Below, in pieces: positions 1-64,000 of a DNA stretch of 64,000 bases (position 1 is the first letter of the stretch; every line of letters begins with the position of its first letter). The notes below the pieces were generated by a model. The model was not told the origin of the DNA and searched no databases. It worked only from the letters and a program-made list of their open reading frames with translations. This DNA comes from Peptostreptococcus porci (GTDB taxonomy: Bacteria > Bacillota > Clostridia > Peptostreptococcales > Peptostreptococcaceae): the NCBI RefSeq assembly GCF_009695815.1, contig NZ_VUNE01000004.1:124001-188000 (forward strand). Direction: 5' to 3'. The position numbers and the translations under genes are program-made.

Positions 1-486
1 TTCCTCGATGCTTTCTACCACACCCTCCATTCTATATGGAACCATGATTAGATGCTTTACAACCTCAGTTTCTTGAACATATCCAAGGATATCTCCTTCT
101 TCTACTCTGTCACCGACCTTTGCTTCAGCGTGGAAAGTCCATTTCTTTTCTCTATCAAGTGAAGGTACTTCAACACCTTTTGTAAGGAAATCCCCAGCAA
201 CTGCTCTAAATTTTTCCAATGGTCTTTGAATACCATCAAACATATTTTCAATCAACCCAGGACCAAGCTCAACACTCAATGGTTCTCCTGTAGTTTCAAC
301 TGGTTCACCAGGACCAATTCCTGCTGTTTCTTCGTATACCTGTATTGAAGCTTTGTCATCACGCATTTCTATTATCTCGCCTATCAGCTTTGAATCAGAT
401 ACTTTTACAACGTCGTAAATATTAGCATCTGACATTCCTTCTGCTACAACAAGTGGACCAGATACTTTGACTATTTTTCCTGCCAT
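1..486 (-). CDS. ntpA: V-type ATP synthase catalytic subunit A, N-terminal part
   Basis: Only the first 162 residues are in the window; the gene runs off the left edge. Subunit A is the catalytic nucleotide-binding subunit of the cytoplasmic V1 head. The visible part starts [18 protein letters not shown], the usual N-terminal beta-barrel, and continues into the family's non-homologous insert ([11 protein letters not shown]). The nucleotide-binding domain is outside the window. The ATG is preceded by GGAGGAGAGG. It lies 17 bases after the subunit F gene and is the seventh gene of the operon, in the Enterococcus hirae ntp order. Subunits B and D are expected just beyond the edge. Confidence 0.95.
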
Positions 487-503
487 AACGTCGCCTCTCC
501 TCC

Positions 504-827
504 TTATTTATCAGAATTGGCAAATATATTACTACCAACTGCCTTTTCTACGTTTTTATTTATATCATTCATCCCTATTCCAAGACTACCTTGATTAGAA
601 GGTATTAATATTATCGCTGGAACAAGTTTTTTCTTATATCTCAATATAGTTTCCTCAATATGCTGAGCAATATGCTCTGTAACAAATATCAATCCATAAT
701 TTTCCTCAGCAAGAGAATCTATTATATTTCTGGCTTCTTTTCCATCAATAGCTGGAAAAACATCTATTCCTATCGACTTAAAAGCCAATATTGAGTCCTT
801 ATCTCCGACTGCACCTATCTTATACAT
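504..827 (-). CDS. ntpG: V-type ATP synthase subunit F (NtpG)
   Basis: A 107-residue protein of the central stalk (subunit F in archaeal naming, NtpG in Enterococcus), thought to link the rotor to the V1 head. It starts [20 protein letters not shown], the typical Rossmann-like N-terminus, followed by the family's [11 protein letters not shown] strand. Length is normal for the family (about 100 residues). Its ATG overlaps the stop codon of the upstream subunit C gene (TAATG), which indicates translational coupling. It sits between subunits C and A as in other bacterial V-ATPase operons. Confidence 0.9.
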
Positions 828-1822
828 TAAATATCACCCAACCTCTCTCTAAGCTTAGTAGATGGAATGTTATTCAATTTTCCAACTAGTATCAGTCTAA
901 TTATTGAAATTTCCTTTTCTTTTGCCACAAGATATGCGAATATAGGTTCTGGCCCAAAGGAAACAAATCTAGAATCAGAATTTAGTCTACTCAAGAAAAC
1001 ATCTCTCATGTTGTCAATTACTCCAAGACTTCCTTTTTCCTTGTATTCATCAACACATTCCAATAAGGCTCTTCCTACTCGTTCAGACTTTAGTGCCACT
1101 GCAACTCTATCGAAATCCTCTCTTGATAAGGAAATCAATCTAGACACAGATACACCTCCACCTTCAACCAAAATTTGATTTAGGAAGTTTTGAGATTTAC
1201 CCATTTTCACTGCCCTTAGCATCGACGATATATTGAAGAAATCTATGCTCGAACTGACATATTCACTAAACAAATCTATCGCCAGTGAATCTGAAATCTC
1301 TTTGAGATGTGAGTAATATGCCTTATCTATAACTATGTCAATCATCTGAGGATCATTTGTCTCTTCATAGATAGCTTCCCCACTTCTCAAAGCTTTGATA
1401 AATTCACTTTTTGTATCTGTAAAGTGTCCGTTTTCAAATTGAACTCTTATCTTATCCGGATTATTATCACTCGAATATATAAATAAGTCATCAAAATTCT
1501 TTCCAGAAACCTTACCCTTTACAATTGCCTTTAAATTATGGTAGTCGTACTTCAATGACAAAATTTCTAATATTCTCTTGTCATTTAACATCTCAGCTCC
1601 TAATTTAAAAACTCTGGAAGTTTCATTTTTCAACAAAAGTTCATAATTTTTGACACCATCAACGCCTTCTGCACTCTTTATGTACTCTGAATCCAAAAGA
1701 ATCTTAAACGCTTCATCAGCATCTTTGGCATCTATCATCTTATCTAGTTTTCCTTTGTCGAGAAGTCTTTTCTCATAAACCCTCGCCATCACTACACCCT
1801 GGGCGTAATCCAATCTATCCAT
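827..1822 (-). CDS. ntpC: V-type ATP synthase subunit C (AC39/d family)
   Basis: A 331-residue mostly helical protein of the AC39/subunit d family, which joins the central stalk to the membrane rotor ring. The N-terminus ([20 protein letters not shown]) and the helical repeats with conserved Tyr/Asp-His-N-LK ([12 protein letters not shown]) fit the family, and length is normal (about 330). No membrane segment is visible, as expected for a peripheral subunit. It follows ntpE by 13 bases and overlaps the next gene by one base. Confidence 0.92.
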
Positions 1823-1835
1823 AAACTACCCCCTG

Positions 1836-2381
1836 TTATTTAAAAAGTACCTTAGCTATTTCACCCTGTACCTCATCTTTTATATAGTTAAGTTGAGTGT
1901 CAAAAGTATAATTCTTTTCTATTCCACCTGTCACTTCGATAAAACCAGATTCTGTAAATCTATCTTCCAGCACCTTAACATTTGGAAATGCACTCTTTAC
2001 AACATCCAATTTATCTTGCTGTACTACTAGAATTGAATCTTCTGAGAAACTCAAATTGTTCTTGATATATTCCACATACTTTTCTGATCCAATTTCTTTC
2101 ATATCCTTCAAAGCAGCCTCAAAAACTCTTTGAATTACCTCTTGCTTTACCTTTAATTCTCCGTCTCTAGCTTTCAGATTCGCATTTGAAACCAATCTCT
2201 CCTTTAGGCTCTCAGCTTCTCTAGCTCCCTTTTCAACCATAGATTTATACTTAGCTTCACACTGATTCTCAGAACTCAACTCAATTTTTTTGACCTTGTC
2301 CTTCGCTTCGGATAGAATATCGTCAGCAGACCTTTTGGCTTCGTCCAATATTCTATCAGTCAGTTTACTTAGTTCTGCCAT
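1836..2381 (-). CDS. ntpE: V-type ATP synthase subunit E
   Basis: A 181-residue peripheral-stalk protein. The N-terminal half (about residues 5-90) is a charged, Lys/Glu/Ala-rich helix suited to the long E/G coiled coil. The C-terminal half contains the E-type globular domain, ending with a Gly-Gly-Ile-Glu segment (VTGGIEKNYTFDTQLN) before the last helix. It would pair with the coiled-coil protein encoded first in the operon (ntpF). Start ATG has an upstream GGAAGTG. Length is normal for the family. Confidence 0.92.
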   Translation of the reverse strand: MAELSKLTDRILDEAKRSADDILSEAKDKVKKIELSSENQCEAKYKSMVEKGAREAESLKERLVSNANLKARDGELKVKQEVIQRVFEAALKDMKEIGSEKYVEYIKNNLSFSEDSILVVQQDKLDVVKSAFPNVKVLEDRFTESGFIEVTGGIEKNYTFDTQLNYIKDEVQGEIAKVLFK

Positions 2382-2426
2382 AACATCACTTCCTTTTCTA
2401 TAAATTTAATTTCTTTTTGCATTTTT

Positions 2427-2912
2427 TTAAGCAAAGAAAGAAGTAAAGTTAAAGAATAATAGAAGTGAGATTACGAATGCCAATAGTGCATAAGTTTCAA
2501 CCATTACTGAGTAAATTATACCCTTTGTAGTCTGTGATTCGTTCTTTGCAAGGATTCCTATACCACTTGCAGCAACCTTACCCTGAGAAACAGCTGAACC
2601 CCAGCCTACAAACCCTATCGGCATACCAACTGCTGCCAAGTACATACCTTGTTCTAGCGGAAGATCACCTGTTAATTTTAAAAGTATTAAAAGACCTATA
2701 ACAAATCCGTATAGTCCCTGTGTACCAGGAAGTAACTGTAATATAAGTGTCTTACCAAATTTTTGTGGCTCTTCTGGAACCAATCCTGATGCAGCTTGTC
2801 CAACTATTGAAAGCCCCTTTGCAGAACCTATTGCTGCCAACATCGCTGCTACAACACCAACTGCTCCAAATACTACTCCACCGTGTTCTACTATCCATGT
2901 TGCGAAATTCAT
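2427..2912 (-). CDS. ntpK: V-type ATPase proteolipid (rotor ring) subunit K, Na+-type
   Basis: A 161-residue protein with four hydrophobic segments (two fused hairpins) that forms the c-ring. The residues known to coordinate Na+ in Enterococcus hirae NtpK are present at the same numbers: Leu61, Thr64 and Gln65 in LPGTQ, Gln110 in SQGKVAA, and the ion-carrying Glu139 in VETYALL; Tyr68 is also kept. From that established structure I infer that this enzyme moves Na+ rather than H+. ATG is preceded by GAGGAGGTTATTTTT. Its place between subunits I and E is canonical. Confidence 0.95.
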   Translation of the reverse strand: MNFATWIVEHGGVVFGAVGVVAAMLAAIGSAKGLSIVGQAASGLVPEEPQKFGKTLILQLLPGTQGLYGFVIGLLILLKLTGDLPLEQGMYLAAVGMPIGFVGWGSAVSQGKVAASGIGILAKNESQTTKGIIYSVMVETYALLAFVISLLLFFNFTSFFA

Positions 2913-3027
2913 AAAAATAACCTCCTCAATTTCTTGTTTAATAATCGTTTTATCTTTTTATTTTTCACATTATTATTTGTTATTTTTCCTTTTCAGTTTT
3001 TATGTTTTTCTTCTTTAGTTTTATGTA

Positions 3028-5001
3028 TTAATCCTCATAATGTCTATCTAGGTTAATATATTTTGTCTTATTTCTAAAGAATCTAAACGCCTTTCCTCCA
3101 CCTTCATAGAATTTTCCGAAGAATTCCACGTAGATCAATCTAAGTGCGTGAACATAAGCACCTAGGCAAGAAAGGAATAAGTTAAATGCATGGAAGAATA
3201 CCAAAATAAATATGGCTGCTACCATTCCAACTGGGCTACCCCACATCATACCAGCTATCATGTTTACAGAAAATGCTATATATCCACCAGACATTCCCAA
3301 TGCCATCAAACGTGAATACGAAACAAAGTCGCCTATATAGCTTGAGATTCCATATACATTATATAATCCTGCAACCAATCTAACTGCGATGTTTCCTTCT
3401 GCACCTCTTGCTCCACCTATTACCAATAGAACTATACCTATAATCATACAATACTTAAATATGTTTGATAGGGCCGGATTGACAACACCCATTGTCGATA
3501 ACAAGAATAATATTATTCCTGCCAATGTTATATACCATGCTATTACATCAAAAAACATATCGACGTACTGACCATCTCTTATTTGCATATAGCCTTTTAT
3601 TGCAAGAGCGTATGCTAGATGAATGCCCCCGATTGCTATAGATATTACCAATACAGTCATAAACTGAGTACCTAAATCCAAAAGCTTCCACATACCTGGT
3701 ATGCTTGCTCCAAAATATGAACCGTACAAAAATCCCCATATCGTCGTCGAAACACCCAACAACTGGAAGAATCTGACGTTCTTTCTCATATCTGGAGTAA
3801 AGTTGCAGAACTTTAATCCTAATGTTGTAAGTAAAAGCAATACCACTCCATAACCAAAGTCCGCAGACATCATTCCGAAGAAAAATGCGTATATCGGTGC
3901 GTATAGTGGAGTTGGATCTATTTCATTATACTTTGGCAACGCATATGTTGATGTTATCCCTTCAAAAATTCTTACAAACCTATTGTTTTTTAATAGAATT
4001 GGAACATCATCACTATCTCTTTCTGCGTCTTCATACTCGATTGAATAAACCTCACCGGAAATTTTCTCAACAGATTGCTCAAATCTTTTGACCTCAAAAT
4101 CTGGAAGATAGCCACTGATCATACAGATACTAGCAGTCGTCATAAAATCCTTCTGAGCCGATTCTCTAACCTTCAAATTTCCTATATAGTCATACATTAA
4201 CTTGAAATCGTCAGCCAGCTCAGCTTTTTCTGCTATTTTCTGTTCTATAGAAGCTTTCTCAATTTCTATTTCCTTGACCTCCGATGTCAAGGTCTCAATC
4301 TTTTTCATAGGCAGGTCATCTGAATCGAATTTCAGCTTATTAAAGTTACCAGCTCTAAAGGCTTCGTTTAATTCTTCAGTTTCTCGCTTATCGCTTACTA
4401 CGAAGAATAGATGTTCGTCTTTATTTTGTCCAAACTCCTCATAATAAGTGTATTCCATTTTCTTCATCTCATCCAAAAATGGTTCCAGCACTTTTTCAGA
4501 AACGCCTCCAACAACACCATCAAATCTTTTCAAATGTTCCAACTCATCAAAGCTGATATCCAGATTAGAAATGGGCTGAAGCTCCTTTATCATCTCTTTC
4601 CTTTTAGAAATTTTCGACTCAGCTCTACTCAAATCATCACCTAGTAATTTGACCTCTTCATAATCCTTCTCAAAGTCAATTTCGGAAATCCTTTTTTCCA
4701 TCTCTTCAAATGTAAAGTTCGGAAGTCCCCTTATCAAACCTTTAATACCTGAAACAGAAGGACTATACTTACTGATTAAATCAATTGCATAAGTACACTT
4801 GTTCAGTTTTTCGTCATAGCTAGAAATAGTGTCATCAAAATCAATCGTCTTAAACCTTGAAAGTAATTCTTCATCGAATTCTGCTACTTCCTTTACATCT
4901 TCAAACTGAACGCTTCTAAAAAGCTGGAGCTCTCTCAACAATTCCTCGCGATGAGATTGCAATACTAAGAGGTTGAACTTTTTCATATTTACTATCGCCA
5001 T
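3028..5001 (-). CDS. ntpI: V-type ATP synthase subunit I (a subunit)
   Basis: A 657-residue subunit forming the membrane ion path and stator anchor. Residues 1 to about 340 are cytoplasmic and rich in coiled coil; the rest carries about seven membrane helices. The essential Arg lies in SYSRLMALGM (Arg564), with a second conserved Arg in HALRLIYVEFF (Arg621), matching the two arginines known from the family. The gene starts one base after the ntpF stop. Length is normal (about 650). Confidence 0.95.
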   Translation of the reverse strand: MAIVNMKKFNLLVLQSHREELLRELQLFRSVQFEDVKEVAEFDEELLSRFKTIDFDDTISSYDEKLNKCTYAIDLISKYSPSVSGIKGLIRGLPNFTFEEMEKRISEIDFEKDYEEVKLLGDDLSRAESKISKRKEMIKELQPISNLDISFDELEHLKRFDGVVGGVSEKVLEPFLDEMKKMEYTYYEEFGQNKDEHLFFVVSDKRETEELNEAFRAGNFNKLKFDSDDLPMKKIETLTSEVKEIEIEKASIEQKIAEKAELADDFKLMYDYIGNLKVRESAQKDFMTTASICMISGYLPDFEVKRFEQSVEKISGEVYSIEYEDAERDSDDVPILLKNNRFVRIFEGITSTYALPKYNEIDPTPLYAPIYAFFFGMMSADFGYGVVLLLLTTLGLKFCNFTPDMRKNVRFFQLLGVSTTIWGFLYGSYFGASIPGMWKLLDLGTQFMTVLVISIAIGGIHLAYALAIKGYMQIRDGQYVDMFFDVIAWYITLAGIILFLLSTMGVVNPALSNIFKYCMIIGIVLLVIGGARGAEGNIAVRLVAGLYNVYGISSYIGDFVSYSRLMALGMSGGYIAFSVNMIAGMMWGSPVGMVAAIFILVFFHAFNLFLSCLGAYVHALRLIYVEFFGKFYEGGGKAFRFFRNKTKYINLDRHYED

Positions 5002-5002
5002 A

Positions 5003-5314
5003 CTACTTCACTATCCTCTCTATTAGTATTTTTTTTGCAGCATCGAATTTTACTTGAGGAATGTCTACTATTTCTTTACATCTTTCTTTACTCGTATTAG
5101 AAATATCATCCAACTCTGATTTAATATCTTCCTGAGCCTGTACTCTCAATCTTTCACATTCCTTTTTTGCAGACAGTATCGTTTCTTCAAGTCGAGACTT
5201 TGACTTATTTTCTGCTAAATTAACCAAGTTTTTTGCCTCGTCTTTTGCTCTTTTTACCATAGTATCTGCTTCTTCCTCTGCTTCAATTATTTTTAATAAA
5301 GCATCTTTTGCCAT
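5003..5314 (-). CDS. ntpF: V-type ATPase stalk coiled-coil subunit (NtpF/subunit H)
   Basis: A 103-residue, almost wholly helical and highly charged protein (Glu, Lys and Ala-rich heptads), as expected for the peripheral stalk partner of subunit E. It is the first gene of the operon, as ntpF is in Enterococcus. The start used is the ATG at 5314, behind AAAGGAGGAAG; an in-frame TTG one codon earlier is less likely. The sequence is low in complexity, so identity rests mainly on position and coiled-coil character. Confidence 0.85.
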   Translation of the reverse strand: MAKDALLKIIEAEEEADTMVKRAKDEAKNLVNLAENKSKSRLEETILSAKKECERLRVQAQEDIKSELDDISNTSKERCKEIVDIPQVKFDAAKKILIERIVK

Positions 5315-5317
5315 CAA

Positions 5318-5853
5318 ACTTCCTCCTTTCGAAAAAAATCTTAATTTTCAGATATTATTGTTAATAATTTTACACCAAATCACTTTAATATACAAGTCCG
5401 AAATATTACAAAAAATAAAAACAAAAAAATTTTTATTATATTTTTTCTTTATTTTTACCACATTTTGAATACAAAAAAGTGACTTATGTATTAGTATTAG
5501 TATACCCTATTTCCAACGATATTAAATATTTAAAATTTTCTTAATTTTTATTTTTTAGACTTGTGAGCACCTATTTTAAAATAATATACCAACTGTATTT
5601 CCCCTTGTATTTCTATTGTTTTTTTATAAAAATACACATTGTTCAATCAAATGTTTTCCCAGTTGTTTTTTTTACTTTTTTGTTACTTTTTTATCATTTA
5701 AAAAAGTTGGCATGATAGTTTTTTTCTATATTTAATATATGAAATCGCTATATTGTTGGATTACATACATTTTTTTCACCAAAAAAGAAAGTTACAACAA
5801 GCAAAAAATCATTGCTGTAACTTTCAAATTTACTCTATATCATTTATGTCATT
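5318..5853. other. AT-rich intergenic region between ntp operon and adhE
   Basis: This 536-base stretch holds the ntp operon leader (no convincing -35/-10 pair could be chosen among many AT-rich candidates) and the adhE terminator at its right end. I see no gene in it. Confidence 0.6.
5781..5825 (-). terminator. Rho-independent terminator of adhE
   Basis: GAAAGTTACA (5787-5796) pairs with TGTAACTTTC (5816-5825), with an inner GCAA/TTGC pair. On the minus strand the stem is followed by six T. It lies 29 bases after the adhE stop. Confidence 0.85.
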
Positions 5854-8490
5854 TTATTTTCCATAGTAAGCGTTTAAATACATCTGTTTCAATTCTTCTA
5901 CTAATGGATATCTAGGATTTGCTCCCGTACACTGATCATTAAATGCTTGTAGTGACATTTCATCAAGGTTATTCAAAAAGGCTTTTTCATCAATGCCAGC
6001 TTCCTGAATCGTCTTTGGAAGACCTATTTTTTCCTTTAATTCATCTAAAGCTTTCAATAAATTATCTACAGTTTCTCTGTCGTTCTTTCCAGATTCTACA
6101 CCACAGAATCTAGCAAATTCTGCGTATCTCTTAACACAATCTGGATACTTATATTGAGGAAATGTACCCATTTTTGTTGGAGACTCAGAACAATTGTATT
6201 TTATTACTTCATTTATCAATAATGAGTTGGCAACACCGTGTTGAACATGGTGAAATGCTCCTAATTTATGAGCCATAGAATGACATACTCCCAAAAATGC
6301 ATTTGCAAAAGACATACCTGCCATAGTGGCTGCTATAGCCAACTTTTCTCTAGCTTTGGAATTTGAACCATCTAGATAAGCTATTGATAGGTATTCAAAA
6401 ATAGTCTTTCCTGCTTGTAAAGCCATTCCATCTGCAGGCTCAGATCTCAACATAGAAGCATAAGCTTCTAGCGCATGAGTCATTGCATCTATACCTGAAG
6501 ATGCTGTAAGTCTAGGTGGCATATCTATCATTAAATCAGCATCTACAATTGCCATATTTGGAAGTAATTCATAATCTGCCAGAGGATATTTTACACCCGA
6601 ATCTTGATCAGTTATTACTGCAAATGGTGTTACTTCTGATCCTGTTCCTGCTGATGTTGGAATAGCACAAAAATAAGCCTTTTCTCCCATCTTAGGGAAT
6701 GTATATGCCCTCTTTCTAATATCCATAAATGTCATAGCCATATCTTTAAAATTTGCATCTGGATGCTCGTATAATACCCACATTATCTTTGCTGCATCCA
6801 TTGCTGATCCACCTCCAAGTGCAATTATTAAATCTGGGTTAAAACTCTTCATCGAATTTGCACCTTCGATAGCACAAGCAAGAGTAGGATCTGGAGCAAC
6901 ATTATAGAATGTTGTATGCATTATTCCCATTTTATCCAATTCATCAGTTATTCTATCGACATATCCATTATTGTACAAAAAATTATCAGTAACAATAAAT
7001 GCTCTTCTTTTGTTCATTACTTCCTTAAATTCTTTAATTGCTACTGGAAGGCATCCTTTCTTGAAGTATACTTTTTCTGGTGCTCTAAACCAAAGCATAT
7101 TTTCTCTCCTCTCTGCAACCGTCTTGATATTTAACAAATGTTTAACTCCAACGTTTTCTGATACAGAATTACCTCCCCAAGATCCACAACCTAGAGTGAA
7201 CGAAGGAGCAAGTTTAAAGTTATATAAATCTCCGATACCACCTTGTGAAGACGGTGTATTAATAACCACTCTACAAGTTTTCATGCTACTTATAAACAAA
7301 TTCATTTTTTCAGTACAATTGTCAGTATCAATGTACAATGAAGATGTATGTCCTAAACCACCTTGTTCTACGAGATGTTCAGCTTTTTTTACAGCATCTT
7401 CAAATTTCTTATATTTATACATTGCAAGAATTGGAGATAATTTTTCATGTGCAAATGGTTCAGAAAAATCAGTAGTTTCCACCTCTCCTATAATAATTCT
7501 AGCAGTCTTTGGAACATCAACCCCAGCCATTTTTCCTAAATTATATGGTGATTGCCCAACAATATTTGCGTTTAGTCCTCCGTTTTCGGACAAAATAATT
7601 TTTCTAAATTTGTCAACTTCTTCTTTTGAGAGAATATATGCACCTCTAAAGTCAAATTCATTTCTTACTTTTTCATAAATACTTTCTGGAACTAACACAG
7701 ACTGTTCGGATGCACAAATCATACCATTATCAAAGGACTTAGAAAGAATTATGGAACTCACAGCATTCATTATATCAGCGCTTTCATCAATAATTGCAGG
7801 TACATTTCCTGCACCAACTCCCACTGCTGGCTTTCCTGATGAATATGCAGACTTCACCATTGCAGGTCCTCCTGTAGCTAATATCAAATCTGCCTCTTTC
7901 ATTAATGATGCAGTCAACTCTATAGAAGGCTCATCAACCCAAGCAATTATACCTTCTGGCGCTCCAGCTTTTACCGCTGCTTCCAATACAACTTTTGCAG
8001 CAGCAATTGTTGAATTTTTCGCTCTTGGATGTGGAGAGATAATTATTCCATTTCTTGTTTTCAAAGAAATCAAAGTCTTAAATATCGCTGTTGAAGTTGG
8101 GTTTGTTGTAGGTATTACAGCTGCAATAACACCTACTGGTTCAGCAATTTTTGTTAATCCAAATGCATCATCTCGTTCTATTACACCACAAGTTTTTGTA
8201 TTTTTATACGCATTATAAGTATATTCAGCAGCATAATTATTCTTTATTACTTTGTCTTCAAACACGCCCATTCCCGTTTCATCATTTGCCATTCTAGCCA
8301 AAGGAATTCTCTGGTGATTTGCCGCAAGAGCAGCCGCTAAAAATATTTCATCTACTTTTTCCTGAGAAAATTTTGCAAACTTTTCCTGAGCAGATTTCAC
8401 CTCTTTCAACTTTTTTTCAAATGATGTCAAATCATTTACTAGATATTGATTTTTAACTACTTTTGCATTTTTTGTTTTCTGGTTATTCAT
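5854..8490 (-). CDS. adhE: Bifunctional aldehyde-alcohol dehydrogenase AdhE
   Basis: An 878-residue fusion enzyme that reduces acetyl-CoA to acetaldehyde and then to ethanol, using NADH. Residues about 15-450 are a CoA-acylating aldehyde dehydrogenase with catalytic Cys259 (FDNGMICASEQS) and the GVGAGNVP segment. The C-terminal half is an iron-dependent alcohol dehydrogenase with the nucleotide motif GGGSAMDAAK and metal-ligand histidines in CHSMAHKLGAFHHVQHG. An upstream ATG would add 35 residues, but the start at 8490 is chosen because GGAGGT sits six bases before it and the upstream stretch overlaps the operator and leader. It is monocistronic. A consensus promoter and a Rex-like site upstream suggest control by the NADH/NAD+ ratio. 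Confidence 0.96.
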   Translation of the reverse strand: MNNQKTKNAKVVKNQYLVNDLTSFEKKLKEVKSAQEKFAKFSQEKVDEIFLAAALAANHQRIPLARMANDETGMGVFEDKVIKNNYAAEYTYNAYKNTKTCGVIERDDAFGLTKIAEPVGVIAAVIPTTNPTSTAIFKTLISLKTRNGIIISPHPRAKNSTIAAAKVVLEAAVKAGAPEGIIAWVDEPSIELTASLMKEADLILATGGPAMVKSAYSSGKPAVGVGAGNVPAIIDESADIMNAVSSIILSKSFDNGMICASEQSVLVPESIYEKVRNEFDFRGAYILSKEEVDKFRKIILSENGGLNANIVGQSPYNLGKMAGVDVPKTARIIIGEVETTDFSEPFAHEKLSPILAMYKYKKFEDAVKKAEHLVEQGGLGHTSSLYIDTDNCTEKMNLFISSMKTCRVVINTPSSQGGIGDLYNFKLAPSFTLGCGSWGGNSVSENVGVKHLLNIKTVAERRENMLWFRAPEKVYFKKGCLPVAIKEFKEVMNKRRAFIVTDNFLYNNGYVDRITDELDKMGIMHTTFYNVAPDPTLACAIEGANSMKSFNPDLIIALGGGSAMDAAKIMWVLYEHPDANFKDMAMTFMDIRKRAYTFPKMGEKAYFCAIPTSAGTGSEVTPFAVITDQDSGVKYPLADYELLPNMAIVDADLMIDMPPRLTASSGIDAMTHALEAYASMLRSEPADGMALQAGKTIFEYLSIAYLDGSNSKAREKLAIAATMAGMSFANAFLGVCHSMAHKLGAFHHVQHGVANSLLINEVIKYNCSESPTKMGTFPQYKYPDCVKRYAEFARFCGVESGKNDRETVDNLLKALDELKEKIGLPKTIQEAGIDEKAFLNNLDEMSLQAFNDQCTGANPRYPLVEELKQMYLNAYYGK

Positions 8491-8544
8491 TCTTCTACCT
8501 CCAAAGCTGTTAAAACAAGCAAAATATAAATAATTTATAAAATA

Positions 8545-8562
8545 TTGTTTATTATTTAACGT
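8545..8562. promoter_or_regulatory. Candidate Rex operator of adhE
   Basis: TTGTTTATTATTTAACGT matches the remembered clostridial Rex consensus TTGTTAA-N4-TTAACAA at 11 of 14 defined bases. It begins just after the -10 box and covers the predicted transcription start, which is a repression geometry. Function is inferred from consensus and from adhE being a common Rex target. Confidence 0.45.
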
Positions 8563-8563
8563 T

Positions 8564-8592
8564 ATTATAAAGCTTTGTTGTTTAATTGTCAA
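8564..8592 (-). promoter_or_regulatory. SigmaA promoter of adhE
   Basis: On the minus strand, perfect TTGACA (8587-8592) and perfect TATAAT (8564-8569) are separated by 17 bases. The leader to the adhE start is about 65 bases. Confidence 0.9.
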
Positions 8593-8826
8593 CACATTTC
8601 ACAGAAATATTTATATTTATATTACACTTATATATATCCTATAAACCTATATAAACTTTAGTTTTTATCCTAATTTATTTATTTTATTTTGTATGTCAAT
8701 GCTTTTATCTTGTTTTAATAAAATTGGTATTTATTGTATTTTTGTTGAATTTTCTAAGATTTAAAGTTGATTTCTATGAATATTATTGTGTTTTTATTGT
8801 CATTATTTGGTTTTCATTTAATATGT

Positions 8827-8858
8827 AAAAAGGGATCGCAAAATAGCAATCCCTTTTT
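8827..8858 (-). terminator. Terminator of the ureidopropionase-like gene
   Basis: AAAAAGGGAT-C-GC (8827-8839) pairs with GC-A-ATCCCTTTTT (8846-8858), and T-runs are present on both strands. It follows the minus-strand gene ending at 8894 by 35 bases. The rest of the 8593-8893 gap holds no gene I can support. Confidence 0.8.
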
Positions 8859-8893
8859 ATCTTCAAACAAATACCTAAAAAATTTATTAAATT

Positions 8894-10171
8894 TTATTTT
8901 TCAATATCGTCCAATTTGTCTGCTTTTAATATTGCATTTAGCAATACTGATGCACCTTCTGTACACTGCTCATCAGAAGAAAATTCTGGCTCACAATGAG
9001 ATAAACCATCTTTTGATACTACAAATATCATTGTTGTAGGCATCATATATGCCACGAACTGAGCATCATGTCCTGCACCTGAATGTATTGGCATATTTGC
9101 AACACCTATTTCGTCGGCTGACTGCTGAACAAAGTCTACCAAAGTCTTGTTCCAGTATACCGTATCTCTTTCCCAAGCCAGCTTGATTTCACACTTACAT
9201 CCAGCCCACTCCATAGTTGGAAGCTTCTTTACTATTTCACGAACGGCTTCCAATACCTTTGGATCTTCATGTCTTACATCAAGTGAAAACTCAACAAAAT
9301 CTGGAATTACAGTGTGTACACAAGGATGACAAACAATTTCGCCAGTTGTATAAACTAGCTCCGGTCTTCCCAGCTTGTCTATTTCGTCATGTAAATATAT
9401 AAGAGCCTGAGAAGCTGCATAAAGAGCATCTCTTCTCTTGTGCATTGGGAACGTACCCGCATGAGCAGCTTGTCCGCTAAAATTAATTCTATAGTTAAAC
9501 ATACCAAGAACACAATCTACAACTCCAATTGTCTTACCTTCATCTTCAAGAATTGGTCCCTGTTCTATATGAAGCTCGAAGTCACACATATATTCTTCAG
9601 GATTTAATCTGTTCTTCTTATCGCCCTTGTATTTGAAGTTTTCAAGCTTACTTCCAAATGTTGTAGCTCCATCTTCAACACTAACAGAGTTCATCATGTT
9701 TTCATACTTGAAGTTTTTCGCAATTTCCGGTGGAAGATAATCATTACATACTACACCAGAAGACATCATAGCTGGCGGATATAGAGATCCTTCTTCATTT
9801 GTCCATATCATTGCAACTATATCATGTCTATGAGGTATTTTTTCCGCCACGATTGTTTCCAATACTTCCATCGCACCTATTACACCTAGTATACCATCAT
9901 AATTACCACCATTTTTAACTGAATCACAGTGAGAACCTGTAACTATCTTCTTTAATCCAGGCTCTGTACCTGGCAAAGTCGCATACATATTCGCCATATC
10001 ATCGGTAGTTACGATAGCTCCTATTTTTTCCATTCTTTCTTTGAAGTAATCTCTTGCTTTTATAGCGTCATCACTTAGTGAATATCTTGTTATTCCACCA
10101 TGTCCAGCATCTCCAAATTTTGAAAAAGTATGTATCTTTTCAGACATTCTTTCTAAACTACATTTAATCAT
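8894..10171 (-). CDS. M20-family N-carbamoyl-beta-alanine amidohydrolase (beta-ureidopropionase-like)
   Basis: A 425-residue zinc hydrolase of the allantoate/N-carbamoyl-amino-acid amidohydrolase group. Visible metal-site motifs are GSHCDSVKNGGNYDG (His and Asp), WTNEEGSLYPP (Glu) and ELHIEQGPILE (His), plus GAGHDAQ near the C-terminus. The family hydrolyses N-carbamoyl compounds to amine, CO2 and NH3. Beside dihydropyrimidinase and PreT/PreA the most likely substrate is N-carbamoyl-beta-alanine, giving beta-alanine; an allantoate or N-carbamoyl-amino-acid substrate cannot be excluded by sequence. The start at 10171 is chosen because GGAAGGGGAA lies just upstream; an upstream ATG would give seven more residues. 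It is in line with the hydantoinase gene, 238 bases downstream of it. Confidence 0.85.
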   Translation of the reverse strand: MIKCSLERMSEKIHTFSKFGDAGHGGITRYSLSDDAIKARDYFKERMEKIGAIVTTDDMANMYATLPGTEPGLKKIVTGSHCDSVKNGGNYDGILGVIGAMEVLETIVAEKIPHRHDIVAMIWTNEEGSLYPPAMMSSGVVCNDYLPPEIAKNFKYENMMNSVSVEDGATTFGSKLENFKYKGDKKNRLNPEEYMCDFELHIEQGPILEDEGKTIGVVDCVLGMFNYRINFSGQAAHAGTFPMHKRRDALYAASQALIYLHDEIDKLGRPELVYTTGEIVCHPCVHTVIPDFVEFSLDVRHEDPKVLEAVREIVKKLPTMEWAGCKCEIKLAWERDTVYWNKTLVDFVQQSADEIGVANMPIHSGAGHDAQFVAYMMPTTMIFVVSKDGLSHCEPEFSSDEQCTEGASVLLNAILKADKLDDIEK

Positions 10172-10285
10172 GACAATTCCCCTTCCAAACAAGTTTCTTT
10201 AATATACTATCATTTTGTAAAATTATTTTCTAAAATCATTTTTCCTAATTATTTTTAAACCGTTTTATTAAAAATCATTTTTGTA

Positions 10286-10315
10286 TGTGGTAGAGCTTTC
10301 CACGACTCTACCACA
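10286..10315. terminator. Perfect hairpin between hydantoinase and amidohydrolase genes
   Basis: TGTGGTAGAG (10286-10295) and CTCTACCACA (10306-10315) form a perfect 10-bp stem with a 10-base loop. The T-run follows it only on the plus strand, while the flanking genes run on the minus strand. It may therefore act as a processing or partial termination element rather than a standard terminator. Confidence 0.5.
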
Positions 10316-10409
10316 ATTTTTTCCAAATTCTTACTTTCATTTTTATTTATTTTTGCATCACCCATAGGTGTTGCTCAACTTTTCACTTTTCTAAATTTTT
10401 CCTATAATC

Positions 10410-11789
10410 CTATAGTAAAATTGGTGCTCCTCTTCTGATTAGCTGACCTCTAGCCTCTTCACCAACATATTCTCCATTTTCAGCTACTAGCTCACCTCTA
10501 GAGAATGTTGCCACAGGATATCCCTTTACCTTAAAGCCTTCGTATGGTGTGTAATCTACATTTTCGTGTAAATTATCGACTGAAATAGTAACTTCCTTTT
10601 CTGGATCAAATACTACCAAATCGGCATCAGAACCTACTGCAATCGTTCCTTTCTTAGGATACATACCGAAGATCTTTGCAGGATTTGTAGATGTCAATTC
10701 AACAAATTTTCCAAGTGAAATATGGCCTTCATTCACTCCATAATGATGCATTAGAACCATTCTTCCCTCGATACCTGGTGCACCGTTAGGAATCTTTGTA
10801 AAATTATCTAATCCCATCTTTTTCTGTTCCATAAAGAATGGGCAGTGATCAGTCGCAACAGTCTGTAAGCCATCGTCTCTTAAAGCTTCCCATATTAATT
10901 CTTGATTGAATTTTTCTCTTAAAGGCGGACTCATTACATATTTGGCTCCCGCAAAATTTTCTTCCAAATAGTTATCTATTGATAACAACATATATTGCGG
11001 ACATGTTTCACCCATAGTCTTGAATCCTTGCTTTCTTGATTTTATTATTTCATCAGCTGCTTCTCTGTTACTTACGTGAACTATATAAATAGGAGCATCT
11101 ACCATTTCTGCTAATTTAACAGCTCTATTTGTAGCTTCAGCCTCGCACTTTTGAGGTCTTGATATAGCATGATAAACAGGATCAGTCTTTCCTTCAGACA
11201 ACAGCTGAGCAATTTTATAGTTAATTGAGTCATAGTTTTCTGCATGAACGCACACCAATCCGTTATTATCTCTCGCAATAGTCAATATTTCAAGCAATTC
11301 CTTATCAGTAAGTCTCATTCCATCGTAAACCATGAAAACCTTAAAGCTAGAAAATCCATCCTTTAATATTCTAGGCAATTCTTCTCTTACTGAATCGTCA
11401 AGTCTAGTAACACCCAAATGGAAGCCGTAGTCGATAACCGCTTTCCCATTAGCCTTTTCTTCCCACATTTCAATTGTTTCATATAGCCCTTTTCCACTTT
11501 GCTGCACAGCATAGTCTATTATTGAAGTCGTACCGCCGATTGCAGCAGCTTTTGTACCAGTTCTAAAATCATCGCTAGAGAAAGTTCCACCAAAAGGCAT
11601 ATCAAGATGCGTATGTACATCTATTCCACCAGGAAGCACATATTTACCTTTTGCATCATAAAAAATATCTGTATCAATATTTTTTGAAATATTTACTATC
11701 TTTCCGTCTTTAATTCCCAAATCAGCAATATAATTATCTCCGCTTGTTACTATATTTCCGTTTTTTATTACCAAATCATAATTAGACAT
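10410..11789 (-). CDS. hydA: Dihydropyrimidinase / D-hydantoinase
   Basis: A 459-residue amidohydrolase that opens the ring of dihydrouracil (or dihydrothymine) to the N-carbamoyl-beta-amino acid. The binuclear metal-site motifs are visible: GGIDVHTHLDMP, the carboxylated Lys in SSFKVFMVYDG, VCVHAENYD, PIYIVHVSN and VATDHCPF. Length is normal (about 460). ATG follows GGAGGAG. It directly precedes the M20 amidohydrolase that would take its product, and it is on the opposite strand to, but in the same cluster as, PreT/PreA. This fixes the pathway as reductive pyrimidine breakdown rather than hydantoin use; the latter remains possible as a side activity. Confidence 0.93.
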   Translation of the reverse strand: MSNYDLVIKNGNIVTSGDNYIADLGIKDGKIVNISKNIDTDIFYDAKGKYVLPGGIDVHTHLDMPFGGTFSSDDFRTGTKAAAIGGTTSIIDYAVQQSGKGLYETIEMWEEKANGKAVIDYGFHLGVTRLDDSVREELPRILKDGFSSFKVFMVYDGMRLTDKELLEILTIARDNNGLVCVHAENYDSINYKIAQLLSEGKTDPVYHAISRPQKCEAEATNRAVKLAEMVDAPIYIVHVSNREAADEIIKSRKQGFKTMGETCPQYMLLSIDNYLEENFAGAKYVMSPPLREKFNQELIWEALRDDGLQTVATDHCPFFMEQKKMGLDNFTKIPNGAPGIEGRMVLMHHYGVNEGHISLGKFVELTSTNPAKIFGMYPKKGTIAVGSDADLVVFDPEKEVTISVDNLHENVDYTPYEGFKVKGYPVATFSRGELVAENGEYVGEEARGQLIRRGAPILL

Positions 11790-12085
11790 AGCTCTCCTCC
11801 ATAATACTAAAACTTTAATACAAAATATAATTTTTTAAATTTTTTGTAAACTTTAACTGGTAAGTAAATAGACTTGTTTCATAGAAAACAATATTTATTA
11901 TAATACATAAATAATATATACTTTATTAATATACTATAATTATTAAATTGAAAATACCAACTTGATTAATTTTGATTGATTGATTAATAAACAAGATATC
12001 ACATAATTATTTTTGTGTCAATCATTTTTTTAATATTTTTATATTTTTTTGAAAATTTCAAATATATAATGTGCAGATATAGATA

Positions 12086-13675
12086 TCATCTATTAGATTT
12101 ACAATGCTTATTTATCAATCTATTCGCCGTACTTTGAGAAATATTTAAAACCTCTGCTAATTTGTACGAAGAATTATGTTTTTTGTAGTATTCTCTGACA
12201 ATATTTTTCTCTGCCAAATCCAATATACCCTTCAAATCTAAATTATCATTTTCAGAAATATTTAATACTATCTCACCAGAATCATTATAACTATCATGAC
12301 TTGTAATAATATTTTGTGGCAAATCATCTATTCTTATAGTTTCATCATGCGAATTGATTACAAGGTATTCAATCAAATGCTCCAACTCTCTTATATTTCC
12401 TGGCCATGAATAGTTTTCGAAATACTCCATCAAATTTGCTCCCATATTTACTTTAGAATCGTATTTTTTATTAAAATAATCAATAAAATGGTATACTAGC
12501 TTTGGTATATCCTCTTTTCTATTGACAAGCTTTGGCATCTCTAATTGCACCACGTTTAGCCTATAGTATAGGTCCTCTCTGAATTGCCCTCTCTCCACTA
12601 GCTCCGACAGATTTTTATTTGTTGCGACAATTATCCTAATATCAGCAATTTTTTTTGAGGTACTACCTATTGGCATATATTGCTTTTCTTGAACTAGTTC
12701 AAGTAGCTTGGACTGCAAATTTAAAGGTATCTCTCCAATTTCATCCAAAAATAGAGTACCGCCCTCTGCTTGCTCAACAAGACCCTTTTTTCCAGAATTT
12801 AAAGCCCCTGTAAACGCACCTTTTTTATATCCAAACAATTCGGACTCCATCAAATTTTCCGGTATTGTAGTACAGTTTATATTCACAAAAGGCTTTGATG
12901 ATCTATTGCTTATATTGTGTATATACTTTGCTAAAGATGTCTTTCCTGTACCAGATGCCCCTGTGATAAGTATATTTACATCCTTATCTACAAATCTATT
13001 TATCTTGGATATTATCTCGGTGATGCCCTTACTTTGAAAATTTCTAAAATTATTCTTCAATCCATCGCTTCTCAAATTGACATTTTTCTCTTTTTCAAGC
13101 TGAGACTTCGTATAATTTAGAGTATTGTACAATATTTCATTTTCTGTAATATCCTTGCAGTTTTCGACTACAAATAATACATTCCCTTCATCATCAACTA
13201 CAGGAGAAGATGTATTTAGTATTACCCTGCCAGTCCTAGTCTTTTGCTTATATGTAATTGTACGTTTTTCCTCCAATACCTTGTCAAACAGAAGCACATC
13301 GACATAACCATTTTCCAAAACATAGTTTACGTGTTTACCTATCAAATCCTCTCTTTTCACTCCGTAGTTTTTTTCGAAAATCTCATTGCAATAAATAGCT
13401 ATACCTTCTCCATCAGCTACAAAAATCTCATCAAAGGAATTATCCAATATATTCTTAAAAAAACCCTCCTCTATCTCATCATCGGAGACGATGTATAGAT
13501 CATTTTTCTTCATTGCCATATGGAATACATTGTAGCTTCCAAAATCGATATCATCAATATGCTTTTCATTTTTTATATTATCAAAAACATATTCAGCATA
13601 CACATTGTAGTCTAGTACAGTTTTGTCCTTTCCTGTCATTATTACCGGCTTTGTTACTATACCTTTAATGTTCAC
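12086..13675 (-). CDS. Sigma-54-dependent transcriptional activator (PAS, AAA+, Fis-type HTH)
   Basis: A 529-residue enhancer-binding protein. Residues 1-70 are an unassigned N-terminal sensor; about 72-180 is a PAS domain (ILDNSFDEIFVADGEGIAIY). The AAA+ domain at about 215-455 has Walker A GASGTGKT (239-246), the sigma-54-contact loop GAFTGA (286-291) and Walker B TLFLDEIGE. The C-terminus is a Fis-like helix-turn-helix (VLNISQSTANRLI). It starts with GTG behind GGGAGGG. Divergent to it is a plus-strand operon with a good -24/-12 promoter, so it is the likely activator of pyrimidine/beta-alanine catabolism. The effector could be a pyrimidine or pathway intermediate sensed by the N-terminus; this is inference. 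Confidence 0.93.
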   Translation of the reverse strand: MNIKGIVTKPVIMTGKDKTVLDYNVYAEYVFDNIKNEKHIDDIDFGSYNVFHMAMKKNDLYIVSDDEIEEGFFKNILDNSFDEIFVADGEGIAIYCNEIFEKNYGVKREDLIGKHVNYVLENGYVDVLLFDKVLEEKRTITYKQKTRTGRVILNTSSPVVDDEGNVLFVVENCKDITENEILYNTLNYTKSQLEKEKNVNLRSDGLKNNFRNFQSKGITEIISKINRFVDKDVNILITGASGTGKTSLAKYIHNISNRSSKPFVNINCTTIPENLMESELFGYKKGAFTGALNSGKKGLVEQAEGGTLFLDEIGEIPLNLQSKLLELVQEKQYMPIGSTSKKIADIRIIVATNKNLSELVERGQFREDLYYRLNVVQLEMPKLVNRKEDIPKLVYHFIDYFNKKYDSKVNMGANLMEYFENYSWPGNIRELEHLIEYLVINSHDETIRIDDLPQNIITSHDSYNDSGEIVLNISENDNLDLKGILDLAEKNIVREYYKKHNSSYKLAEVLNISQSTANRLINKHCKSNR

Positions 13676-13731
13676 AGCTATCCCTCCCTTTTTTTATCAT
13701 TATCCTGATCTTAATAATAGTATATGATACT

Positions 13732-13761
13732 AATATACTTTTCTAAACAATCTATTGTCAA
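13732..13761 (-). promoter_or_regulatory. SigmaA promoter of the sigma-54 activator gene
   Basis: On the minus strand, TTGACA (13756-13761) and TATATT (13732-13737) are spaced by 18 bases, about 57 bases before the GTG start. A palindrome (13761-13774) abuts and overlaps the -35 box by one base, suggesting autoregulation. Confidence 0.75.
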
Positions 13762-13774
13762 GTCAAAATTGACT
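13761..13774. promoter_or_regulatory. Candidate activator-binding palindrome, site 1
   Basis: AGTCAA-AA-TTGACT has perfect 6-bp arms. It is one of three related sites in the divergent region and touches the -35 box of the regulator promoter. Confidence 0.55.
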
Positions 13775-13867
13775 CAGTAATAAAATAAATATTATTAATA
13801 TTCGATCAAAGCTACTGTATTTGCAAACCACAAATAAATATCACAGACAAATATTGTAAACCTAGAA

Positions 13868-13930
13868 TCATAATAAGTCAATTTCGACTTGCATTCACTT
13901 TGTTTTTAAGTCACTATTGACTTATTATGA
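13868..13930. promoter_or_regulatory. Candidate enhancer (UAS) with two palindromes and a long inverted repeat
   Basis: Site 2 (13876-13889, AGTCAATTTCGACT) and site 3 (13909-13922, AGTCACTATTGACT) share the AGTCA-N4-TGACT pattern of site 1 and are 33 bases apart, about three helical turns. They are embedded in a perfect 14-bp inverted repeat, TCATAATAAGTCAA (13868-13881) and TTGACTTATTATGA (13917-13930). The block lies about 220-280 bases upstream of the sigma-54 promoter, a normal enhancer distance. Confidence 0.6.
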
Positions 13931-14150
13931 TATATTTTTATCTATGATTATCTATTTCAAATCCAATTTTGTAAATTTTTTCATATAATTATCCGATTAT
14001 TGAGAAAAAAATCGATTTTTTATGTAAATTTTTAAACACTCTATGGATTATTTTTTCACGAACTAAATGTTGAAATTAGGCACTTTTTAAATCTTAATAT
14101 CTCAAAATAAGTGAAAAAACATTTTCCGTTTTGTTAATATTTTTATTTAT

Positions 14151-14166
14151 TGGCATGGTAATTGCT
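14151..14166 (+). promoter_or_regulatory. Sigma-54 (-24/-12) promoter of the catabolic operon
   Basis: TGGCAT, then five bases, then TTGCT matches the sigma-54 consensus TGGCAC-N5-TTGCW with only the sixth base different. The predicted start near 14178 gives a leader of about 135 bases to the first plus-strand gene. Confidence 0.85.
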
Positions 14167-14313
14167 ATATTTTATTTATAAAAAATGGTAGGTTTATTTT
14201 TATAATTGACTAATTGATTTTATAACTTGATTTGATTTGATTAAAACTGGTGGTAGATGACATGATTTATTTTGATGAATTGATTGACATAATAAATTTC
14301 AGGAGGAAATTAC

Positions 14314-14805
14314 ATGAGTTTTTTACTTGCACTATCACTATCAACAGGTATTTGTTGCGCTATTTGGGCTTGGATATCTTCCATTCCATCGCTTCACTTG
14401 ATAACATGGATAGGCTTTGCCGGTTGCACAGCCTATTTCGCATCAGGTAAACATGGTTTAGAGGGTATTTCTGCGGCATTTTTCTCCACTATGTCTGGAG
14501 TATTTTCGGCAGCAGTCGCCCTATTTATTTCTAGCAAAATACCAACACCAGCGACTGCAATAATAATGACTGGTATAATTTCATGTACTATGTGCTTGAA
14601 ATCTGTCGCAAAACCATTTTGGTTTATCCCTGGAGCATTTATAGGTTGTTTTTCAACCTTTGCATATCTTTCATCAGGTGCGAATATACTTAGTGCTGAT
14701 ATAATACCTCATTTATTATCATTATCGGCTGGTACAATTTTAGCTTTATCTTGTGATAAAGGAGGAAATTTGTTATTTAGCCTTTTTGGCAAAAAAGAAA
14801 AATAA
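14314..14805 (+). CDS. DUF1097-like integral membrane protein
   Basis: A 163-residue hydrophobic protein with about five membrane segments, rich in Gly, Ser and Ala. The segment TWIGFAGCTAYFASGKHG resembles the DUF1097 (YcdZ-type) family as I remember it. Function of that family is not established. It is the first gene after the sigma-54 promoter, with AGGAGGAAA before the ATG. Its position suggests a role in uptake or export of a pathway compound (pyrimidine, beta-alanine or propionate), but that is only inference from context. No other transporter is in the cluster. Confidence 0.75.
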   Translation: MSFLLALSLSTGICCAIWAWISSIPSLHLITWIGFAGCTAYFASGKHGLEGISAAFFSTMSGVFSAAVALFISSKIPTPATAIIMTGIISCTMCLKSVAKPFWFIPGAFIGCFSTFAYLSSGANILSADIIPHLLSLSAGTILALSCDKGGNLLFSLFGKKEK

Positions 14806-14878
14806 AAGTATGGCTTGGATTTATTTTTACAAACCTAGCTAACTTTATCTTAAATAATTTGTTTTGGGAGGAAAAAAT

Positions 14879-16072
14879 ATGAAAAAAGCTCTTGAAGGAC
14901 TAAAGGTATTAGATTTAACACATGCTTATAACGGTCCTTTTTGTACAACACTATTAGCAGATAACGGTGCCGATGTTTTAAAAATCGAACCACCACATGG
15001 AGACCAATGTAGAACATGGGGTCCCATAGACGATAAAAGTGGCGAAAGTGGATTTTTTGCATTCTTGAATAGAAATAAGAAAGGCATCACATTGAATTTA
15101 AAAAATGAAGAAGCTAGGGAAATATTCTATGAATTGGTAAAGGACGCCGATGTTGTAGTTGAAAACTTTAGACCAGGTGTATCTAAAAAATTAAAAGTAG
15201 ATTATGACACAATTAAAGAAATCAACCCTGGTATCGTATATGCTTCTGGTTCAGGATTTGGTCAGACTGGACCTCTAAAAAATAGACCTTGCTATGATAT
15301 CGTAGCTCAGTCAATGGCGGGTATGGTAAACCTAACAGGATTTGAGGACTCAGTTCCAACAAAGGTCGGACCTTCTATCGCAGACAACGTTACTGGAATA
15401 TATCTATGTGTAGGCGTGATGATGGCACTTTACAACAAGGAAAAAACTGGTCTTGGGCAACAGGTTGACGTTTCGATGTTCGATACGATATTTACACTTC
15501 TTGAAAATGCAATCGTTATTCAGACAATGAAGGGCGTAACACCTCAAAGACAGGGAAATATCGACCCATCAATAGCACCTTTTGACATCTATGCCACTGT
15601 GGACGGATATGTTGCAATAGGTGTCGGAAATGATAGATTATTTAAGCTTTTCTGCGATTTGATAGAAAGACCTGATTTGCTTGATAATCCACTATATGCC
15701 ACAAATGACTTGAGAAGCCAGAACTATAGACCTGAGCTACAAAACATAATTGCAGAGTGGTGTTCAAACAAGAGCAAATATGATATTGAAAGTATGTGTG
15801 ATGAAATAGGAATTCCTTGTGGACCGGTTTTGGATATGAAAGAGGCAATTGATCATCCACATGTACAAGCTAGAGAAATGATGGTTCATCAGACGCACCC
15901 AACTATTGGAGAAATGTACTTCCAAGGTTGCCCTATAAAGCTTTCTAGAACACCTGGAAGCGTAGATACTCCTGCTCCTTTGTTGGGAGAATACAACGAA
16001 GAGTTCTACAAAAATGTTTTGGGATTCTCTGATGAAAAATACAAAAAATTGATAGAAAACGAAGTAATATAA
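14879..16072 (+). CDS. Family III (CaiB/BaiF) CoA-transferase, probably for beta-alanine
   Basis: A 397-residue family III CoA-transferase. Conserved elements include LEGLKVLDLTH, the CoA-site region IEPPHGDQCRTWGP, GFGQTGPL, and the catalytic Asp169 in SIADNVTGIY, equivalent to Asp169 of formyl-CoA transferase. Start at 14879 is chosen because GGGAGG lies eight bases upstream; an upstream TTG in frame overlaps that site. In this cluster the reaction needed is formation of beta-alanyl-CoA from beta-alanine with an acyl-CoA donor, and using propionyl-CoA would release propionate and close the cycle. Family is clear; substrate is inferred. Confidence 0.9.
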   Translation: MKKALEGLKVLDLTHAYNGPFCTTLLADNGADVLKIEPPHGDQCRTWGPIDDKSGESGFFAFLNRNKKGITLNLKNEEAREIFYELVKDADVVVENFRPGVSKKLKVDYDTIKEINPGIVYASGSGFGQTGPLKNRPCYDIVAQSMAGMVNLTGFEDSVPTKVGPSIADNVTGIYLCVGVMMALYNKEKTGLGQQVDVSMFDTIFTLLENAIVIQTMKGVTPQRQGNIDPSIAPFDIYATVDGYVAIGVGNDRLFKLFCDLIERPDLLDNPLYATNDLRSQNYRPELQNIIAEWCSNKSKYDIESMCDEIGIPCGPVLDMKEAIDHPHVQAREMMVHQTHPTIGEMYFQGCPIKLSRTPGSVDTPAPLLGEYNEEFYKNVLGFSDEKYKKLIENEVI

Positions 16073-16087
16073 ATGGGAGGTAAAAAA

Positions 16088-16543
16088 ATGAGAAAAGAGT
16101 CTGTTCTTTGCTATAATATGACAACTTTCGACGCAAATAATCTGGAAGGTATCGTTCCAGTTGGTAGACAATTTGATTTCTGGGGAGATGCCGAAACTGA
16201 ATTGATGATATTGAATGATGGAGATGAATCTCTTTGCTTGGGATACAAAAATGTAAAATTTTTCGACAGCATCTACGTCGGAGATCAAATGAATTTCAAG
16301 GCTACTTTACTTGAAGTTGGAAACTCTGCCAGAACTTGCAAAGTTCAATCCTTTAGAGTTGCAACGTCTGCAAAACGTCTTGGTGTCGATGGTGCCAAGG
16401 ATGGAGATATGGTTTACTACGATGAGCCTCAGCTAGTTGGAGAGGGTACTGTTACTCTTGTAGTTAGAAAGCACCTTCAACGTGGAAACCAACCAGACGG
16501 ACTTATTGAAGATCCATGGGCTGATATAGAAGAATACCTATAG
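16088..16543 (+). CDS. Beta-alanyl-CoA ammonia lyase-like hot-dog protein, subunit A
   Basis: A 151-residue hot-dog-fold protein. From memory of the Clostridium propionicum beta-alanyl-CoA ammonia lyase and the 3-aminobutyryl-CoA ammonia lyase of lysine fermentation, it shares WGDAETELM (32-40), DGDESLCLGYK (44-54), YVGDQM (63-68) and VGN-x3-TCK (77-85). It lacks the VNGAR segment of the single-chain enzymes (VPVGRQ here), while the next gene has it. The reaction would be beta-alanyl-CoA to acryloyl-CoA plus NH3. Start 16088 follows GGGAGGT; the ATG at 16073 overlaps that site. A plain thioesterase is the main alternative. Confidence 0.82.
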   Translation: MRKESVLCYNMTTFDANNLEGIVPVGRQFDFWGDAETELMILNDGDESLCLGYKNVKFFDSIYVGDQMNFKATLLEVGNSARTCKVQSFRVATSAKRLGVDGAKDGDMVYYDEPQLVGEGTVTLVVRKHLQRGNQPDGLIEDPWADIEEYL

Positions 16544-16560
16544 AATTGAGGAGGCGTGAA

Positions 16561-16950
16561 ATGAGAGATTTATTACCTGAAGAAAAAGAATTTAGAATGA
16601 GATATAGAATGTCTAGTAGAGATGTTTTCTATGGCGGCGGAATAGTAAATGGAGCGAGAACTATTACATATATTGGCGATTTGATGGATAGAGCTATGAC
16701 AAAGCTATACGGAAATGCTGGTCGTTGTGTGGAAATAGAAAATATAAGACTGTACAATCCTGTTCATGCAGGAGATTATATGGAATTTGTAGCAAGAGTC
16801 CTAGAATGTGATGACAAAACTGCAAAAATAGAATGTAGAGCATTTAAAATTGCTGTTTTACCAGAAGAACCGGAATTCCCAAGCTCTATTGATGTTTTGG
16901 AAAAACCAATTGTAGCAATAGAAAGCACAATGATTTACGAAAGCAAATAG
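16561..16950 (+). CDS. Beta-alanyl-CoA ammonia lyase-like hot-dog protein, subunit B
   Basis: A 129-residue paralogue of the preceding protein. It keeps the N-terminal motif RMSSRDVFYGGGIVNGAR (16-33), and the HAGDYMEF (69-76) and DVLEKPIV segments of the amino-acyl-CoA ammonia lyases. It lacks the TELM/DGD-SL region that subunit A retains. The two genes are 17 bases apart and each has its own AGGAGG-type site, so a heteromeric lyase is plausible. Alternatively the two act on different substrates (beta-alanyl-CoA and 3-aminoisobutyryl-CoA). ATG 16561 is chosen over an upstream in-frame TTG that overlaps the ribosome-binding site. Confidence 0.82.
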   Translation: MRDLLPEEKEFRMRYRMSSRDVFYGGGIVNGARTITYIGDLMDRAMTKLYGNAGRCVEIENIRLYNPVHAGDYMEFVARVLECDDKTAKIECRAFKIAVLPEEPEFPSSIDVLEKPIVAIESTMIYESK

Positions 16951-16962
16951 GAGGAAAAAGAC

Positions 16963-18195
16963 ATGAGTTTTGTTGATAAGATAAAATATGGTGAAAAAGC
17001 AGAACAGGATTTTAACATTAGAACGGCTATGGAAGAAGCAACTAGATGCCTACTTTGTGAAGATGCACCATGTAGCAAGGGGTGTCCAGCTGGAACAAAT
17101 CCTGGAAAATTTATAAGATCGATACGTCTAAGAAATTTCAAGGGCGCTGCTGAAACTATTAGAGAAAACAATATTTTGGGAGGCTGCTGCTCCCTAGTCT
17201 GTCCATACGGAAATCTTTGTGAAAAAGAATGTGCAAGATGTGGAATTGACGAACCTATAAAAATTGGTAAGCTACAAAAATTTGCAATAGATCATGAGAA
17301 GGAATCTGGAATGAAAATACTTAAAGCTCCAGAAAAAAAGATTGGTAAAAAAGTTGCTTGTATAGGATCTGGTCCTGCATCACTTGCTTGTGCCACTGAG
17401 CTGGCACTTGCTGGTATCGATGTGACTATATTTGAACAATTTGATCAACCAGGAGGTGTTTTGACTTACGGAATAACACCTTCCAGACTACCTCAAGAGG
17501 TTATAGATCACGATATACAACAGGTTAAAGATCTAGGAATCGAATTTAAAATGAACACTAGAATAGATGGCAAAGACGGTGTTGAAAAACTGCTTAAAGA
17601 ATTTGACTCTGTGTTCGTAGGTGTTGGTCTTTGGGATGCATCAGTTCCACAAATAAAAGGAATAGATGCCAAAGGTGTATACACTGCACAGGAATTTTTG
17701 AAAAATGCTAGAGAAAATAACGGAAATATAGAACTTGGCAATGACATATTAGTTATAGGTGGTGGTGATGTTGCGATGGACTGTGCATCTACATCAAAAC
17801 AGCTCGGAGCAAAGAACGTTGCAATAGTATACAGAAGAACAATTGAAGAAGCCCCTGCATATTATGAAGAAATCAGGTACATTCAAAACATGGGAGTCCC
17901 TATGATAACTAGATTTGCCCCTGAAGAAATCTTAACTGACTCAGATGGAAAAGTTGAAAAAATGTTGTTTAAATCATGGGATAATGTATCCGAATTATCT
18001 ATGAAAGCCGATACGGTTGTTTTCGCAATAGGTCAAAAAGCGAGCGACGACTATGCAAATATCAATCTACCGGACGGAGTATTTGCCAACGGAGACCTTG
18101 TAAATGGAGGACTTACAGTCGTACAGGCAGTCGCAGACGGCAAAAAATCTGCACTTGATATTATGAATTACCTTGGTGTAAAGGAGGCAAAATAA
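16963..18195 (+). CDS. preT: NAD-dependent dihydropyrimidine dehydrogenase subunit PreT
   Basis: A 410-residue flavoprotein that passes electrons between NADH and the PreA subunit. The N-terminal domain holds cysteines for two [4Fe-4S] clusters (C29, C32, C37, C41 and C76, C80, C86, C90). An FAD site with [10 protein letters not shown] follows at about residue 130, and an NAD(H) site [12 protein letters not shown] further on. This layout is that of PreT and the N-terminal part of mammalian dihydropyrimidine dehydrogenase; GltD-type proteins are similar, but PreA directly downstream decides the call. ATG follows AGGAGGAAAAAG. Confidence 0.95.
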
Positions 18196-18196
18196 C

Positions 18197-19450
18197 ATGG
18201 CATTAGTAAAAGACCTTTCGATAGATTTTTTAGGAGTTAGATGTGAAAATCCTTTCTTTCTTTCATCATCTCCTGTTTGTAGTAACTATGAAATGATAAA
18301 AAAAGCATTTGAAGCTGGATGGGCAGGAGTTTTCTATAAGACTCTTGGTATATTCATCCCTGATGAATGCTCTCCAAGATTTGATATAACAAGAAAAGAA
18401 AGTGCTGTATGGACAGGTTTCAAAAATATGGAAATGATATCAGACAAGCCTTTGGAAAAAAACTTGGAATATATCAGAAGACTAAAGGAAGAATTCCCAA
18501 CAAAGGTCATGGCTATAAGTATAATGGGAAGTGACGAAGAAGAGTGGAGAATATTGGCAAAAAAAGTTACAGAGGCTGGCGCAGACTTGATTGAATGTAA
18601 CTTCTCATGTCCACAGATGACTACTAGTGCAATGGGGTCTGATGTTGGACAAAATCCTGAATTGGTAGAAAGATACACTAGAGCTGTCGTAGAATCAACT
18701 CATTTACCAGTAATTGCAAAGATGACACCAAATATCGGTAACATGGAAATTCCTGCAATGGCTGCCATAAAAGGTGGAGCAAAAGGTATTGCTGCTATAA
18801 ATACAATAAAATCTATAACAAACATAGACATTGAAAATATGACTGCAATGCCTGTAGTAAATGCAAAATCTTCTATATCAGGATATTCAGGAGCTGCTGT
18901 TAAACCTATAGCGCTTCGCTTTATAACTCAGATGAAACAATATCCGGATCTTGCAGATGTACCTATCACTGGTATGGGTGGAATTGAAACATGGAGAGAT
19001 GCTCTTGAGTTTTTATTAGTTGGCTCTGGAAACCTTCAGGTTACAACAGCAGTTATGCAATATGGATATAGAATAGTTGAAGATTTAATCAGTGGGTTGT
19101 CTCACTTTATGGATGAACATGGTTTTGAAAAAGTTGAAGATTTAATAGGATTAGCTCTTCCAAATATAGTTCCAGCAGATGCTCTTGATCGTTCATTTAA
19201 AATAATTCCAAAAATAAATGAAGATTTATGCGTAGGCTGCGGAAGATGTTATGTATCATGTTTTGATGCTGCACATCAGGCCATAGATTGGGATGGAGAA
19301 AATAGAAAACCTATTATAAATGACAACTGTGTTGGATGTCATCTTTGCTTAAATGTATGTCCAGTTCTTGATTGTATACTACCTGGTGAAGTCAAATTTA
19401 AAGAAGGTAGAGAACCTCATACTATAGAATTAAAACACAAGTATGAATAA
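18197..19450 (+). CDS. preA: NAD-dependent dihydropyrimidine dehydrogenase subunit PreA
   Basis: A 417-residue FMN protein that reduces uracil or thymine to the dihydro form. The TIM-barrel (about 1-320) resembles dihydroorotate dehydrogenase, with ECNFSCPQM carrying the pyrimidine-site region and GMGGIETW the phosphate/FMN site. The C-terminus is a two-cluster ferredoxin domain: C345, C348, C351, C355 and C378, C381, C384, C388. The gene starts two bases after preT, with its AGGAGG inside the preT end. Length is normal. Confidence 0.96.
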
Positions 19451-19482
19451 TTCACATCCACTTAATTACAATTAAAAAAATA

Positions 19483-19514
19483 AATTAGGATGGAGTAAAT
19501 GCTCCATCCTAATT
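19483..19514 (+). other. Strong intra-operon hairpin between preA and the acyl-CoA dehydrogenase gene
   Basis: AATTAGGATGGAG (19483-19495) and CTCCATCCTAATT (19502-19514) form a perfect 13-bp stem with a six-base loop. There is no T-run after it on the plus strand (only ATCTATCTC). It may be a weak terminator, or an RNA-stability element that sets different levels for the upstream and downstream genes. Confidence 0.7.
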
Positions 19515-19590
19515 ATCTATCTCATAATGACATAGAATAGAAAAATCAATTTATATAATATTGCAAAATCATTAAAAGAGGAGGAATAAT

Positions 19591-20727
19591 ATGGATTTTA
19601 AATTTTCAGAAGCTGAATTAAAAATACAAGATATTGCCAGAAAGTTTGCAGAAAACGAAGTAGAACCATATGCTGAAGAAATTGATAAGAAATCAATATT
19701 TCCAGAGGATACCTTTAATAAAATGGTATCTTGTGGATTTACAGGTATTGGAACACCAGTAGAATATGGTGGTTCTGGTGGAGATGATATAGCAAAGATA
19801 ATAGTAGTATCTGAAATTGCTAAAAAATGTGCTGCTACAGCAGCTATTCTTTCTATTCATACAATTTTTTCAGATGTTATCAAGACATTCGGTAACAAAG
19901 AACAAAAAGAATTCTACCTTCCACAGGTTTCAAATGGTGGAAAAAAAGGTGCATTTGCTCTTACTGAACCAAATGCTGGTTCAGATGCTGCAGCTGTAAA
20001 AACTACAGCAATATCTGATGGTGATGACTACATAATAAATGGTGCAAAATGTTTTATAACTGGTGGAGCCCATGCAGATTATATGGTTGTATTTGCTTCA
20101 ACAGACTTGACAAAAGGTGTAAAAGGATTATCAGCAATAGTAGTTCCAAAAGGAACTGAAGGGTTTTCAATAGGTAAAACTGAAGATAAAATGGGAATTA
20201 GAGGCTCTGAAACATCTGAACTTATATTTGATAATTGTAGAGTTCCAAAGTCTAATCTTGTAGGTAAGGAAGGACAAGGCTTTAAAATAGCCATGGTCGC
20301 CCTTGATAGCGCTAGAATAGGAGTTGCTGCTCAAGCATTTGGTATAGCTGAAGGTGCCCTTGACCATGCAGTAAAATATATGAAAGAAAGAGTACAGTTC
20401 GGAAAACCGCTAACTGCTCTACAAGGTTTAAATTGGTATATTGCCGATATGAAAACAAGAATTGAATGTGCTAAATGGATGACATATAGAGCTGCTTGCC
20501 TTAAAAGAGATGGAGAAAAATTCACTATGGATGCTGCAATAGCAAAATACAATGCAGCCAATACTGCTATGTTTGTTACAAATCTCGCATTACAAATACA
20601 TGGTGGATATGGATACATGAAAGAATACCCTCTTGAAAGAATGTTTAGAGATGCAAAGATTACAGAAATATATGAAGGTACATCTGAAATACACAAATTA
20701 GTAATTTCAAGAGAAACATTAAAATAA
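19591..20727 (+). CDS. Acyl-CoA dehydrogenase, probable acryloyl-CoA reductase subunit
   Basis: A 378-residue FAD enzyme of the short-chain acyl-CoA dehydrogenase family. Visible are the FAD/substrate segments FALTEPNAGSDA and YIINGAKCFITGG, and the catalytic base Glu362 in EIYEGTSEIHKL. Together with EtfB and EtfA directly downstream it makes the three-gene set of the acryloyl-CoA reductase complex of Clostridium propionicum, or equally of butyryl-CoA dehydrogenase. No thiolase, crotonase or hydroxybutyryl-CoA dehydrogenase is nearby, and ammonia-lyase genes are. Reduction of acryloyl-CoA (and perhaps methacrylyl-CoA from thymine) is therefore favoured. Confidence 0.88.
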   Translation: MDFKFSEAELKIQDIARKFAENEVEPYAEEIDKKSIFPEDTFNKMVSCGFTGIGTPVEYGGSGGDDIAKIIVVSEIAKKCAATAAILSIHTIFSDVIKTFGNKEQKEFYLPQVSNGGKKGAFALTEPNAGSDAAAVKTTAISDGDDYIINGAKCFITGGAHADYMVVFASTDLTKGVKGLSAIVVPKGTEGFSIGKTEDKMGIRGSETSELIFDNCRVPKSNLVGKEGQGFKIAMVALDSARIGVAAQAFGIAEGALDHAVKYMKERVQFGKPLTALQGLNWYIADMKTRIECAKWMTYRAACLKRDGEKFTMDAAIAKYNAANTAMFVTNLALQIHGGYGYMKEYPLERMFRDAKITEIYEGTSEIHKLVISRETLK

Positions 20728-20739
20728 GGAGGTTGACCT

Positions 20740-21531
20740 ATGAAAATCATTGTTTGTCTAAAGCAAGTACCAGACACAAACGAAGTAAAAATAAATAAAG
20801 AAACAGGTACATTAATTCGTGAAGGCGTGCCAAGTATAATAAATCCTGACGATATGAATGCTCTTGAAGAAGCTCTAAAAATCAAAGACAATACAAAATC
20901 AGAAGTAATTGTAGTGTCTATGGGACCTCCTCAGGCTAAAAATGCACTAAAAGAAGCATTGGCAATGGGAGCAGACAAAGCATATTTAGTAAGTGACAGA
21001 GCCTTTGGTGGCTCGGATACTTGGGCAACTGCAACCATACTATCATCAGCCATTGAAAAAATAGGCGATTATGATATTATTTTATGTGGTAGACAAGCCA
21101 TAGATGGTGATACTGCTCAGGTTGGCCCAGAAATTGCCGAATTTTTAAATATACCTCAAATAACTTATGCAAAAGATGTTAAAATCAATGATAAAAAAGT
21201 ACAAGTAACTAGATATACTGAATTTGGAGATTTAGTATATAAATCTGAAATGCCAGTATTGTTAACAGCTATAAAAGATTTAAATACACCTAGATATCCT
21301 GAAATTAAAAAAATATATGAAGCATATTCTAATGATGACAATATAGAAATATTAGGGCTTAATGATTTAGATGTAGATACAACACAAATTGGTTTAAAAG
21401 GTTCACCTACGAATGTATATAAATCTTTTGTTCCTGTAAAAGAAAAACATTTTGAAATGATAAGTGGGCTAACAGATAAAGAAAAAGCATCAAATTTATT
21501 TGATAAATTAATAGAATTAAAACTAGTATAG
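20740..21531 (+). CDS. etfB: Electron transfer flavoprotein subunit beta
   Basis: A 263-residue protein with the EtfB N-terminus (MKIIVCLKQVPDTNEVKIN), AMGADKAYLVSDRAFGGSD, and the family signature GRQAIDGDTAQVGPE. It carries electrons between NADH and the acyl-CoA dehydrogenase. Twelve bases separate it from each neighbour gene, with AGGAGGTTG before the ATG. Whether the complex bifurcates electrons to ferredoxin cannot be decided by eye. Confidence 0.95.
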   Translation: MKIIVCLKQVPDTNEVKINKETGTLIREGVPSIINPDDMNALEEALKIKDNTKSEVIVVSMGPPQAKNALKEALAMGADKAYLVSDRAFGGSDTWATATILSSAIEKIGDYDIILCGRQAIDGDTAQVGPEIAEFLNIPQITYAKDVKINDKKVQVTRYTEFGDLVYKSEMPVLLTAIKDLNTPRYPEIKKIYEAYSNDDNIEILGLNDLDVDTTQIGLKGSPTNVYKSFVPVKEKHFEMISGLTDKEKASNLFDKLIELKLV

Positions 21532-21543
21532 AGGAGGATACCG

Positions 21544-22572
21544 ATGAGAGCAAAAGTTAATCAAGATATTAATATTTCAGACTACAACGGTGTCTGGGTT
21601 ATTAGTGAACAAAATTTAGGTAAACTACATAATGTTACCTTAGAATTAATTGGGGAAGGAAGAAAACTTGCCGATAAAATAAATAAAGAAGTTTCTGTAG
21701 TAGTTTTGGGAGAAAATATAGAAAATATAGTAAAACAACTTGAAGAATATCCAGTTGATAATATAATATGCATAGATAAACCTGAATTAAAACACTACAA
21801 CACAGATATATACGCAAATTGTATTGATGAAATAATAAAAGAAATGAAACCTGAAATTGTGCTTTTCGGTGCAACTTCAATAGGAAGAGATTTAGCTCCT
21901 AGAGTTTCTGCAAAAGTAGGAACAGGTCTAACTGCAGATTGTACATCCCTTGAAATAGATGATATAGATGGAAAACTTTTACAAACAAGACCGGCATTTG
22001 GTGGAAATTTAATGGCTACAATTATATGCCCTAAAAATAGACCTCAAATGTCTACAGTAAGACCTGGTGTAATGCAAAAGGCACAAAAAATAGAAAATAA
22101 AATTGCAAAAATAATAATTCCTAATATAGATAAAAATAATCTGATATCCAAAGTTATGTTTAAAGAACTTTTAATAAATGATAAACCGAGGGTTAATCTT
22201 CAAGATGCAAAAATTATAGTATCAGGAGGTAGAGGATTAAAAACTCCAGAAGGGTTCAAACTTATAGAAGAACTTGCTGAAGCATTAGGTGGAGTAGTAG
22301 GAGCTTCAAGAGCTGCAGTAGATTCAGGATGGATAGATCATAGCCATCAAGTAGGTCAAACTGGAACAACAGTCAGACCGGAACTTTACATTGCATGTGG
22401 AATATCTGGTGCTATTCAACACCTAGCTGGTATGAGTGAATCAAAAACTATAGTAGCTATAAATAGTGACCCTAATGCACCTATTTTTAAAGTTTGTGAC
22501 TATGGTATCGTTGGAGATTTGTATAAAATAATCCCAGAACTTATTGAACAGGCAAAAAATAATAAAAGATAA
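21544..22572 (+). CDS. etfA: Electron transfer flavoprotein subunit alpha
   Basis: A 342-residue EtfA. The C-terminal FAD-binding domain is clear: SGGRGLKTPEGF, GASRAAVDSGWI, HQVGQTG, ACGISGAIQHLAGM, and the closing INSDPNAPIF. It is the last gene of the plus-strand operon and is followed by a strong terminator. Length is normal for versions without an N-terminal ferredoxin domain. Confidence 0.95.
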   Translation: MRAKVNQDINISDYNGVWVISEQNLGKLHNVTLELIGEGRKLADKINKEVSVVVLGENIENIVKQLEEYPVDNIICIDKPELKHYNTDIYANCIDEIIKEMKPEIVLFGATSIGRDLAPRVSAKVGTGLTADCTSLEIDDIDGKLLQTRPAFGGNLMATIICPKNRPQMSTVRPGVMQKAQKIENKIAKIIIPNIDKNNLISKVMFKELLINDKPRVNLQDAKIIVSGGRGLKTPEGFKLIEELAEALGGVVGASRAAVDSGWIDHSHQVGQTGTTVRPELYIACGISGAIQHLAGMSESKTIVAINSDPNAPIFKVCDYGIVGDLYKIIPELIEQAKNNKR

Positions 22573-22626
22573 ATTAATATAATTATACAAAATATCTGAC
22601 CTAATATGGTCATTTTACCCTACTAA

Positions 22627-22668
22627 AAAGCTTGATAGAAAGAGTGTGCTAACTTTCTATCAAGCTTT
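22627..22668. terminator. Terminator after etfA, shared with the convergent gene
   Basis: AAAGCTTGATAGAAAG (22627-22642) and CTTTCTATCAAGCTTT (22653-22668) form a perfect 16-bp stem with a 10-base loop. It lies between convergent genes and could serve both. T-runs are short. Confidence 0.8.
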
Positions 22669-22687
22669 ACTATTACTTGTCTAATTG

Positions 22688-23521
22688 TTATTTATCTTTA
22701 TCTCTATCTTTTGATAATGATAAGAAATCTATAACATTGTCATCCTTTATTTTATTAGACTCTTCATCAAAATCTAACACCTTCAAAGAGTCTTTTTTAT
22801 TTTTTGGAGATCCATTTTTTTTCATATTTTCCTTAGAGATTGCTGCTCTTTTAAATTCTTCAACTAACTCATCAAATTCACTGAAATCTATTTCTTTTCC
22901 ATCTTCTCCAATATTTTCAAACTCTGAAAAACTATTTAAAAATTCCTCTTCAAATTCATTATCTTCCATATGGCTACGTATATCATCTTCCTCTGGAAAT
23001 ACTATCATATTTTTTTCAAATATCTTTGATAAATTATCATTTACAGAAAATATATCAAATTCAATTTCATCTCCTGATTCTCTTGTAAACAATAATTCTT
23101 CATTTCCAGCCATATGGTCATTTAGGTTTTCTCCCTTATATTTTAATATCCTTGGCTTGAAATCAAAATCCTTGCATTCCTTTAAACCTTTATACTCTAT
23201 ATTAAAAACCCAATTACTAGTATAGTCATATCTATATATAACCTTGCTATCATTCATAAGAACAATATCTGCCATGCTAATCACTGGATCAAGATAGTTT
23301 TCATGTTCTTGAAAACAAGGTGATGTCATTGGATTAAATGATGAAATTATATCTTTATCTATCTCGAATTCCCAACCAAATAACTTTTCAAACCCAAATG
23401 CAGTTTGAATAATTAAATGTAATTCAAAAAATGATATTCTAAGAGGTATTTCTATTTCCCTCCATACAGGTGGTTTTGATATTCCTTTTAACTTTACTTT
23501 GATTACATTTTTATACATCAT
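22688..23521 (-). CDS. Plasmid pRiA4b ORF-3 family protein
   Basis: A 277-residue protein. The first half carries the pRiA4b ORF-3-like domain: KLKGISKPPVWREIEIP, the HLIIQTAFGFE helix, and YRYDYTSNWVFNIEY. The second half is acidic and low in complexity. The domain is often found on mobile DNA, but its function is unknown to me. GTG at 23527 sits too close to the AGAGGAG site, so the ATG at 23521 is used. It is a single gene, convergent with etfA, at the start of an AT-rich accessory stretch; no transposase is next to it. Confidence 0.85.
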   Translation of the reverse strand: MMYKNVIKVKLKGISKPPVWREIEIPLRISFFELHLIIQTAFGFEKLFGWEFEIDKDIISSFNPMTSPCFQEHENYLDPVISMADIVLMNDSKVIYRYDYTSNWVFNIEYKGLKECKDFDFKPRILKYKGENLNDHMAGNEELLFTRESGDEIEFDIFSVNDNLSKIFEKNMIVFPEEDDIRSHMEDNEFEEEFLNSFSEFENIGEDGKEIDFSEFDELVEEFKRAAISKENMKKNGSPKNKKDSLKVLDFDEESNKIKDDNVIDFLSLSKDRDKDK

Positions 23522-23689
23522 TTTCACTCCTCTAATAGTAAATAGTTTGATTTTTATTTTACTCTATATATAAATATTATCAGAAAATCAAATAAATATA
23601 AATACAAAATCTCAAATAACTTTAAATATAGTATTTATATAGTTATTTTCTAAAAATAAACAATATAATTTTATATACTATTTACTATC

Positions 23690-24508
23690 TTAAGTTTTTG
23701 ATTTATTGCTATGATTAAAATAGATTTTATATTTTATATTTTTTTTCTTACAATATTCTTGAATAGATAAATTCATATCATCCCAATAACTATCATTATT
23801 ATTATTGTAAATATCCCTATATAAATCATATAAATTTGTAAAATTTTCCATAATGAAATCTAAAAATCTCTTCTTATAATTACCCCTTAAATTCAGATTT
23901 TCAAAATAAAATTCATCAACAAAATATTCTAACCTGTCGATAATATCAAAAACATTGGTGATTTCAGGAAAAATTGGTGATATAAAAGCATATGTTTTAA
24001 TTCCATTATCTTTCAACTTTTTCAATGTGTCAATTCTTTGTTCAATGCTACTTGCTCTAGGCTCAGTCATACTTCTCAAGTTATCATCTAATGTATTTAA
24101 AGATATACCAACTTTTAAATTTTTTATCTTTATTAATATAGGTAAGTCTCTCAATATTAAATTTGATTTTGTTAATATTTCTAAATTTGCATTTGAATCT
24201 ATAAATTGCTCTAAAATTTTTTGAGTAACACAATACTTTTTCTCAAAAATATTATAAGCATCTGTCACAGAACTTAATAATACTACTTTTTCTGATAACT
24301 TTCCAACATCAATATTTTTTAAGCTATTTTTTATATCAATAAAATCTCCCCAAGGTTCTTTATGATTAGTAAATCTTTTCATAAATTCTGCATAACAATA
24401 TATACATTTATGAGGGCAACCTATATATGGATTAATAACATAATCAGCATCTGGTAGATTAGATTTTGTTATAATAGACTTTGTGACAACTTCATTAACA
24501 TTAATCAT
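23690..24508 (-). CDS. SPL-like radical SAM protein
   Basis: A 272-residue radical SAM enzyme. The cluster motif CPHKCIYC (Cx3Cx2C) follows YVINPYIGC, as in the spore-photoproduct-lyase-like (Rv2578c-type) family; VLLSSVTDAYN and LEILTKSNLI also fit. True spore photoproduct lyase differs, so the substrate is unknown. It is preceded by an AAGGAG site and begins one base after the stop of the MFS gene. Its sequence is unusually AT-rich with many AAT/AAA/ATA codons, unlike the housekeeping genes nearby. Confidence 0.85.
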   Translation of the reverse strand: MINVNEVVTKSIITKSNLPDADYVINPYIGCPHKCIYCYAEFMKRFTNHKEPWGDFIDIKNSLKNIDVGKLSEKVVLLSSVTDAYNIFEKKYCVTQKILEQFIDSNANLEILTKSNLILRDLPILIKIKNLKVGISLNTLDDNLRSMTEPRASSIEQRIDTLKKLKDNGIKTYAFISPIFPEITNVFDIIDRLEYFVDEFYFENLNLRGNYKKRFLDFIMENFTNLYDLYRDIYNNNNDSYWDDMNLSIQEYCKKKNIKYKIYFNHSNKSKT

Positions 24509-24509
24509 A

Positions 24510-25697
24510 TTAACTCCTTAACTCCAAAAAATTTTTTTCAGTATACAATCCTATAGACACAACAAGCATGATTAAAATTATCATCCCTATTAATAAGTTA
24601 TATTCTAATAGTATTCCTATGCCTGTAAGCATTATAGTATTTAAAATTAAGACACAAAAAGATATAGTCGAAAGATATGTTGCTCTTATATCGTTATTTA
24701 CCATTTCATTTTTTTTCATCTCCAAACTCTGATGCCTTAAAGGACTAATAGCTTGAATTAAAAACATTCCTAATATAATGTAATAGGTACTATTTGCTAA
24801 TATAAATAACAAACCTAAACTTAAAATAATAGGAGAGTATTTTAATACTTTTTTCCTACCGAAATATCCTATAATACAATCAGCTTTTCTTTGTATCATA
24901 AATGTTATCATTTGAGATGATGTATAAATAATACCAAAATAAAATATATTAATACCTTGTTTATATAGCAATGGTTGTATTATTACAGGCAAATAAAATG
25001 TTAATCTCCCTGTTGACTCATAGAAAATTAATGATATACCTTCTCCATTTTTTTTTATAATTTCAAAACTTCGTTTAAAAATTTGAAGAGGATTACTATA
25101 TCCATTTCTTTCTGCATTTATATCAATTTTTACAAAAAAAGATATTATAAAAGCTATACTTCTAAAAACAGCAAAAAAATATATAAATAATTTAAAATCA
25201 ATATCTTTTAATATAAAGCTACAACTAGAGTTAATTATGCCTGATATAATAGAACCTAATGTAATTCCTGAATAAAAAAATGCTAGTTGTTTACCTATAT
25301 TTACTTTTTTACCTATAGCCTGTTCTACTATAATTGCATCATTATTTCCTGAAAATAAACTCCATCCTAATCCCTCTAATATATATACTGCAAAAAAACC
25401 TATCGCTGTATTTGCAAACAATAAGACTATTGAAGATGATAAAAAGGCAATTTGAGAAAATATTAATATTCTTTTTCGTCCAACTATATCTCCAATTATC
25501 CCTGTTGGAATTTCTAATAATGCACAACTTAATGGCACAGTCAAATTAAGTATAGATATAACAGATATTGGTATTCCCTTGTTTTGAATGTATATAACTT
25601 CTATAGGTGCAAACAAGTTTAACATAGTCATAAATACAATCATATACAATAGTTTTGTGTTTTTTAATATTTTATCACTCATTTTTATACCATCCAT
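24510..25697 (-). CDS. MFS transporter
   Basis: A 395-residue membrane protein with about 12 hydrophobic segments. The loop after helix 2 has the MFS signature in a GDIVGRKRILIFSQ form, and EIPTGIIGD precedes it, a pattern seen in putative drug or sugar exporters. Substrate cannot be assigned. Start could be the ATG at 25697, which overlaps the stop of the upstream gene fragment, or the ATG at 25682 behind GGATGG. It shares the AT-rich composition and orientation of the radical SAM gene and may be co-transcribed with it. Confidence 0.85.
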   Translation of the reverse strand: MDGIKMSDKILKNTKLLYMIVFMTMLNLFAPIEVIYIQNKGIPISVISILNLTVPLSCALLEIPTGIIGDIVGRKRILIFSQIAFLSSSIVLLFANTAIGFFAVYILEGLGWSLFSGNNDAIIVEQAIGKKVNIGKQLAFFYSGITLGSIISGIINSSCSFILKDIDFKLFIYFFAVFRSIAFIISFFVKIDINAERNGYSNPLQIFKRSFEIIKKNGEGISLIFYESTGRLTFYLPVIIQPLLYKQGINIFYFGIIYTSSQMITFMIQRKADCIIGYFGRKKVLKYSPIILSLGLLFILANSTYYIILGMFLIQAISPLRHQSLEMKKNEMVNNDIRATYLSTISFCVLILNTIMLTGIGILLEYNLLIGMIILIMLVVSIGLYTEKNFLELRS

Positions 25698-25931
25698 TTA
25701 TACATTATTTGATATTTGTATCCATTTATCAATAGATTTCTGAATATTAGATTGATCGAAAAGTTGAATGCAAATATCAATATCCCTATTTAATTTTTTT
25801 ATGTATTTTGCAATTTTTTTAAAATCAATAACACCTTCACCTAAAGGTAAATGATCATCTCTTTCACCATGATTATCATGTATACATATATATTCTAAAA
25901 ATGGTTCCATTTTTTCAAACCAATACTTTAT
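25698..25931 (-). pseudogene. C-terminal fragment of a xylose-isomerase-like TIM-barrel (AP endonuclease 2 family) gene
   Basis: An open frame with KYWFEKMEPFLEYICIHDN and then the His/Asp-Asn-x-Gly and GEGVIDFKKI segments, which are the C-terminal barrel strands of the sugar-phosphate-isomerase/epimerase-like family. The frame is closed upstream by a stop at 25932-25934, so about three quarters of a normal 250-280-residue protein is missing. An internal ATG could give at most a 70-residue product. I read it as a decayed gene; the remnant runs directly into the MFS gene (stop and start overlap). Confidence 0.7.
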
Positions 25932-26451
25932 CTAAAGATTTAACCACTTTGTATTCTAAACCCATTAAAAAATTTTGATAGTAATCATTTTCAATTTTAA
26001 GATTTTGTAAAAGTTGATACTTTCTAATTCTCAGTCTTTTTCTAGTATTATATTTGAATATCTTTTTAACACTCTATATTCGTGTGTACTACTATTAAAA
26101 TTTTTCATCTTAGTTATTAAATTTATTTATATTTTTTGTAAATAACCTGTACTATATGGAACTTAGATTATTGTTTACTCTATATATTAGTACCTTCACT
26201 TTTTGACTTCCCATTTTTTACGATTAAATTGTTTTTATTTCGGGAACCATAATGTGGAAAATACTTCACACCATATGTTAAAATTACCTCTATTGCTTAA
26301 TATTGTCAACATTTTTTATATATAAATAACGTTGATAGCAATTTATCCATTTTTCATCTAATCGACAATCATATTTTTATTACCATCAACGTTAAATATT
26401 ATATATACTAAAATCAAATTTTATTTTTTACACCTTTGAATAAAATTACAA
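25932..26451. other. Gene-free decayed region downstream of tuf
   Basis: About 520 bases at very high AT with only short broken frames on the minus strand, for example one containing KYQLLQNLKIENDYYQNF at roughly 25950-26060 and another containing HEYRVLKRYSNIIL. They look like shreds of other genes but match nothing I can name. The only sharp feature is the inverted repeat at 26327-26394. Confidence 0.5.
26327..26394. repeat. Inverted repeat downstream of tuf
   Basis: TAACGTTGAT (26327-26336) and ATCAACGTTA (26385-26394) are perfect 10-bp inverted arms 48 bases apart. It lies 58 bases past the tuf stop. It may be a large-loop terminator or the scar of a lost element. Confidence 0.45.
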
Positions 26452-27645
26452 CTATTCGATTATAGATGCAACAACACCAGAAGCTACTGTTCTACCACCT
26501 TCTCTAATGGCAAATCTTAATCCTTCTTCAACACATATTGAGTTGATTAGGTCTACTTCTATTGTTACATTATCTCCAGGCATTACCATTTCTATTCCTT
26601 CTGGTAATTTACACTCTCCTGTTACGTCTGTTGTTCTGAAATAGAACTGTGGTCTATATCCATCGAAGAATGGTGTATGTCTTCCACCTTCTTCTTTCTT
26701 CAATACGTATATTTCTGCTGTAAACTTTGTATGTGCATTTACTGTTCCTGGCTTTGCTAGAACCTGTCCTCTTTCGATTTCTGTTCTCTGCACACCTCTC
26801 AACAATGCTCCTATGTTATCTCCAGCTTCTGCTTGGTCTAGTAACTTTCTGAACATTTCTACTCCTGTTACTACTACCTTTCTTGGTTCTTCTGTTAATC
26901 CTACTAGCTCAACTTCATCAGATACCTTCAATACTCCTCTTTCTACTCTACCTGTAGCAACTGTTCCTCTTCCTGTGATTGAGAATACGTCTTCTACTGG
27001 CATCAAGAATGGCTTGTCTATATCTCTTTCTGGTGCTGGGATATATTCATCTATTGTGTTGAAGAAATCTACTATTACTTCTCCCCATTTTGAGTTTGGA
27101 TCTTCTAGTGCCATTAACGCTGATCCTCTTACTATTGGAGTATCATCTCCTGGGAATTCGTATTCGTTTAGTAATTCTCTTACTTCCATTTCTACTAGTT
27201 CTAGTAATTCTTCATCATCTACCATATCACACTTGTTCAAGAATACTACTATGTATGGTACACCTACCTGTCTTGATAGTAGGATATGTTCTCTTGTCTG
27301 TGGCATTGGTCCATCTGTTGCCGCAACTACTAGGATCGCTCCATCCATCTGTGCTGCTCCTGTGATCATGTTCTTTACATAATCGGCATGTCCTGGGCAG
27401 TCTACGTGTGCGTAGTGTCTGTTTGGTGTTTCATACTCTACGTGTGCTGTTGAGATTGTGATACCTCTTTCTCTTTCTTCTGGAGCCTTATCTATGTTGT
27501 CAAATGCAACTGCTTCTCCTAGATGATACTTTTCAAATAATGTTTTTGTTATAGCTGCTGTTAATGTTGTTTTACCGTGGTCAACGTGTCCTATTGTTCC
27601 GATATTAACATGTGGCTTACTTCTTTCAAATTTAGCTTTTGCCAT
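26452..27645 (-). CDS. tuf: Translation elongation factor Tu
   Basis: The 397-residue GTPase that delivers aminoacyl-tRNA to the ribosome. G motifs are intact: [29 protein letters not shown] and NKCDMVDD. Codon use is strongly biased, as for a highly expressed gene. It starts 47 bases after sigH, with AGGAGGAGATTTT before the ATG. In related clostridia sigH and tuf are followed by rpmG-secE-nusG; here that continuation is absent. Confidence 0.98.
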
Positions 27646-27692
27646 TTTAAAATCTCCTCCTAAAAAAATTTTTCTCTGGTTGTATTTTACTA

Positions 27693-28340
27693 TTATTCTC
27701 TATGATTTTCAAGTGATTTCTCCAATTTTCTCTTCACTCGCTGTATTGCATTATCAATAGATTTTATATCTTTAGACAACACTTCTGAAATCATCCTATA
27801 GCTTAATCCTCTTAAATATAATATAAAGACTTTTTTTTCAAACTTACTCAGGCTTCGATCAATAATGCTTTCAAGGTATTCAAAATCCTCTTTTCCAATT
27901 ATTAGCTGTTCTGGATTTCCGTCTGGATTTTTCATAGATTGCTGAAAAAGTTCACTACTAGATTCATCATCTACTGATGCTTTATCAAAAGACACATATG
28001 TATTGAGTGGAATGTGTTTCTGTCTTGTGGATGCCCTCACAGCAGTTATCATCTGTCGGGTAACACATATCTCAGCAAAATGCTTAAATGATGCAGACAT
28101 ATTAGGTTTATAGTCTCTGATAGCTTTGTAAAAGCCTATCATCCCTTCCTGTATGATATCGTCCCTATCTCCTCCAATCAAAAAATACGTCCTTGATTTT
28201 TGCAAAATCATAGGTCTATATTTTTCTACTAGATAATTTTGAGCTTCGACATCTCCAAGCATTGCCTTTTCCACATACCTATAATCTTCTTTTTCTCTAC
28301 ATGACTTTTCAAAATCTAATTCTATCTTAGAATCCAACAT
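27693..28340 (-). CDS. sigH: RNA polymerase sigma factor SigH (Spo0H)
   Basis: A 215-residue sigma-70 family protein. Region 2 is seen in [21 protein letters not shown] and [18 protein letters not shown], and region 4 in [21 protein letters not shown], typical of SigH in the cysS-sigH gene block. It directs transition-phase and early sporulation genes in sporulating Firmicutes; non-sporulating relatives also keep it. ATG at 28340 lies behind GGGAGGTTTTG; an upstream TTG is less likely. It is preceded by the yacP gene. Confidence 0.93.
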
Positions 28341-28364
28341 CAAAACCTCCCAGTCCCAACACAG

Positions 28365-28907
28365 TCATTTTCTATTTCTTCTCATGTTTTCAAGCCTATT
28401 TAAAATGTCGCTATCTATTCTATTTTCGAGCCTATTCATATCATTATACTTCTTAGTCGTATTTTTATTGCTGTTTCTCAACTCTTCTTTTGCGTTATTC
28501 AAATCTCCAATCAGTTCCCTAGAGGAAATTCTCGTACATCCCTTTCCCAAAACTATCTGTTGCTCTGCATAATCGCTAGTTGCAACAGCAATTTCATCAT
28601 ATTTTGAAAGACCTGATATAAATTTTTCTATATAGCTGTCAGCGGTCTGATTTTCTCTGGTAAATATTACAGTTATGCCATGATGATTTTCAAGCTTCTC
28701 ATCGCACCCCTTTACATTATATGCATCAAATACCACATAGGCCTCATATCCCTTTAGTTTTGCGTACTCTTGTATGTTACTGATCAATTTATCTCTTGCC
28801 TCTTCCAAATTATCCTTTGATATCTGCTTCAATTTACTCCATGCATTGATTACATTGTATCCATCTACTATCAATATTTTTCTCGGCACAAACTTATTTT
28901 TTTTCAT
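28365..28907 (-). CDS. yacP: NYN-domain ribonuclease-like protein YacP
   Basis: A 180-residue protein of the YacP/Rae1 family with KILIVDGYNVINAW, YVVFDAYNV and the acidic DSYIEKFI segment of the PIN-like fold. In Bacillus the homologue is a ribosome-associated mRNA endoribonuclease (Rae1). Longer upstream starts exist in frame but lie inside rlmB. The ATG at 28907 gives the normal N-terminus and overlaps rlmB by 14 bases. It is part of the conserved cysS-mrnC-rlmB-yacP-sigH order. Confidence 0.9.
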   Translation of the reverse strand: MKKNKFVPRKILIVDGYNVINAWSKLKQISKDNLEEARDKLISNIQEYAKLKGYEAYVVFDAYNVKGCDEKLENHHGITVIFTRENQTADSYIEKFISGLSKYDEIAVATSDYAEQQIVLGKGCTRISSRELIGDLNNAKEELRNSNKNTTKKYNDMNRLENRIDSDILNRLENMRRNRK

Positions 28908-29628
28908 TTCTTTGCCTATATACTTCATACAACAAAATACCACCGGCAACGGATGCATTGAGTGATGAAACATTTCCAGACATAGGCATTGATACCGTAA
29001 AGTCGCAATTTTTCTTCACCAGCCTTGATATACCTTTGCCCTCGCTGCCAACAACCAACGCCAACGCTCCCGATAAATTTTGTTCATAGAAGGTTTTGCC
29101 GTCCATATCTACTGCGGCTATCCACAATCCATTTTCCTTTAATGTGTTGATGGTGTTTACAATATTTGTAACAATACATACTGGAACATATTCAACAGCT
29201 CCCGCAGATGCTTTTGCAACAACTGGAGTAATGTGTACACTCCTTCTTTTTGGAATGATTACGGCATGAGCGCCAACCGCATCAGCAGTTCTGATAATAG
29301 ATCCCAAATTATGCGGATCAGTTATCTCATCCAATATTATAAAAAAGGGATCTTCTCCCTTGCTTCTTGGAATCTCTAGTATTTCATCCAATTCATAATA
29401 CTTGTATTCAGCCGTCAATGCAATTACCCCTTGATGAGAATGACTCTCTGACATTTCATCTAACTTGTGTCTATCTACATTTTGAATAACTATGCTCTTT
29501 TCTTTGGCAATGGCGATAATTTTTTTTATTGAGCCTTCCTTTGAGTCTTTGTTCACAAGAATTTTTTCTATTTCTCTATCATTTTTTAATGCTTCTAATA
29601 CTGGATTTCTTCCCTCTATCAAAGCCAT
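28894..29628 (-). CDS. rlmB: 23S rRNA (guanosine-2'-O)-methyltransferase RlmB
   Basis: A 244-residue SPOUT-class methyltransferase. The substrate-binding domain (IEGRNPVLEALKN) is followed by the TrmH-type motifs DPHNLGSIIRTADA, VVGSEGKGIS and SLNASVAGGILLYE, which build the knot and bind SAM. It modifies the 23S rRNA P-loop. It begins 11 bases after mrnC. Confidence 0.95.
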   Translation of the reverse strand: MALIEGRNPVLEALKNDREIEKILVNKDSKEGSIKKIIAIAKEKSIVIQNVDRHKLDEMSESHSHQGVIALTAEYKYYELDEILEIPRSKGEDPFFIILDEITDPHNLGSIIRTADAVGAHAVIIPKRRSVHITPVVAKASAGAVEYVPVCIVTNIVNTINTLKENGLWIAAVDMDGKTFYEQNLSGALALVVGSEGKGISRLVKKNCDFTVSMPMSGNVSSLNASVAGGILLYEVYRQRNEKK

Positions 29629-29639
29629 TTCTTCACCAC

Positions 29640-30080
29640 CTATCTGTTTTCAATGGCTTGAATTGCCATCAAAACTATAAATTCCAATCTATCTGTATCG
29701 CCCTTCAAATATAGATACCCTATCAAAGACTCGAATCCAGTGGCGTGTCTATAGTCAATAATACTGGCATTTTTTGCTCCAGTTGACTTTTTATGATTAC
29801 GACCTCTTTTATAAATGGTGGTTTCTTCCTCAGAAAGAATCCCCTCCATCGACTTTATTGCCTTTGACTGAGCGGCTGCACTTACATACATAATCGCAGA
29901 CCTATGTAGCTCATTAATCTTAGTATATATACTTTTCTTTATTAGATATTCTCTGATATATGTTTCGTAAATCGTATCTCCCAAATAAGCAAGAGTAAGA
30001 GGAGATATCCTCAATAGCTCCTCTTTGCTCAATTCACGTAAATTTATTCCGTCTTTTTCCATAGCTACATCTTTTTCCAC
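29640..30080 (-). CDS. mrnC: Mini-ribonuclease III (MrnC)
   Basis: A protein of up to 146 residues with an RNase III catalytic domain but no double-strand-RNA-binding domain. The family motif LAYLGDTIYETYIREY and the segment YKRGRNHKKSTGAKNASIIDYRHATG-like basic region (split around residues 91-115) fit MrnC, which matures 23S rRNA. The start is uncertain: GTG at 30080 follows AAGGTG and overlaps cysS by 16 bases, while an ATG at 30062 has no good ribosome-binding site. Confidence 0.93.
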   Translation of the reverse strand: MEKDVAMEKDGINLRELSKEELLRISPLTLAYLGDTIYETYIREYLIKKSIYTKINELHRSAIMYVSAAAQSKAIKSMEGILSEEETTIYKRGRNHKKSTGAKNASIIDYRHATGFESLIGYLYLKGDTDRLEFIVLMAIQAIENR

Positions 30081-31468
30081 TTGACACCTTGTCTTGTATC
30101 TTCAATTGAAATTCCCATAGATGTCAATTCATCTCTTATTTTATCAGCCAACGCAAAATCCTTCGCTTTTTTGGCTTCAGTTCTTTTTTCAATCAAGTCT
30201 TCTACCTTTTTAACTAATTCTTCATCAAGGTCGTCTGATTTTTGTGCTATATTTAATACATTTGTCAGCTCATAGAACATATCGAGATTGCACTTTATAA
30301 ACTCTTTTGAAGAAGTTTCAGCCACATTCGTATTCATAAACTTCGCTAGTTCAAAGATTGTACTTATGGCATCAGCAGTATTCAAATCGTCATCCATAGC
30401 CTCTATAAATTTATCTCTGAAAGATTCGATAGTAGGGATTAACTCTTTTTCTTCTGCACTAATCCCCTCTACTGTCTGATTGCTCAAAATAAATTCTGCC
30501 CTATCTCTGGCATTTGTCAATCTTTCCAATCCTGATTTCGCCTGCTCCAATATTGTGTCACTAAAGTTTACAGGATTTCTGTAGTGAGTTGATAGCAAGA
30601 AAAATCTCACCAAGCCAAGATCATAAACCTTTGATATATCTCTTACTGTAAAGAAATTACCCAATGACTTGCTCATCTTTTCGCCATCCACATTTATATA
30701 CCCATTGTGCATCCAATATCTTGCAAAAGTCGCATCATTAGCACACTCACTCTGTGCTATTTCATTTTCATGGTGAGGGAATTGAAGATCCTGTCCACCA
30801 GCATGAATATCAAGTGTATTACCCAAATATCTTCTAGACATTACAGAGCATTCTATGTGCCAGCCTGGTCTTCCTTCTCCCCATGGACTAGCCCATCCAG
30901 GTTCGCCCTCCTTCTTTGCCTTCCATAGAACAAAGTCAAGTGGGTCTTCTTTTTTGTCATCAACATCAATTCTTGCACCTAATTCCAATTCTTCTATATT
31001 CTGATGAGATAGCTTTCCATATTCATCAAATTTTCTAGTTCTGAATAGAACATCGCCTTCAGATTCGTATGCAAACCCTTTGTCCACCAAAGTCTGGATA
31101 AAGTTGATAATCTCTTTTATATTGTCTGTAACCTGAGGATGTACATTTGCTCGCTTGATTCCCAAACCATCACAGTCAACAAAATATTCTTCTATATATT
31201 TTCTAGACACTTCTTCTGGAGAAATCCCTTCCTCATGACTTCTCTTAATAATTTTGTCATCCACATCAGTAAAATTCTGAATGTATGTAACCTCGTAACC
31301 TCTGTATTCGAAATATCGTCTTAATGCATCAAATACAGTAAATGGTCTCGCATTACCCAAGTGTATATAGTTGTACACAGTAGGTCCACAAACATACATC
31401 TTTACCTTACCTGGCTCTAGAGGTATGAATTCTTCCTTTTGTCTAGTCATTGTGTTATATACTCTCAT
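30065..31468 (-). CDS. cysS: Cysteinyl-tRNA synthetase
   Basis: A 467-residue class I aminoacyl-tRNA synthetase. The HIGH motif appears as YNYIHLGNARP, the zinc-site Cys is in MYVCGPTVYN, HAGGQDLQFPHHENE follows, and the KMSKS loop is GEKMSKSLGN. The start at 31468 follows CGGAGGTTTTCG; an upstream ATG would add eight residues across that site. It is first of the cysS-mrnC-rlmB-yacP-sigH-tuf series. No T-box leader is visible in the 35-base gap from luxS. Confidence 0.96.
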   Translation of the reverse strand: MRVYNTMTRQKEEFIPLEPGKVKMYVCGPTVYNYIHLGNARPFTVFDALRRYFEYRGYEVTYIQNFTDVDDKIIKRSHEEGISPEEVSRKYIEEYFVDCDGLGIKRANVHPQVTDNIKEIINFIQTLVDKGFAYESEGDVLFRTRKFDEYGKLSHQNIEELELGARIDVDDKKEDPLDFVLWKAKKEGEPGWASPWGEGRPGWHIECSVMSRRYLGNTLDIHAGGQDLQFPHHENEIAQSECANDATFARYWMHNGYINVDGEKMSKSLGNFFTVRDISKVYDLGLVRFFLLSTHYRNPVNFSDTILEQAKSGLERLTNARDRAEFILSNQTVEGISAEEKELIPTIESFRDKFIEAMDDDLNTADAISTIFELAKFMNTNVAETSSKEFIKCNLDMFYELTNVLNIAQKSDDLDEELVKKVEDLIEKRTEAKKAKDFALADKIRDELTSMGISIEDTRQGVKWKKM

Positions 31469-31503
31469 CGAAAACCTCCGTCTACTTATCAATTAGTAAT
31501 TTT

Positions 31504-31965
31504 TTATTTTTCCCCGTATATATTTAATGAAAAACCTTCTTCTAGCACTTTTCTAGCATATTTTTTTGCACCTTCCAGAGAAAGATCTCTGTAGTTTCCA
31601 CATTCTTCTTCTGAAGCGGCTGGAATATTTTCGGCTGCTAAAACCATCTCTAAAGATTTTTCAAGGCCATCCTTAACATATGATGGCTCCACATCTCCCC
31701 ACATAATCAGATAGTATCCTGTCCTACATCCCATAGGAGATAAGTCAATAACTCCATCCATATTATCTCTCAAAAACGTAGCCAATAGATGCTCTAGACC
31801 ATGAATGGCATCCGTTTCAAATACCTCTTTGTTCGGCTGCAAAAATCTCAAATCGAACTTTGTGACCTTGTCTCCATTTTTTCCATCTAAGACGCAACAC
31901 TTTCTTACATAAGGTGCCTTTACCTTAGTGTGGTCAAGTTGAAAGCTTTCAACATTAGATTTCAT
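31504..31965 (-). CDS. luxS: S-ribosylhomocysteine lyase (AI-2 synthase)
   Basis: A 153-residue metalloenzyme that splits S-ribosylhomocysteine into homocysteine and the autoinducer-2 precursor. Metal ligands His55 and His59 lie in HGLEH with Glu58, the third ligand is Cys122 in EECGNYRD, and the catalytic Cys80 is in SPMGCRTGYY. Start at 31965 follows AGAGGT. It lies just upstream of cysS in the same direction and 23 bases after the cysteine protease gene. Confidence 0.96.
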   Translation of the reverse strand: MKSNVESFQLDHTKVKAPYVRKCCVLDGKNGDKVTKFDLRFLQPNKEVFETDAIHGLEHLLATFLRDNMDGVIDLSPMGCRTGYYLIMWGDVEPSYVKDGLEKSLEMVLAAENIPAASEEECGNYRDLSLEGAKKYARKVLEEGFSLNIYGEK

Positions 31966-31988
31966 AATATAACCTCTTTTCATATTTT

Positions 31989-34484
31989 CTATTTTTGTTT
32001 ATCCTTCATCAAAAGAAGTTCAGTAACTGCCATACTGTTATTTCCATTACCAACCTGCACGATTTTATCTATTTTTTTCTTTTCGAGAACTCTTTTCTGC
32101 TCGGCTGATAGCCTTCCATGAGTCAACACTATTGGAGATTTTTCACCAGCGGCATATGCTCCAATCGCCAAGCCGTCTATCAACATACCTTGATTTCCAT
32201 AACCATCCTTTGCAACGAAGACCTGTTTTAATTCACTGCTAGTATAAAACCTTTCGATAATCTTTGCATTAGTATCGTTTCTATCAAGTCCACTAACTCT
32301 GGCAGGATTTTTCAACTCACTTTCTATACTTTGCGGAACAGAGGATTCTCCACCTATAATATATGATGACAGAACACTGTCAGAAGATTTTAGCTCTGAA
32401 GGAATGTCGACCTTACCTTTTTCATCTGATAGGATAATAGGTATGTTTTTCTCTCCGGAAACAGGTGAAAAGCTTATTGCATCTGCCAATCCCTTATAAC
32501 CATTTACGACTGCATACGCATTTACTTTAGAGCTATCTACAGACAATGTTTTCTGAGCAATCTTGTTGCTAGTTTCGAATCTGTCCTGTCCGTATATTCT
32601 CTCAACACCAAAGCCTTGTTTTTTTAGTTCATTGACAATAGAGCTGGATATCGAATTCTCTCCACCTATTATTACCACATTCTTTGCTCCCAGACGCTTT
32701 ATTTCATTCATGACGTTTTTATTTATAGAGCCTTTTTCCGTAAGCAATATAGGTGCGTTTAATAACTTCGCAAGAGGTGTAGATGTCAGAGCATCGGCTA
32801 TTGCTCCTCCATTTACCAAAAATACATTTTCTGCACTAGACCAGCCATTTGCCGAAACCTTGATCGCTGTTTCATATCTGTCCTGACCAGCCAAAATATT
32901 TGCTCCTCCAACGCTCTTAGTTATTCCTTTTATAACAACATTGGATGGATAATAGGTGCTTACTCTATTTAAATCCACAAGTCTGCCCTTTGAAAGTATG
33001 TATGATTGACCGTAGTTTGCTTTGGATACAAACATTTTGTAGTTTTTTACATTCTTTTCAAGTCCAATACTCGATTTTTTTGACTGTGATGAATTATCTA
33101 TCTTTACACATATTGATCCATTTCCAGTCGGAAGAATATAGTTATCAACGTCAGCTGTTATATATCCAGAAAACGGCACTACTCCTGACTTTATAAGCAT
33201 TCTCTTATTGTAGCTAGGTGTTCCGTTCTCTTCTGGTACATAGTATATCTCATATTTCGCTCCAATACTATCAGTTGCAAACATCACTCCCTGAAGAACT
33301 TCATTCTGTCCGAAATTGAATTTATTTGCAGCAACCACTACATCAGATGATAGAGTTGAAGACATCGAATATTCATGTTGATATATCTTTTGCCCCTTGT
33401 CTTTCTGTACTCTGGCAATTGCATAATTATCAGAATATGACAACAAAGTCTTGTCCTCATATGAAATCCAAAGATATCCACTTTCCTTGTTGTAATTTCC
33501 CCAGCTATTTTTTATCAGCCAAGCTCCATTACTCTTTGGTTTTACCTTTCCAGTAAATCTATCTTTTGAAAAATTATCATCCCATCCTACAATCGCTATT
33601 GCATGAGTCTGTCCCAGCGATTCGTCACAATAAAAGGCTGTAGAGTCCTGACTCATGTATTTTGCATCGTCATAATAACCAGATGTAATTGCTCCATATT
33701 TCAAAATTGCATTTTTGACGGAACTTCTATCAGTAGCTACATTCACAACATCCAAAACATTATATCCAAGCCTTGGAGCAGAATCGAAGTTCGCAGGTTT
33801 TTTTGCACCCTCATCAGTAGTCACATTTCCATTATAGGGAATATCAGACTCTAGCTTTGGACCTTGCCATGAAGTAAAATAACCCATTGATGTTTCATTT
33901 GTAGATCCTTCAGAATCACCGATCTTCCAATCAAAAGTACCATCCTTTGCCCACCATCTCATATGTTCTTCAGAAAGATCATATGTTCCAATATTACTCT
34001 TCTTTAGAAAACTTTCAAGAGCGGCGTTTCCAGCAAATGACCAGCAAATACCAAGCTTTAACTGATTTTTGATGCTTGTCATCAAATTAAATTCTCTTGG
34101 ATCAAACTTGTTAGACTCAGCCGTTATACCACTTACGCTTTTACTATTATCAGTCAATTTGGTTCCATTAAAATCAAAAGGATCTGTCTTTATCACTTCA
34201 GAATTATTATTTGTAATGACTTCCCCTTGCCCATTACTTGGCTGATAGTTGCCTTGATTTTCAGATTTCCCTGAAATAGACTCTGCCTGTACTTGTGGCT
34301 GTGAAACGCTACTATTTGAGTCTGTGTTTCCTGAAGTAACTCCCTCATAGCTATATACCGGATTTTGATTTCTTTCATCTGCATTTGAAAATGAGAAAGA
34401 GCATCCAGTAGAAACAATAACTGATACAAGAGAGACACACACTATTTTTTTTATTAATTTTTTACCACTACGTTTATATGTCAT
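31989..34484 (-). CDS. Cell-wall-anchored papain-family cysteine protease with CWB2 repeats (Cwp84-like)
   Basis: An 831-residue exported protein. Residues 1-30 form a signal sequence with a possible lipoprotein Cys28. After a Ser/Asn/Gln-rich spacer, the C1A protease domain (about 125-370) has oxyanion Gln141, catalytic Cys147, His294 (THAIAIVGWDD) and Asn326 (KNSWGN). Residues 370-525 may be a lectin-like or beta domain. The C-terminus (about 530-831) holds three CWB2 repeats, marked by ILAGQDRYETA, IYGQDRFETSN and VSGLDRNDTN. Clostridioides Cwp84, with the same parts, cleaves the S-layer precursor, so a surface-protein-processing role is inferred. ATG follows AGGAGATAAAA. Confidence 0.93.
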   Translation of the reverse strand: MTYKRSGKKLIKKIVCVSLVSVIVSTGCSFSFSNADERNQNPVYSYEGVTSGNTDSNSSVSQPQVQAESISGKSENQGNYQPSNGQGEVITNNNSEVIKTDPFDFNGTKLTDNSKSVSGITAESNKFDPREFNLMTSIKNQLKLGICWSFAGNAALESFLKKSNIGTYDLSEEHMRWWAKDGTFDWKIGDSEGSTNETSMGYFTSWQGPKLESDIPYNGNVTTDEGAKKPANFDSAPRLGYNVLDVVNVATDRSSVKNAILKYGAITSGYYDDAKYMSQDSTAFYCDESLGQTHAIAIVGWDDNFSKDRFTGKVKPKSNGAWLIKNSWGNYNKESGYLWISYEDKTLLSYSDNYAIARVQKDKGQKIYQHEYSMSSTLSSDVVVAANKFNFGQNEVLQGVMFATDSIGAKYEIYYVPEENGTPSYNKRMLIKSGVVPFSGYITADVDNYILPTGNGSICVKIDNSSQSKKSSIGLEKNVKNYKMFVSKANYGQSYILSKGRLVDLNRVSTYYPSNVVIKGITKSVGGANILAGQDRYETAIKVSANGWSSAENVFLVNGGAIADALTSTPLAKLLNAPILLTEKGSINKNVMNEIKRLGAKNVVIIGGENSISSSIVNELKKQGFGVERIYGQDRFETSNKIAQKTLSVDSSKVNAYAVVNGYKGLADAISFSPVSGEKNIPIILSDEKGKVDIPSELKSSDSVLSSYIIGGESSVPQSIESELKNPARVSGLDRNDTNAKIIERFYTSSELKQVFVAKDGYGNQGMLIDGLAIGAYAAGEKSPIVLTHGRLSAEQKRVLEKKKIDKIVQVGNGNNSMAVTELLLMKDKQK

Positions 34485-34531
34485 TTTTATCTCCTAATCA
34501 CTACCTTATAAATAAATTTATCCATCTACAT

Positions 34532-34609
34532 AATACCACGAAATATCAATATTTTCAACTTATTGATATACATACAAGGACTTCAAAAACAACTCACTCT
34601 CGTGGTATT
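34532..34609 (-). other. Nested stem-loop element upstream of the protease gene
   Basis: An outer stem of AATACCACGA (34532-34541) with TCGTGGTATT (34600-34609) encloses an inner hairpin of ATATCAATA (34543-34551) with TATTGATAT (34561-34569). It lies 48 bases before the protease start and 18 bases after the upstream stop. It could be a structured leader or a transcription-stop element; it matches no riboswitch I know. Confidence 0.5.
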
Positions 34610-34627
34610 TATGCTTTTAAATCACAC

Positions 34628-35413
34628 CTATTGAATATATACAAATTTGTCTTTTGGTTCATCAGCTTTCGTGAATTTTACATTAAAAATAATTGGGAGT
34701 CTTTCATAATTATATTCCCTATAATTATTCTCTTTAATCTCCCCTTCGACAATATACCACTGACCTCTTTTCAGATTGTGCATATCCTTATCTTCGTAAA
34801 TAAATCCACAGGTTTGAAGGTCAGCCATACAGCACAACATACCCATTCTTCCAATTACAGCAAAATCACCATTGTTCTGTTTGTCATCAAGCACACAACA
34901 CAAGAGTCTGAATTTTGTGCCCTTATATTTTTTCCAATCTAATATAGAATCATAGTACCATTTCATGTACTTTACATCCGTTATGTCTATATAGTCTTTT
35001 CCTCTTTCCTTTTTGTATACCGTCCTCTTTATCTTTTCAGTTCTGTTTATTCCGCTTGAAACACTTGTAATTCCAGCCTTTGACTCAGTTTTTATAACAC
35101 TTGATGATTGAGACGTCGATAACATTGCCACAACAAGATCCTTCGACATATAAAAAACCATCATCAAGGGTATTATCACGATAAAATACCTACAAAGATT
35201 ATTCATATGTCTTGGTTTAAACAATTTAGATACTGAGAATACTGCAATAGCTATCAATATGACTGCAGAAATCGCCAAAATAGTATTAAATTTCGGATGA
35301 ACAAACAAGTTCAGTCTCCCGTTTTGTAATCCCACTAGGATGAGTGCAGAAAGAAAGAGCTCTATCAGAATCTGTATCAGTATCTCTAAATTAATTCTAT
35401 TAATTTTATTCAT
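34628..35413 (-). CDS. DUF1980 / TIGR03943 family membrane protein (YcgQ-like)
   Basis: A 261-residue protein with about three N-terminal membrane segments and a soluble C-terminal domain. The motif GRMGMLCCMADLQTCGF matches the family's R-x-x-(I/L)-CC-x-AD-x-Q pattern. The family is usually paired with a DUF318 permease, and here that permease is encoded immediately upstream with an 11-base gap. From its neighbours a role in metal (zinc) handling is likely. The start is the ATG at 35413 behind GGGGGGGTGAG; a GTG at 35419 overlaps the site. Confidence 0.85.
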   Translation of the reverse strand: MNKINRINLEILIQILIELFLSALILVGLQNGRLNLFVHPKFNTILAISAVILIAIAVFSVSKLFKPRHMNNLCRYFIVIIPLMMVFYMSKDLVVAMLSTSQSSSVIKTESKAGITSVSSGINRTEKIKRTVYKKERGKDYIDITDVKYMKWYYDSILDWKKYKGTKFRLLCCVLDDKQNNGDFAVIGRMGMLCCMADLQTCGFIYEDKDMHNLKRGQWYIVEGEIKENNYREYNYERLPIIFNVKFTKADEPKDKFVYIQ

Positions 35414-35424
35414 ACTCACCCCCC

Positions 35425-37020
35425 CTAAAAAAATCTATACCAATTACCCATGATAGAGAAAATTAAAAATGATATAGTCAAAACCAAAAATATTAAAAAT
35501 ACAATAAATCGCTTCTTAAACGTCCCCAACAAAACAGAAATATTTGTAATATCCAGTATTGGTCCCACTACCATAAATCCCAAAACCGAATTTGCAGGCA
35601 TCATATTGACAAATGACCTTGCGATAAAAGAATTCGAGGTCGAGCATACAGATATGAAAAACGCAGCAATCAACATTACTATTACCGAAAGTATATTGAT
35701 GCTATTTATCTGTATATACACATACTTTGGAATCAACACTTGCAAGCACGCAGAGATAAAAGCTCCAACTACAATATAGGTTCCAATTTTAAAAAGCTCT
35801 TTCTTTGAGTGAAGCACAATTGCCTCTATATATTTCATTTTTCCTGTTTTTCCTGTTTTTTCAGTATCTACAAGCATTAAATCATCCATTGCAAAATCGC
35901 TGAAATTATACTTCTCAAAATCATCCTTTATTACACTCAGTTTTCTTCGTCTTTCAATAAACATCAGAATAACCCCAACTGTAAAAGCAATTGCCAATCC
36001 AAAAATAGATCTCAATATCACCACACTAGGACTATTTGGAAACGCATAGTAAGTAGAAGCTATTACTATAGGATTTACAGCGGGTGCCGCCATCAAAAAG
36101 GTAATTATAACAGGTATTGAATACCCTTTTTTCGCAACCGATGTAGCTATTGGAATCATTGCACAATCACATACCGGAAAAAATACCCCTCCAAACAGCG
36201 CCAAAAATATCGATTTAAAACCTGACTTTGAAAAAATATTATTCAGTCTATTTTGTGGCACGAAAATCTGTATAATACTAGAAACTATTGCCCCAATCAG
36301 AAGAAATGGCAAAATTTGAACCAGCAAACTCAAAAAAATCCCCAGCACCTTCTGAAATATCCCGCCATAAAAAACCGGAAAAGCATTTTTTATAACCAAA
36401 ATAACGGAATTTAGCATCAAAAATAACAACGCAAATTTTATTATCTCTTTATCAGATCGAGTTATTTCTTCACTCAAAATCCCTTTTTTGCCCAAATATA
36501 AATCATCATAATTTTCGATTGAACAACCTCTATTTATTCGCTTGATTACCTTCTTCTTTTTCTCTAATATCAGAAAATCCTCATTATCGACTTTGGTAAA
36601 AACCACCATATCCGCATTTGAAATCTTGTCTATAATAAACCTACTCATATTGGAAAAATAAGAGTCCATTGTCTTGAAATCCAATGTCGTGATAACATTT
36701 CTAAGATAATATCCATCAGAGTAGCATACTTCAAGCACCACAGACAAATCCCAAGTTCCATTGTATTCTATGATAATATAGTCTGGATTATGCTCCTCTA
36801 TTATTGATTTTAGGTATTCACTATTGATTTTATCTTTATCAAAAATATCGATAACATTAATATTTTCAACATTTTTGTAGTCGTCATACGAAACTATTCC
36901 ATACTCGCAATTTATTATCAGTATATTATCATAAATTTTCGCAGCTTCTTCCTCAATTATTTTTTTGACCAAAGTCGTCTTTCCACTTTGAAAAAAACCT
37001 GCAACTATATCTATTTCCAT
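35425..37020 (-). CDS. Fusion of a COG0523-like P-loop GTPase domain to a DUF318 permease
   Basis: A 531-residue protein with an unusual two-part build. Residues 1 to about 195 align collinearly with the COG0523 GTPase encoded divergently: P-loop GFFQSGKT (8-15), IIIEYNGTWDLS for the Walker B region, and FTKVD for the G4 motif. The metal-binding CxCC segment is missing (IDIFDKDKINSE there instead). Residues 195-531 are a permease of the ArsP/YcgR type with about eight helices, including FFPVCDCAMIPIA, AAPAVNPIVIAS and a cytoplasmic loop. I infer a nucleotide-gated or chaperone-coupled metal transporter. ATG follows GAGGTGG. Confidence 0.88.
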   Translation of the reverse strand: MEIDIVAGFFQSGKTTLVKKIIEEEAAKIYDNILIINCEYGIVSYDDYKNVENINVIDIFDKDKINSEYLKSIIEEHNPDYIIIEYNGTWDLSVVLEVCYSDGYYLRNVITTLDFKTMDSYFSNMSRFIIDKISNADMVVFTKVDNEDFLILEKKKKVIKRINRGCSIENYDDLYLGKKGILSEEITRSDKEIIKFALLFLMLNSVILVIKNAFPVFYGGIFQKVLGIFLSLLVQILPFLLIGAIVSSIIQIFVPQNRLNNIFSKSGFKSIFLALFGGVFFPVCDCAMIPIATSVAKKGYSIPVIITFLMAAPAVNPIVIASTYYAFPNSPSVVILRSIFGLAIAFTVGVILMFIERRRKLSVIKDDFEKYNFSDFAMDDLMLVDTEKTGKTGKMKYIEAIVLHSKKELFKIGTYIVVGAFISACLQVLIPKYVYIQINSINILSVIVMLIAAFFISVCSTSNSFIARSFVNMMPANSVLGFMVVGPILDITNISVLLGTFKKRFIVFLIFLVLTISFLIFSIMGNWYRFF

Positions 37021-37095
37021 GTTTTTACCACCTCATTTATCATAAAAATCCCCAATTATAATACTACATAAAAAAACTTAGTTTTTGATTAATTC

Positions 37096-37110
37096 CGCAA
37101 AAGATTTGCG
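37096..37110. promoter_or_regulatory. Dyad between divergent metal genes
   Basis: CGCAAA-AGA-TTTGCG is a perfect 6-bp inverted repeat, six bases upstream of the -35 box of the COG0523 gene. The octamers GCAAAAGA and ATTTGCGA within it also both occur in the znuA leader (42989-43019), so it may be an operator for a shared regulator. Confidence 0.4.
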
Positions 37111-37116
37111 ATTTTA

Positions 37117-37146
37117 TTGAAAGTAATTCATGAAATAATGTATAAT
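37117..37146 (+). promoter_or_regulatory. SigmaA promoter of the COG0523 gene
   Basis: TTGAAA (37117-37122) and TATAAT (37141-37146) are separated by 18 bases, 114 bases before the start codon. Confidence 0.7.
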
Positions 37147-37182
37147 ATATTATTGGTATCGATATATTATTGGTGTTGATAT
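37146..37182. repeat. 17-base-period tandem repeat in the COG0523 leader
   Basis: TATATTATTGGTATCGATAT (37146-37165) is followed in register by TATATTATTGGTGTTGATAT (37163-37182); the two differ at two bases. They begin at the last base of the -10 box and cover the transcription start, as tandem operator sites would. Confidence 0.6.
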
Positions 37183-37260
37183 TTTATCACTGAAACATTC
37201 AACATTATGGAAATACCAAAATAAAATGCACTACAGCTATGTTATATGAGGAGGAAAACT

Positions 37261-38220
37261 ATGAAAAAAACTGAAATAGAAATTATATCAGGATTTTTGG
37301 GATGTGGAAAAACCACTTTCATCAAAAAAATAATAAGTGAATCAGAAGATTTTTCAAACACTGTAATTCTTGAAAACGAGTTTGGTGAAGTAAGTATAGA
37401 TGGCGAGATATTACAAAGGGAAGGTGTAAAAATCAAAGAAATAAATGCTGGATGTATATGCTGTTCGGTAGCTGGAGATTTTGCAAAATCTCTAATAGAA
37501 ATCAAAGATATGTTCGATCCAGATAAAATAATTATAGAGCCGTCTGGTGTTGGTAAATTATCAGAAATAATCTCCACTTGCAATAAATACCCTGAGATTT
37601 TTCAGCTAAATAAAATTATTACCATATTAGACCTGAAGAACTTTTTGATGTTTTTAACGAATTTTGGCGAATTTTATATCGACCAAATAGAAAACGCAAA
37701 TATGATTATTTTCAGTCGATTTACAGATGCAGTAAATTCCGGAACTGATTTGGTAGATATAGAAAACAAAATACGAGAAATAAATCCGAAAGTAAATATT
37801 ATTTCTAAGGAGTGGGACAATTTTTCAATTGAGGATCTATTCGTTGAGAAAAAGAAAATGAAAAAATTGGATATGTTTAGTCATCACCATCACCATCATC
37901 ATCATCATGAGGATGGACATTGCTGTCACTGCTCTTCAGAAAATAAGGAATCAAATAACGATTTCGAAAGCATTACAATAGCTATAAACAATGAAATTTC
38001 AAGAGAAACTCTGACAAACATATTAAATGATTTTGAATCTGGAAAATACGGCTCTATTATTCGTTCAAAGGGTAGCGTCCCTAATGAAAAAGGTAGCCTT
38101 CAATTTGACTATGTACCGGGGGAAATCAGAATAAACGACAAACCGTGTGATACAAAATGTCACGTGGTTATAATCGGAGAAAAATTAGATAGAGAAGCAT
38201 TGGAAAAATTATTTTTGTAA
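37261..38220 (+). CDS. COG0523 (CobW-family) GTPase with His-rich metal loop
   Basis: A 319-residue putative metallochaperone. The G domain shows P-loop GFLGCGKT (11-18), the metal-binding CxCC at Cys65-Cys68 (NAGCICCSV), and EPSGVGKL. A histidine run (His208-His216) is followed by HCCHC (220-224), both good zinc ligands, then the CobW C-terminal domain. The start at 37261 is used because the upstream ATG (37246) is part of the ATGAGGAGG ribosome-binding stretch. It is divergent to the GTPase-permease fusion and close to znuABC genes, so zinc is the most likely metal. Confidence 0.92.
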   Translation: MKKTEIEIISGFLGCGKTTFIKKIISESEDFSNTVILENEFGEVSIDGEILQREGVKIKEINAGCICCSVAGDFAKSLIEIKDMFDPDKIIIEPSGVGKLSEIISTCNKYPEIFQLNKIITILDLKNFLMFLTNFGEFYIDQIENANMIIFSRFTDAVNSGTDLVDIENKIREINPKVNIISKEWDNFSIEDLFVEKKKMKKLDMFSHHHHHHHHHEDGHCCHCSSENKESNNDFESITIAINNEISRETLTNILNDFESGKYGSIIRSKGSVPNEKGSLQFDYVPGEIRINDKPCDTKCHVVIIGEKLDREALEKLFL

Positions 38221-38253
38221 TGTATTCTATATAAATTGAATACCAGCCCTATG

Positions 38254-38308
38254 AAAAAAGTATCCAGCATTATATAAGCTTGAAAATAAATGCTCGGATA
38301 CTTTTTTT
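38254..38308. terminator. Bidirectional terminator between convergent COG0523 and CWB2 genes
   Basis: AAAAAAGTATCC (38254-38265) pairs with GGATACTTTTTTT (38296-38308), with an inner GCATT/AATGC pair. T-runs lie on both strands. Confidence 0.85.
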
Positions 38309-38369
38309 CATAGAGCTTTTCTCTTTAACACCATTTCAGTATTCTTGGTGTATTGAATTTTTTAATTTC

Positions 38370-40121
38370 CTAATGAATTATACCAACTGTTTTCTTATTT
38401 GAAAGACTATCCATAATCGCCTTGTTAAGCATATTCATTTCCTTTATCTCTTCATCAGACATTGTATAGTCACTGCCAAACATAGAAATTCCGAGATGAT
38501 TATCTACATAAAGGCTATATTTCTTCCCCTTTTTCTCAATCGTTCCGAAAGTATTCATAGATGCAGCTATATGAGTATTTGCATTGGTACCCACATATTT
38601 AATAAGATCCATCATTAGAATCATAGACGCATCTTCATCTCCTGTTATTGAATACAACTCTTTATGCAGAATTCTACTTCCATCTTCAGACCATTTTAGT
38701 TTTCTTGCCACATTTCTAGGTAATATTATGCTAGCTTTCCCATCTGTATTTGGTATTGAAAAATTTACCATTGTATTATCATTTGAATTTGAATAGTTCA
38801 TATCAAATTTTGCTCTCATTTCATCAAAATAATCTCGGTTAAGGGTAAATTTACTTCCTTTTGTTCCAGCTAAAGCACCTTTTTCAATACTATTAAGCAC
38901 GCTGTTGAGTGTCGAAAAATACGTAGCTTCATCATTATATTCTGGCATTTTTCCAATAAATAGAAAAACAGAATAATTTTTTCCATTCTGATTTAACGTA
39001 CCAATATTTCTTTCGTAATTTCCAGAAGAGGATTCTTTCTCAAAATCTGAAACAAAGATTAAAAATAAATTTCCTTTATATGGATTTTTCATCCTTACCA
39101 TTAAATCCGATTCATTCAAATAATTTGATCTAGATATTTCAATTTTTTGTTTCAAATCGTCCGGCAATCTGAATGCCAAGTTAAATCCGGAAATATTGTC
39201 AGCTTCATCAGTATTACTTTTCTTAATTCCTCTAATTGCATTTTGAATATTTTTATCTGGCAAAGTATCTTTTCCACCAACCACAAATATATTATCAGCT
39301 TGCTCAGATATATTTTTTGTAGCCAAACTTCCAAAATCTGGAGTTAAAATGATATCGGCTTTTTTTGAGTTAACTAAATTTATCGAACTAAGGGCATCAG
39401 CAAATGTTTTCCCACTCACAAATACGATATCTCTATTTGATGTCTTGTTCGCAATTTTTAATGAAGTCTCGTATCTGTCATTTCCTGCAATTCTCTCCCC
39501 ATAGTTTTGTGCAACAGATGTATTCCCCCCAAAAGTATATTTGATATTGTAATTACCAAATAGGTTATTACCTTTTGGATTGTATAATAATATTCCGATA
39601 TTTTTTTCCCTCAAAAGAGAGTATGAAGAAAGAGCATCAGCATAATTTACACCGCTTGCCACACCGACATCTTTATAATTTGCAATAGCAAGTGTTTTTT
39701 TGTTTGTCTCATACCTATCTGCTCCAGAAATACGAATTATTTCTGTATTACCAATTTTGTCATTTTCAATTTTGTTACTAACAACACCACCAACCAAATA
39801 GATTTTTCGAGGTTTAAAATTGTTTGCCACATAACTTATAAACGAAGCATCTGTTTTGCCTCTACCATCTAATAGCAATTTCGAATTAAACCTATTAGAT
39901 ATATTCATAGCACTTAGCGAGTCTGCAAAACTGTATCCATCTGCAATAACTATATCTGCACCCACATTTGATGTACTTAATTCAGAAGAAGCAATGCTCG
40001 TTTTTTCACGATCCACCCCTTCATATCTGGTATACCGGAATTCTTGGGCATTGGAATAATTAGTACTACCAACAAATAATCCACATAATGTTAAAAGAAC
40101 CAACGATGATTTAATTTTCAT
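38370..40121 (-). CDS. Secreted CWB2-repeat surface protein with unassigned C-terminal domain
   Basis: A 583-residue exported protein: signal peptide (about 1-28, ending SNAQ), then three CWB2 repeats at about 30-300 (RYEGVDREKT, RISGADRYETN, RIAGNDRYETS), which bind anionic wall polymer. The last 280 residues form a mixed alpha/beta region starting near SGFNLAFRLPDD that I do not recognise. It resembles neither a protease nor an amidase. The start at 40121 is chosen; an upstream ATG lies in the GGAGGGG site. It sits between metal-homeostasis genes, which may be coincidence. Confidence 0.88.
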   Translation of the reverse strand: MKIKSSLVLLTLCGLFVGSTNYSNAQEFRYTRYEGVDREKTSIASSELSTSNVGADIVIADGYSFADSLSAMNISNRFNSKLLLDGRGKTDASFISYVANNFKPRKIYLVGGVVSNKIENDKIGNTEIIRISGADRYETNKKTLAIANYKDVGVASGVNYADALSSYSLLREKNIGILLYNPKGNNLFGNYNIKYTFGGNTSVAQNYGERIAGNDRYETSLKIANKTSNRDIVFVSGKTFADALSSINLVNSKKADIILTPDFGSLATKNISEQADNIFVVGGKDTLPDKNIQNAIRGIKKSNTDEADNISGFNLAFRLPDDLKQKIEISRSNYLNESDLMVRMKNPYKGNLFLIFVSDFEKESSSGNYERNIGTLNQNGKNYSVFLFIGKMPEYNDEATYFSTLNSVLNSIEKGALAGTKGSKFTLNRDYFDEMRAKFDMNYSNSNDNTMVNFSIPNTDGKASIILPRNVARKLKWSEDGSRILHKELYSITGDEDASMILMMDLIKYVGTNANTHIAASMNTFGTIEKKGKKYSLYVDNHLGISMFGSDYTMSDEEIKEMNMLNKAIMDSLSNKKTVGIIH

Positions 40122-40262
40122 ATTCCCCTCCATACTTAAAACTAATTTTGATAAAAATAACTATAGCATTTATCTGTTATTGATATTAGCTATACAATTA
40201 AAATATATCACTAAATCATATAAATTTCAATTAGTTTAACATGATAAATATATAAAATTAAA

Positions 40263-40285
40263 AGGTTAGAGAAACACTCTAACCT
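40263..40285 (-). terminator. Terminator of znuCB
   Basis: AGGTTAGAG (40263-40271) and CTCTAACCT (40277-40285) form a perfect 9-bp stem with a five-base loop. On the minus strand it runs into TTTTAATTTT. Confidence 0.85.
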
Positions 40286-40346
40286 CAATAAAATAACTAC
40301 ATACTTATATATAAAATTGTGACATTTATCTATTTTACAATTGCCG

Positions 40347-41129
40347 TTATTTTTTCAATGCCATAGATATTATCAATGTTATAACTCCAGTCAAAACTAT
40401 CGTTCCACCTGGTTTTAATCCCAAATAATATGATAGAGTCAAACCAATAATCGTAAAACTAACTGCAAAAATAATAGCCAACAACACAGTCATTTTATAG
40501 CTTTTCGAAAATCTCATTGAGCACGCAACTGGAATTACCATAAGCGACGAAACTATAAGAGCTCCAACCGCCCTTGCAGCAATAGAAACTGTCAACGCAG
40601 TCAGTATTGTAAAGATAACATTGACAAATCTTACTGGTATTCCGATTAATCTCGCTCCCACCTCATCAAATGAAAAATACAAAAGCTCCTTATACAGCAA
40701 AATATATGAAATCATAACAAACACAGAAAGCAGCACCACTAAACATAGCTCAAAATCTGTTATCGCCACAATACTTCCAAATAGAAAGCTGCTAAACCCA
40801 GATGAATTGCTCGAAAATCCAGAAAGAACCCCCGCCAAACCAATTCCTGCTGACATCACTATGGCGATGGAAATCTCTGAGTATTGAGGAAATTTCTTTC
40901 TTATAAAATCAATTCCAAATCCAGAAAACACCGTTATTATTATCGCACCGACAATTGGATTAATACCCAATATCAATCCCATGGCTACACCAGCTAACGA
41001 TGTATGCGAAAGTGCATCTCCAATCATAGAAAGCCTCTTTAAAACTATAACAGTTCCTATACATGGTATAATCATCGCCAACAAAATTCCCACGATAAAC
41101 GCACGTCTCATAAACTCATACTCAAACAT
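40347..41129 (-). CDS. znuB: Zinc ABC transporter permease ZnuB
   Basis: A 260-residue membrane protein of the ABC-3 family with about eight helices. The conserved stretch VLKRLSMIGDALSHTSLAGV and the segment FDEVGARLIGIP are typical of zinc/manganese permeases. ATG at 41129 follows GAGGAGG, located in the end of znuC; upstream alternatives lie within that gene. It forms the membrane channel with ZnuC as ATPase and ZnuA as binding protein. Confidence 0.93.
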   Translation of the reverse strand: MFEYEFMRRAFIVGILLAMIIPCIGTVIVLKRLSMIGDALSHTSLAGVAMGLILGINPIVGAIIITVFSGFGIDFIRKKFPQYSEISIAIVMSAGIGLAGVLSGFSSNSSGFSSFLFGSIVAITDFELCLVVLLSVFVMISYILLYKELLYFSFDEVGARLIGIPVRFVNVIFTILTALTVSIAARAVGALIVSSLMVIPVACSMRFSKSYKMTVLLAIIFAVSFTIIGLTLSYYLGLKPGGTIVLTGVITLIISMALKK

Positions 41130-41130
41130 T

Positions 41131-41799
41131 CTACACCTCCTCACGCCAAAAAGATTCAACTTCAATGATTCTGTTTGAATGTTTTTTTAGCCTCTCTATA
41201 TCATGAGAAATCATAACAATCGTTATTTTTCTTTCTAAATGCAATCTATCTAATAATTCATAAAGAGCATCTTCTGATCTATGATCAATACCCGATGTAG
41301 GTTCATCCAAAATCAATATTTCAGGATTATTCGCTAAAGCTTTGGCAATCACTACCCTCTGCTGTTGACCACCAGACAAATCACAAAACCTTCTATTCGC
41401 ATACTCTGTCATCCCTACGATTGAAAGTATTTCTTTTACCTTTTCAATATGCTTTCTCTTTGCGAATTTAAACAGTCCAATCTCTCTGTACATATTCATC
41501 AGAACTATTTCTGTAACTGTCGCAGGAAACTCCACACCACTAGATACGCCAACCTGTGGAACATATCCAATGCCACTTACCTGTTTTGATTTGCTGGGAT
41601 TACTACCAGATATCAGTATTTCACCAGAGTCAGGCTTTAATATTCCCAAAATTAGTTTTATCAATGTACTTTTGCCTGTTCCATTTGCACCTATTATTCC
41701 AACAAAATCTCCCTTTTCAATATCAAAGCTCACATTTTGAAGAATATATTCTTTGTCGTATTTAAAAAATATATCTCTTACTTCAATTATTTTTTCCAT
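41131..41799 (-). CDS. znuC: Zinc ABC transporter ATP-binding protein ZnuC
   Basis: A 222-residue ABC ATPase: Walker A GANGTGKST, Q-loop VPQVG, signature LSGGQQQRV, Walker B ILILDEPTSGID, and the switch His in MISHD. It belongs with ZnuB, which starts one base after its stop. A hairpin separates it from znuA upstream, which may lower its level compared with the binding protein. Confidence 0.94.
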   Translation of the reverse strand: MEKIIEVRDIFFKYDKEYILQNVSFDIEKGDFVGIIGANGTGKSTLIKLILGILKPDSGEILISGSNPSKSKQVSGIGYVPQVGVSSGVEFPATVTEIVLMNMYREIGLFKFAKRKHIEKVKEILSIVGMTEYANRRFCDLSGGQQQRVVIAKALANNPEILILDEPTSGIDHRSEDALYELLDRLHLERKITIVMISHDIERLKKHSNRIIEVESFWREEV

Positions 41800-41830
41800 T
41801 ATTTTCTTTCCTTACCTTTTCTATAACAAA

Positions 41831-41857
41831 GAGGCTCTATTCTAATAATAAAGCCTC
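41831..41857 (-). terminator. Hairpin between znuA and znuC
   Basis: GAGGCT (41831-41836) pairs with AGCCTC (41852-41857), with inner TATT/AATA pairs. On the minus strand it is followed by TTTGTT, a weak tail. It is likely a partial terminator within the znuACB unit. Confidence 0.6.
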
Positions 41858-41939
41858 CTAAAAACATTACTACCAACAATATTATACTATAGCTAGGCAG
41901 CAATTTGAATATTTTGTTGTATTAATCTATCACTTAATA

Positions 41940-42935
41940 TTAATTCAATGCTTTAATCAATACTTCCAGATTTTTATTCATGATTGAAAAATAATCTTCA
42001 CCATCTTTGACTTGCTTATCTGTCAAGCCTTCTAAAGGATTAAGAACTTCTGTCTTTGCACCTACTTCTTTCGCTATAGTTTCAGATACCTTTGGATTTA
42101 CCAACTCTTCAAAGAATATATACTTCACATCATGTTCTTTCGCAAATTTTGTTATTTCTGCCATTCTACTAGCATCAGGTTCAGAATCTGGAGATAAACC
42201 TTCTATACCCAATTGGTTTATTCCATACTTATTCAGCATATATGCAAACGCACTGTGAGAAACTACAACTTCTTTCTTCTTTGTATTTGACAAGGAATCC
42301 TTGAATTTCTTATTCAACTCATCCAATTTTTTTGCATTGTCTTGATAATTTTTTTCGTATGTATCCTTGTTCTTAGGATCTGCCTTGATAAAAGCATCCT
42401 TGATATTATTCATCTCTATTTTAGCATTTTCAGGGTCTAACCATGTATGAGGATCATACTTGCCTTCATGCTCATGTGAGTGTTCATCTTCATGCTTACC
42501 ATCTTCATGCTTGCCGTCTTCATGCCCCTCTTCATGATGATCTGATTCTTTTGCTTCTATAAGCTTTACACCTTTTGAAGCCTCTACTAGAGAAACCTTA
42601 CCCTCTTTAAAAGTTCCGTCTAATTTTTCTACCCAGCTTTCCATGCCAGCACCGTTATAGATAAACACATTTGATTCTCCAAGCTTGGCTATATCTTTTG
42701 TGCTAGGCTCCCAATCATGCGGCTCAACACCTGCTGGAACGAGGTTTTCAACATCAACCTTATCCCCACCGATTTTTTTTGCAAAATCATACATTGGATA
42801 AAAGCTAGTGTACACCTTTAATTTTCCACTATCGCTACTATTTGAGCTAGTATTCGAATTTGCGCCAGAGCATCCTGCCAGCAAAAGTGATGATGATAAT
42901 GCCAATCCGGCTAATTTAAAAGCTATTTTCTTCAT
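41940..42935 (-). CDS. znuA: Zinc ABC transporter substrate-binding lipoprotein ZnuA
   Basis: A 331-residue solute-binding lipoprotein of the cluster 9 family. The lipobox is LLLAGCS. Metal-site segments are GVEPHDWEPS, the loop ending in DPHTWLDPEN, VVSHSAFAYM and EELVNPK. Between them is a His/Asp/Glu-rich loop (DHHEEGHEDGKHEDGKHEDE), a mark of zinc rather than manganese binding proteins. Start is the ATG at 42935 behind TTGGAGGATATT. It has a consensus promoter and is divergent to the Fur-family gene. Confidence 0.94.
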   Translation of the reverse strand: MKKIAFKLAGLALSSSLLLAGCSGANSNTSSNSSDSGKLKVYTSFYPMYDFAKKIGGDKVDVENLVPAGVEPHDWEPSTKDIAKLGESNVFIYNGAGMESWVEKLDGTFKEGKVSLVEASKGVKLIEAKESDHHEEGHEDGKHEDGKHEDEHSHEHEGKYDPHTWLDPENAKIEMNNIKDAFIKADPKNKDTYEKNYQDNAKKLDELNKKFKDSLSNTKKKEVVVSHSAFAYMLNKYGINQLGIEGLSPDSEPDASRMAEITKFAKEHDVKYIFFEELVNPKVSETIAKEVGAKTEVLNPLEGLTDKQVKDGEDYFSIMNKNLEVLIKALN

Positions 42936-42991
42936 AATATCCTCCAATCAACTAAATATAATGTTACTTTAAACTAACGTATCCATATATT

Positions 42992-43031
42992 TGCGAATTG
43001 CTTTTTAATTTGCAAAAGAAAAGCGTTCGCA
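42992..43031 (-). promoter_or_regulatory. Stem-loop in the znuA leader
   Basis: TGCGAA and GCTTTT (42992-43005) pair with AAAAGC and TTCGCA (43019-43031), giving two 6-bp helices with a small internal loop. It starts about seven bases after the predicted transcription start and could be an RNA structure or an operator. It shares two octamers with the dyad at 37096-37110. Confidence 0.45.
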
Positions 43032-43044
43032 TATTCTATAAAAA

Positions 43045-43073
43045 AGTATATTCCTATAAGACTTCTTTGTCAA
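43045..43073 (-). promoter_or_regulatory. SigmaA promoter of znuA
   Basis: On the minus strand, TTGACA (43068-43073) and TATACT (43045-43050) are 17 bases apart, giving a leader of about 100 bases. Confidence 0.85.
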
Positions 43074-43158
43074 GAATTATGACAATTTTGATATTTAATT
43101 TTATACAAAAAGTGGTATAAATATATTATAAGTAATTATACTTTTTATTTGTAAAATA

Positions 43159-43167
43159 TGTTATAAT
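43159..43167 (+). promoter_or_regulatory. Extended -10 promoter of the Fur-family gene
   Basis: TG-T-TATAAT, an extended -10 element without a good -35 box, 31 bases before the ATG. Confidence 0.65.
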
Positions 43168-43198
43168 CAATGGTAGTGTACTGAAAGGAAGTGATTAG

Positions 43199-43657
43199 AT
43201 GCCATTTGATAAGAATAGATGCCCGAACGACAGTCATGGAATAGAAAGTCAAAAAATTCTAAAGAATGCAAACCTAAAGATGACAAAAAAGAGAGTTCTG
43301 ATAATAGATTGTTTCAAACACTCCAATGTTCCTCTAACAGCGGACGACGTGTTTAATATCTTAAGGGAGAATACTAATATCAACTTGTCAACTATTTATA
43401 GGGCATTGAGTGCTCTTACAGATTCAGAAATTTTGACAAAACAGACTTTGTCTGATGGTACCTATGTTTTCCAATTAAACGGAGACGTACACCGACATAT
43501 ATTGACATGCAAAGAGTGTGGCAAAATAGATTACATAGAATTCTGTCCTATAGAAAAGACTATTGATGACATTACTTCAAAGACGGGATTTGAAATAACA
43601 GGCCACAGTTTAGAATTTACGGGAATTTGCCCTGATTGTAAGAAAAAACTAAAATAA
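43199..43657 (+). CDS. zur: Fur-family regulator, probably Zur
   Basis: A 152-residue Fur-type repressor. The winged helix (about 20-95) has NLSTIYRALSALTDSEIL. The dimerisation domain has the HRHILTCKECGKIDYIEFC segment and a second Cys pair in CPDCKK, giving the structural zinc site. The metal-site His/Glu pattern does not by itself tell Zur from Fur or PerR. Its position, divergent to znuA and near zinc chaperone genes, makes Zur most likely. The rubredoxin gene downstream could hint at an oxidative-stress link (PerR), so this is not settled. Confidence 0.85.
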   Translation: MPFDKNRCPNDSHGIESQKILKNANLKMTKKRVLIIDCFKHSNVPLTADDVFNILRENTNINLSTIYRALSALTDSEILTKQTLSDGTYVFQLNGDVHRHILTCKECGKIDYIEFCPIEKTIDDITSKTGFEITGHSLEFTGICPDCKKKLK

Positions 43658-43768
43658 GATAACTGTTTACCCTTATAAATTTGGTTGGGTAATGATTAGA
43701 TTGATTTGCTTGTGGGTAGAAATACAAATAAGCGATGAGATAAATAATAATTTTTTAGGAGGAATACT

Positions 43769-43930
43769 ATGAAAAAATATGTTTGTGATGTATGTGGATA
43801 CGTTTATGACCCAGAAATAGGAGATCCAGATTCTGGAATAGCTCCAGGAACTCCATTTGAAGATATACCAGATGATTGGGAATGTCCTGACTGTGGTGTT
43901 ACTAAAGAAGATTTCTCTGTAATGGACTAA
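43769..43930 (+). CDS. Rubredoxin
   Basis: A 53-residue electron carrier. Both iron-binding loops are intact: [10 protein letters not shown] (Cys6, Cys9) and [11 protein letters not shown] (Cys39, Cys42). Length is exactly that of clostridial rubredoxins. ATG follows TTAGGAGGAATACT. It lies 111 bases after the Fur-family gene and is followed by a strong terminator. Rubredoxins pass electrons to oxygen- or peroxide-reducing proteins in anaerobes. Confidence 0.97.
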
Positions 43931-43995
43931 TCAACTATACTGATAAATACAGAATAGAGATTGAAAAATCAGCTTTGTAACGTAGAGCTAGCAAG

Positions 43996-44028
43996 CCGTA
44001 GGTGTTAATTCGCCTACGGTAATTTTTT
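43996..44028 (+). terminator. Terminator after rubredoxin
   Basis: CCGTAGG (43996-44002) and CCTACGG (44013-44019), extended by a wobble pair, are followed by TAATTTTTT. Confidence 0.88.
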
Positions 44029-44176
44029 ACAAGAAATACGCATTTCACGATAAATATTACAGACATTTATCAAACGATATAGCTTCATCCATGATTTGTT
44101 GTTTTAATCTGAAATTTGCTTTATAATAAATATGTGGAAATATAAATGATAATTATATTACTGAAAGGATTGATTT

Positions 44177-44974
44177 ATGAAATATTGTTCCATTGGAAGT
44201 GGTAGTAGCGGTAATTGCCACTATGTAGGATATAAAAATACAAACATTTTGATAGATGCTGGATTAAGCGGAAAAAAAATTATTGAGGGGCTTCAAGATA
44301 TCGATGTAGACGCAAAGAGTCTAAATGGCATACTGATAACCCATGAACACGTTGATCACATTAAGGGAGTGGGGATACTTTCTAGAAAATTTAATCTTCC
44401 CATCTTTGCAAATTATAACACGTGGATGAGCATAAGAGATAAAATAGGAAAAGTTGATGAAAATAATATAATAATATTTGAGAATGATAAATCATACTCC
44501 ATCAACGATATAGCCATCAAGCCTTTTTCCATAACTCATGATGCAGTAGATCCAGTCGGCTACTCTATGATAAATGAAAGAGGAGAAAAACTATCTATTG
44601 CAACTGATACGGGGCAGATTACTGATACGATAAGGGAGAATGTCTTAGACTCAAAACTTGTAATCTTAGAATCGAATTATGACAAAGAAATGTTACTGAT
44701 GGGTTCATATACATACGCTCTTAAAAAAAGAGTTATGTCGAATATAGGTCATCTTTCAAACGAGGATGCTTCCAAATTTGCAGTAGAATTGATAAACAAA
44801 GGCACAGAAAAGATATTGCTAGCACATTTAAGTCGTGAAAATAATTTTCCAGCTTTGGCATACGAAACTTCGAACCACATATTGTCTGAAAATGGTATAA
44901 AAATCGGCAAGGATGTCGAAATCGATATACTCAGACGTGATACATTGTCAAAAATACACGAGGTGGGAAAATAA
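44177..44974 (+). CDS. yycJ: MBL-fold metallohydrolase YycJ/WalJ family
   Basis: A 265-residue metallo-beta-lactamase-fold protein: [14 protein letters not shown]-terminus, metal motif [19 protein letters not shown], and a late His in NIGHLSN. The WalJ/YycJ group is linked to DNA repair or chromosome-related nuclease activity in Bacillus. Its partner here is rlmH, and its stop codon overlaps the rlmH start (TAATG). In other Firmicutes these genes lie near the chromosomal origin. Confidence 0.93.
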
Positions 44975-45456
44975 TGATAAAAATTAGCATATTGACTGTC
45001 GGAAAATTGAAAGAAAAATACATCAAGCTGGGTATTGAAGAATTTTCTAAAAGACTATCAAAATATTGCAAGCTTGATATTATAGAGGTTCCAGATGAAA
45101 AAGCTCCAGAAACACTGAGTTTCAAGGAAATGGAGATTGTAAAAAACAGAGAAGGCGAGAAGCTTTTAGCGCAAATTAATCAAAATGCCTATGTAATCTC
45201 ATTGGCAATAGATGGAAAGAAATTCACATCTGAGGAATTGGCGCAAAAAATTTCAAAGCTATCCATCGATGGAAATAGCCATATATGTTTTGTAATTGGC
45301 GGATCATTGGGATTATCTGATGAAATACTTTCCAGATCCAATATGAAATTGTCTTTTTCTGATTTTACCTTTCCTCATCAGCTCATGAGATTAATTCTAC
45401 TTGAGCAGGTGTATAGAAGCTTTAGGATCATAAACAATGAACCTTATCACAAGTAA
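44974..45456 (+). CDS. rlmH: 23S rRNA pseudouridine-1915 N3-methyltransferase RlmH
   Basis: A 160-residue SPOUT methyltransferase. The N-terminus [14 protein letters not shown], the SAM-site [13 protein letters not shown], and the invariant C-terminus [18 protein letters not shown] followed by NEPYHK identify it. It methylates Psi1915 in helix 69 of 23S rRNA. It is coupled to yycJ by overlapping stop and start codons. Confidence 0.97.
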
Positions 45457-45516
45457 TCAATATATGTAAATTTTCGAGGATAGAAATCTAAATCAAAGCA
45501 TAAAGGTGGTGATAAA

Positions 45517-46602
45517 ATGTTCTTCAAAACAAAGAGTAATCCAATACTGATGGATATTTATGTGCCCAGTATTTTTTTCGATATATATATCCCCATAGCG
45601 ACAGGAAACCAATTGAAGGTATACCTACTAGGATATAAAAGTGCCCAAGTAAGTATACTCTCAGACGAAGAGAATACTAATAACAGAATTATTGCAAATA
45701 TGGTTGGTATCACAGAGGATGAGGTTGTCGATTGCTGGAAATTCTGGGAGGAAATGGGAGCAATCAAAATCCACAAGAATAACGATGAAAAAAATATTCA
45801 GATAGAATTTTTAGACATTAAAGACGATTTTGTTAACCGTCGCAATGCAAATTCAGGTAGCAATACAGAGAAAAATGACCAAGCTGAAGAAATATCAGAT
45901 GATAAAATAGATTCATCACAATTTGTAAATATGTACGATGAAATTGAGATTATATCAGGAAGATTGCTGACACCAAATGAGAAACTTTCCATTTTAGATG
46001 CGATAGAAAGCTACTCTTTTGAAACAAATCTGGTAGTAGCAGCCTTTGAAAAAGCAAAAAGTGACAGCGGAAAAATAAAATCTGTAAACTATGTCATCGG
46101 CATTCTGAAATCATGGTACGACAACAACATAAAAACATTGGAAGAACTTGAAATATTCAACTGCATTAGCTCTGAATTAAAATCTAAATACAACCAGATA
46201 TTTAAAAGTCTTGGATTTTTCAGAAGTCCCACACAGGCTGAGGAAAAAATAATGAACAGATGGATAGAAGAATACAAGATGGATATGGAAATAATACTAT
46301 TCGCTTGCTCGAAGTCTGCGAATATTTCAAATCCAAACTTAAAGTACTTCGATTCAATTATTTCAGATTGGCATGAGAATGGTCTTACCACTATGGAAAA
46401 AGTGCTTGAATCAGAGAGAATTTTTGAAGAGAGTAAAAAATCGAAGAAAAAGGTCAACCAAGCCAAAGAAAAGAAATCACAGAACACATCAAATCAAAAC
46501 GGCAAAAAAAATAAATTCCATAATTACGATCAAGGAATTTCTGACAAATACACAGATGACGAGTTAAATGCTCTAATAAAGAAATTGAATAATCAAAAAT
46601 AG
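45517..46602 (+). CDS. dnaD: DnaD/DnaB-domain replication initiation protein
   Basis: A 361-residue protein with two DnaD-like (DnaB_2) domains: one around residues 130-210 (MYDEIEIISGRLLTPNEKLS to NYVIGILKSWYDN) and one around 225-310 (LGFFRSPTQAEEKIMNRW to YFDSIISDWHENG), with a winged-helix-like N-terminus. The C-terminal tail is charged and Lys-rich. Such proteins remodel DNA and help load the replicative helicase. It is followed after eight bases by the dnaI-like loader. Confidence 0.9.
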   Translation: MFFKTKSNPILMDIYVPSIFFDIYIPIATGNQLKVYLLGYKSAQVSILSDEENTNNRIIANMVGITEDEVVDCWKFWEEMGAIKIHKNNDEKNIQIEFLDIKDDFVNRRNANSGSNTEKNDQAEEISDDKIDSSQFVNMYDEIEIISGRLLTPNEKLSILDAIESYSFETNLVVAAFEKAKSDSGKIKSVNYVIGILKSWYDNNIKTLEELEIFNCISSELKSKYNQIFKSLGFFRSPTQAEEKIMNRWIEEYKMDMEIILFACSKSANISNPNLKYFDSIISDWHENGLTTMEKVLESERIFEESKKSKKKVNQAKEKKSQNTSNQNGKKNKFHNYDQGISDKYTDDELNALIKKLNNQK

Positions 46603-46610
46603 GTGAACGT

Positions 46611-47597
46611 ATGAACGAACAAAATCTAAGATCTATACTAACTGAATACCAAAAAACAAGGCAGAGAAATAAGAATTTACTTGAGGAAAGAATAAACGAA
46701 ATACATGAAAGATTTCCAGAAATAAAAAAACTAAGTGATCAAATTAGAGATAACGGAATCAAAATGGCAAAAGCTGCACTCGGCTCCACATCAAACGAGG
46801 AATTGGAAAAGCTAAGTGATTATCAAGAAAAGCTAATATATCAAAAAAATAGGTCACTTGAAGAAAACAATATACCCTCTGATTACCTAAAGTTAAAGTA
46901 CGACTGCGATATATGCAAGGACACAGGATTTGTGGAGAGTGGAGTACAGTGTAAATGCTTCAAACAAAAAATAATAAATAGCTTATACAGGATGTCGAAT
47001 TTAGAAAAAATTCTCGAAAAAGATAACTTTTCAAACTTCAACTTGGATTTATATCCAGATGAAATAGTGGAGGGCTACGACAAATCTCCCAAAGAAAACA
47101 TGAGAGATATAATCATGGATGTATACCACTACATACAAAATTTTGGTACATACAGCTCTGATGAAAAAAACAATCTTCTATTTTGGGGAAAGCCTGGATT
47201 AGGAAAGACTTTTTTGTGTAGTTGTATTGCAAAGGATATATTAAACAATGGATATACAGTCATTTACCAAACATCGTTTAACCTAATGGAAATTATCGAA
47301 AAATATAAATTTCATAGAAACGACTGTACCTCTGACGATATGGAAAACTTCAGAAATTTATTTGAATGCGACCTATTGATAATTGACGACTTGGGTACAG
47401 AACTTGTAAACAGTTTTATAACATCTGAGCTGTTCAATATTATTAACGATAGACTTAACGCAAACAAGAAAATTATTATTTCCACAAACCTCAACCCACC
47501 ACAGATAGGTAGAGAATATACAGATAGAGTTTTATCTAGGATAATTGGTAATTTCAAAATCTATGAATTTTATGGTAATGACTTAAGACTCAAGTAA
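46611..47597 (+). CDS. dnaI: DnaI/DnaC-type helicase loader ATPase
   Basis: A 328-residue AAA+ protein. A zinc-binding segment (CDICKDTGFVESG, then CKCFKQK) at about residue 103 precedes the ATPase core with Walker A FWGKPGLGKTFLC and Walker B LLIIDDLGTE. The sensor region is IIISTNLNP. DnaI uses ATP to load the DnaB-type helicase, whose gene lies just downstream on the other strand. It ends only three bases before the first DnaA box. Confidence 0.94.
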   Translation: MNEQNLRSILTEYQKTRQRNKNLLEERINEIHERFPEIKKLSDQIRDNGIKMAKAALGSTSNEELEKLSDYQEKLIYQKNRSLEENNIPSDYLKLKYDCDICKDTGFVESGVQCKCFKQKIINSLYRMSNLEKILEKDNFSNFNLDLYPDEIVEGYDKSPKENMRDIIMDVYHYIQNFGTYSSDEKNNLLFWGKPGLGKTFLCSCIAKDILNNGYTVIYQTSFNLMEIIEKYKFHRNDCTSDDMENFRNLFECDLLIIDDLGTELVNSFITSELFNIINDRLNANKKIIISTNLNPPQIGREYTDRVLSRIIGNFKIYEFYGNDLRLK

Positions 47598-47599
47598 AT

Positions 47600-47857
47600 T
47601 TATCCACAGAATTTTTATCCACTTTTCCACAGAAACTGTTGATAAGTTTGTGGATTAAGTTCTGAAAAAATTCTTGAAAACTCAATCTATCCACATAAAA
47701 AAATAGAGTTATCCACAGATTTCTGTTGAAAAAAACATATTTTCTGTGAATAACTCGTTTTTTTTATGAATTATGGGTATAGTTTATTGTTCATGACCAT
47801 AATTTTTACCCAAAAATCGGATATAACTTTTGGCACTGTTTTTTCTGTTGTGGATAA
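47600..47857. promoter_or_regulatory. Cluster of DnaA boxes between dnaI and dnaB
   Basis: Within 258 bases there are three perfect 9-mers TTATCCACA (47600-47608 and 47709-47717 on +, 47849-47857 on -) and six one-mismatch boxes (47615, 47623 and 47687 on +; 47637, 47649 and 47745 on -). The stretch between the last boxes is AT-rich. The density is that of an origin or a DnaA-titration site. Gene orientation argues against a bidirectional chromosomal origin here, because genes on both sides run towards it. Confidence 0.8.
47706..47765. terminator. Bidirectional terminator containing two DnaA boxes
   Basis: GAGTTATCCACAGA (47706-47719) and TCTGTGAATAACTC (47743-47756) pair at 13 of 14 positions, with eight T after it on the plus strand and an A-run before it. 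It lies between convergent dnaI and dnaB. Each arm is itself a DnaA box (one perfect, one with a single mismatch). Confidence 0.75.
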
Positions 47858-47894
47858 CTTTTTTTCAACATCTCATCAAATCTATATATTGATA

Positions 47895-47910
47895 TTGTTA
47901 TTAATAACAA
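47895..47910. repeat. Perfect 16-bp palindrome downstream of dnaB
   Basis: TTGTTATTAATAACAA is fully self-complementary. It lies 38 bases past the last DnaA box, in the dnaB 3' region. It resembles a Rex site but is two bases shorter. Confidence 0.5.
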
Positions 47911-48015
47911 GTATTTGATTTTATCATAACTATCAAAGTCATAAACAGTTAAAAAATGTATTTGTCTAAGTATCTATTTCGACTTAATTGCAAAATTTCG
48001 ACTTGTAGAGAATAC

Positions 48016-49350
48016 CTACACCTTTTTTATCTTATCTCCAAACTTCTGTATATGCCCCATCCAAACTAGCTCCACATCAGAAGTTTCTCCGTGCCTATTT
48101 TTTGCTATTTTTATTTCTGCTATATTCTTCTTCTTTGTATCATTAGGATGATAATATTCATCTCTATATATAAACATAACTATATCTGCATCCTGCTCTA
48201 TTGCACCAGAATCTCTCAAATCAGACAATTTTGGAACATGATCCTTTGTGTTTTCCGTATTTCTTGATAACTGTGACAAAGCGACAACTGGACAATCCAA
48301 CTCCTTTGCAAGAATCTTTAAAGATCTAGATATTTTTGAAACCTCCTGTTGTCTACTTTCTGATCTGCCATCGCCTTCCATCAGCTGTAAATAATCTATC
48401 ATAACCATATCAAGCTTTTTATTTTCCGTCTTTAGTTTTCTACATTTCGACCTAATTTCGGACACCTTTATACCTGGTGTGTCATCAATATAGATATCTG
48501 CCTTTGAAAGAATTTTCATGGCATCCATTATTTTTTTCCAATCCTCATCTGCCAATCTTCCCTTTGAAATTTTTTCCATTTCTACGTGTGATTGACTAGA
48601 AACCAAACGTTGAACCAACTGCTCTTTGGACATTTCCAAACTAAATACAGCAACACTAGCCATTGATTTTATAGCTGCATTCATCACGAGATTAAGTGCA
48701 AATGCAGTCTTACCCATAGCTGGTCTAGCGGCGATTAGTATCAAGTCACTATCATGAAATCCACCCAATGCACTATTTAAATCAGCGAAACCTGTATCAA
48801 GACCAGTAATATCTGATCCTTTTACACTGACTTCTTCTATTTGACCTAATACAGTTCCTAGAACATCCCCGATTTTATTAAAATTGTTGGACATTCTTTC
48901 CTGAGAAATTTTAAATATATTTCTTTCTGCGAGATTTAGAATCTCTAATACATTATCTGAATCACTGTACCCAATATTGATAATATCATTAGAAGCCTTT
49001 ATCAATTTTCTAAGTATTGATTTTTCTCTCACTATTTCAGCATATGTCTTTACATTTGAAGTAGTTGGTACCATTGTAACCGTACTGGTAAGGTAATTCA
49101 TTCCTCCAACAACATCCAGCATATCCCTATTTCTCAGCTTTTCAGAAATTGTAACTATATCAATAGGCGTTCTTTCCTCACTCAGCTCCAACATACATTC
49201 ATAAATTGATCGATGCCCCTCAGAATAAAAATCATCTACCTTTAATATCTCGGATACAATCATCAATGCCTCTGTATCTGATAATATAGACCCGATTACA
49301 CACTGCTCCGATTCAATACTATTGGGAGGGACCTTTATCAAATCTGCCAT
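48016..49350 (-). CDS. dnaB: Replicative DNA helicase (DnaB-type)
   Basis: A 444-residue hexameric helicase. The N-terminal primase-interacting domain begins PPNSIESEQCVIGSIL, and the RecA-like core has Walker A ARPAMGKTAFAL, VFSLEMSKEQL, Walker B MVMIDYLQLM, and the SRQQEVSKISRSLK and LSDLRDSGAIEQDAD motifs. No intein is present. It is last in the yybS-gdpP-rplI-dnaB series, which is a classic Firmicute order. Confidence 0.97.
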   Translation of the reverse strand: MADLIKVPPNSIESEQCVIGSILSDTEALMIVSEILKVDDFYSEGHRSIYECMLELSEERTPIDIVTISEKLRNRDMLDVVGGMNYLTSTVTMVPTTSNVKTYAEIVREKSILRKLIKASNDIINIGYSDSDNVLEILNLAERNIFKISQERMSNNFNKIGDVLGTVLGQIEEVSVKGSDITGLDTGFADLNSALGGFHDSDLILIAARPAMGKTAFALNLVMNAAIKSMASVAVFSLEMSKEQLVQRLVSSQSHVEMEKISKGRLADEDWKKIMDAMKILSKADIYIDDTPGIKVSEIRSKCRKLKTENKKLDMVMIDYLQLMEGDGRSESRQQEVSKISRSLKILAKELDCPVVALSQLSRNTENTKDHVPKLSDLRDSGAIEQDADIVMFIYRDEYYHPNDTKKKNIAEIKIAKNRHGETSDVELVWMGHIQKFGDKIKKV

Positions 49351-49400
49351 AAAATTCTCCTTTCGATGCTATACAGCATCTTCCCATTCAATAAAACTAT

Positions 49401-49420
49401 AGCGAGGAATAAACCTCGCT
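49401..49420 (-). terminator. Hairpin between rplI and dnaB
   Basis: AGCGAGG (49401-49407) and CCTCGCT (49414-49420) form a 7-bp stem with a six-base loop, followed on the minus strand by ATAGTTTTATTG. It is probably a partial terminator. Confidence 0.55.
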
Positions 49421-49425
49421 AAAAA

Positions 49426-49875
49426 TTAATTTTTTTCTTTGACATCTACTCTTACTTTAGTAGTTACTTTTTGATGTATTTTTATTTCCACAAATCTAGA
49501 CCCCAAAGATCTTATAGGCTCATCAAGAAGTATCTTTCTTTTATCTACATCTATGTTTTTCTGTTTTTTAAGCTGTTCTGCTATTTCTTTTGAAGTTATT
49601 GAACCAAATAATCTTCCACCTTCCCCAGCCTTTGAGTATATTTCTATATTAACGTCTTCCATCTGCTTTCCTAATAGAACTGCCTCTTCGTATTCTATTA
49701 ATTCTTTTCTTTCTTTTGATTTTGACTTTTCGTCCAATTCCTTTAAGTTGGTATTATTCGCTTCAACAGCTACCTTCTTTTTCAAAAGAAAGTTTCTCGC
49801 ATATCCGTCGCTAACTTCCTTTATTTCACCTTTTTTTCCTGTACCTTTAACATCTTGTAATAAAATAACTTTCAT
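49426..49875 (-). CDS. rplI: Ribosomal protein L9
   Basis: The 149-residue L9 with its signature N-terminal domain ([18 protein letters not shown], then [10 protein letters not shown]), a long connecting helix (about 40-75) and a C-terminal domain ([16 protein letters not shown]). It begins one base after gdpP ends. Confidence 0.97.
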
Positions 49876-49876
49876 T

Positions 49877-51883
49877 TTATTCCTCCTTCAAGTAATCTTC
49901 TATTATATCCTTGACCATATTGTACGCTTGCGATAAACTCACATCCTTCATTTGAGCACCAGCTATATCAATATGACCTCCGCCACCTATCTTTTCCATC
50001 AGCACATGCACATTTATATCGCCTAGCGATCTAGCACTTATAAATACGGTATCACCCTTCATACCCAATACAAAGGACGCCTCGATTTTTTTGATATTCA
50101 ACAATTCGTCAGCAGCCTTCGCAATCACAATATTAATATTGTCTATCTCCTCTTTTGAGTACGAAATACATATCTTTTCGTCCAAAATTTCAGTTCTTTG
50201 AATTATCTCTGCCTTAACCAAGAAATCCTCTGCATAGGAGTTGAAGAATTTCTTTACAGAAAGAGTATCTGCTCCCATGTTTCTCAAGAAAGACGCCGCC
50301 TCAAAAGTTCTGACTCCTGTTTTAAATTCAAAATTCTTGGTGTCGAGATATATACCACCAAGTAGACCTTCTGCAGTCAGTTTATTTATCTTTATATCAT
50401 GCTCAGTATATTGTATAAGCTCGGTTACCATTTCACAGGTAGACGAAACATATATCTCATGGAACAGCAGAACTGTATCCTGAATATATTCAACACCTCT
50501 TCTATGGTGATCAATAACGACCACTCTTTTTGAGATATTCAATAGTTCCTCACACTCTGTATAGCTTGGTCTGTGAGTATCTACCACTACAACCAATGTG
50601 TTTTTATTACAAATATCTATAGCCTTTTCATGCCCGACAAACATTCCACTATAGTATGCATCATCCTTTATTCTGTCGACAAATATTTCTACAGCCTCAT
50701 TTACACTGTCCAATACTATATGGGCCTGTTTTCCATAGGACTTACATATGTCATAAACACCGACAGCCGCACCCATCGCATCCATATCTGGATAGTGATG
50801 TCCCATTATCAATATTGTTTCACTCTGATTAATTAGCTCTCTCAGGGCAAAGCCTATCAATCTAGATTTAACCTTCGTCTTTCTTTCAAATCCCTTAGAT
50901 TTTCCACCATAAAAGTTAAACCCCTCTTGATTTCTAAGAGCGACCTGATCTCCACCTCTACCTAGCACCATATCAAATGCTCCAGAAGCAAATTCCCCTG
51001 TCTGTTCAACCGATTCTCCATCAACGCCGACACCTATACTAAGAGTAACAGGCAGAGAATTTCCATGATTTATTTCTCTGGCTTTGTCCAAAATAGAGAA
51101 TTTAGATCTTTCAAGGCTTTCTAAATGCTCCTTTTTCATAAAAATAATATACTTATCATTGGACAGCTTTTGAAGAAGACCATTTGATTCAGATTCAAGG
51201 CTAGTCAGCAACTTGTCTATATCCATCGCCATAAGAGATCTATTTTCTTCCGGTGTACTCTTAATTACATCCTCATATCCATCAATCTCAATAAACATTA
51301 TGGCTTCTTTTCCATTTTCAAATTTATTTTTCATATTGATATAATCAGTTCTATCAATCCAATAAATCAATACTCGATAATCTACGCTTCCAGTGCTTTC
51401 GTCCATTGTTTTGGAAAAACAATATCTAATGACATAGTCCTTCTCTTTAAAGACCACTTCATCCTCTAATATTTTCTTTTCGTCCAAAACCTTTCTGATG
51501 GTAAAATCTTCAATAAAATCTTCGATATTCTTGGAAATAGAAGACTCTTCATCGCTTGATACCATCTCATCAAAAGCATTATTAGACCAGAATATAGTTC
51601 CGTCCAATTCCAATATACATATAGGAAGAGGATTATTCTTTACCGCCTTTTTTATTATATTATCTACATCAAATTCTACATTGTGTAGCCTATCAATCCA
51701 TTCTTTTTTTTCAATTTTCTTCTTATATGTATAAGCTGCGATAATAAAAACTGATAAAACGACACCAACAGTACCAATAAATCTATTCCTAAACAACTCG
51801 AAAATACTGAGCATCAGAACAGAAATAAAAAATAGGTAATCGATGTAGTTAAAAATACCGAATTTGTTATCTTTGGCTTTCAT
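49877..51883 (-). CDS. gdpP: Cyclic di-AMP phosphodiesterase GdpP (YybT)
   Basis: A 668-residue membrane enzyme: two N-terminal helices (about 10-55), a PAS-like domain (about 60-165), a degenerate GGDEF domain (about 180-310), and a DHH/DHHA1 phosphodiesterase. Catalytic motifs are [34 protein letters not shown] and the C-terminal [12 protein letters not shown]. It hydrolyses c-di-AMP, which governs potassium and wall homeostasis. The start at 51883 follows GGAGGAGAAG; upstream codons overlap the previous gene. The order yybS-gdpP-rplI-dnaB matches Bacillus. Confidence 0.95.
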
Positions 51884-51900
51884 CTTCTCCTCCATTAACA

Positions 51901-52923
51901 TTACATTGTCAAATTCCATCTTTTTCTAAGATCAAAAGAGTTATCAAACATTCCCAAAATAGATATTCCAGGTACAACTCCCAAGAAAATTACCAGAAAA
52001 GCAAAAATCAAAACATTCACCCTGCTTTTTATTTTTTTCCAATTTTTAACTGCATAAATAATTATCGATACCCCTTCCATAAAGAACAACATATTCATAA
52101 TGATTATATAACCACCAATCATAGTCGATACTCCAAGATTAGGATATGAATAGTCGATCAAAAACATCAGCAAAATGGAATAAAACAGTACGGATACAGG
52201 TCTTCCAGGAAAATAAATACTTTCTATTGGCACACACATTGTCTTTTCACTATAAAAGCAACTATATAGCTTTATACAAATAAAGTACGAAACCAATGAA
52301 AATATCAATGATCTAGAAAAACAAAGCACTAATACAACTGTACTGGTGTCTTTTAATATATCCAAAACTCCAGATGAAACGATTTTTTCATACTCACTAG
52401 GCTTTAAACTATTTTTATATACCTCCAATACATTCTGTAGCGTATCATTTAAAACAACCCTTAGTTCTTTTATTATATCTATATTCAATAAGTATTTTAC
52501 AGATACGATATATATCATACTTCCTATCACAAAAAATATCATCGATAATAGGAGCGCTTTTATAGAAATAAATCTAAAATCATCACCATTTTTTCTCACT
52601 TTTATCTTGTACTTGACACCGTTTCTGTCTATATATTCATCAGAAAGAAATACAATACCACTTATAAATGCGGGTATCAAATACACAAACGCCACCAATA
52701 AGGCATACTCTGCTCCATTAATAATATAAGCTTCCACACACGCCAACATCAAAATAAATCCAGAGAACTTTATATCAGATCCCATAGTCAGCAAAACCAT
52801 CGGAATAATCGCAATAACAATTAATATTGATGAAATGGAATTGATTTTTGACACTGCAACAAACAAAAAAATCAGTGCAAACATGGCAACATTTACAAAA
52901 TTAATATTGCTTTTTTTCTCCAA
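51901..52923 (-). CDS. yybS: DUF2232 membrane protein (YybS family)
   Basis: A 340-residue protein with about eight membrane segments and no visible catalytic motif. The size, hydrophobic profile and position before gdpP fit YybS/DUF2232, whose function is not established; some members resemble S-components of ECF transporters. An AGGTGATTG site precedes the ATG. Probably the first gene of the gdpP-rplI-dnaB unit. Confidence 0.85.
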   Translation of the reverse strand: MEKKSNINFVNVAMFALIFLFVAVSKINSISSILIVIAIIPMVLLTMGSDIKFSGFILMLACVEAYIINGAEYALLVAFVYLIPAFISGIVFLSDEYIDRNGVKYKIKVRKNGDDFRFISIKALLLSMIFFVIGSMIYIVSVKYLLNIDIIKELRVVLNDTLQNVLEVYKNSLKPSEYEKIVSSGVLDILKDTSTVVLVLCFSRSLIFSLVSYFICIKLYSCFYSEKTMCVPIESIYFPGRPVSVLFYSILLMFLIDYSYPNLGVSTMIGGYIIIMNMLFFMEGVSIIIYAVKNWKKIKSRVNVLIFAFLVIFLGVVPGISILGMFDNSFDLRKRWNLTM

Positions 52924-52990
52924 ACAATCACCTCCAAAATAAATATAGCTATCCTTTATATTATACCATTTACGACAATTAGTGTAAATT

Positions 52991-53024
52991 AAAAAAATAG
53001 GTCATTGCAATAATGCAACGACCT
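52991..53024 (-). terminator. Terminator after rpsR
   Basis: AGGTC (52999-53003) with GACCT (53020-53024), and TTGCA with TGCAA inside, are followed on the minus strand by seven T. It separates rpsF-ssb-rpsR from yybS. Confidence 0.85.
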
Positions 53025-53043
53025 TTATGTTTACAATTGGATA

Positions 53044-53271
53044 CTATTCAACTGTGTATGGTAAAAGTGCCACGTTTCTAGCAAGCTTAATTGCCTTTGT
53101 TATTTCTCTCTGATGTTTTGCACAAGTACCAGTTATTCTTCTAGGAAGAATTTTTCCTCTTTCAGTTACGAACTTTTCAAGCTTTTGATAGTTCTTGTAA
53201 TCTATTACAGTGTTTTTATCAGCACAAAACTGACAAACTCTTTTTTTCTTACGTCTTTTCTTGTTTATCAT
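53044..53271 (-). CDS. rpsR: Ribosomal protein S18 (zinc-binding form)
   Basis: A 75-residue S18. The N-terminus [11 protein letters not shown] carries a Cys pair, and [15 protein letters not shown] supplies a third Cys and a His, so this is the C+ (zinc-ribbon) form. The RNA-binding core is [14 protein letters not shown] at 53271 follows GAGGAGAGGTGAAAG; a GTG at 53280 overlaps it. It is third in rpsF-ssb-rpsR. Confidence 0.95.
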
Positions 53272-53292
53272 GACTTTCACCTCTCCTCTTTA

Positions 53293-53730
53293 TTAAAATG
53301 GAACATCGTCATTTTCTACGGCAGAAAACTCTGACGGGCTAACAACGCCACTTGGCTCAAATACCGGTGCTTCAAAATTATCATTTGAAGTATTAGGAGC
53401 TGCACTTCCCTTGCTTTCTAATGCCTGTATATTACGAGCAGCAACTTTTGTAAAAGTTCTCTTCTCGCCATTTGGAGTTTCATATCTGTCTACTCTAATA
53501 TTACCTTGAACTCCAACCAATCTTCCTTTTGTAATGTAGTTTGCACAGAATTCAGCAGGCTTTCCCATTAATTCTACTGGAATAAAATCAGTAGTCGTTG
53601 AACCATCTTTATTCTTGTAATCTCTATCAATAGCCAACGTAAATGTAGCCACTGGTGTACCAGTACCAGGTATATATCTGATATCTGGATCTTTTGTTAA
53701 TCTACCAACTAATACAACATTATTAATCAT
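53293..53730 (-). CDS. ssb: Single-stranded DNA-binding protein
   Basis: A 145-residue SSB: OB-fold at 1-105 (MINNVVLVGRLTKDPDIRY, FIPVELMGKPAEF), a short flexible linker, and the acidic tip NDDVPF that docks partner proteins. It is placed between rpsF and rpsR as in most Firmicutes. ATG follows AGGTGGTGTTAAT. Confidence 0.97.
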   Translation of the reverse strand: MINNVVLVGRLTKDPDIRYIPGTGTPVATFTLAIDRDYKNKDGSTTTDFIPVELMGKPAEFCANYITKGRLVGVQGNIRVDRYETPNGEKRTFTKVAARNIQALESKGSAAPNTSNDNFEAPVFEPSGVVSPSEFSAVENDDVPF

Positions 53731-53744
53731 ATTAACACCACCTA

Positions 53745-54035
53745 TTATTTTTCTTCTTGTACAACTATGACATGTCTTATTACATCTTCACTTATCTTTA
53801 ATCTTCTGTCTAATTCCTTTGGAAAATCAACAGATGCCTTGAAGTTTACTAGTGTATACACACCATCTCTAAACTTCTGGATTGGATAAGCTAACTTTCT
53901 GCTACCCCAAACATCAACTTCACCAACTTCACCGTTAGCAGAAGTTATTATTTCTTTGATTGAGTTTAGCACAGCCTCTCTTGCTTCTTCATCAAGTGTT
54001 GGCTTTACAATGTAAAGTAATTCATAAGCTCTCAT
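53745..54035 (-). CDS. rpsF: Ribosomal protein S6
   Basis: A 96-residue S6 with YELLYIVKPTLDEEAREA, GSRKLAYPIQKFRDGVYTLVNF and the C-terminal EDVIRHVIV. It pairs with S18 in the 30S platform. It is the first gene of the operon, with a leader that may bind the S6:S18 pair. AGGGAGGTGAAATG precedes the ATG. Confidence 0.97.
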   Translation of the reverse strand: MRAYELLYIVKPTLDEEAREAVLNSIKEIITSANGEVGEVDVWGSRKLAYPIQKFRDGVYTLVNFKASVDFPKELDRRLKISEDVIRHVIVVQEEK

Positions 54036-54049
54036 TCATTTCACCTCCC

Positions 54050-54114
54050 TTTGGACTATACGGCTCCGAGACCTTTCGGAGCAGAGACGAGAATGCTTAA
54101 ATTCTCATACCAAA
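54050..54114 (-). ncRNA. Candidate S6:S18 autoregulatory leader
   Basis: The rpsF leader folds into TTTGG...CCAAA (54050-54054 with 54110-54114) enclosing two hairpins, GAGAAT/ATTCTC (54089-54106) and GCTCCGA/TCGGAGC (54063-54082), next to an unpaired CCG. It starts at the predicted transcription start. A CCG bulge is the hallmark of the known S6:S18 motif; the match here is by eye only. Confidence 0.45.
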
Positions 54115-54116
54115 CT

Positions 54117-54146
54117 ATTTTACTATATTAGAGGTGATTTAGTCAA
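54117..54146 (-). promoter_or_regulatory. SigmaA promoter of rpsF-ssb-rpsR
   Basis: On the minus strand, TTGACT (54141-54146) and TAAAAT (54117-54122) are 18 bases apart, placing the start near 54110 at the foot of the leader structure. The remaining 54147-54310 gap shows no gene. Confidence 0.65.
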
Positions 54147-54310
54147 TAGTTTTACAGCTATTAATTGTTTTATTTTTTTACTGTTGTCCTTGATTCTCTC
54201 AATTATTGAAAAATATAACAACATTACTAATCATTTGTTTTTTTATGCTGAATAAATTGGAGAGGAAAAGTCATCATAGATATTATAGACAAAAAAATCA
54301 AAAATAATAC

Positions 54311-54351
54311 AAAAGTAAAAAAACTGTCAAAATAACAGCTTTTTTACTTTT
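54311..54351 (-). terminator. Terminator overlapping the histidine kinase stop
   Basis: AAAAGTAAAAAAACTGT (54311-54327) pairs with ACAGCTTTTTTACTTTT (54335-54351), apart from one bulged base pair. It overlaps the last codons of the kinase gene. Confidence 0.75.
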
Positions 54352-55651
54352 TGCATATACTTATTATTATAGATATTGAAAATATACAGTCTTTTACATC
54401 AACATCAACAAATCCACCATATTTGTCTACAGAATTTCTAATATTGCTAATACCCAATCCATGTCCATCTTTGTCATTTTTTGATGTAATAATTTTTCCG
54501 TTTTTAGTAACAATTTTTCCGTCAAAATTGTTCTCACAATTAATCACAAGAAAATTATTGTTTTCATCGTTGAATATATTTAGATTAACAGTCGGCTTTT
54601 CCGTTTTTAAAGATGCTTCAAGTGCGTTATCAATAGTATTTCCAACGATAGATATCATATCTATGTCTTGCAAAAAATCAATATTGATACTGGGATTAAC
54701 CTCTATATTGAACTCTATATCGTTTTTTTCAGCATATATTTTTTTATCAGATATAACTGCATTCAATACCGCATTATTAGAATATAATACATCCTCAAAT
54801 GAGTTTATTTCAATACTCATATTATTTATTACTGAAAATATCTCCTCATTTTTGTTATTGCTAGCCAAATTTGCAATTGTAGTTAGATAATTTCTTAAAT
54901 CGTGGTTGAACTTCTTTTGGCTATTATTTTTCTCTTCTAATTTGGTGTAATAGCTTTTTTCCAAATCAAGCTTTATCGAATACAATTCAAGCTCTTTTTT
55001 TTCAGAATCCAGCTTGAAGGTGTAGTCAAATAGTATAAATACTATAAAATTCGAAATCAGTAGCAATAAACAGCTAATAATAACTAAAATCTCTATATCT
55101 TCTGGGAGTGATTTTATAACACTAGAATAGAAAATAGATAAATACACAAATCCAGTGGAAAATGGAAGAACCAAATACCAGGCTAGCTGTCTTTTTCTAA
55201 AGTACGCTCCTCCTTTATTTACCATTCTACTCAAAACATATAGAAATATAAAACTAGTCAGCCTTTCAATTGAAACAACAGAAAACTTAAATAGCTCACC
55301 AGAATTGTCCCAACTATAGTTGCTTCCCAGAATAAAGATAATAATTAATTCAGAAATTAACTCAACGCCTATAAATACAATCAAAAATATTAAAAAATTA
55401 AAAATCTTCCTTTTTATAGATCCATCAAATAGTAAGTGAATCATTACTACAAAAAACATAATATTTGAAATCAACATCGCTATGCTATTACCGAATGATG
55501 AAATCAAATAAGACATCAATACATAGATTAAGTATACAGCAGGATATATCGGAAAAAAATTAAACCTTCTGTTTAAAATATGCCCAAAGAAGATATCAAA
55601 TATCAGCATGGAAAATATTCCCGATATTAAACCTGAAACAACAGCACTCAT
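54344..55651 (-). CDS. AgrC-type sensor histidine kinase (GHKL)
   Basis: A 435-residue membrane kinase. About six N-terminal helices (1-205) are followed by a coiled linker, the phospho-acceptor His in FNHDLRNYLTT, and a GHKL ATPase domain with NTIDNALEASLK (N box) and GHGLGISNIRNSV (G box). This is the peptide-sensing AgrC/ComD class. No agrB or agrD gene is present in the window. Its start overlaps the response-regulator end by four bases. Confidence 0.9.
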   Translation of the reverse strand: MSAVVSGLISGIFSMLIFDIFFGHILNRRFNFFPIYPAVYLIYVLMSYLISSFGNSIAMLISNIMFFVVMIHLLFDGSIKRKIFNFLIFLIVFIGVELISELIIIFILGSNYSWDNSGELFKFSVVSIERLTSFIFLYVLSRMVNKGGAYFRKRQLAWYLVLPFSTGFVYLSIFYSSVIKSLPEDIEILVIISCLLLLISNFIVFILFDYTFKLDSEKKELELYSIKLDLEKSYYTKLEEKNNSQKKFNHDLRNYLTTIANLASNNKNEEIFSVINNMSIEINSFEDVLYSNNAVLNAVISDKKIYAEKNDIEFNIEVNPSINIDFLQDIDMISIVGNTIDNALEASLKTEKPTVNLNIFNDENNNFLVINCENNFDGKIVTKNGKIITSKNDKDGHGLGISNIRNSVDKYGGFVDVDVKDCIFSISIIISICKK

Positions 55652-56391
55652 CTCATACCTCTCTTGAAATTCTTTCCTGCGTACTTGGCAAATCTATTAA
55701 CAAAAATATCTCTTTTAGATCTAGATAAATTTAGTACAGTTCCGTCCTTTAATTCTATTATTTCCTTGCTAACTCGTATCACAGAACTAAAATTTATAAT
55801 ATAACTATTATGTCCATACTCAAAACAATAATCCTTTAAAGCTTCGTAAATCTCTGGTAATTTTTGATTACATTTTATTTCATGTTTTTCTTTTGTCTTG
55901 TAATCATATATATTGAATAAAGTTCCTCTTTTCGTTCTTGAAACATACAATATACCATCAATCGAGATTCTTTCAAATTTTCCATCTGAAACAATTGAAA
56001 TAGAATAATCTTTTTGATAAGATATCATTTTATCCAATGCCAATTCGATTTCTTGACTTAGCCTGTCATCTGAATATGACTTTAATAAATATCTAAAAGG
56101 ATTGACGTTAAAATGTTCTGGTTTAGGCGATATCTCTCCTGTACAAAATACTATAACTGTATCCTCAGAATGCTTTCTAAGTTCAAAAGCAGCATCCAGA
56201 CCATCAATATTTTCCATTTGCATATCCAATATTACTAAATTAAATGTCATATCAAGTGATTCCACAAAGCTAGTGCCTGAATAATATTTACTGATTGACA
56301 TTTCATCTGTGTATTTTTTTGACGATTTAATCTTTTCTTCAAGAAAATCTACATACTCAGGATTATCATCACAAATTGCAATCCTATACAT
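55648..56391 (-). CDS. LytTR-family response regulator (AgrA-like)
   Basis: A 247-residue regulator. The receiver domain (1-120) has AICDDN, phospho-acceptor Asp in LVILDMQMENIDG, and VIVFCTGEIS. The C-terminus (about 135-240) is a LytTR DNA-binding domain (SDGKFERISIDGILYVSR and NLSRSKRDIFVNRF). Start 56391 follows GAGGTGATAAAT. It is paired with the kinase by an ATGA overlap. The neighbouring CWB2 gene could be a target, which is only a guess from position. Confidence 0.92.
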   Translation of the reverse strand: MYRIAICDDNPEYVDFLEEKIKSSKKYTDEMSISKYYSGTSFVESLDMTFNLVILDMQMENIDGLDAAFELRKHSEDTVIVFCTGEISPKPEHFNVNPFRYLLKSYSDDRLSQEIELALDKMISYQKDYSISIVSDGKFERISIDGILYVSRTKRGTLFNIYDYKTKEKHEIKCNQKLPEIYEALKDYCFEYGHNSYIINFSSVIRVSKEIIELKDGTVLNLSRSKRDIFVNRFAKYAGKNFKRGMR

Positions 56392-56464
56392 ATTTATCAC
56401 CTCAATATGATTATATATCAAAGATTTAATATTTTCTATAATAATATAATTTATTTAATAGTTA

Positions 56465-56490
56465 GAGCTGTCTTAAAAATAAGACAGCTC
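56465..56490. terminator. Perfect hairpin after the CWB2-only gene
   Basis: GAGCTGTCTTA (56465-56475) and TAAGACAGCTC (56480-56490) form an 11-bp stem with a four-base loop. Neither strand has a clear T-run after it, so it is either a weak terminator or an RNA-stabilising end. Confidence 0.55.
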
Positions 56491-56526
56491 CCTAAAAAAC
56501 ATATATACTTTTTACAAATAAATTGT

Positions 56527-57588
56527 CTATTGTCTAATATTTAGTAATTCTTTTTCAACATCCTTTGATACTGAGTTCTCTCCACCAACTATAATTATGT
56601 TTTTTATATTTGGATTTGATTTAATATACTCTTTTGTATCAACGTTTAGCTTTTTCGAATTAGTCAAAAGAATTGCTGCCTTTTTATTCGATGCCAAAGG
56701 TCCTGCACAAAGTGCATCTGGATAATCCTCTCCACTTGTTATTACTACTGTGTCAATATCCATATTTAGCATTGTTTTATATGCTTTAGCAACTTCCACA
56801 GCAGTTTTGTATCTGTCTTCACCAGCAAGTCTTAATTTTTCCTTTCCAAGTTTTGGAGTTGGAACTGAATCTATACCTCCGAATACTGTGTCTACAGAAA
56901 TTATTCTTTCAGGAAAATTTGGTAACAGTATTTCTACATTACCATTCTTTGATCTCTGATATAAAAATGGTGTTGCAGTAAGGGCATCTGAAAATTGGTC
57001 TGGGTTATATAGATTAGAAACATCCCCAACCGCTATAATACGTCGCTTTGTCAAAATTTGTTGAAAAACTTTAATTGCAGTATCAAACCTATTCTTATCA
57101 GATAATCTTTCAAATGAAGCTATTTCAGTTAACAAATCTTTCTTTATTTGTTGTTCTACAACTTCAGAAATTGTGTTCTTTCCACCAACTAAGAAAGTAT
57201 CGTATTTCAAATATTTTGAGTAGAACTCTCTTACGCTACCTGGAATTTCATTTTTTTTCACTAGCAATAACGGTGCATTATATTCACTAGCTAAGCATCC
57301 AGCAGATAGTGAATCAGAAAAGCTTTCACCACTCGCAAAAACAGAAACTTTGTTGTCGCTCTCATTATAAGTAGATGCTATTACTTTTGCTATTTCAACA
57401 GATGTATCATACCTATCATTTCCAGAAATTCTAGTTACATTTATTTCTGTTTTCTCTCTAGCATTCGTTGATTCAAAAGCTACATTTTCGTTATTTTTAT
57501 TCGTTTCAAGCCCATATACTGGCGTAATAATACTTGAAAATAACATAGTTAATCCCAAAATAATAGAAATTCTCCTACTCGTTTTCAT
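56527..57588 (-). CDS. Secreted protein composed only of CWB2 repeats
   Basis: A 353-residue exported protein: signal peptide (about 1-23, ending VYG), short linker, then three CWB2 repeats filling the rest (RISGNDRYDTSV, RLSDKNRFDTAI, RLAGEDRYKTAV) with the usual VVGGEN-type ends. There is no added functional domain, so it may simply coat the wall or compete for binding sites, like minor Cwp proteins. Start 57588 follows GGGGAGGATTT. It is one of three CWB2 proteins in the window. Confidence 0.92.
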   Translation of the reverse strand: MKTSRRISIILGLTMLFSSIITPVYGLETNKNNENVAFESTNAREKTEINVTRISGNDRYDTSVEIAKVIASTYNESDNKVSVFASGESFSDSLSAGCLASEYNAPLLLVKKNEIPGSVREFYSKYLKYDTFLVGGKNTISEVVEQQIKKDLLTEIASFERLSDKNRFDTAIKVFQQILTKRRIIAVGDVSNLYNPDQFSDALTATPFLYQRSKNGNVEILLPNFPERIISVDTVFGGIDSVPTPKLGKEKLRLAGEDRYKTAVEVAKAYKTMLNMDIDTVVITSGEDYPDALCAGPLASNKKAAILLTNSKKLNVDTKEYIKSNPNIKNIIIVGGENSVSKDVEKELLNIRQ

Positions 57589-57745
57589 AAATCCTCCCCA
57601 AAATATCATTAAATAATATTCGACATATATTGTTATTATAATGTCAATTTAATTATATCACTCAAAAACTATTTTTCAATACAATGGCAAAAAATGCTTA
57701 TAAATCGGAAATTTTTGCATTATTTCTCAATTTTCCATTAAAATA

Positions 57746-57770
57746 GGGCGCATATTTTTTATACACGCCC
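57746..57770 (-). terminator. Terminator of the anti-sigma gene
   Basis: GGGCG (57746-57750) and CGCCC (57766-57770), with inner ATAT pairing, are followed on the minus strand by TATTTTAAT. Confidence 0.7.
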
Positions 57771-57792
57771 AAACTATTTATAGCCTTATAAT

Positions 57793-58761
57793 CTATTTGA
57801 TCTCTTCCATTGAAGAACAAATGTCAACCAATTTATCTTCTGATATTTTTCCATCTGTTACACGAACACCAATTAATTTGTCTTTATACTCCCAATCCAA
57901 TGAATCTCCATCAGAAAGAATCCCTTTTTCACCATTTATACTAACTTCTTTTACATTTTTTCCACCACCAACATATGAATTGTCTTTAGATGAAAATCTC
58001 TGCTGTACATATATTTTTATATTATCTTTTGATAATATCATTTCCACTGCTTCATCAGATGCCTTACCTTTATCATCCTTGTACAAGGATACCTGCTCTA
58101 CCTTGAATCCAGGTATAGTCATAGGCTTGAATTTTAAATCTTTGGCTGCACTTTCAATGCTATTATACTTTACCAAATCATTTTCCATGCTTTCTTCAGT
58201 ACAAATTTCCATTTTTCCTGTATCTTCAATAGTAGTGAAGCCCACGATTAGTTTTCCATCCTTTGTATATATTTTGCCCTCTAATTCTGGAGTTAAATAT
58301 TCCACCTCTTTTCCATTTTTATCAAATATTTTACCCTTTAGCTGTTCTGGTACTTTCTGAGATATCTCATTTATATCACCATCGAATTTTTCTTCTATCA
58401 TTGTGATATTTCCAGTACTTATTTCTTTTATAAGAGTGAACATATCCTTACCATAAACTCCCAAGCTTCCTATATTACCTACTATCAACACTAGAGCAAT
58501 TGATGCAGCTACAATTTTTAAAGCCTTATTCCTTTTCTTATTTTTCATATCCAACGCCCTCCTATTTTCATCCTCTTTGATATCCATAGAAACAATATTC
58601 ATACCGATATCTGACTCTTTTTCGATTGATTCCTCAACTCTCTTTTTAATTCTTTCCCTCACAGCTTTTGTTGCATTAAATTCATTTTTGATATTTTCTT
58701 GCAAGAATAGATCAAATTCTTTATCAAATATTTCGTCAATATTGTGTTCTTTTTTATCCAT
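57793..58761 (-). CDS. Anti-sigma-factor-like membrane protein with DUF4367-type domain
   Basis: A 322-residue single-pass protein. The N-terminal 95 residues are cytoplasmic and charged. One membrane helix (ALKIVAASIALVLIVGNIG) follows, and the outside part ends in a domain with ESAAKDLKFKPMTIPGFKV and YVQQRFS, typical of the DUF4367 region in sigma-regulating proteins. It is encoded two bases after an ECF sigma factor, so it most likely holds that factor inactive. No zinc anti-sigma (ZAS) motif is visible. Confidence 0.82.
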   Translation of the reverse strand: MDKKEHNIDEIFDKEFDLFLQENIKNEFNATKAVRERIKKRVEESIEKESDIGMNIVSMDIKEDENRRALDMKNKKRNKALKIVAASIALVLIVGNIGSLGVYGKDMFTLIKEISTGNITMIEEKFDGDINEISQKVPEQLKGKIFDKNGKEVEYLTPELEGKIYTKDGKLIVGFTTIEDTGKMEICTEESMENDLVKYNSIESAAKDLKFKPMTIPGFKVEQVSLYKDDKGKASDEAVEMILSKDNIKIYVQQRFSSKDNSYVGGGKNVKEVSINGEKGILSDGDSLDWEYKDKLIGVRVTDGKISEDKLVDICSSMEEIK

Positions 58762-58763
58762 AT

Positions 58764-59249
58764 CTATCCCTCCAATTCCTTTTTTAACTTTTTCATACTT
58801 CTAAACAAAACTACACCTACATTGGAACTAGAAATACCCATCAGTTCTGCTATTTCAATATTTGTTAGCCCTGCACCATACTTACATGAAACTGCAAATC
58901 TTTCATTATCATTCAAATTTCCAATAGCATTATATAGTCTTTCATTTTTTATGTTTGTTTCCATTATATTTTCAGGGGAGCTTGTACTATCGTTTATTTC
59001 GGATATACATTCCATACTTACAACTTGAATTTTTTTCGTTCTGAAAAAAGAGGTCACCTCATTTCTTGCTATGGTAAATATCCATACATCCAGACTTCCT
59101 TTTTCAGGAGAATATGTATCTAGGCTCCTATAGATTTTCTCGAATATCTTTACAGCAATATCCTCTGAATCCATATGATTCATAACCCTCACATTAACAA
59201 ATCTGTATACTCTATCAAAGTATTTTTCATAAATATCGTCAAAACTCAA
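58764..59249 (-). CDS. ECF-type RNA polymerase sigma factor
   Basis: A 161-residue sigma factor. Region 2 reads FDDIYEKYFDRVYRFVNVRV and AVKIFEKIYRSLDTY; region 4 reads NERFAVSCKYGAGLTNIEIAELMGISSSNVG. The start is a TTG at 59249, placed nine bases after GGGGGG; no ATG or GTG fits the frame. The rare start may keep expression low. It is co-transcribed with the anti-sigma-like gene. Target genes are unknown. Confidence 0.9.
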   Translation of the reverse strand: MSFDDIYEKYFDRVYRFVNVRVMNHMDSEDIAVKIFEKIYRSLDTYSPEKGSLDVWIFTIARNEVTSFFRTKKIQVVSMECISEINDSTSSPENIMETNIKNERLYNAIGNLNDNERFAVSCKYGAGLTNIEIAELMGISSSNVGVVLFRSMKKLKKELEG

Positions 59250-59408
59250 TGGTCCATTCCCCCCTTTCTTGTCACTAGTGATTTATTAATACTATAGTAT
59301 ATTTTTAATGGTTTTCACATATATATACGCAAAAGAATTTTAAGTATTAACAAAATCACAATTTTTTTTGATATTTCTCGCATATTATTAGAAAAAAATA
59401 ATAAAAAA

Positions 59409-59437
59409 GAAATCCTACCAAATTATCGGAGGATTTC
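59409..59437 (-). terminator. Terminator-like hairpin between the ECF and XRE genes
   Basis: GAAATCCT-A-CC (59409-59419) pairs with GG-A-GGATTTC (59428-59437), and an A-rich stretch before it gives T on the minus strand. It would end the XRE-gene transcript. Confidence 0.7.
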
Positions 59438-59514
59438 CATGCTTCATTTTAAAAAACTATTATTAATTGCTCTTATATCATATTTCTTATATTAAATTTC
59501 TTGCATAAACTTCA

Positions 59515-60504
59515 TTAAGCCTTCTTTTTTATCATCTTCTCTACTTGTGATACTACTGCGGATAATACTCCAGCCACAGGCCAAATTATCCAACTCATGC
59601 TCCAATTGTTAGACACAAAGCTATAGCATAAATATATTGCAATAACGATACACCAATATATACCCATGATTGAATTTCTTCTATAGGCCTTATTACTTCT
59701 AGTATATTCATCTTCTTCAAGAAGCTTAATAATTGAGTTCCATACTATAGAAGTATCGACTATTGTTTTTACGCCTATTGAAACCATAATCAATAATATA
59801 CATACTGCAAATATTGTGAATTCACTTTCCTCACCAAATACGATTATACTGCACATAATAGGAATAACGGATGCAATACATAAACCCACACCAATTATAA
59901 GACTTCTCGTATGTATCTCTGAATATTCTCTTTTTCTGTCTTTTGCCATCCCATCTACACCATACTCAGTTTCAATGACATCATTCTCCAAGTAATCATA
60001 CTCTTTCATTTTAATAGTATTTTTTATAATTATGCCAACAGAAATAGCAACAATAGCAATCAGTATCATTACTCCAAATGCACCAACTCTATCCTCAGAC
60101 ATCTTTAACATATTCATTTCCATCAATCCCATAAGAAAAATCAACATAACTGGAGACAGTATACATAGCATTACGGCAAAGGAGATTTCTTTCGCTGATT
60201 TTAAGCTTTTTCCCAGAAAGTCACTCGCTTCTTGCATAGAAACGTATTTTACTTTATAATCGTTATCTGTTTTTACTATTTCATCACCTAAAAGATCCTC
60301 TTCCCCAAGCTCATCCTTTAACAAGTAGTCTGTGCTTACACCAAATATAGAACTCATTTTTAGTATTTTTTTTAAGTCAGGTATAGATTGAGAACTCTCC
60401 CATTTTGATACAGATTGCCTACTAACATCCAAAAGATCAGCCAGCTCCTCTTGAGAATATCCATTCTTTTTTCTAAGTAGAGTTATCTTGTCTGCTAATT
60501 TCAT
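59515..60504 (-). CDS. XRE-family regulator with membrane domain
   Basis: A 329-residue protein. Residues 1-62 are a helix-turn-helix of the Cro/CI type (KLADKITLLRKKNGYSQEEL, VSRQSVSKWESSQSIPDL). About six membrane segments fill residues 110-320. HTH proteins of this layout are common next to transporter or envelope-stress genes in clostridia. An ATGTAT-N5-ATACAT palindrome overlaps the promoter upstream, consistent with autorepression. Ligand and targets are unknown. Confidence 0.88.
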   Translation of the reverse strand: MKLADKITLLRKKNGYSQEELADLLDVSRQSVSKWESSQSIPDLKKILKMSSIFGVSTDYLLKDELGEEDLLGDEIVKTDNDYKVKYVSMQEASDFLGKSLKSAKEISFAVMLCILSPVMLIFLMGLMEMNMLKMSEDRVGAFGVMILIAIVAISVGIIIKNTIKMKEYDYLENDVIETEYGVDGMAKDRKREYSEIHTRSLIIGVGLCIASVIPIMCSIIVFGEESEFTIFAVCILLIMVSIGVKTIVDTSIVWNSIIKLLEEDEYTRSNKAYRRNSIMGIYWCIVIAIYLCYSFVSNNWSMSWIIWPVAGVLSAVVSQVEKMIKKKA

Positions 60505-60532
60505 TTTTTATCACTCCTTTTACCAAATTAAT

Positions 60533-60549
60533 ATGTATCAATTATACAT
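60533..60549. promoter_or_regulatory. Palindrome over the -10 box of the XRE gene
   Basis: ATGTAT-CAATT-ATACAT contains a TATAAT (minus strand, 60541-60546), 29 bases upstream of the start codon. A regulator bound there would block its own promoter. Confidence 0.55.
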
Positions 60550-60715
60550 TCGTTTATGGTTGCATACCACCAACCAGACCTTGCAATTTGTCAACCAACG
60601 CTTGCAACTAAGTATTTTCAATGATTTCGCTTAATCCAAATCAAATGAATCTTATAATAAATACATATATTCAGTATCCTATCTCATCATCTCTAAAAAA
60701 CAATCTAGCATAAAA

Positions 60716-61615
60716 TTAGAGTCTTATTCTTCTTCTATCTATCCATTCTTGCATTTCCTCTGGAGATGCCTCGCTCAATATTTCATCTATCTCATTAATC
60801 AGTCTATCCTTTTCAGTTGGAACAATTCCTTTTATATACATAGTATTCGAATTATGAGCAGAAGAAATAAGTGCTGTTTTTTGAGGATTTAAATTCTCCA
60901 ATATTTCTCTCAGCTCTATTAATCTATCATACTCTGTGGCTTCCTCATACTCTCCATTGGCATACATTTCCCATAATTCAGTTCCAGGAACAATCGTTAC
61001 AGACATCGGAAATATACCTCTGCAATTTACTTGACTGAGCATTTCTCCTGTTTTTCTACCATTTTCAATAGCTTTATCCACACCTTTACCCATCAAGCCT
61101 GTCAATATCATAGCATAGTAGTAATAGTCAAACTTGTCTAGTCGCTTCATTTCTCTTATCGCTTCTTCCACTGTGTTACCTTTATTGATAAATGTCAAGG
61201 CTTCTTGATTGCCAGATTCAACACCAATGTATAAGTCGTTATATCCAGCTTCTTTTAGGGCTTTTAACTCTTCATCATTTTTTCTCTCAATATCCTTTAT
61301 TGAAGCGTATGTTGTAATCACTTCGACCTTTGGAAGATATCTATGAATCAATTCAGCGATTTTTAGAAGTCTTTCAGTTTGTAGTACAAATGGATTGCCA
61401 TTTAAGAGAAATAATCTTTTAGTATTCCTGTAAAACGGATGATTACTTGCCTCAATGATATCTTTTTCTATTTGTTCCAAACTTTCCATTTTGAAATTTG
61501 TGTACCTATACATTCCACAAAATTTACATTTGTTGTGAGTACATCCACTAGTCACCTGAAGCAATATTGATTTATACTCCTTTGGTGGTCTATATATCTG
61601 TTCGTCATATTTCAT
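60716..61615 (-). CDS. Radical SAM protein with a CX4CX2C-type cluster motif
   Basis: A 299-residue radical SAM enzyme. The cysteines stand in CTHNKCKFC, giving a Cx4Cx2C spacing rather than the common Cx3Cx2C, followed by GMYRYTNF. The rest of the barrel includes LFLLNGNPFVLQTERLL, YIGVESGNQEALTFINKG and a C-terminal EILENLNPQKTALISSAH. This variant forms a widespread uncharacterised group as far as I recall. ATG follows GTGGAGGTATT. It is 15 bases after the lipoprotein gene and likely co-transcribed. Confidence 0.88.
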   Translation of the reverse strand: MKYDEQIYRPPKEYKSILLQVTSGCTHNKCKFCGMYRYTNFKMESLEQIEKDIIEASNHPFYRNTKRLFLLNGNPFVLQTERLLKIAELIHRYLPKVEVITTYASIKDIERKNDEELKALKEAGYNDLYIGVESGNQEALTFINKGNTVEEAIREMKRLDKFDYYYYAMILTGLMGKGVDKAIENGRKTGEMLSQVNCRGIFPMSVTIVPGTELWEMYANGEYEEATEYDRLIELREILENLNPQKTALISSAHNSNTMYIKGIVPTEKDRLINEIDEILSEASPEEMQEWIDRRRIRL

Positions 61616-61630
61616 ATTATAATACCTCCA

Positions 61631-62434
61631 CTACTGTTCTGAATAAATTGTTGATATTGTAATACCAGTCGCTTCATCATGCAAAACGCATGGAGCAAAA
61701 AGATATTTTTTGTTATCCTTGTTCTTTCTATTATCTTTTATTTTCTCATATTCATCGTTTTTTATCACATATGTTAGTCCATTGATTTTTTTTTCTTTTA
61801 TCTTTACCACATTCGATTCATATCCCGGAATCTTATTGATTTTATGATAATAATTCTTTAATCCACTGGCTTTTGCTTCGTTTTTCAATTCTGCAAGTAT
61901 ATCCTTATATACAGCTGGATAAGAGTTTTGTGACTCCAAAAGCTTATTGGACAATTCCTTGTCATTTTCTGTAAGCTCCAATATCGAATCAGTAAATAGA
62001 CCTCCATCCTTTGCTTCATGCACTTTTTTTATGCTAAAATCCTTAAACAAATCATATCTAACGGGATAAGCCGAGCCTGACTCATCGGTAAATACTCCAT
62101 CTTCAAATGAAAACAGGTTTGTATTCACATTTGCAAACACTGCATGAAAATTCCCCTTATCTTTTACCCCTACAATTCTCAAGACTACTATTGGCAACAA
62201 TCCATCCAAATCCTCTTTTTCATATGAATTTCTGATATCCTTAATGATATCACCTTTTATTGCTTCAACAGCATCCTTTTTAAAATTTTTATCAATATTT
62301 ACTTCGCTTCCTTCAAGCTTCTGATCATAGTTTACTTCATTATCGGCTGATTCAGATATCTGACATGCCACCATCATAAGCATTGAAGATAATAGTATTG
62401 AAACCGCCAATATAGAATTTTTTTTACTTAACAT
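61631..62434 (-). CDS. Lipoprotein of unknown function
   Basis: A 267-residue exported protein with a lipobox ending MVAC (Cys24). The mature part is charged and mixed alpha/beta; I see no known motif. It ends near a segment APCVLHDEATGITISTI. It is encoded directly upstream of a radical SAM gene and shares its transcript, which may be meaningful or incidental. AGAGGGTGTG precedes the ATG. Confidence 0.8.
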   Translation of the reverse strand: MLSKKNSILAVSILLSSMLMMVACQISESADNEVNYDQKLEGSEVNIDKNFKKDAVEAIKGDIIKDIRNSYEKEDLDGLLPIVVLRIVGVKDKGNFHAVFANVNTNLFSFEDGVFTDESGSAYPVRYDLFKDFSIKKVHEAKDGGLFTDSILELTENDKELSNKLLESQNSYPAVYKDILAELKNEAKASGLKNYYHKINKIPGYESNVVKIKEKKINGLTYVIKNDEYEKIKDNRKNKDNKKYLFAPCVLHDEATGITISTIYSEQ

Positions 62435-62575
62435 AATTACACACCCTCTCTTACTTACTGCAAATTACTTATATACCCATTAAATTACCTTATCTTATTT
62501 TTTAATATATCACATAAATAAAACGTTTACCTAATATATATTTTAAATCATTTCTTCCCATTGCACAATAATAAA

Positions 62576-62610
62576 GCAGGAAATTAACGTTAAATCACGC
62601 AATTTCCTGC
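62576..62610 (-). terminator. Terminator of the aminotransferase gene
   Basis: GCAGGAAATT (62576-62585) and AATTTCCTGC (62601-62610) form a perfect 10-bp stem; the minus-strand tail is TTTATTATTG. It lies 85 bases after the stop codon. The rest of 62435-62694 shows no gene. Confidence 0.8.
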
Positions 62611-62694
62611 CTATCTATTGTTGAAGTTTATATTTAATAACGCTTCATATATAAAATAGTTTATTTTTCTGTTATTCTAAATAAAGATCAAATA

Positions 62695-63891
62695 TTATAG
62701 TTTTTCTATAGCTTCTGTCAAAGCCTTTCCTAATCTCTTAACACCTTCTACTATCTTATCATCAGGCATACAAGAATAGTTCATTCTGAAATGGTTAGCA
62801 TTTCCTCCGTTTGGATAGAATGGTTCACCTGGAACGTAAGCAACGTTATTAGGAAGAACAACATCCTTCATCAACTGAGCAGCATCTATTCCTTCTGGAA
62901 GAGTTACCCATGTAAATAATCCACCGTCAGTTCTAGTGAATGTTACACCTTCTGGGAAGTATTCATCCATTGCATCAAGCATAACTGTTCTTCTGTGTCC
63001 ATATACTTCTTTGATTTTTTCAACGTGAGCATCCAAATCAAACATTTCGATAAATTTAGCTATTTCCATCTGAGAAATTGTAGATGCCTGTAAATCAGCA
63101 GCCTGCTTAGAAATATTGAATTTTTCAAGTATTTCTGGTGCTGCAGAAACCCAACCTAATCTGTATCCTGGGCAAAGAATCTTAGAGAATGTTCCGAAGA
63201 AGCAAACCAATCCCTTAGTATCGTAAGACTTCAATGATGGGAATATTTCTCCCTCAAATCTTAACTCACCGTATGGGTTATCTTCTGCAACTGGAACTTC
63301 ATACTTATTTATGATTTCCATAAATTGTTTACGTCTTTCGATTGGCCAAGTTCTTCCTGATGGATTCTGGAAATCAGGAATAACGTATATAAATTTAACG
63401 TCAGGGTTTTCAGCAAGAGCTTTTTCTAGCTCTGACATTATCATTCCATCACCATCTGTAGGTATTTCAATAAACTGTGGTCCATAAGCCTTAAATGCAT
63501 TTAATGCACCAAGATAAGATGGGCTTTCAACTATAACCTTGTCACCTTCGTCAAGGAATACTCTACCCATAAAGTCTAGACACTGTTGAGAACCGTTAGT
63601 TACCAATATGCTATCAGCAGTAACATCAGTGTATAGCTTTCTGTTCATTCTTTCAGCTATAGCTTCTCTTAGTGGTGGGTAACCATCTGTTGCAGAATAC
63701 TGCATAGCAGCTCTACCTTGTTCTTCCATTACTGCAATCGCCACTTGCTTCATTTCTTCAACTGGAAATAATTCAGGAGCTGGTAGCCCACCAGCAAAAG
63801 ATATTACATCCGGATTTGAAGCCAACTTAAGGATTTCACGAATCGCAGAACCTTCTGCATTTTCTAGTCTTTTTGCAAATTTTACAGCCAT
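62695..63891 (-). CDS. PLP-dependent aminotransferase (class I/II, 2-aminoadipate type)
   Basis: A 398-residue fold-type I aminotransferase. Visible are ISFAGGLPAPELFP, YVIPDFQNPSGRTW with the cofactor-stacking region, the Asp/Tyr pair in EDNPYGELRF, and the PLP Lys in FGTFSKILCPGYRLGW. The family transfers amino groups of aromatic, branched-chain or 2-aminoadipate substrates; the exact substrate is open. It lacks the N-terminal GntR domain of MocR proteins. ATG follows GGAGGTGC. Monocistronic, with a good promoter and terminator. Confidence 0.93.
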   Translation of the reverse strand: MAVKFAKRLENAEGSAIREILKLASNPDVISFAGGLPAPELFPVEEMKQVAIAVMEEQGRAAMQYSATDGYPPLREAIAERMNRKLYTDVTADSILVTNGSQQCLDFMGRVFLDEGDKVIVESPSYLGALNAFKAYGPQFIEIPTDGDGMIMSELEKALAENPDVKFIYVIPDFQNPSGRTWPIERRKQFMEIINKYEVPVAEDNPYGELRFEGEIFPSLKSYDTKGLVCFFGTFSKILCPGYRLGWVSAAPEILEKFNISKQAADLQASTISQMEIAKFIEMFDLDAHVEKIKEVYGHRRTVMLDAMDEYFPEGVTFTRTDGGLFTWVTLPEGIDAAQLMKDVVLPNNVAYVPGEPFYPNGGNANHFRMNYSCMPDDKIVEGVKRLGKALTEAIEKL

Positions 63892-63924
63892 TTAAAAAGC
63901 ACCTCCATAATTTAGAATAATTTA

Positions 63925-63954
63925 ATTATATTATTTTATTTAAAAGCATGACAA
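63925..63954 (-). promoter_or_regulatory. SigmaA promoter of the aminotransferase gene
   Basis: On the minus strand, TTGTCA (63949-63954) and perfect TATAAT (63925-63930) are separated by 18 bases, 33 bases before the ATG. Confidence 0.75.
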
Positions 63955-64000
63955 ACACATTAATAATACTAAAACTCCCATATTTTGCCCTGCTAGTAAA

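Follow-up and report, generated by a model that had tools for sequence, protein, structure and literature searches.

A sigma-54-associated gene locus of Peptostreptococcus porci that probably reduces uracil to propionate through beta-alanyl-CoA and acryloyl-CoA

The genome of Peptostreptococcus porci contains a catabolic locus that, with a probability of roughly 0.83, is controlled by sigma-54 and reduces uracil completely to propionate. The identities of the genes, their linkage, their recurrence in other genomes, and the presence of promoter-like elements are established, and a reaction sequence can be proposed. The two subunits of PreTA would reduce uracil to dihydrouracil, which dihydropyrimidinase would convert to 3-ureidopropionate, and the M20 hydrolase would release beta-alanine, NH3, and CO2. 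The family III CoA-transferase would convert beta-alanine to beta-alanyl-CoA, with propionyl-CoA or acryloyl-CoA as the probable CoA donor. An asymmetric lyase of hot-dog proteins A and B would form acryloyl-CoA and a second NH3, and AcrC with its electron transfer flavoprotein (ETF) would produce propionyl-CoA. According to our own balance, the net reaction would be uracil + 2 H2O + 4 [H] -> propionate + CO2 + 2 NH3, and the locus would constitute a Stickland-type reductive branch with a nucleobase as the acceptor. We infer that propionyl-CoA donates CoA to beta-alanine, that uracil breakdown serves as an electron sink, and that thymine is converted to isobutyrate by the same steps. The window, which is the whole 64,000-nucleotide stretch of DNA that was analysed, contains the following features of the locus:

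8894..10192 (ATG at about 10171), minus strand: M20 N-carbamoyl amidohydrolase, probable beta-ureidopropionase (TIGR01879)
10410..11789, minus strand: dihydropyrimidinase, hydA (TIGR02033, 601 bits, cut-off 393)
12086..13675, minus strand: PAS-domain sigma-54 activator, probable regulator of the locus (Sigma54_activat and PAS above Pfam cut-offs)
13760..13923, no strand assigned: three AAGTCA-N4-TGACTT palindromes, candidate activator sites (starts 13760, 13875, 13908)
14151..14166, plus strand: sigma-54 -24/-12 element TGGCATGGTAATTGCT (one mismatch to the consensus)
14314..14805, plus strand: DUF1097 six-helix membrane protein, candidate uptake protein (PF06496, 99.6 bits)
14879..16072, plus strand: family III (CaiB/BaiF) CoA-transferase, proposed beta-alanine CoA-transferase (PF02515, 438 bits)
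16088..16543, plus strand: hot-dog protein A, proposed catalytic subunit of beta-alanyl-CoA ammonia lyase (relative of 4mtu)
16546..16950 (ATG at about 16561), plus strand: hot-dog protein B, proposed non-catalytic partner (4mtu, 5.6e-8)
16963..18195, plus strand: PreT, NAD(P)H/FAD subunit of dihydropyrimidine dehydrogenase (Fer4_20, Pyr_redox_2; adjoins preA)
18197..19450, plus strand: PreA, uracil-reducing FMN subunit (NF006183, 607.7, cut-off 335)
19591..20727, plus strand: AcrC, acryloyl-CoA reductase (propionyl-CoA dehydrogenase) subunit (NF042972, 712.5, cut-off 640)
20740..21531, plus strand: EtfB (NF042971 AcrB, 297, below 475; NF040731, 366, below 445)
21544..22572, plus strand: EtfA (NF042970 AcrA, 395, below 600)

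The nine plus-strand genes from DUF1097 to EtfA are positioned opposite those of the sigma-54 activator, dihydropyrimidinase, and M20 carbamoylase. Gaps from DUF1097 to preA do not exceed 73 bases, a 140-base gap with a hairpin separates preA from acrC, and 12-base gaps separate acrC, etfB, and etfA. The starts of the M20 hydrolase, CoA-transferase, and hot-dog proteins A and B were refined by ribosome-binding sites. Every open reading frame named in an earlier note on this DNA is open, intact, and correctly placed, and the family assignments hold; the PAS/sigma-54 activator and the DUF1097 membrane protein were absent from its gene list. The locus is nearly identical to, and syntenic with, that of Peptostreptococcus sp. 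D1 (L071).

The score of AcrC exceeds its cut-off; the other two matches of the genome reach 470 and 446. EtfB and EtfA of the window are related to AcrB and AcrA, but fall below the respective cut-offs and represent another ETF type. In Anaerotignum neopropionicum (L112), AcrC, AcrB (518, cut-off 475), and AcrA (693, cut-off 600) are all above cut-off and are encoded beside pyrimidine genes. The genome that contains the window encodes two further sets of a family III CoA-transferase, a dehydratase pair, and an acyl-CoA dehydrogenase (ACD), which we take to be Stickland branches. The proposed pathway resembles the Stickland reductive branches in its succession of family III CoA-transferase, elimination, and ACD; however, an ammonia lyase takes the place of 2-hydroxyacyl-CoA dehydratase, and the acceptor would be derived from a nucleobase.

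Genes of reductive pyrimidine degradation (Pyd) recur next to orthologues of hot-dog protein A. The fetched flanks of 24 of the 49 named hot-dog A loci contain at least one Pyd gene, and at least 22 contain two or more, as against none of the 20 control regions (Fisher 8e-5), which are the surroundings of distant, unclassified, presumably Kal-like hot-dog homologues with 28–38% identity. Eleven of the 49 loci contain all ten key genes together, in differing orders. The other 25 loci lack a Pyd gene in the fetched stretch, which is shorter than 18 kb in eleven cases, and they indicate that the beta-alanine module also exists alone. Among 391 genomes of Clostridia, hot-dog A orthologues were found in seven, six of which encode PreA above cut-off, compared with 16 of the 384 others (p 1e-7); AcrC exceeds its cut-off in five genomes, four of them with hot-dog A (p 2e-7), and these p-values overstate independence because five of the seven hot-dog A genomes come from one family. 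Three genomes (G178, G320, G402) combine hot-dog A and PreA without AcrC above cut-off, one (G334) contains the module without PreA, and another (G024) AcrC without hot-dog A. One locus (L073) contains the lyase pair and Pyd genes, with the CoA-transferase and reductase absent from the stretch. In the sister species (L123, L129, L130), the fetched stretch contains a Pyd locus without the CoA-transferase, lyase, and reductase genes, whereas in the window the CoA-transferase and lyase genes lie within the pyrimidine locus and acrC-etfBA follow it. A CoA-transferase tree of 48 rows, calculated by a quick method, exhibits eleven changes between linked and unlinked labels, ten after the label of L091 was mended, and eight without seven short rows and L062. 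The "unlinked" label is partly an artefact of short stretches, and reading on along the contig of L091 (G315 contig, L125) turns it into a linked locus. The earlier note had proposed that two pathways are joined in one cluster and that the same gene set be sought in other genomes; the combination recurs in many genera in varied orders, and the joining is borne out by the locus itself, its recurrence, the AcrC score, and AcrCBA of A. neopropionicum.

The 25 loci without a Pyd gene in the fetched stretch are also compatible with a different purpose, in which the pyrimidine genes and the beta-alanine module occur together mainly for nitrogen, beta-alanine is removed whatever its source, and the pathway exists without being an important electron sink. 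A branched-chain-type amino acid transporter is encoded in nine of these 25 loci, but also in five of the 24 linked loci, with one more, weak match (25%) among the latter. Clostridium chromiireducens grows on uracil as the sole nitrogen source, according to an excerpt of PMC7332683. Nevertheless, the dedicated AcrC-ETF would be an extra reduction, needless for nitrogen release, and the genome already has the two other CoA-transferase III, dehydratase, and ACD sets. We consider the nitrogen explanation unlikely, although it is the most serious competitor of reduction to propionate.

The CoA-transferase and the hot-dog pair carry the central part of the proposed conversion, and we infer that they act on beta-alanine and beta-alanyl-CoA, respectively. 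The CoA-transferase scores below the cut-off of every NCBIfam model that it matched, and its closest solved relative is YfdE (4hl6). Neither hot-dog protein reaches an NCBIfam cut-off, and the best solved relative of both is Acl2 (4mtu; phmmer 1.6e-19 and profile 2.1e-28 for protein A). The motif GDxxTE, the glutamate of which is presumably catalytic, is present in 56 of the 58 hot-dog A records, the exceptions being a three-residue artefact and a broken piece of 82 residues. In hot-dog B, the putative catalytic glutamate is replaced by arginine (46) or lysine (2) in all 48 sequences of 90–199 amino acids. These sequences, from 55 records, were aligned alone and include the B halves of A+B fusions; five CoA-transferase fusions and two records of 13 residues were excluded. 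Hot-dog proteins A and B are fused in 13 of the 49 loci, and hot-dog B is fused to the CoA-transferase orthologue in five. The structure model of a natural A+B fusion (pLDDT 68.7) matches double hot-dog folds. The two kinds of fusion and the loss of glutamate from hot-dog B point to one asymmetric complex of hot-dog A, hot-dog B, and the CoA-transferase. The loss of glutamate and the fusions, together with the sigma-54 element and the three palindromes, are new relative to the first finding.

The same kinds of enzyme, a CoA-transferase (Act), a hot-dog ammonia lyase (Acl1/Acl2), and an AcrC-type reductase (AcrCBA), are found in Clostridium (Anaerotignum) propionicum. In contrast to that system, the proposed lyase of the window is built from two dissimilar proteins, of which hot-dog B lacks the putative catalytic glutamate, uracil breakdown is joined on, and the ETF is of the other type. 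In the excerpted text of a yeast screen, A. propionicum Act was active on beta-alanine, and the activity of Pct was marginal (PMC13067684). Propionate CoA-transferase belongs to family I, unlike the CoA-transferase studied here. A recombinant beta-alanine CoA-transferase, ACT, is 42 kDa according to a passage that leaves its source organism unnamed (PMC13042692), a size that fits family III. No relative of hot-dog A was detected in a scan of viral_contigs.

The lyase could instead act on another 3-aminoacyl-CoA, either 3-aminoisobutyryl-CoA on a route from thymine to isobutyrate or 3-aminobutyryl-CoA from lysine. The Kal model (NF052388) matches the hot-dog proteins with 61.8 and 65.7 bits, and some loci have duplicated hot-dog genes; however, both scores miss the cut-off of 160 bits, none of the 20 distant hot-dog regions contains a Pyd gene, and AcrC is of the acryloyl-CoA type. 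These observations make another 3-aminoacyl-CoA substrate improbable, although thymine may be an additional starting compound. Kal of lysine fermentation, a distant hot-dog relative with other gene neighbours, was rejected as the identity of the pair. BvaB1/BvaB2 of beta-valine breakdown were also rejected as a model for the hot-dog proteins, since the partial description available presents them as relatives of enoyl-CoA hydratase that operate with a CoA ligase.

As in reductive pyrimidine degradation (PreTA/PydA, PydB, PydC), the three steps to beta-alanine are encoded in one locus, the third by a probable ureidopropionase gene. PreA matches all seven residues of pig dihydropyrimidine dehydrogenase (DPD) that were checked (Asn609, Glu611, Asn668, Ser670, Cys671, Asn736, and Thr737, positions counted by hand), which we take to have active-site roles. 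PreT met no equivalog cut-off in the NCBIfam profile search. The M20 protein exceeds the cut-off of the TIGR01879 hydantase model (338 bits, cut-off 204), and among its relatives of known structure are N-carbamoyl-beta-alanine amidohydrolase (8c46) and beta-alanine synthase (1r3n); it belongs to the M20 carbamoylase family and is a probable beta-ureidopropionase. Dihydropyrimidinase scores 278.5 with the allantoinase model TIGR03178, below the cut-off of 357.9. An NCS1 permease, of a family that includes uracil carriers, is encoded between hydA and upr in seven of the 49 named loci, and no 2,3-diaminopropionate ammonia lyase, which marks the reductive pathway of uric acid, is above cut-off in the genome (best 41.7, cut-off 532). 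Given the absence of this lyase, the PreA score above the equivalog cut-off, the seven DPD residues, and the permease, a function of PreA and the hydrolases in breakdown of uric acid or hydantoins rather than uracil is very improbable and was rejected, despite the reported homology of C. difficile UacX to PydA (PMC12507026) and the 449 bits of the M20 protein with a broad subfamily model named "allantoate amidohydrolase", above the cut-off of 399. The pathway predicted from the window differs from the Pyd clusters in a published figure, part of PMC7332683, in which beta-alanine is processed by aminotransferase PydD and malonic semialdehyde enzymes; here, it would proceed to acryloyl-CoA and propionyl-CoA.

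A natural pathway from uracil to beta-alanyl-CoA or acryloyl-CoA was not found in the available portions of open-licence PMC papers, preprints excluded; the single paper that mentions all three compounds, seen in excerpt, is a yeast engineering study (PMC13067684). The wider proposal, at slightly less than even odds, is that in Clostridia uracil, and possibly also thymine, serves as a Stickland-type acceptor of four electrons, yielding propionate (or isobutyrate), a use of nucleobases without earlier description. In this proposal, the complex of CoA-transferase and asymmetric lyase channels reactive acryloyl-CoA, and the arrangement arose more than once when a beta-alanine module joined resident pyrimidine loci. 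If uracil is reduced to propionate, it would be a nitrogen source as well as an electron dump, RNA turnover would be tied to redox balance and nitrogen release, and anaerobes would have an extra source of propionate that ordinary screens overlook. The propionate routes screened in a 2026 survey of gut Clostridia, as excerpted, were succinate, acrylate, and propanediol (PMC13106387). The pathway also bears on the bacterial handling of 5-fluorouracil: its breakdown in A. hadrus is reported, in the part of PMC11036815 available, to end at the ureido acid, and the four-electron acceptor proposal, if true, predicts conversion past fluoro-beta-alanine. Production of acrylyl compounds may also benefit from the lyase pair and from the fusions with the CoA-transferase.

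The earlier note described the cluster as regulated, and the sigma-54 activator, the -24/-12 element, and the three palindromes back this description. The top NCBIfam model of the activator is PrdR, with 376 bits, below the cut-off of 795. The divergent intergenic region contains the AAGTCA-N4-TGACTT palindrome three times, in two cases with a single mismatch, and four copies occur across the whole window. In 2000 mononucleotide shuffles of this intergenic region, the count never reached three (mean 0.015), a flattering figure because the motif was derived from the same region. The TGGCAY-N5-TTGCW element is also present upstream of DUF1097 in four other loci (L060, L123, L129, L130). A scan of the whole window for sigma-54 elements with up to two mismatches found 30, barely above the 19.4 expected by chance, and a sigma-70 scan was at chance level (69 found, 65.7 expected). 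The AF2 model of the DUF1097 protein (pLDDT 81) has six helices, and a fold search returned no PDB match at E<=0.001. A PF00860 nucleobase permease and one family I CoA-transferase frame (529 aa) are encoded elsewhere in the genome, so uptake and CoA transfer need not depend on the locus.

Two divergent gene sets make up the locus, which lies on contig C6 of a 2.16-Mb genome:

Minus strand: M20 carbamoylase, dihydropyrimidinase (HydA) and a PAS/sigma-54 activator
Plus strand: DUF1097 protein (14314-14805), family III CoA-transferase, two small hot-dog proteins (A, 16088-16543; B, 16546-16950), PreT, PreA, acyl-CoA dehydrogenase, EtfB and EtfA

The genes of the CoA-transferase and the putative lyase (hot-dog A and B) lie downstream of DUF1097 and upstream of preT, with acrC-etfBA placed after preA. 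The dihydropyrimidinase, M20, CoA-transferase, hot-dog, PreT, PreA, acyl-CoA dehydrogenase, EtfB and EtfA genes are all on the strands claimed in the earlier note, whose reading of 8894..22572 as a uracil-to-propionate route is right in outline and strengthened by relatives. Peptostreptococcus sp. D1 (L071) has the same locus, with protein identities of 87-100% and the M20 gene interrupted at the contig end, which points to Peptostreptococcus as the window's genus. In the proposed pathway, uracil + 2 H2O + 4 [H] would yield propionate + CO2 + 2 NH3, with two electrons entering at PreTA and two at AcrC-ETF. The CoA-transferase would return CoA to beta-alanine from propionyl-CoA or acryloyl-CoA, so that activation of beta-alanine would cost no ATP.

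The dihydropyrimidinase (601 > 393 bits) and PreA (607.7 > 335 bits) exceed their NCBIfam cut-offs. Asn609, Glu611, Asn668, Ser670, Cys671, Asn736 and Thr737, active-site residues of pig dihydropyrimidine dehydrogenase, are kept in PreA, as counted by hand on the alignment. The solved relatives of the M20 enzyme include N-carbamoyl-beta-alanine amidohydrolase (8c46) and beta-alanine synthase (1r3n); it is of the right family for the ureidopropionase step, for which it is a candidate.

The dehydrogenase of the proposed Etf-linked acryloyl-CoA reductase exceeds the AcrC cut-off (712.5 versus 640 bits); EtfB and EtfA fall under those of AcrB (297 < 475) and AcrA (395 < 600). Two further proteins of the genome match the AcrC model with 470 and 446 bits. 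A second acyl-CoA dehydrogenase, under the AcrC cut-off, occurs within the module (CoA-transferase, hot-dog, acyl-CoA dehydrogenase and ETF genes) at L072:15108-16247 (470 bits) and L093:8632-9774 (413 bits). The CoA-transferase clearly belongs to family III (438 bits) and is under the cut-off of every NCBIfam model that it matched. In Clostridium sp. OS1-26 (L110), the CoA-transferase is in two frames of 306 and 91 aa, with matches from 8702 and 9597. A yeast screen had beta-alanine activated by A. propionicum Act and not by its Pct (PMC13067684), and a passage naming no source organism gives recombinant ACT as 42 kDa, which fits a family III enzyme (PMC13042692). We infer that Act belongs to family III.

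Elsewhere, the genome contains related gene sets:

C1:223370-229039: family III CoA-transferase, two 2-hydroxyacyl-CoA dehydratase subunits and acyl-CoA dehydrogenase
C4:332673-337391: family III CoA-transferase, two 2-hydroxyacyl-CoA dehydratase subunits and acyl-CoA dehydrogenase
C4:190219-192756: family III CoA-transferase and one 2-hydroxyacyl-CoA dehydratase subunit

The two sets with an acyl-CoA dehydrogenase are presumably reductive Stickland branches, which the module therefore resembles, except that an ammonia lyase takes the place of the dehydratase. Because the genome also encodes a family I CoA-transferase frame (529 aa) and a PF00860 permease, other enzymes could share steps of the pathway.

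Acl2 of C. propionicum (4mtu) is the best solved relative of both hot-dog proteins. Its GDxxTE motif, the Glu of which is presumably catalytic, is present in 56 of 58 hot-dog A records, and the Glu position of hot-dog B is occupied by Arg (46) or Lys (2) in all 48 sequences checked. A and B are a single open frame in 13 of the 49 named loci. Hot-dog B and the CoA-transferase are fused in five loci, of which four are hosted by Lachnoanaerobaculum or a Lachnospiraceae oral taxon:

L074, L075, L077, L080 and L081: in-frame fusions of hot-dog B and CoA-transferase, 522-554 aa

These arrangements suggest that A and B form one lyase, acting together with the CoA-transferase. An AlphaFold model of the natural A+B fusion of L097, based on 11 sequences, has a mean pLDDT of 68.7 and pTM of 0.70, with the GDxxTE segment under 50; its best matches are double hot-dog thioesterases, and 4mtu matches over one half. 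Extra copies of hot-dog A or B beside the CoA-transferase occur in L079, L080, L086 (one copy broken), L088, L098, L099, L107 and L116, and perhaps serve a second substrate such as 3-aminoisobutyryl-CoA.

The 49 named loci came from a hot-dog A profile scan of a GTDB-based genome collection. The CoA-transferase and both hot-dog genes co-occur in 45, and in 40 they are joined by an acyl-CoA dehydrogenase match and both ETF genes. At least one pyrimidine gene (preT, preA, hydA or the M20 gene upr) is present in 24 loci (in L098 merely a 49% hydA-like match), at least two in 22, and all ten key genes, four pyrimidine and six module, in 11; these counts are lower bounds, since of the 25 loci that lack a pyrimidine gene 11 span less than 18 kb, and since L091, scored as having a single pyrimidine gene, is apparently followed on the same contig by hydA, preA and preT (L125). 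The loci are not independent, as they include the near-copies L084/L085 and L075/L077. Transporters and gene order vary by lineage, among others in Lachnoanaerobaculum, Anaerotignum neopropionicum, Clostridium carboxidivorans, C. thermopalmarium, Eubacterium barkeri and Pseudoramibacter. None of 20 control regions (13-20 kb, from 20 of 25 such genomes) around distant hot-dog matches of 28-38% identity, presumed Kal-like, contained pyrimidine genes. Among 391 Clostridia, 7 have a hot-dog A orthologue (E <= 1e-46), 22 have PreA over cut-off and 6 have both (Fisher 1e-7); AcrC exceeds its cut-off in 5, including four of the 7 (Fisher 2e-7). One family supplies 5 of the 7, and the p-values therefore overstate independence. 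The module occurs without PreA in genome G334, hot-dog A and PreA occur without AcrC over cut-off in G178, G320 and G402, and AcrC occurs without hot-dog A in G024.

Within Peptostreptococcus, the hot-dog A orthologue is present in four of nine genomes (G000, the window's own, G001, G005 and G007) and PreA over cut-off in six. The pyrimidine loci of G001 (L129) and G005 (L130) share with the window the arrangement of activator-hydA-upr opposite DUF1097-preT-preA, and the modules of these two genomes are located elsewhere (L061, L062). The gene after preA encodes an amino acid permease in G005 and in G008 (L123, where the contig begins just before DUF1097). In the sister species G004, N-truncated upr and preA abut (L124:7613-9415) and the genes between are gone, so the locus looks decayed, as by deletion. 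A CoA-transferase tree (quick method, 48 rows) places the window in one clade (SH-aLRT 100%) and P. anaerobius in the other, and linkage to pyrimidine genes requires 11 changes on it (10 or 8 once short stretches are corrected for) versus a shuffled mean of 16.5, with at least six changes forced by starred branches. Linkage was therefore probably gained or lost repeatedly, and two distinct forms of the module exist in the genus.

The cluster is putatively regulated, as had been proposed: beside the sigma-54 activator gene, the 638-base divergent intergenic region contains a -24/-12 element (TGGCATGGTAATTGCT at 14151) and three copies of the palindrome AAGTCA-N4-TGACTT, of which two have one mismatch and one is perfect. 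Three palindromes occurred in 0 of 2000 mononucleotide shuffles (mean 0.015), a flattering figure because the motif was derived from the same region; a more independent sign is the presence of a similar element and at least one palindrome upstream of DUF1097 in the close relatives L060, L123, L129 and L130. A whole-window promoter scan allowing two mismatches gave 30 matches versus 19.4 expected, so lone matches elsewhere carry little meaning. The 140-base preA-acrC gap contains a 13-pair hairpin with its T tail on the minus strand. DUF1097 may replace a uracil permease: it is encoded in 12 of the 49 loci and an NCS1 permease in 7, never together. Its AF2 model has six helices, and a fold search found no solved relative at E <= 0.001.

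Judged from gene content, the locus appears to combine two known pathways in a new way and to include an unusually composed lyase, its function being putative. In the parts of the sources available, Pyd clusters carrying a beta-alanine aminotransferase and malonic semialdehyde enzymes are reported, as is a ferredoxin-dependent PydA (PMC7332683); reductive pyrimidine breakdown was discovered decades ago in Clostridium uracilicum (PMC11332652); A. hadrus, with ycdZ (DUF1097) upstream of preTA, and hydA, converts 5-FU to the ureido acid (PMC11036815); and the three routes to propionate that a 2026 gut Clostridia survey screened for include none from beta-alanine (PMC13106387). Uracil breakdown joined to beta-alanyl-CoA as a natural pathway was not found in the titles and accessible passages of open-licence PMC papers, so its novelty is provisional. 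Farther along the window, at 34628-38220, a protein fuses a CobW-type GTPase domain to an ArsP_1 permease, flanked by a DUF1980 protein and a His-rich CobW GTPase, and genes nearby resemble, by eye, metal ABC-transporter and Fur-like genes.
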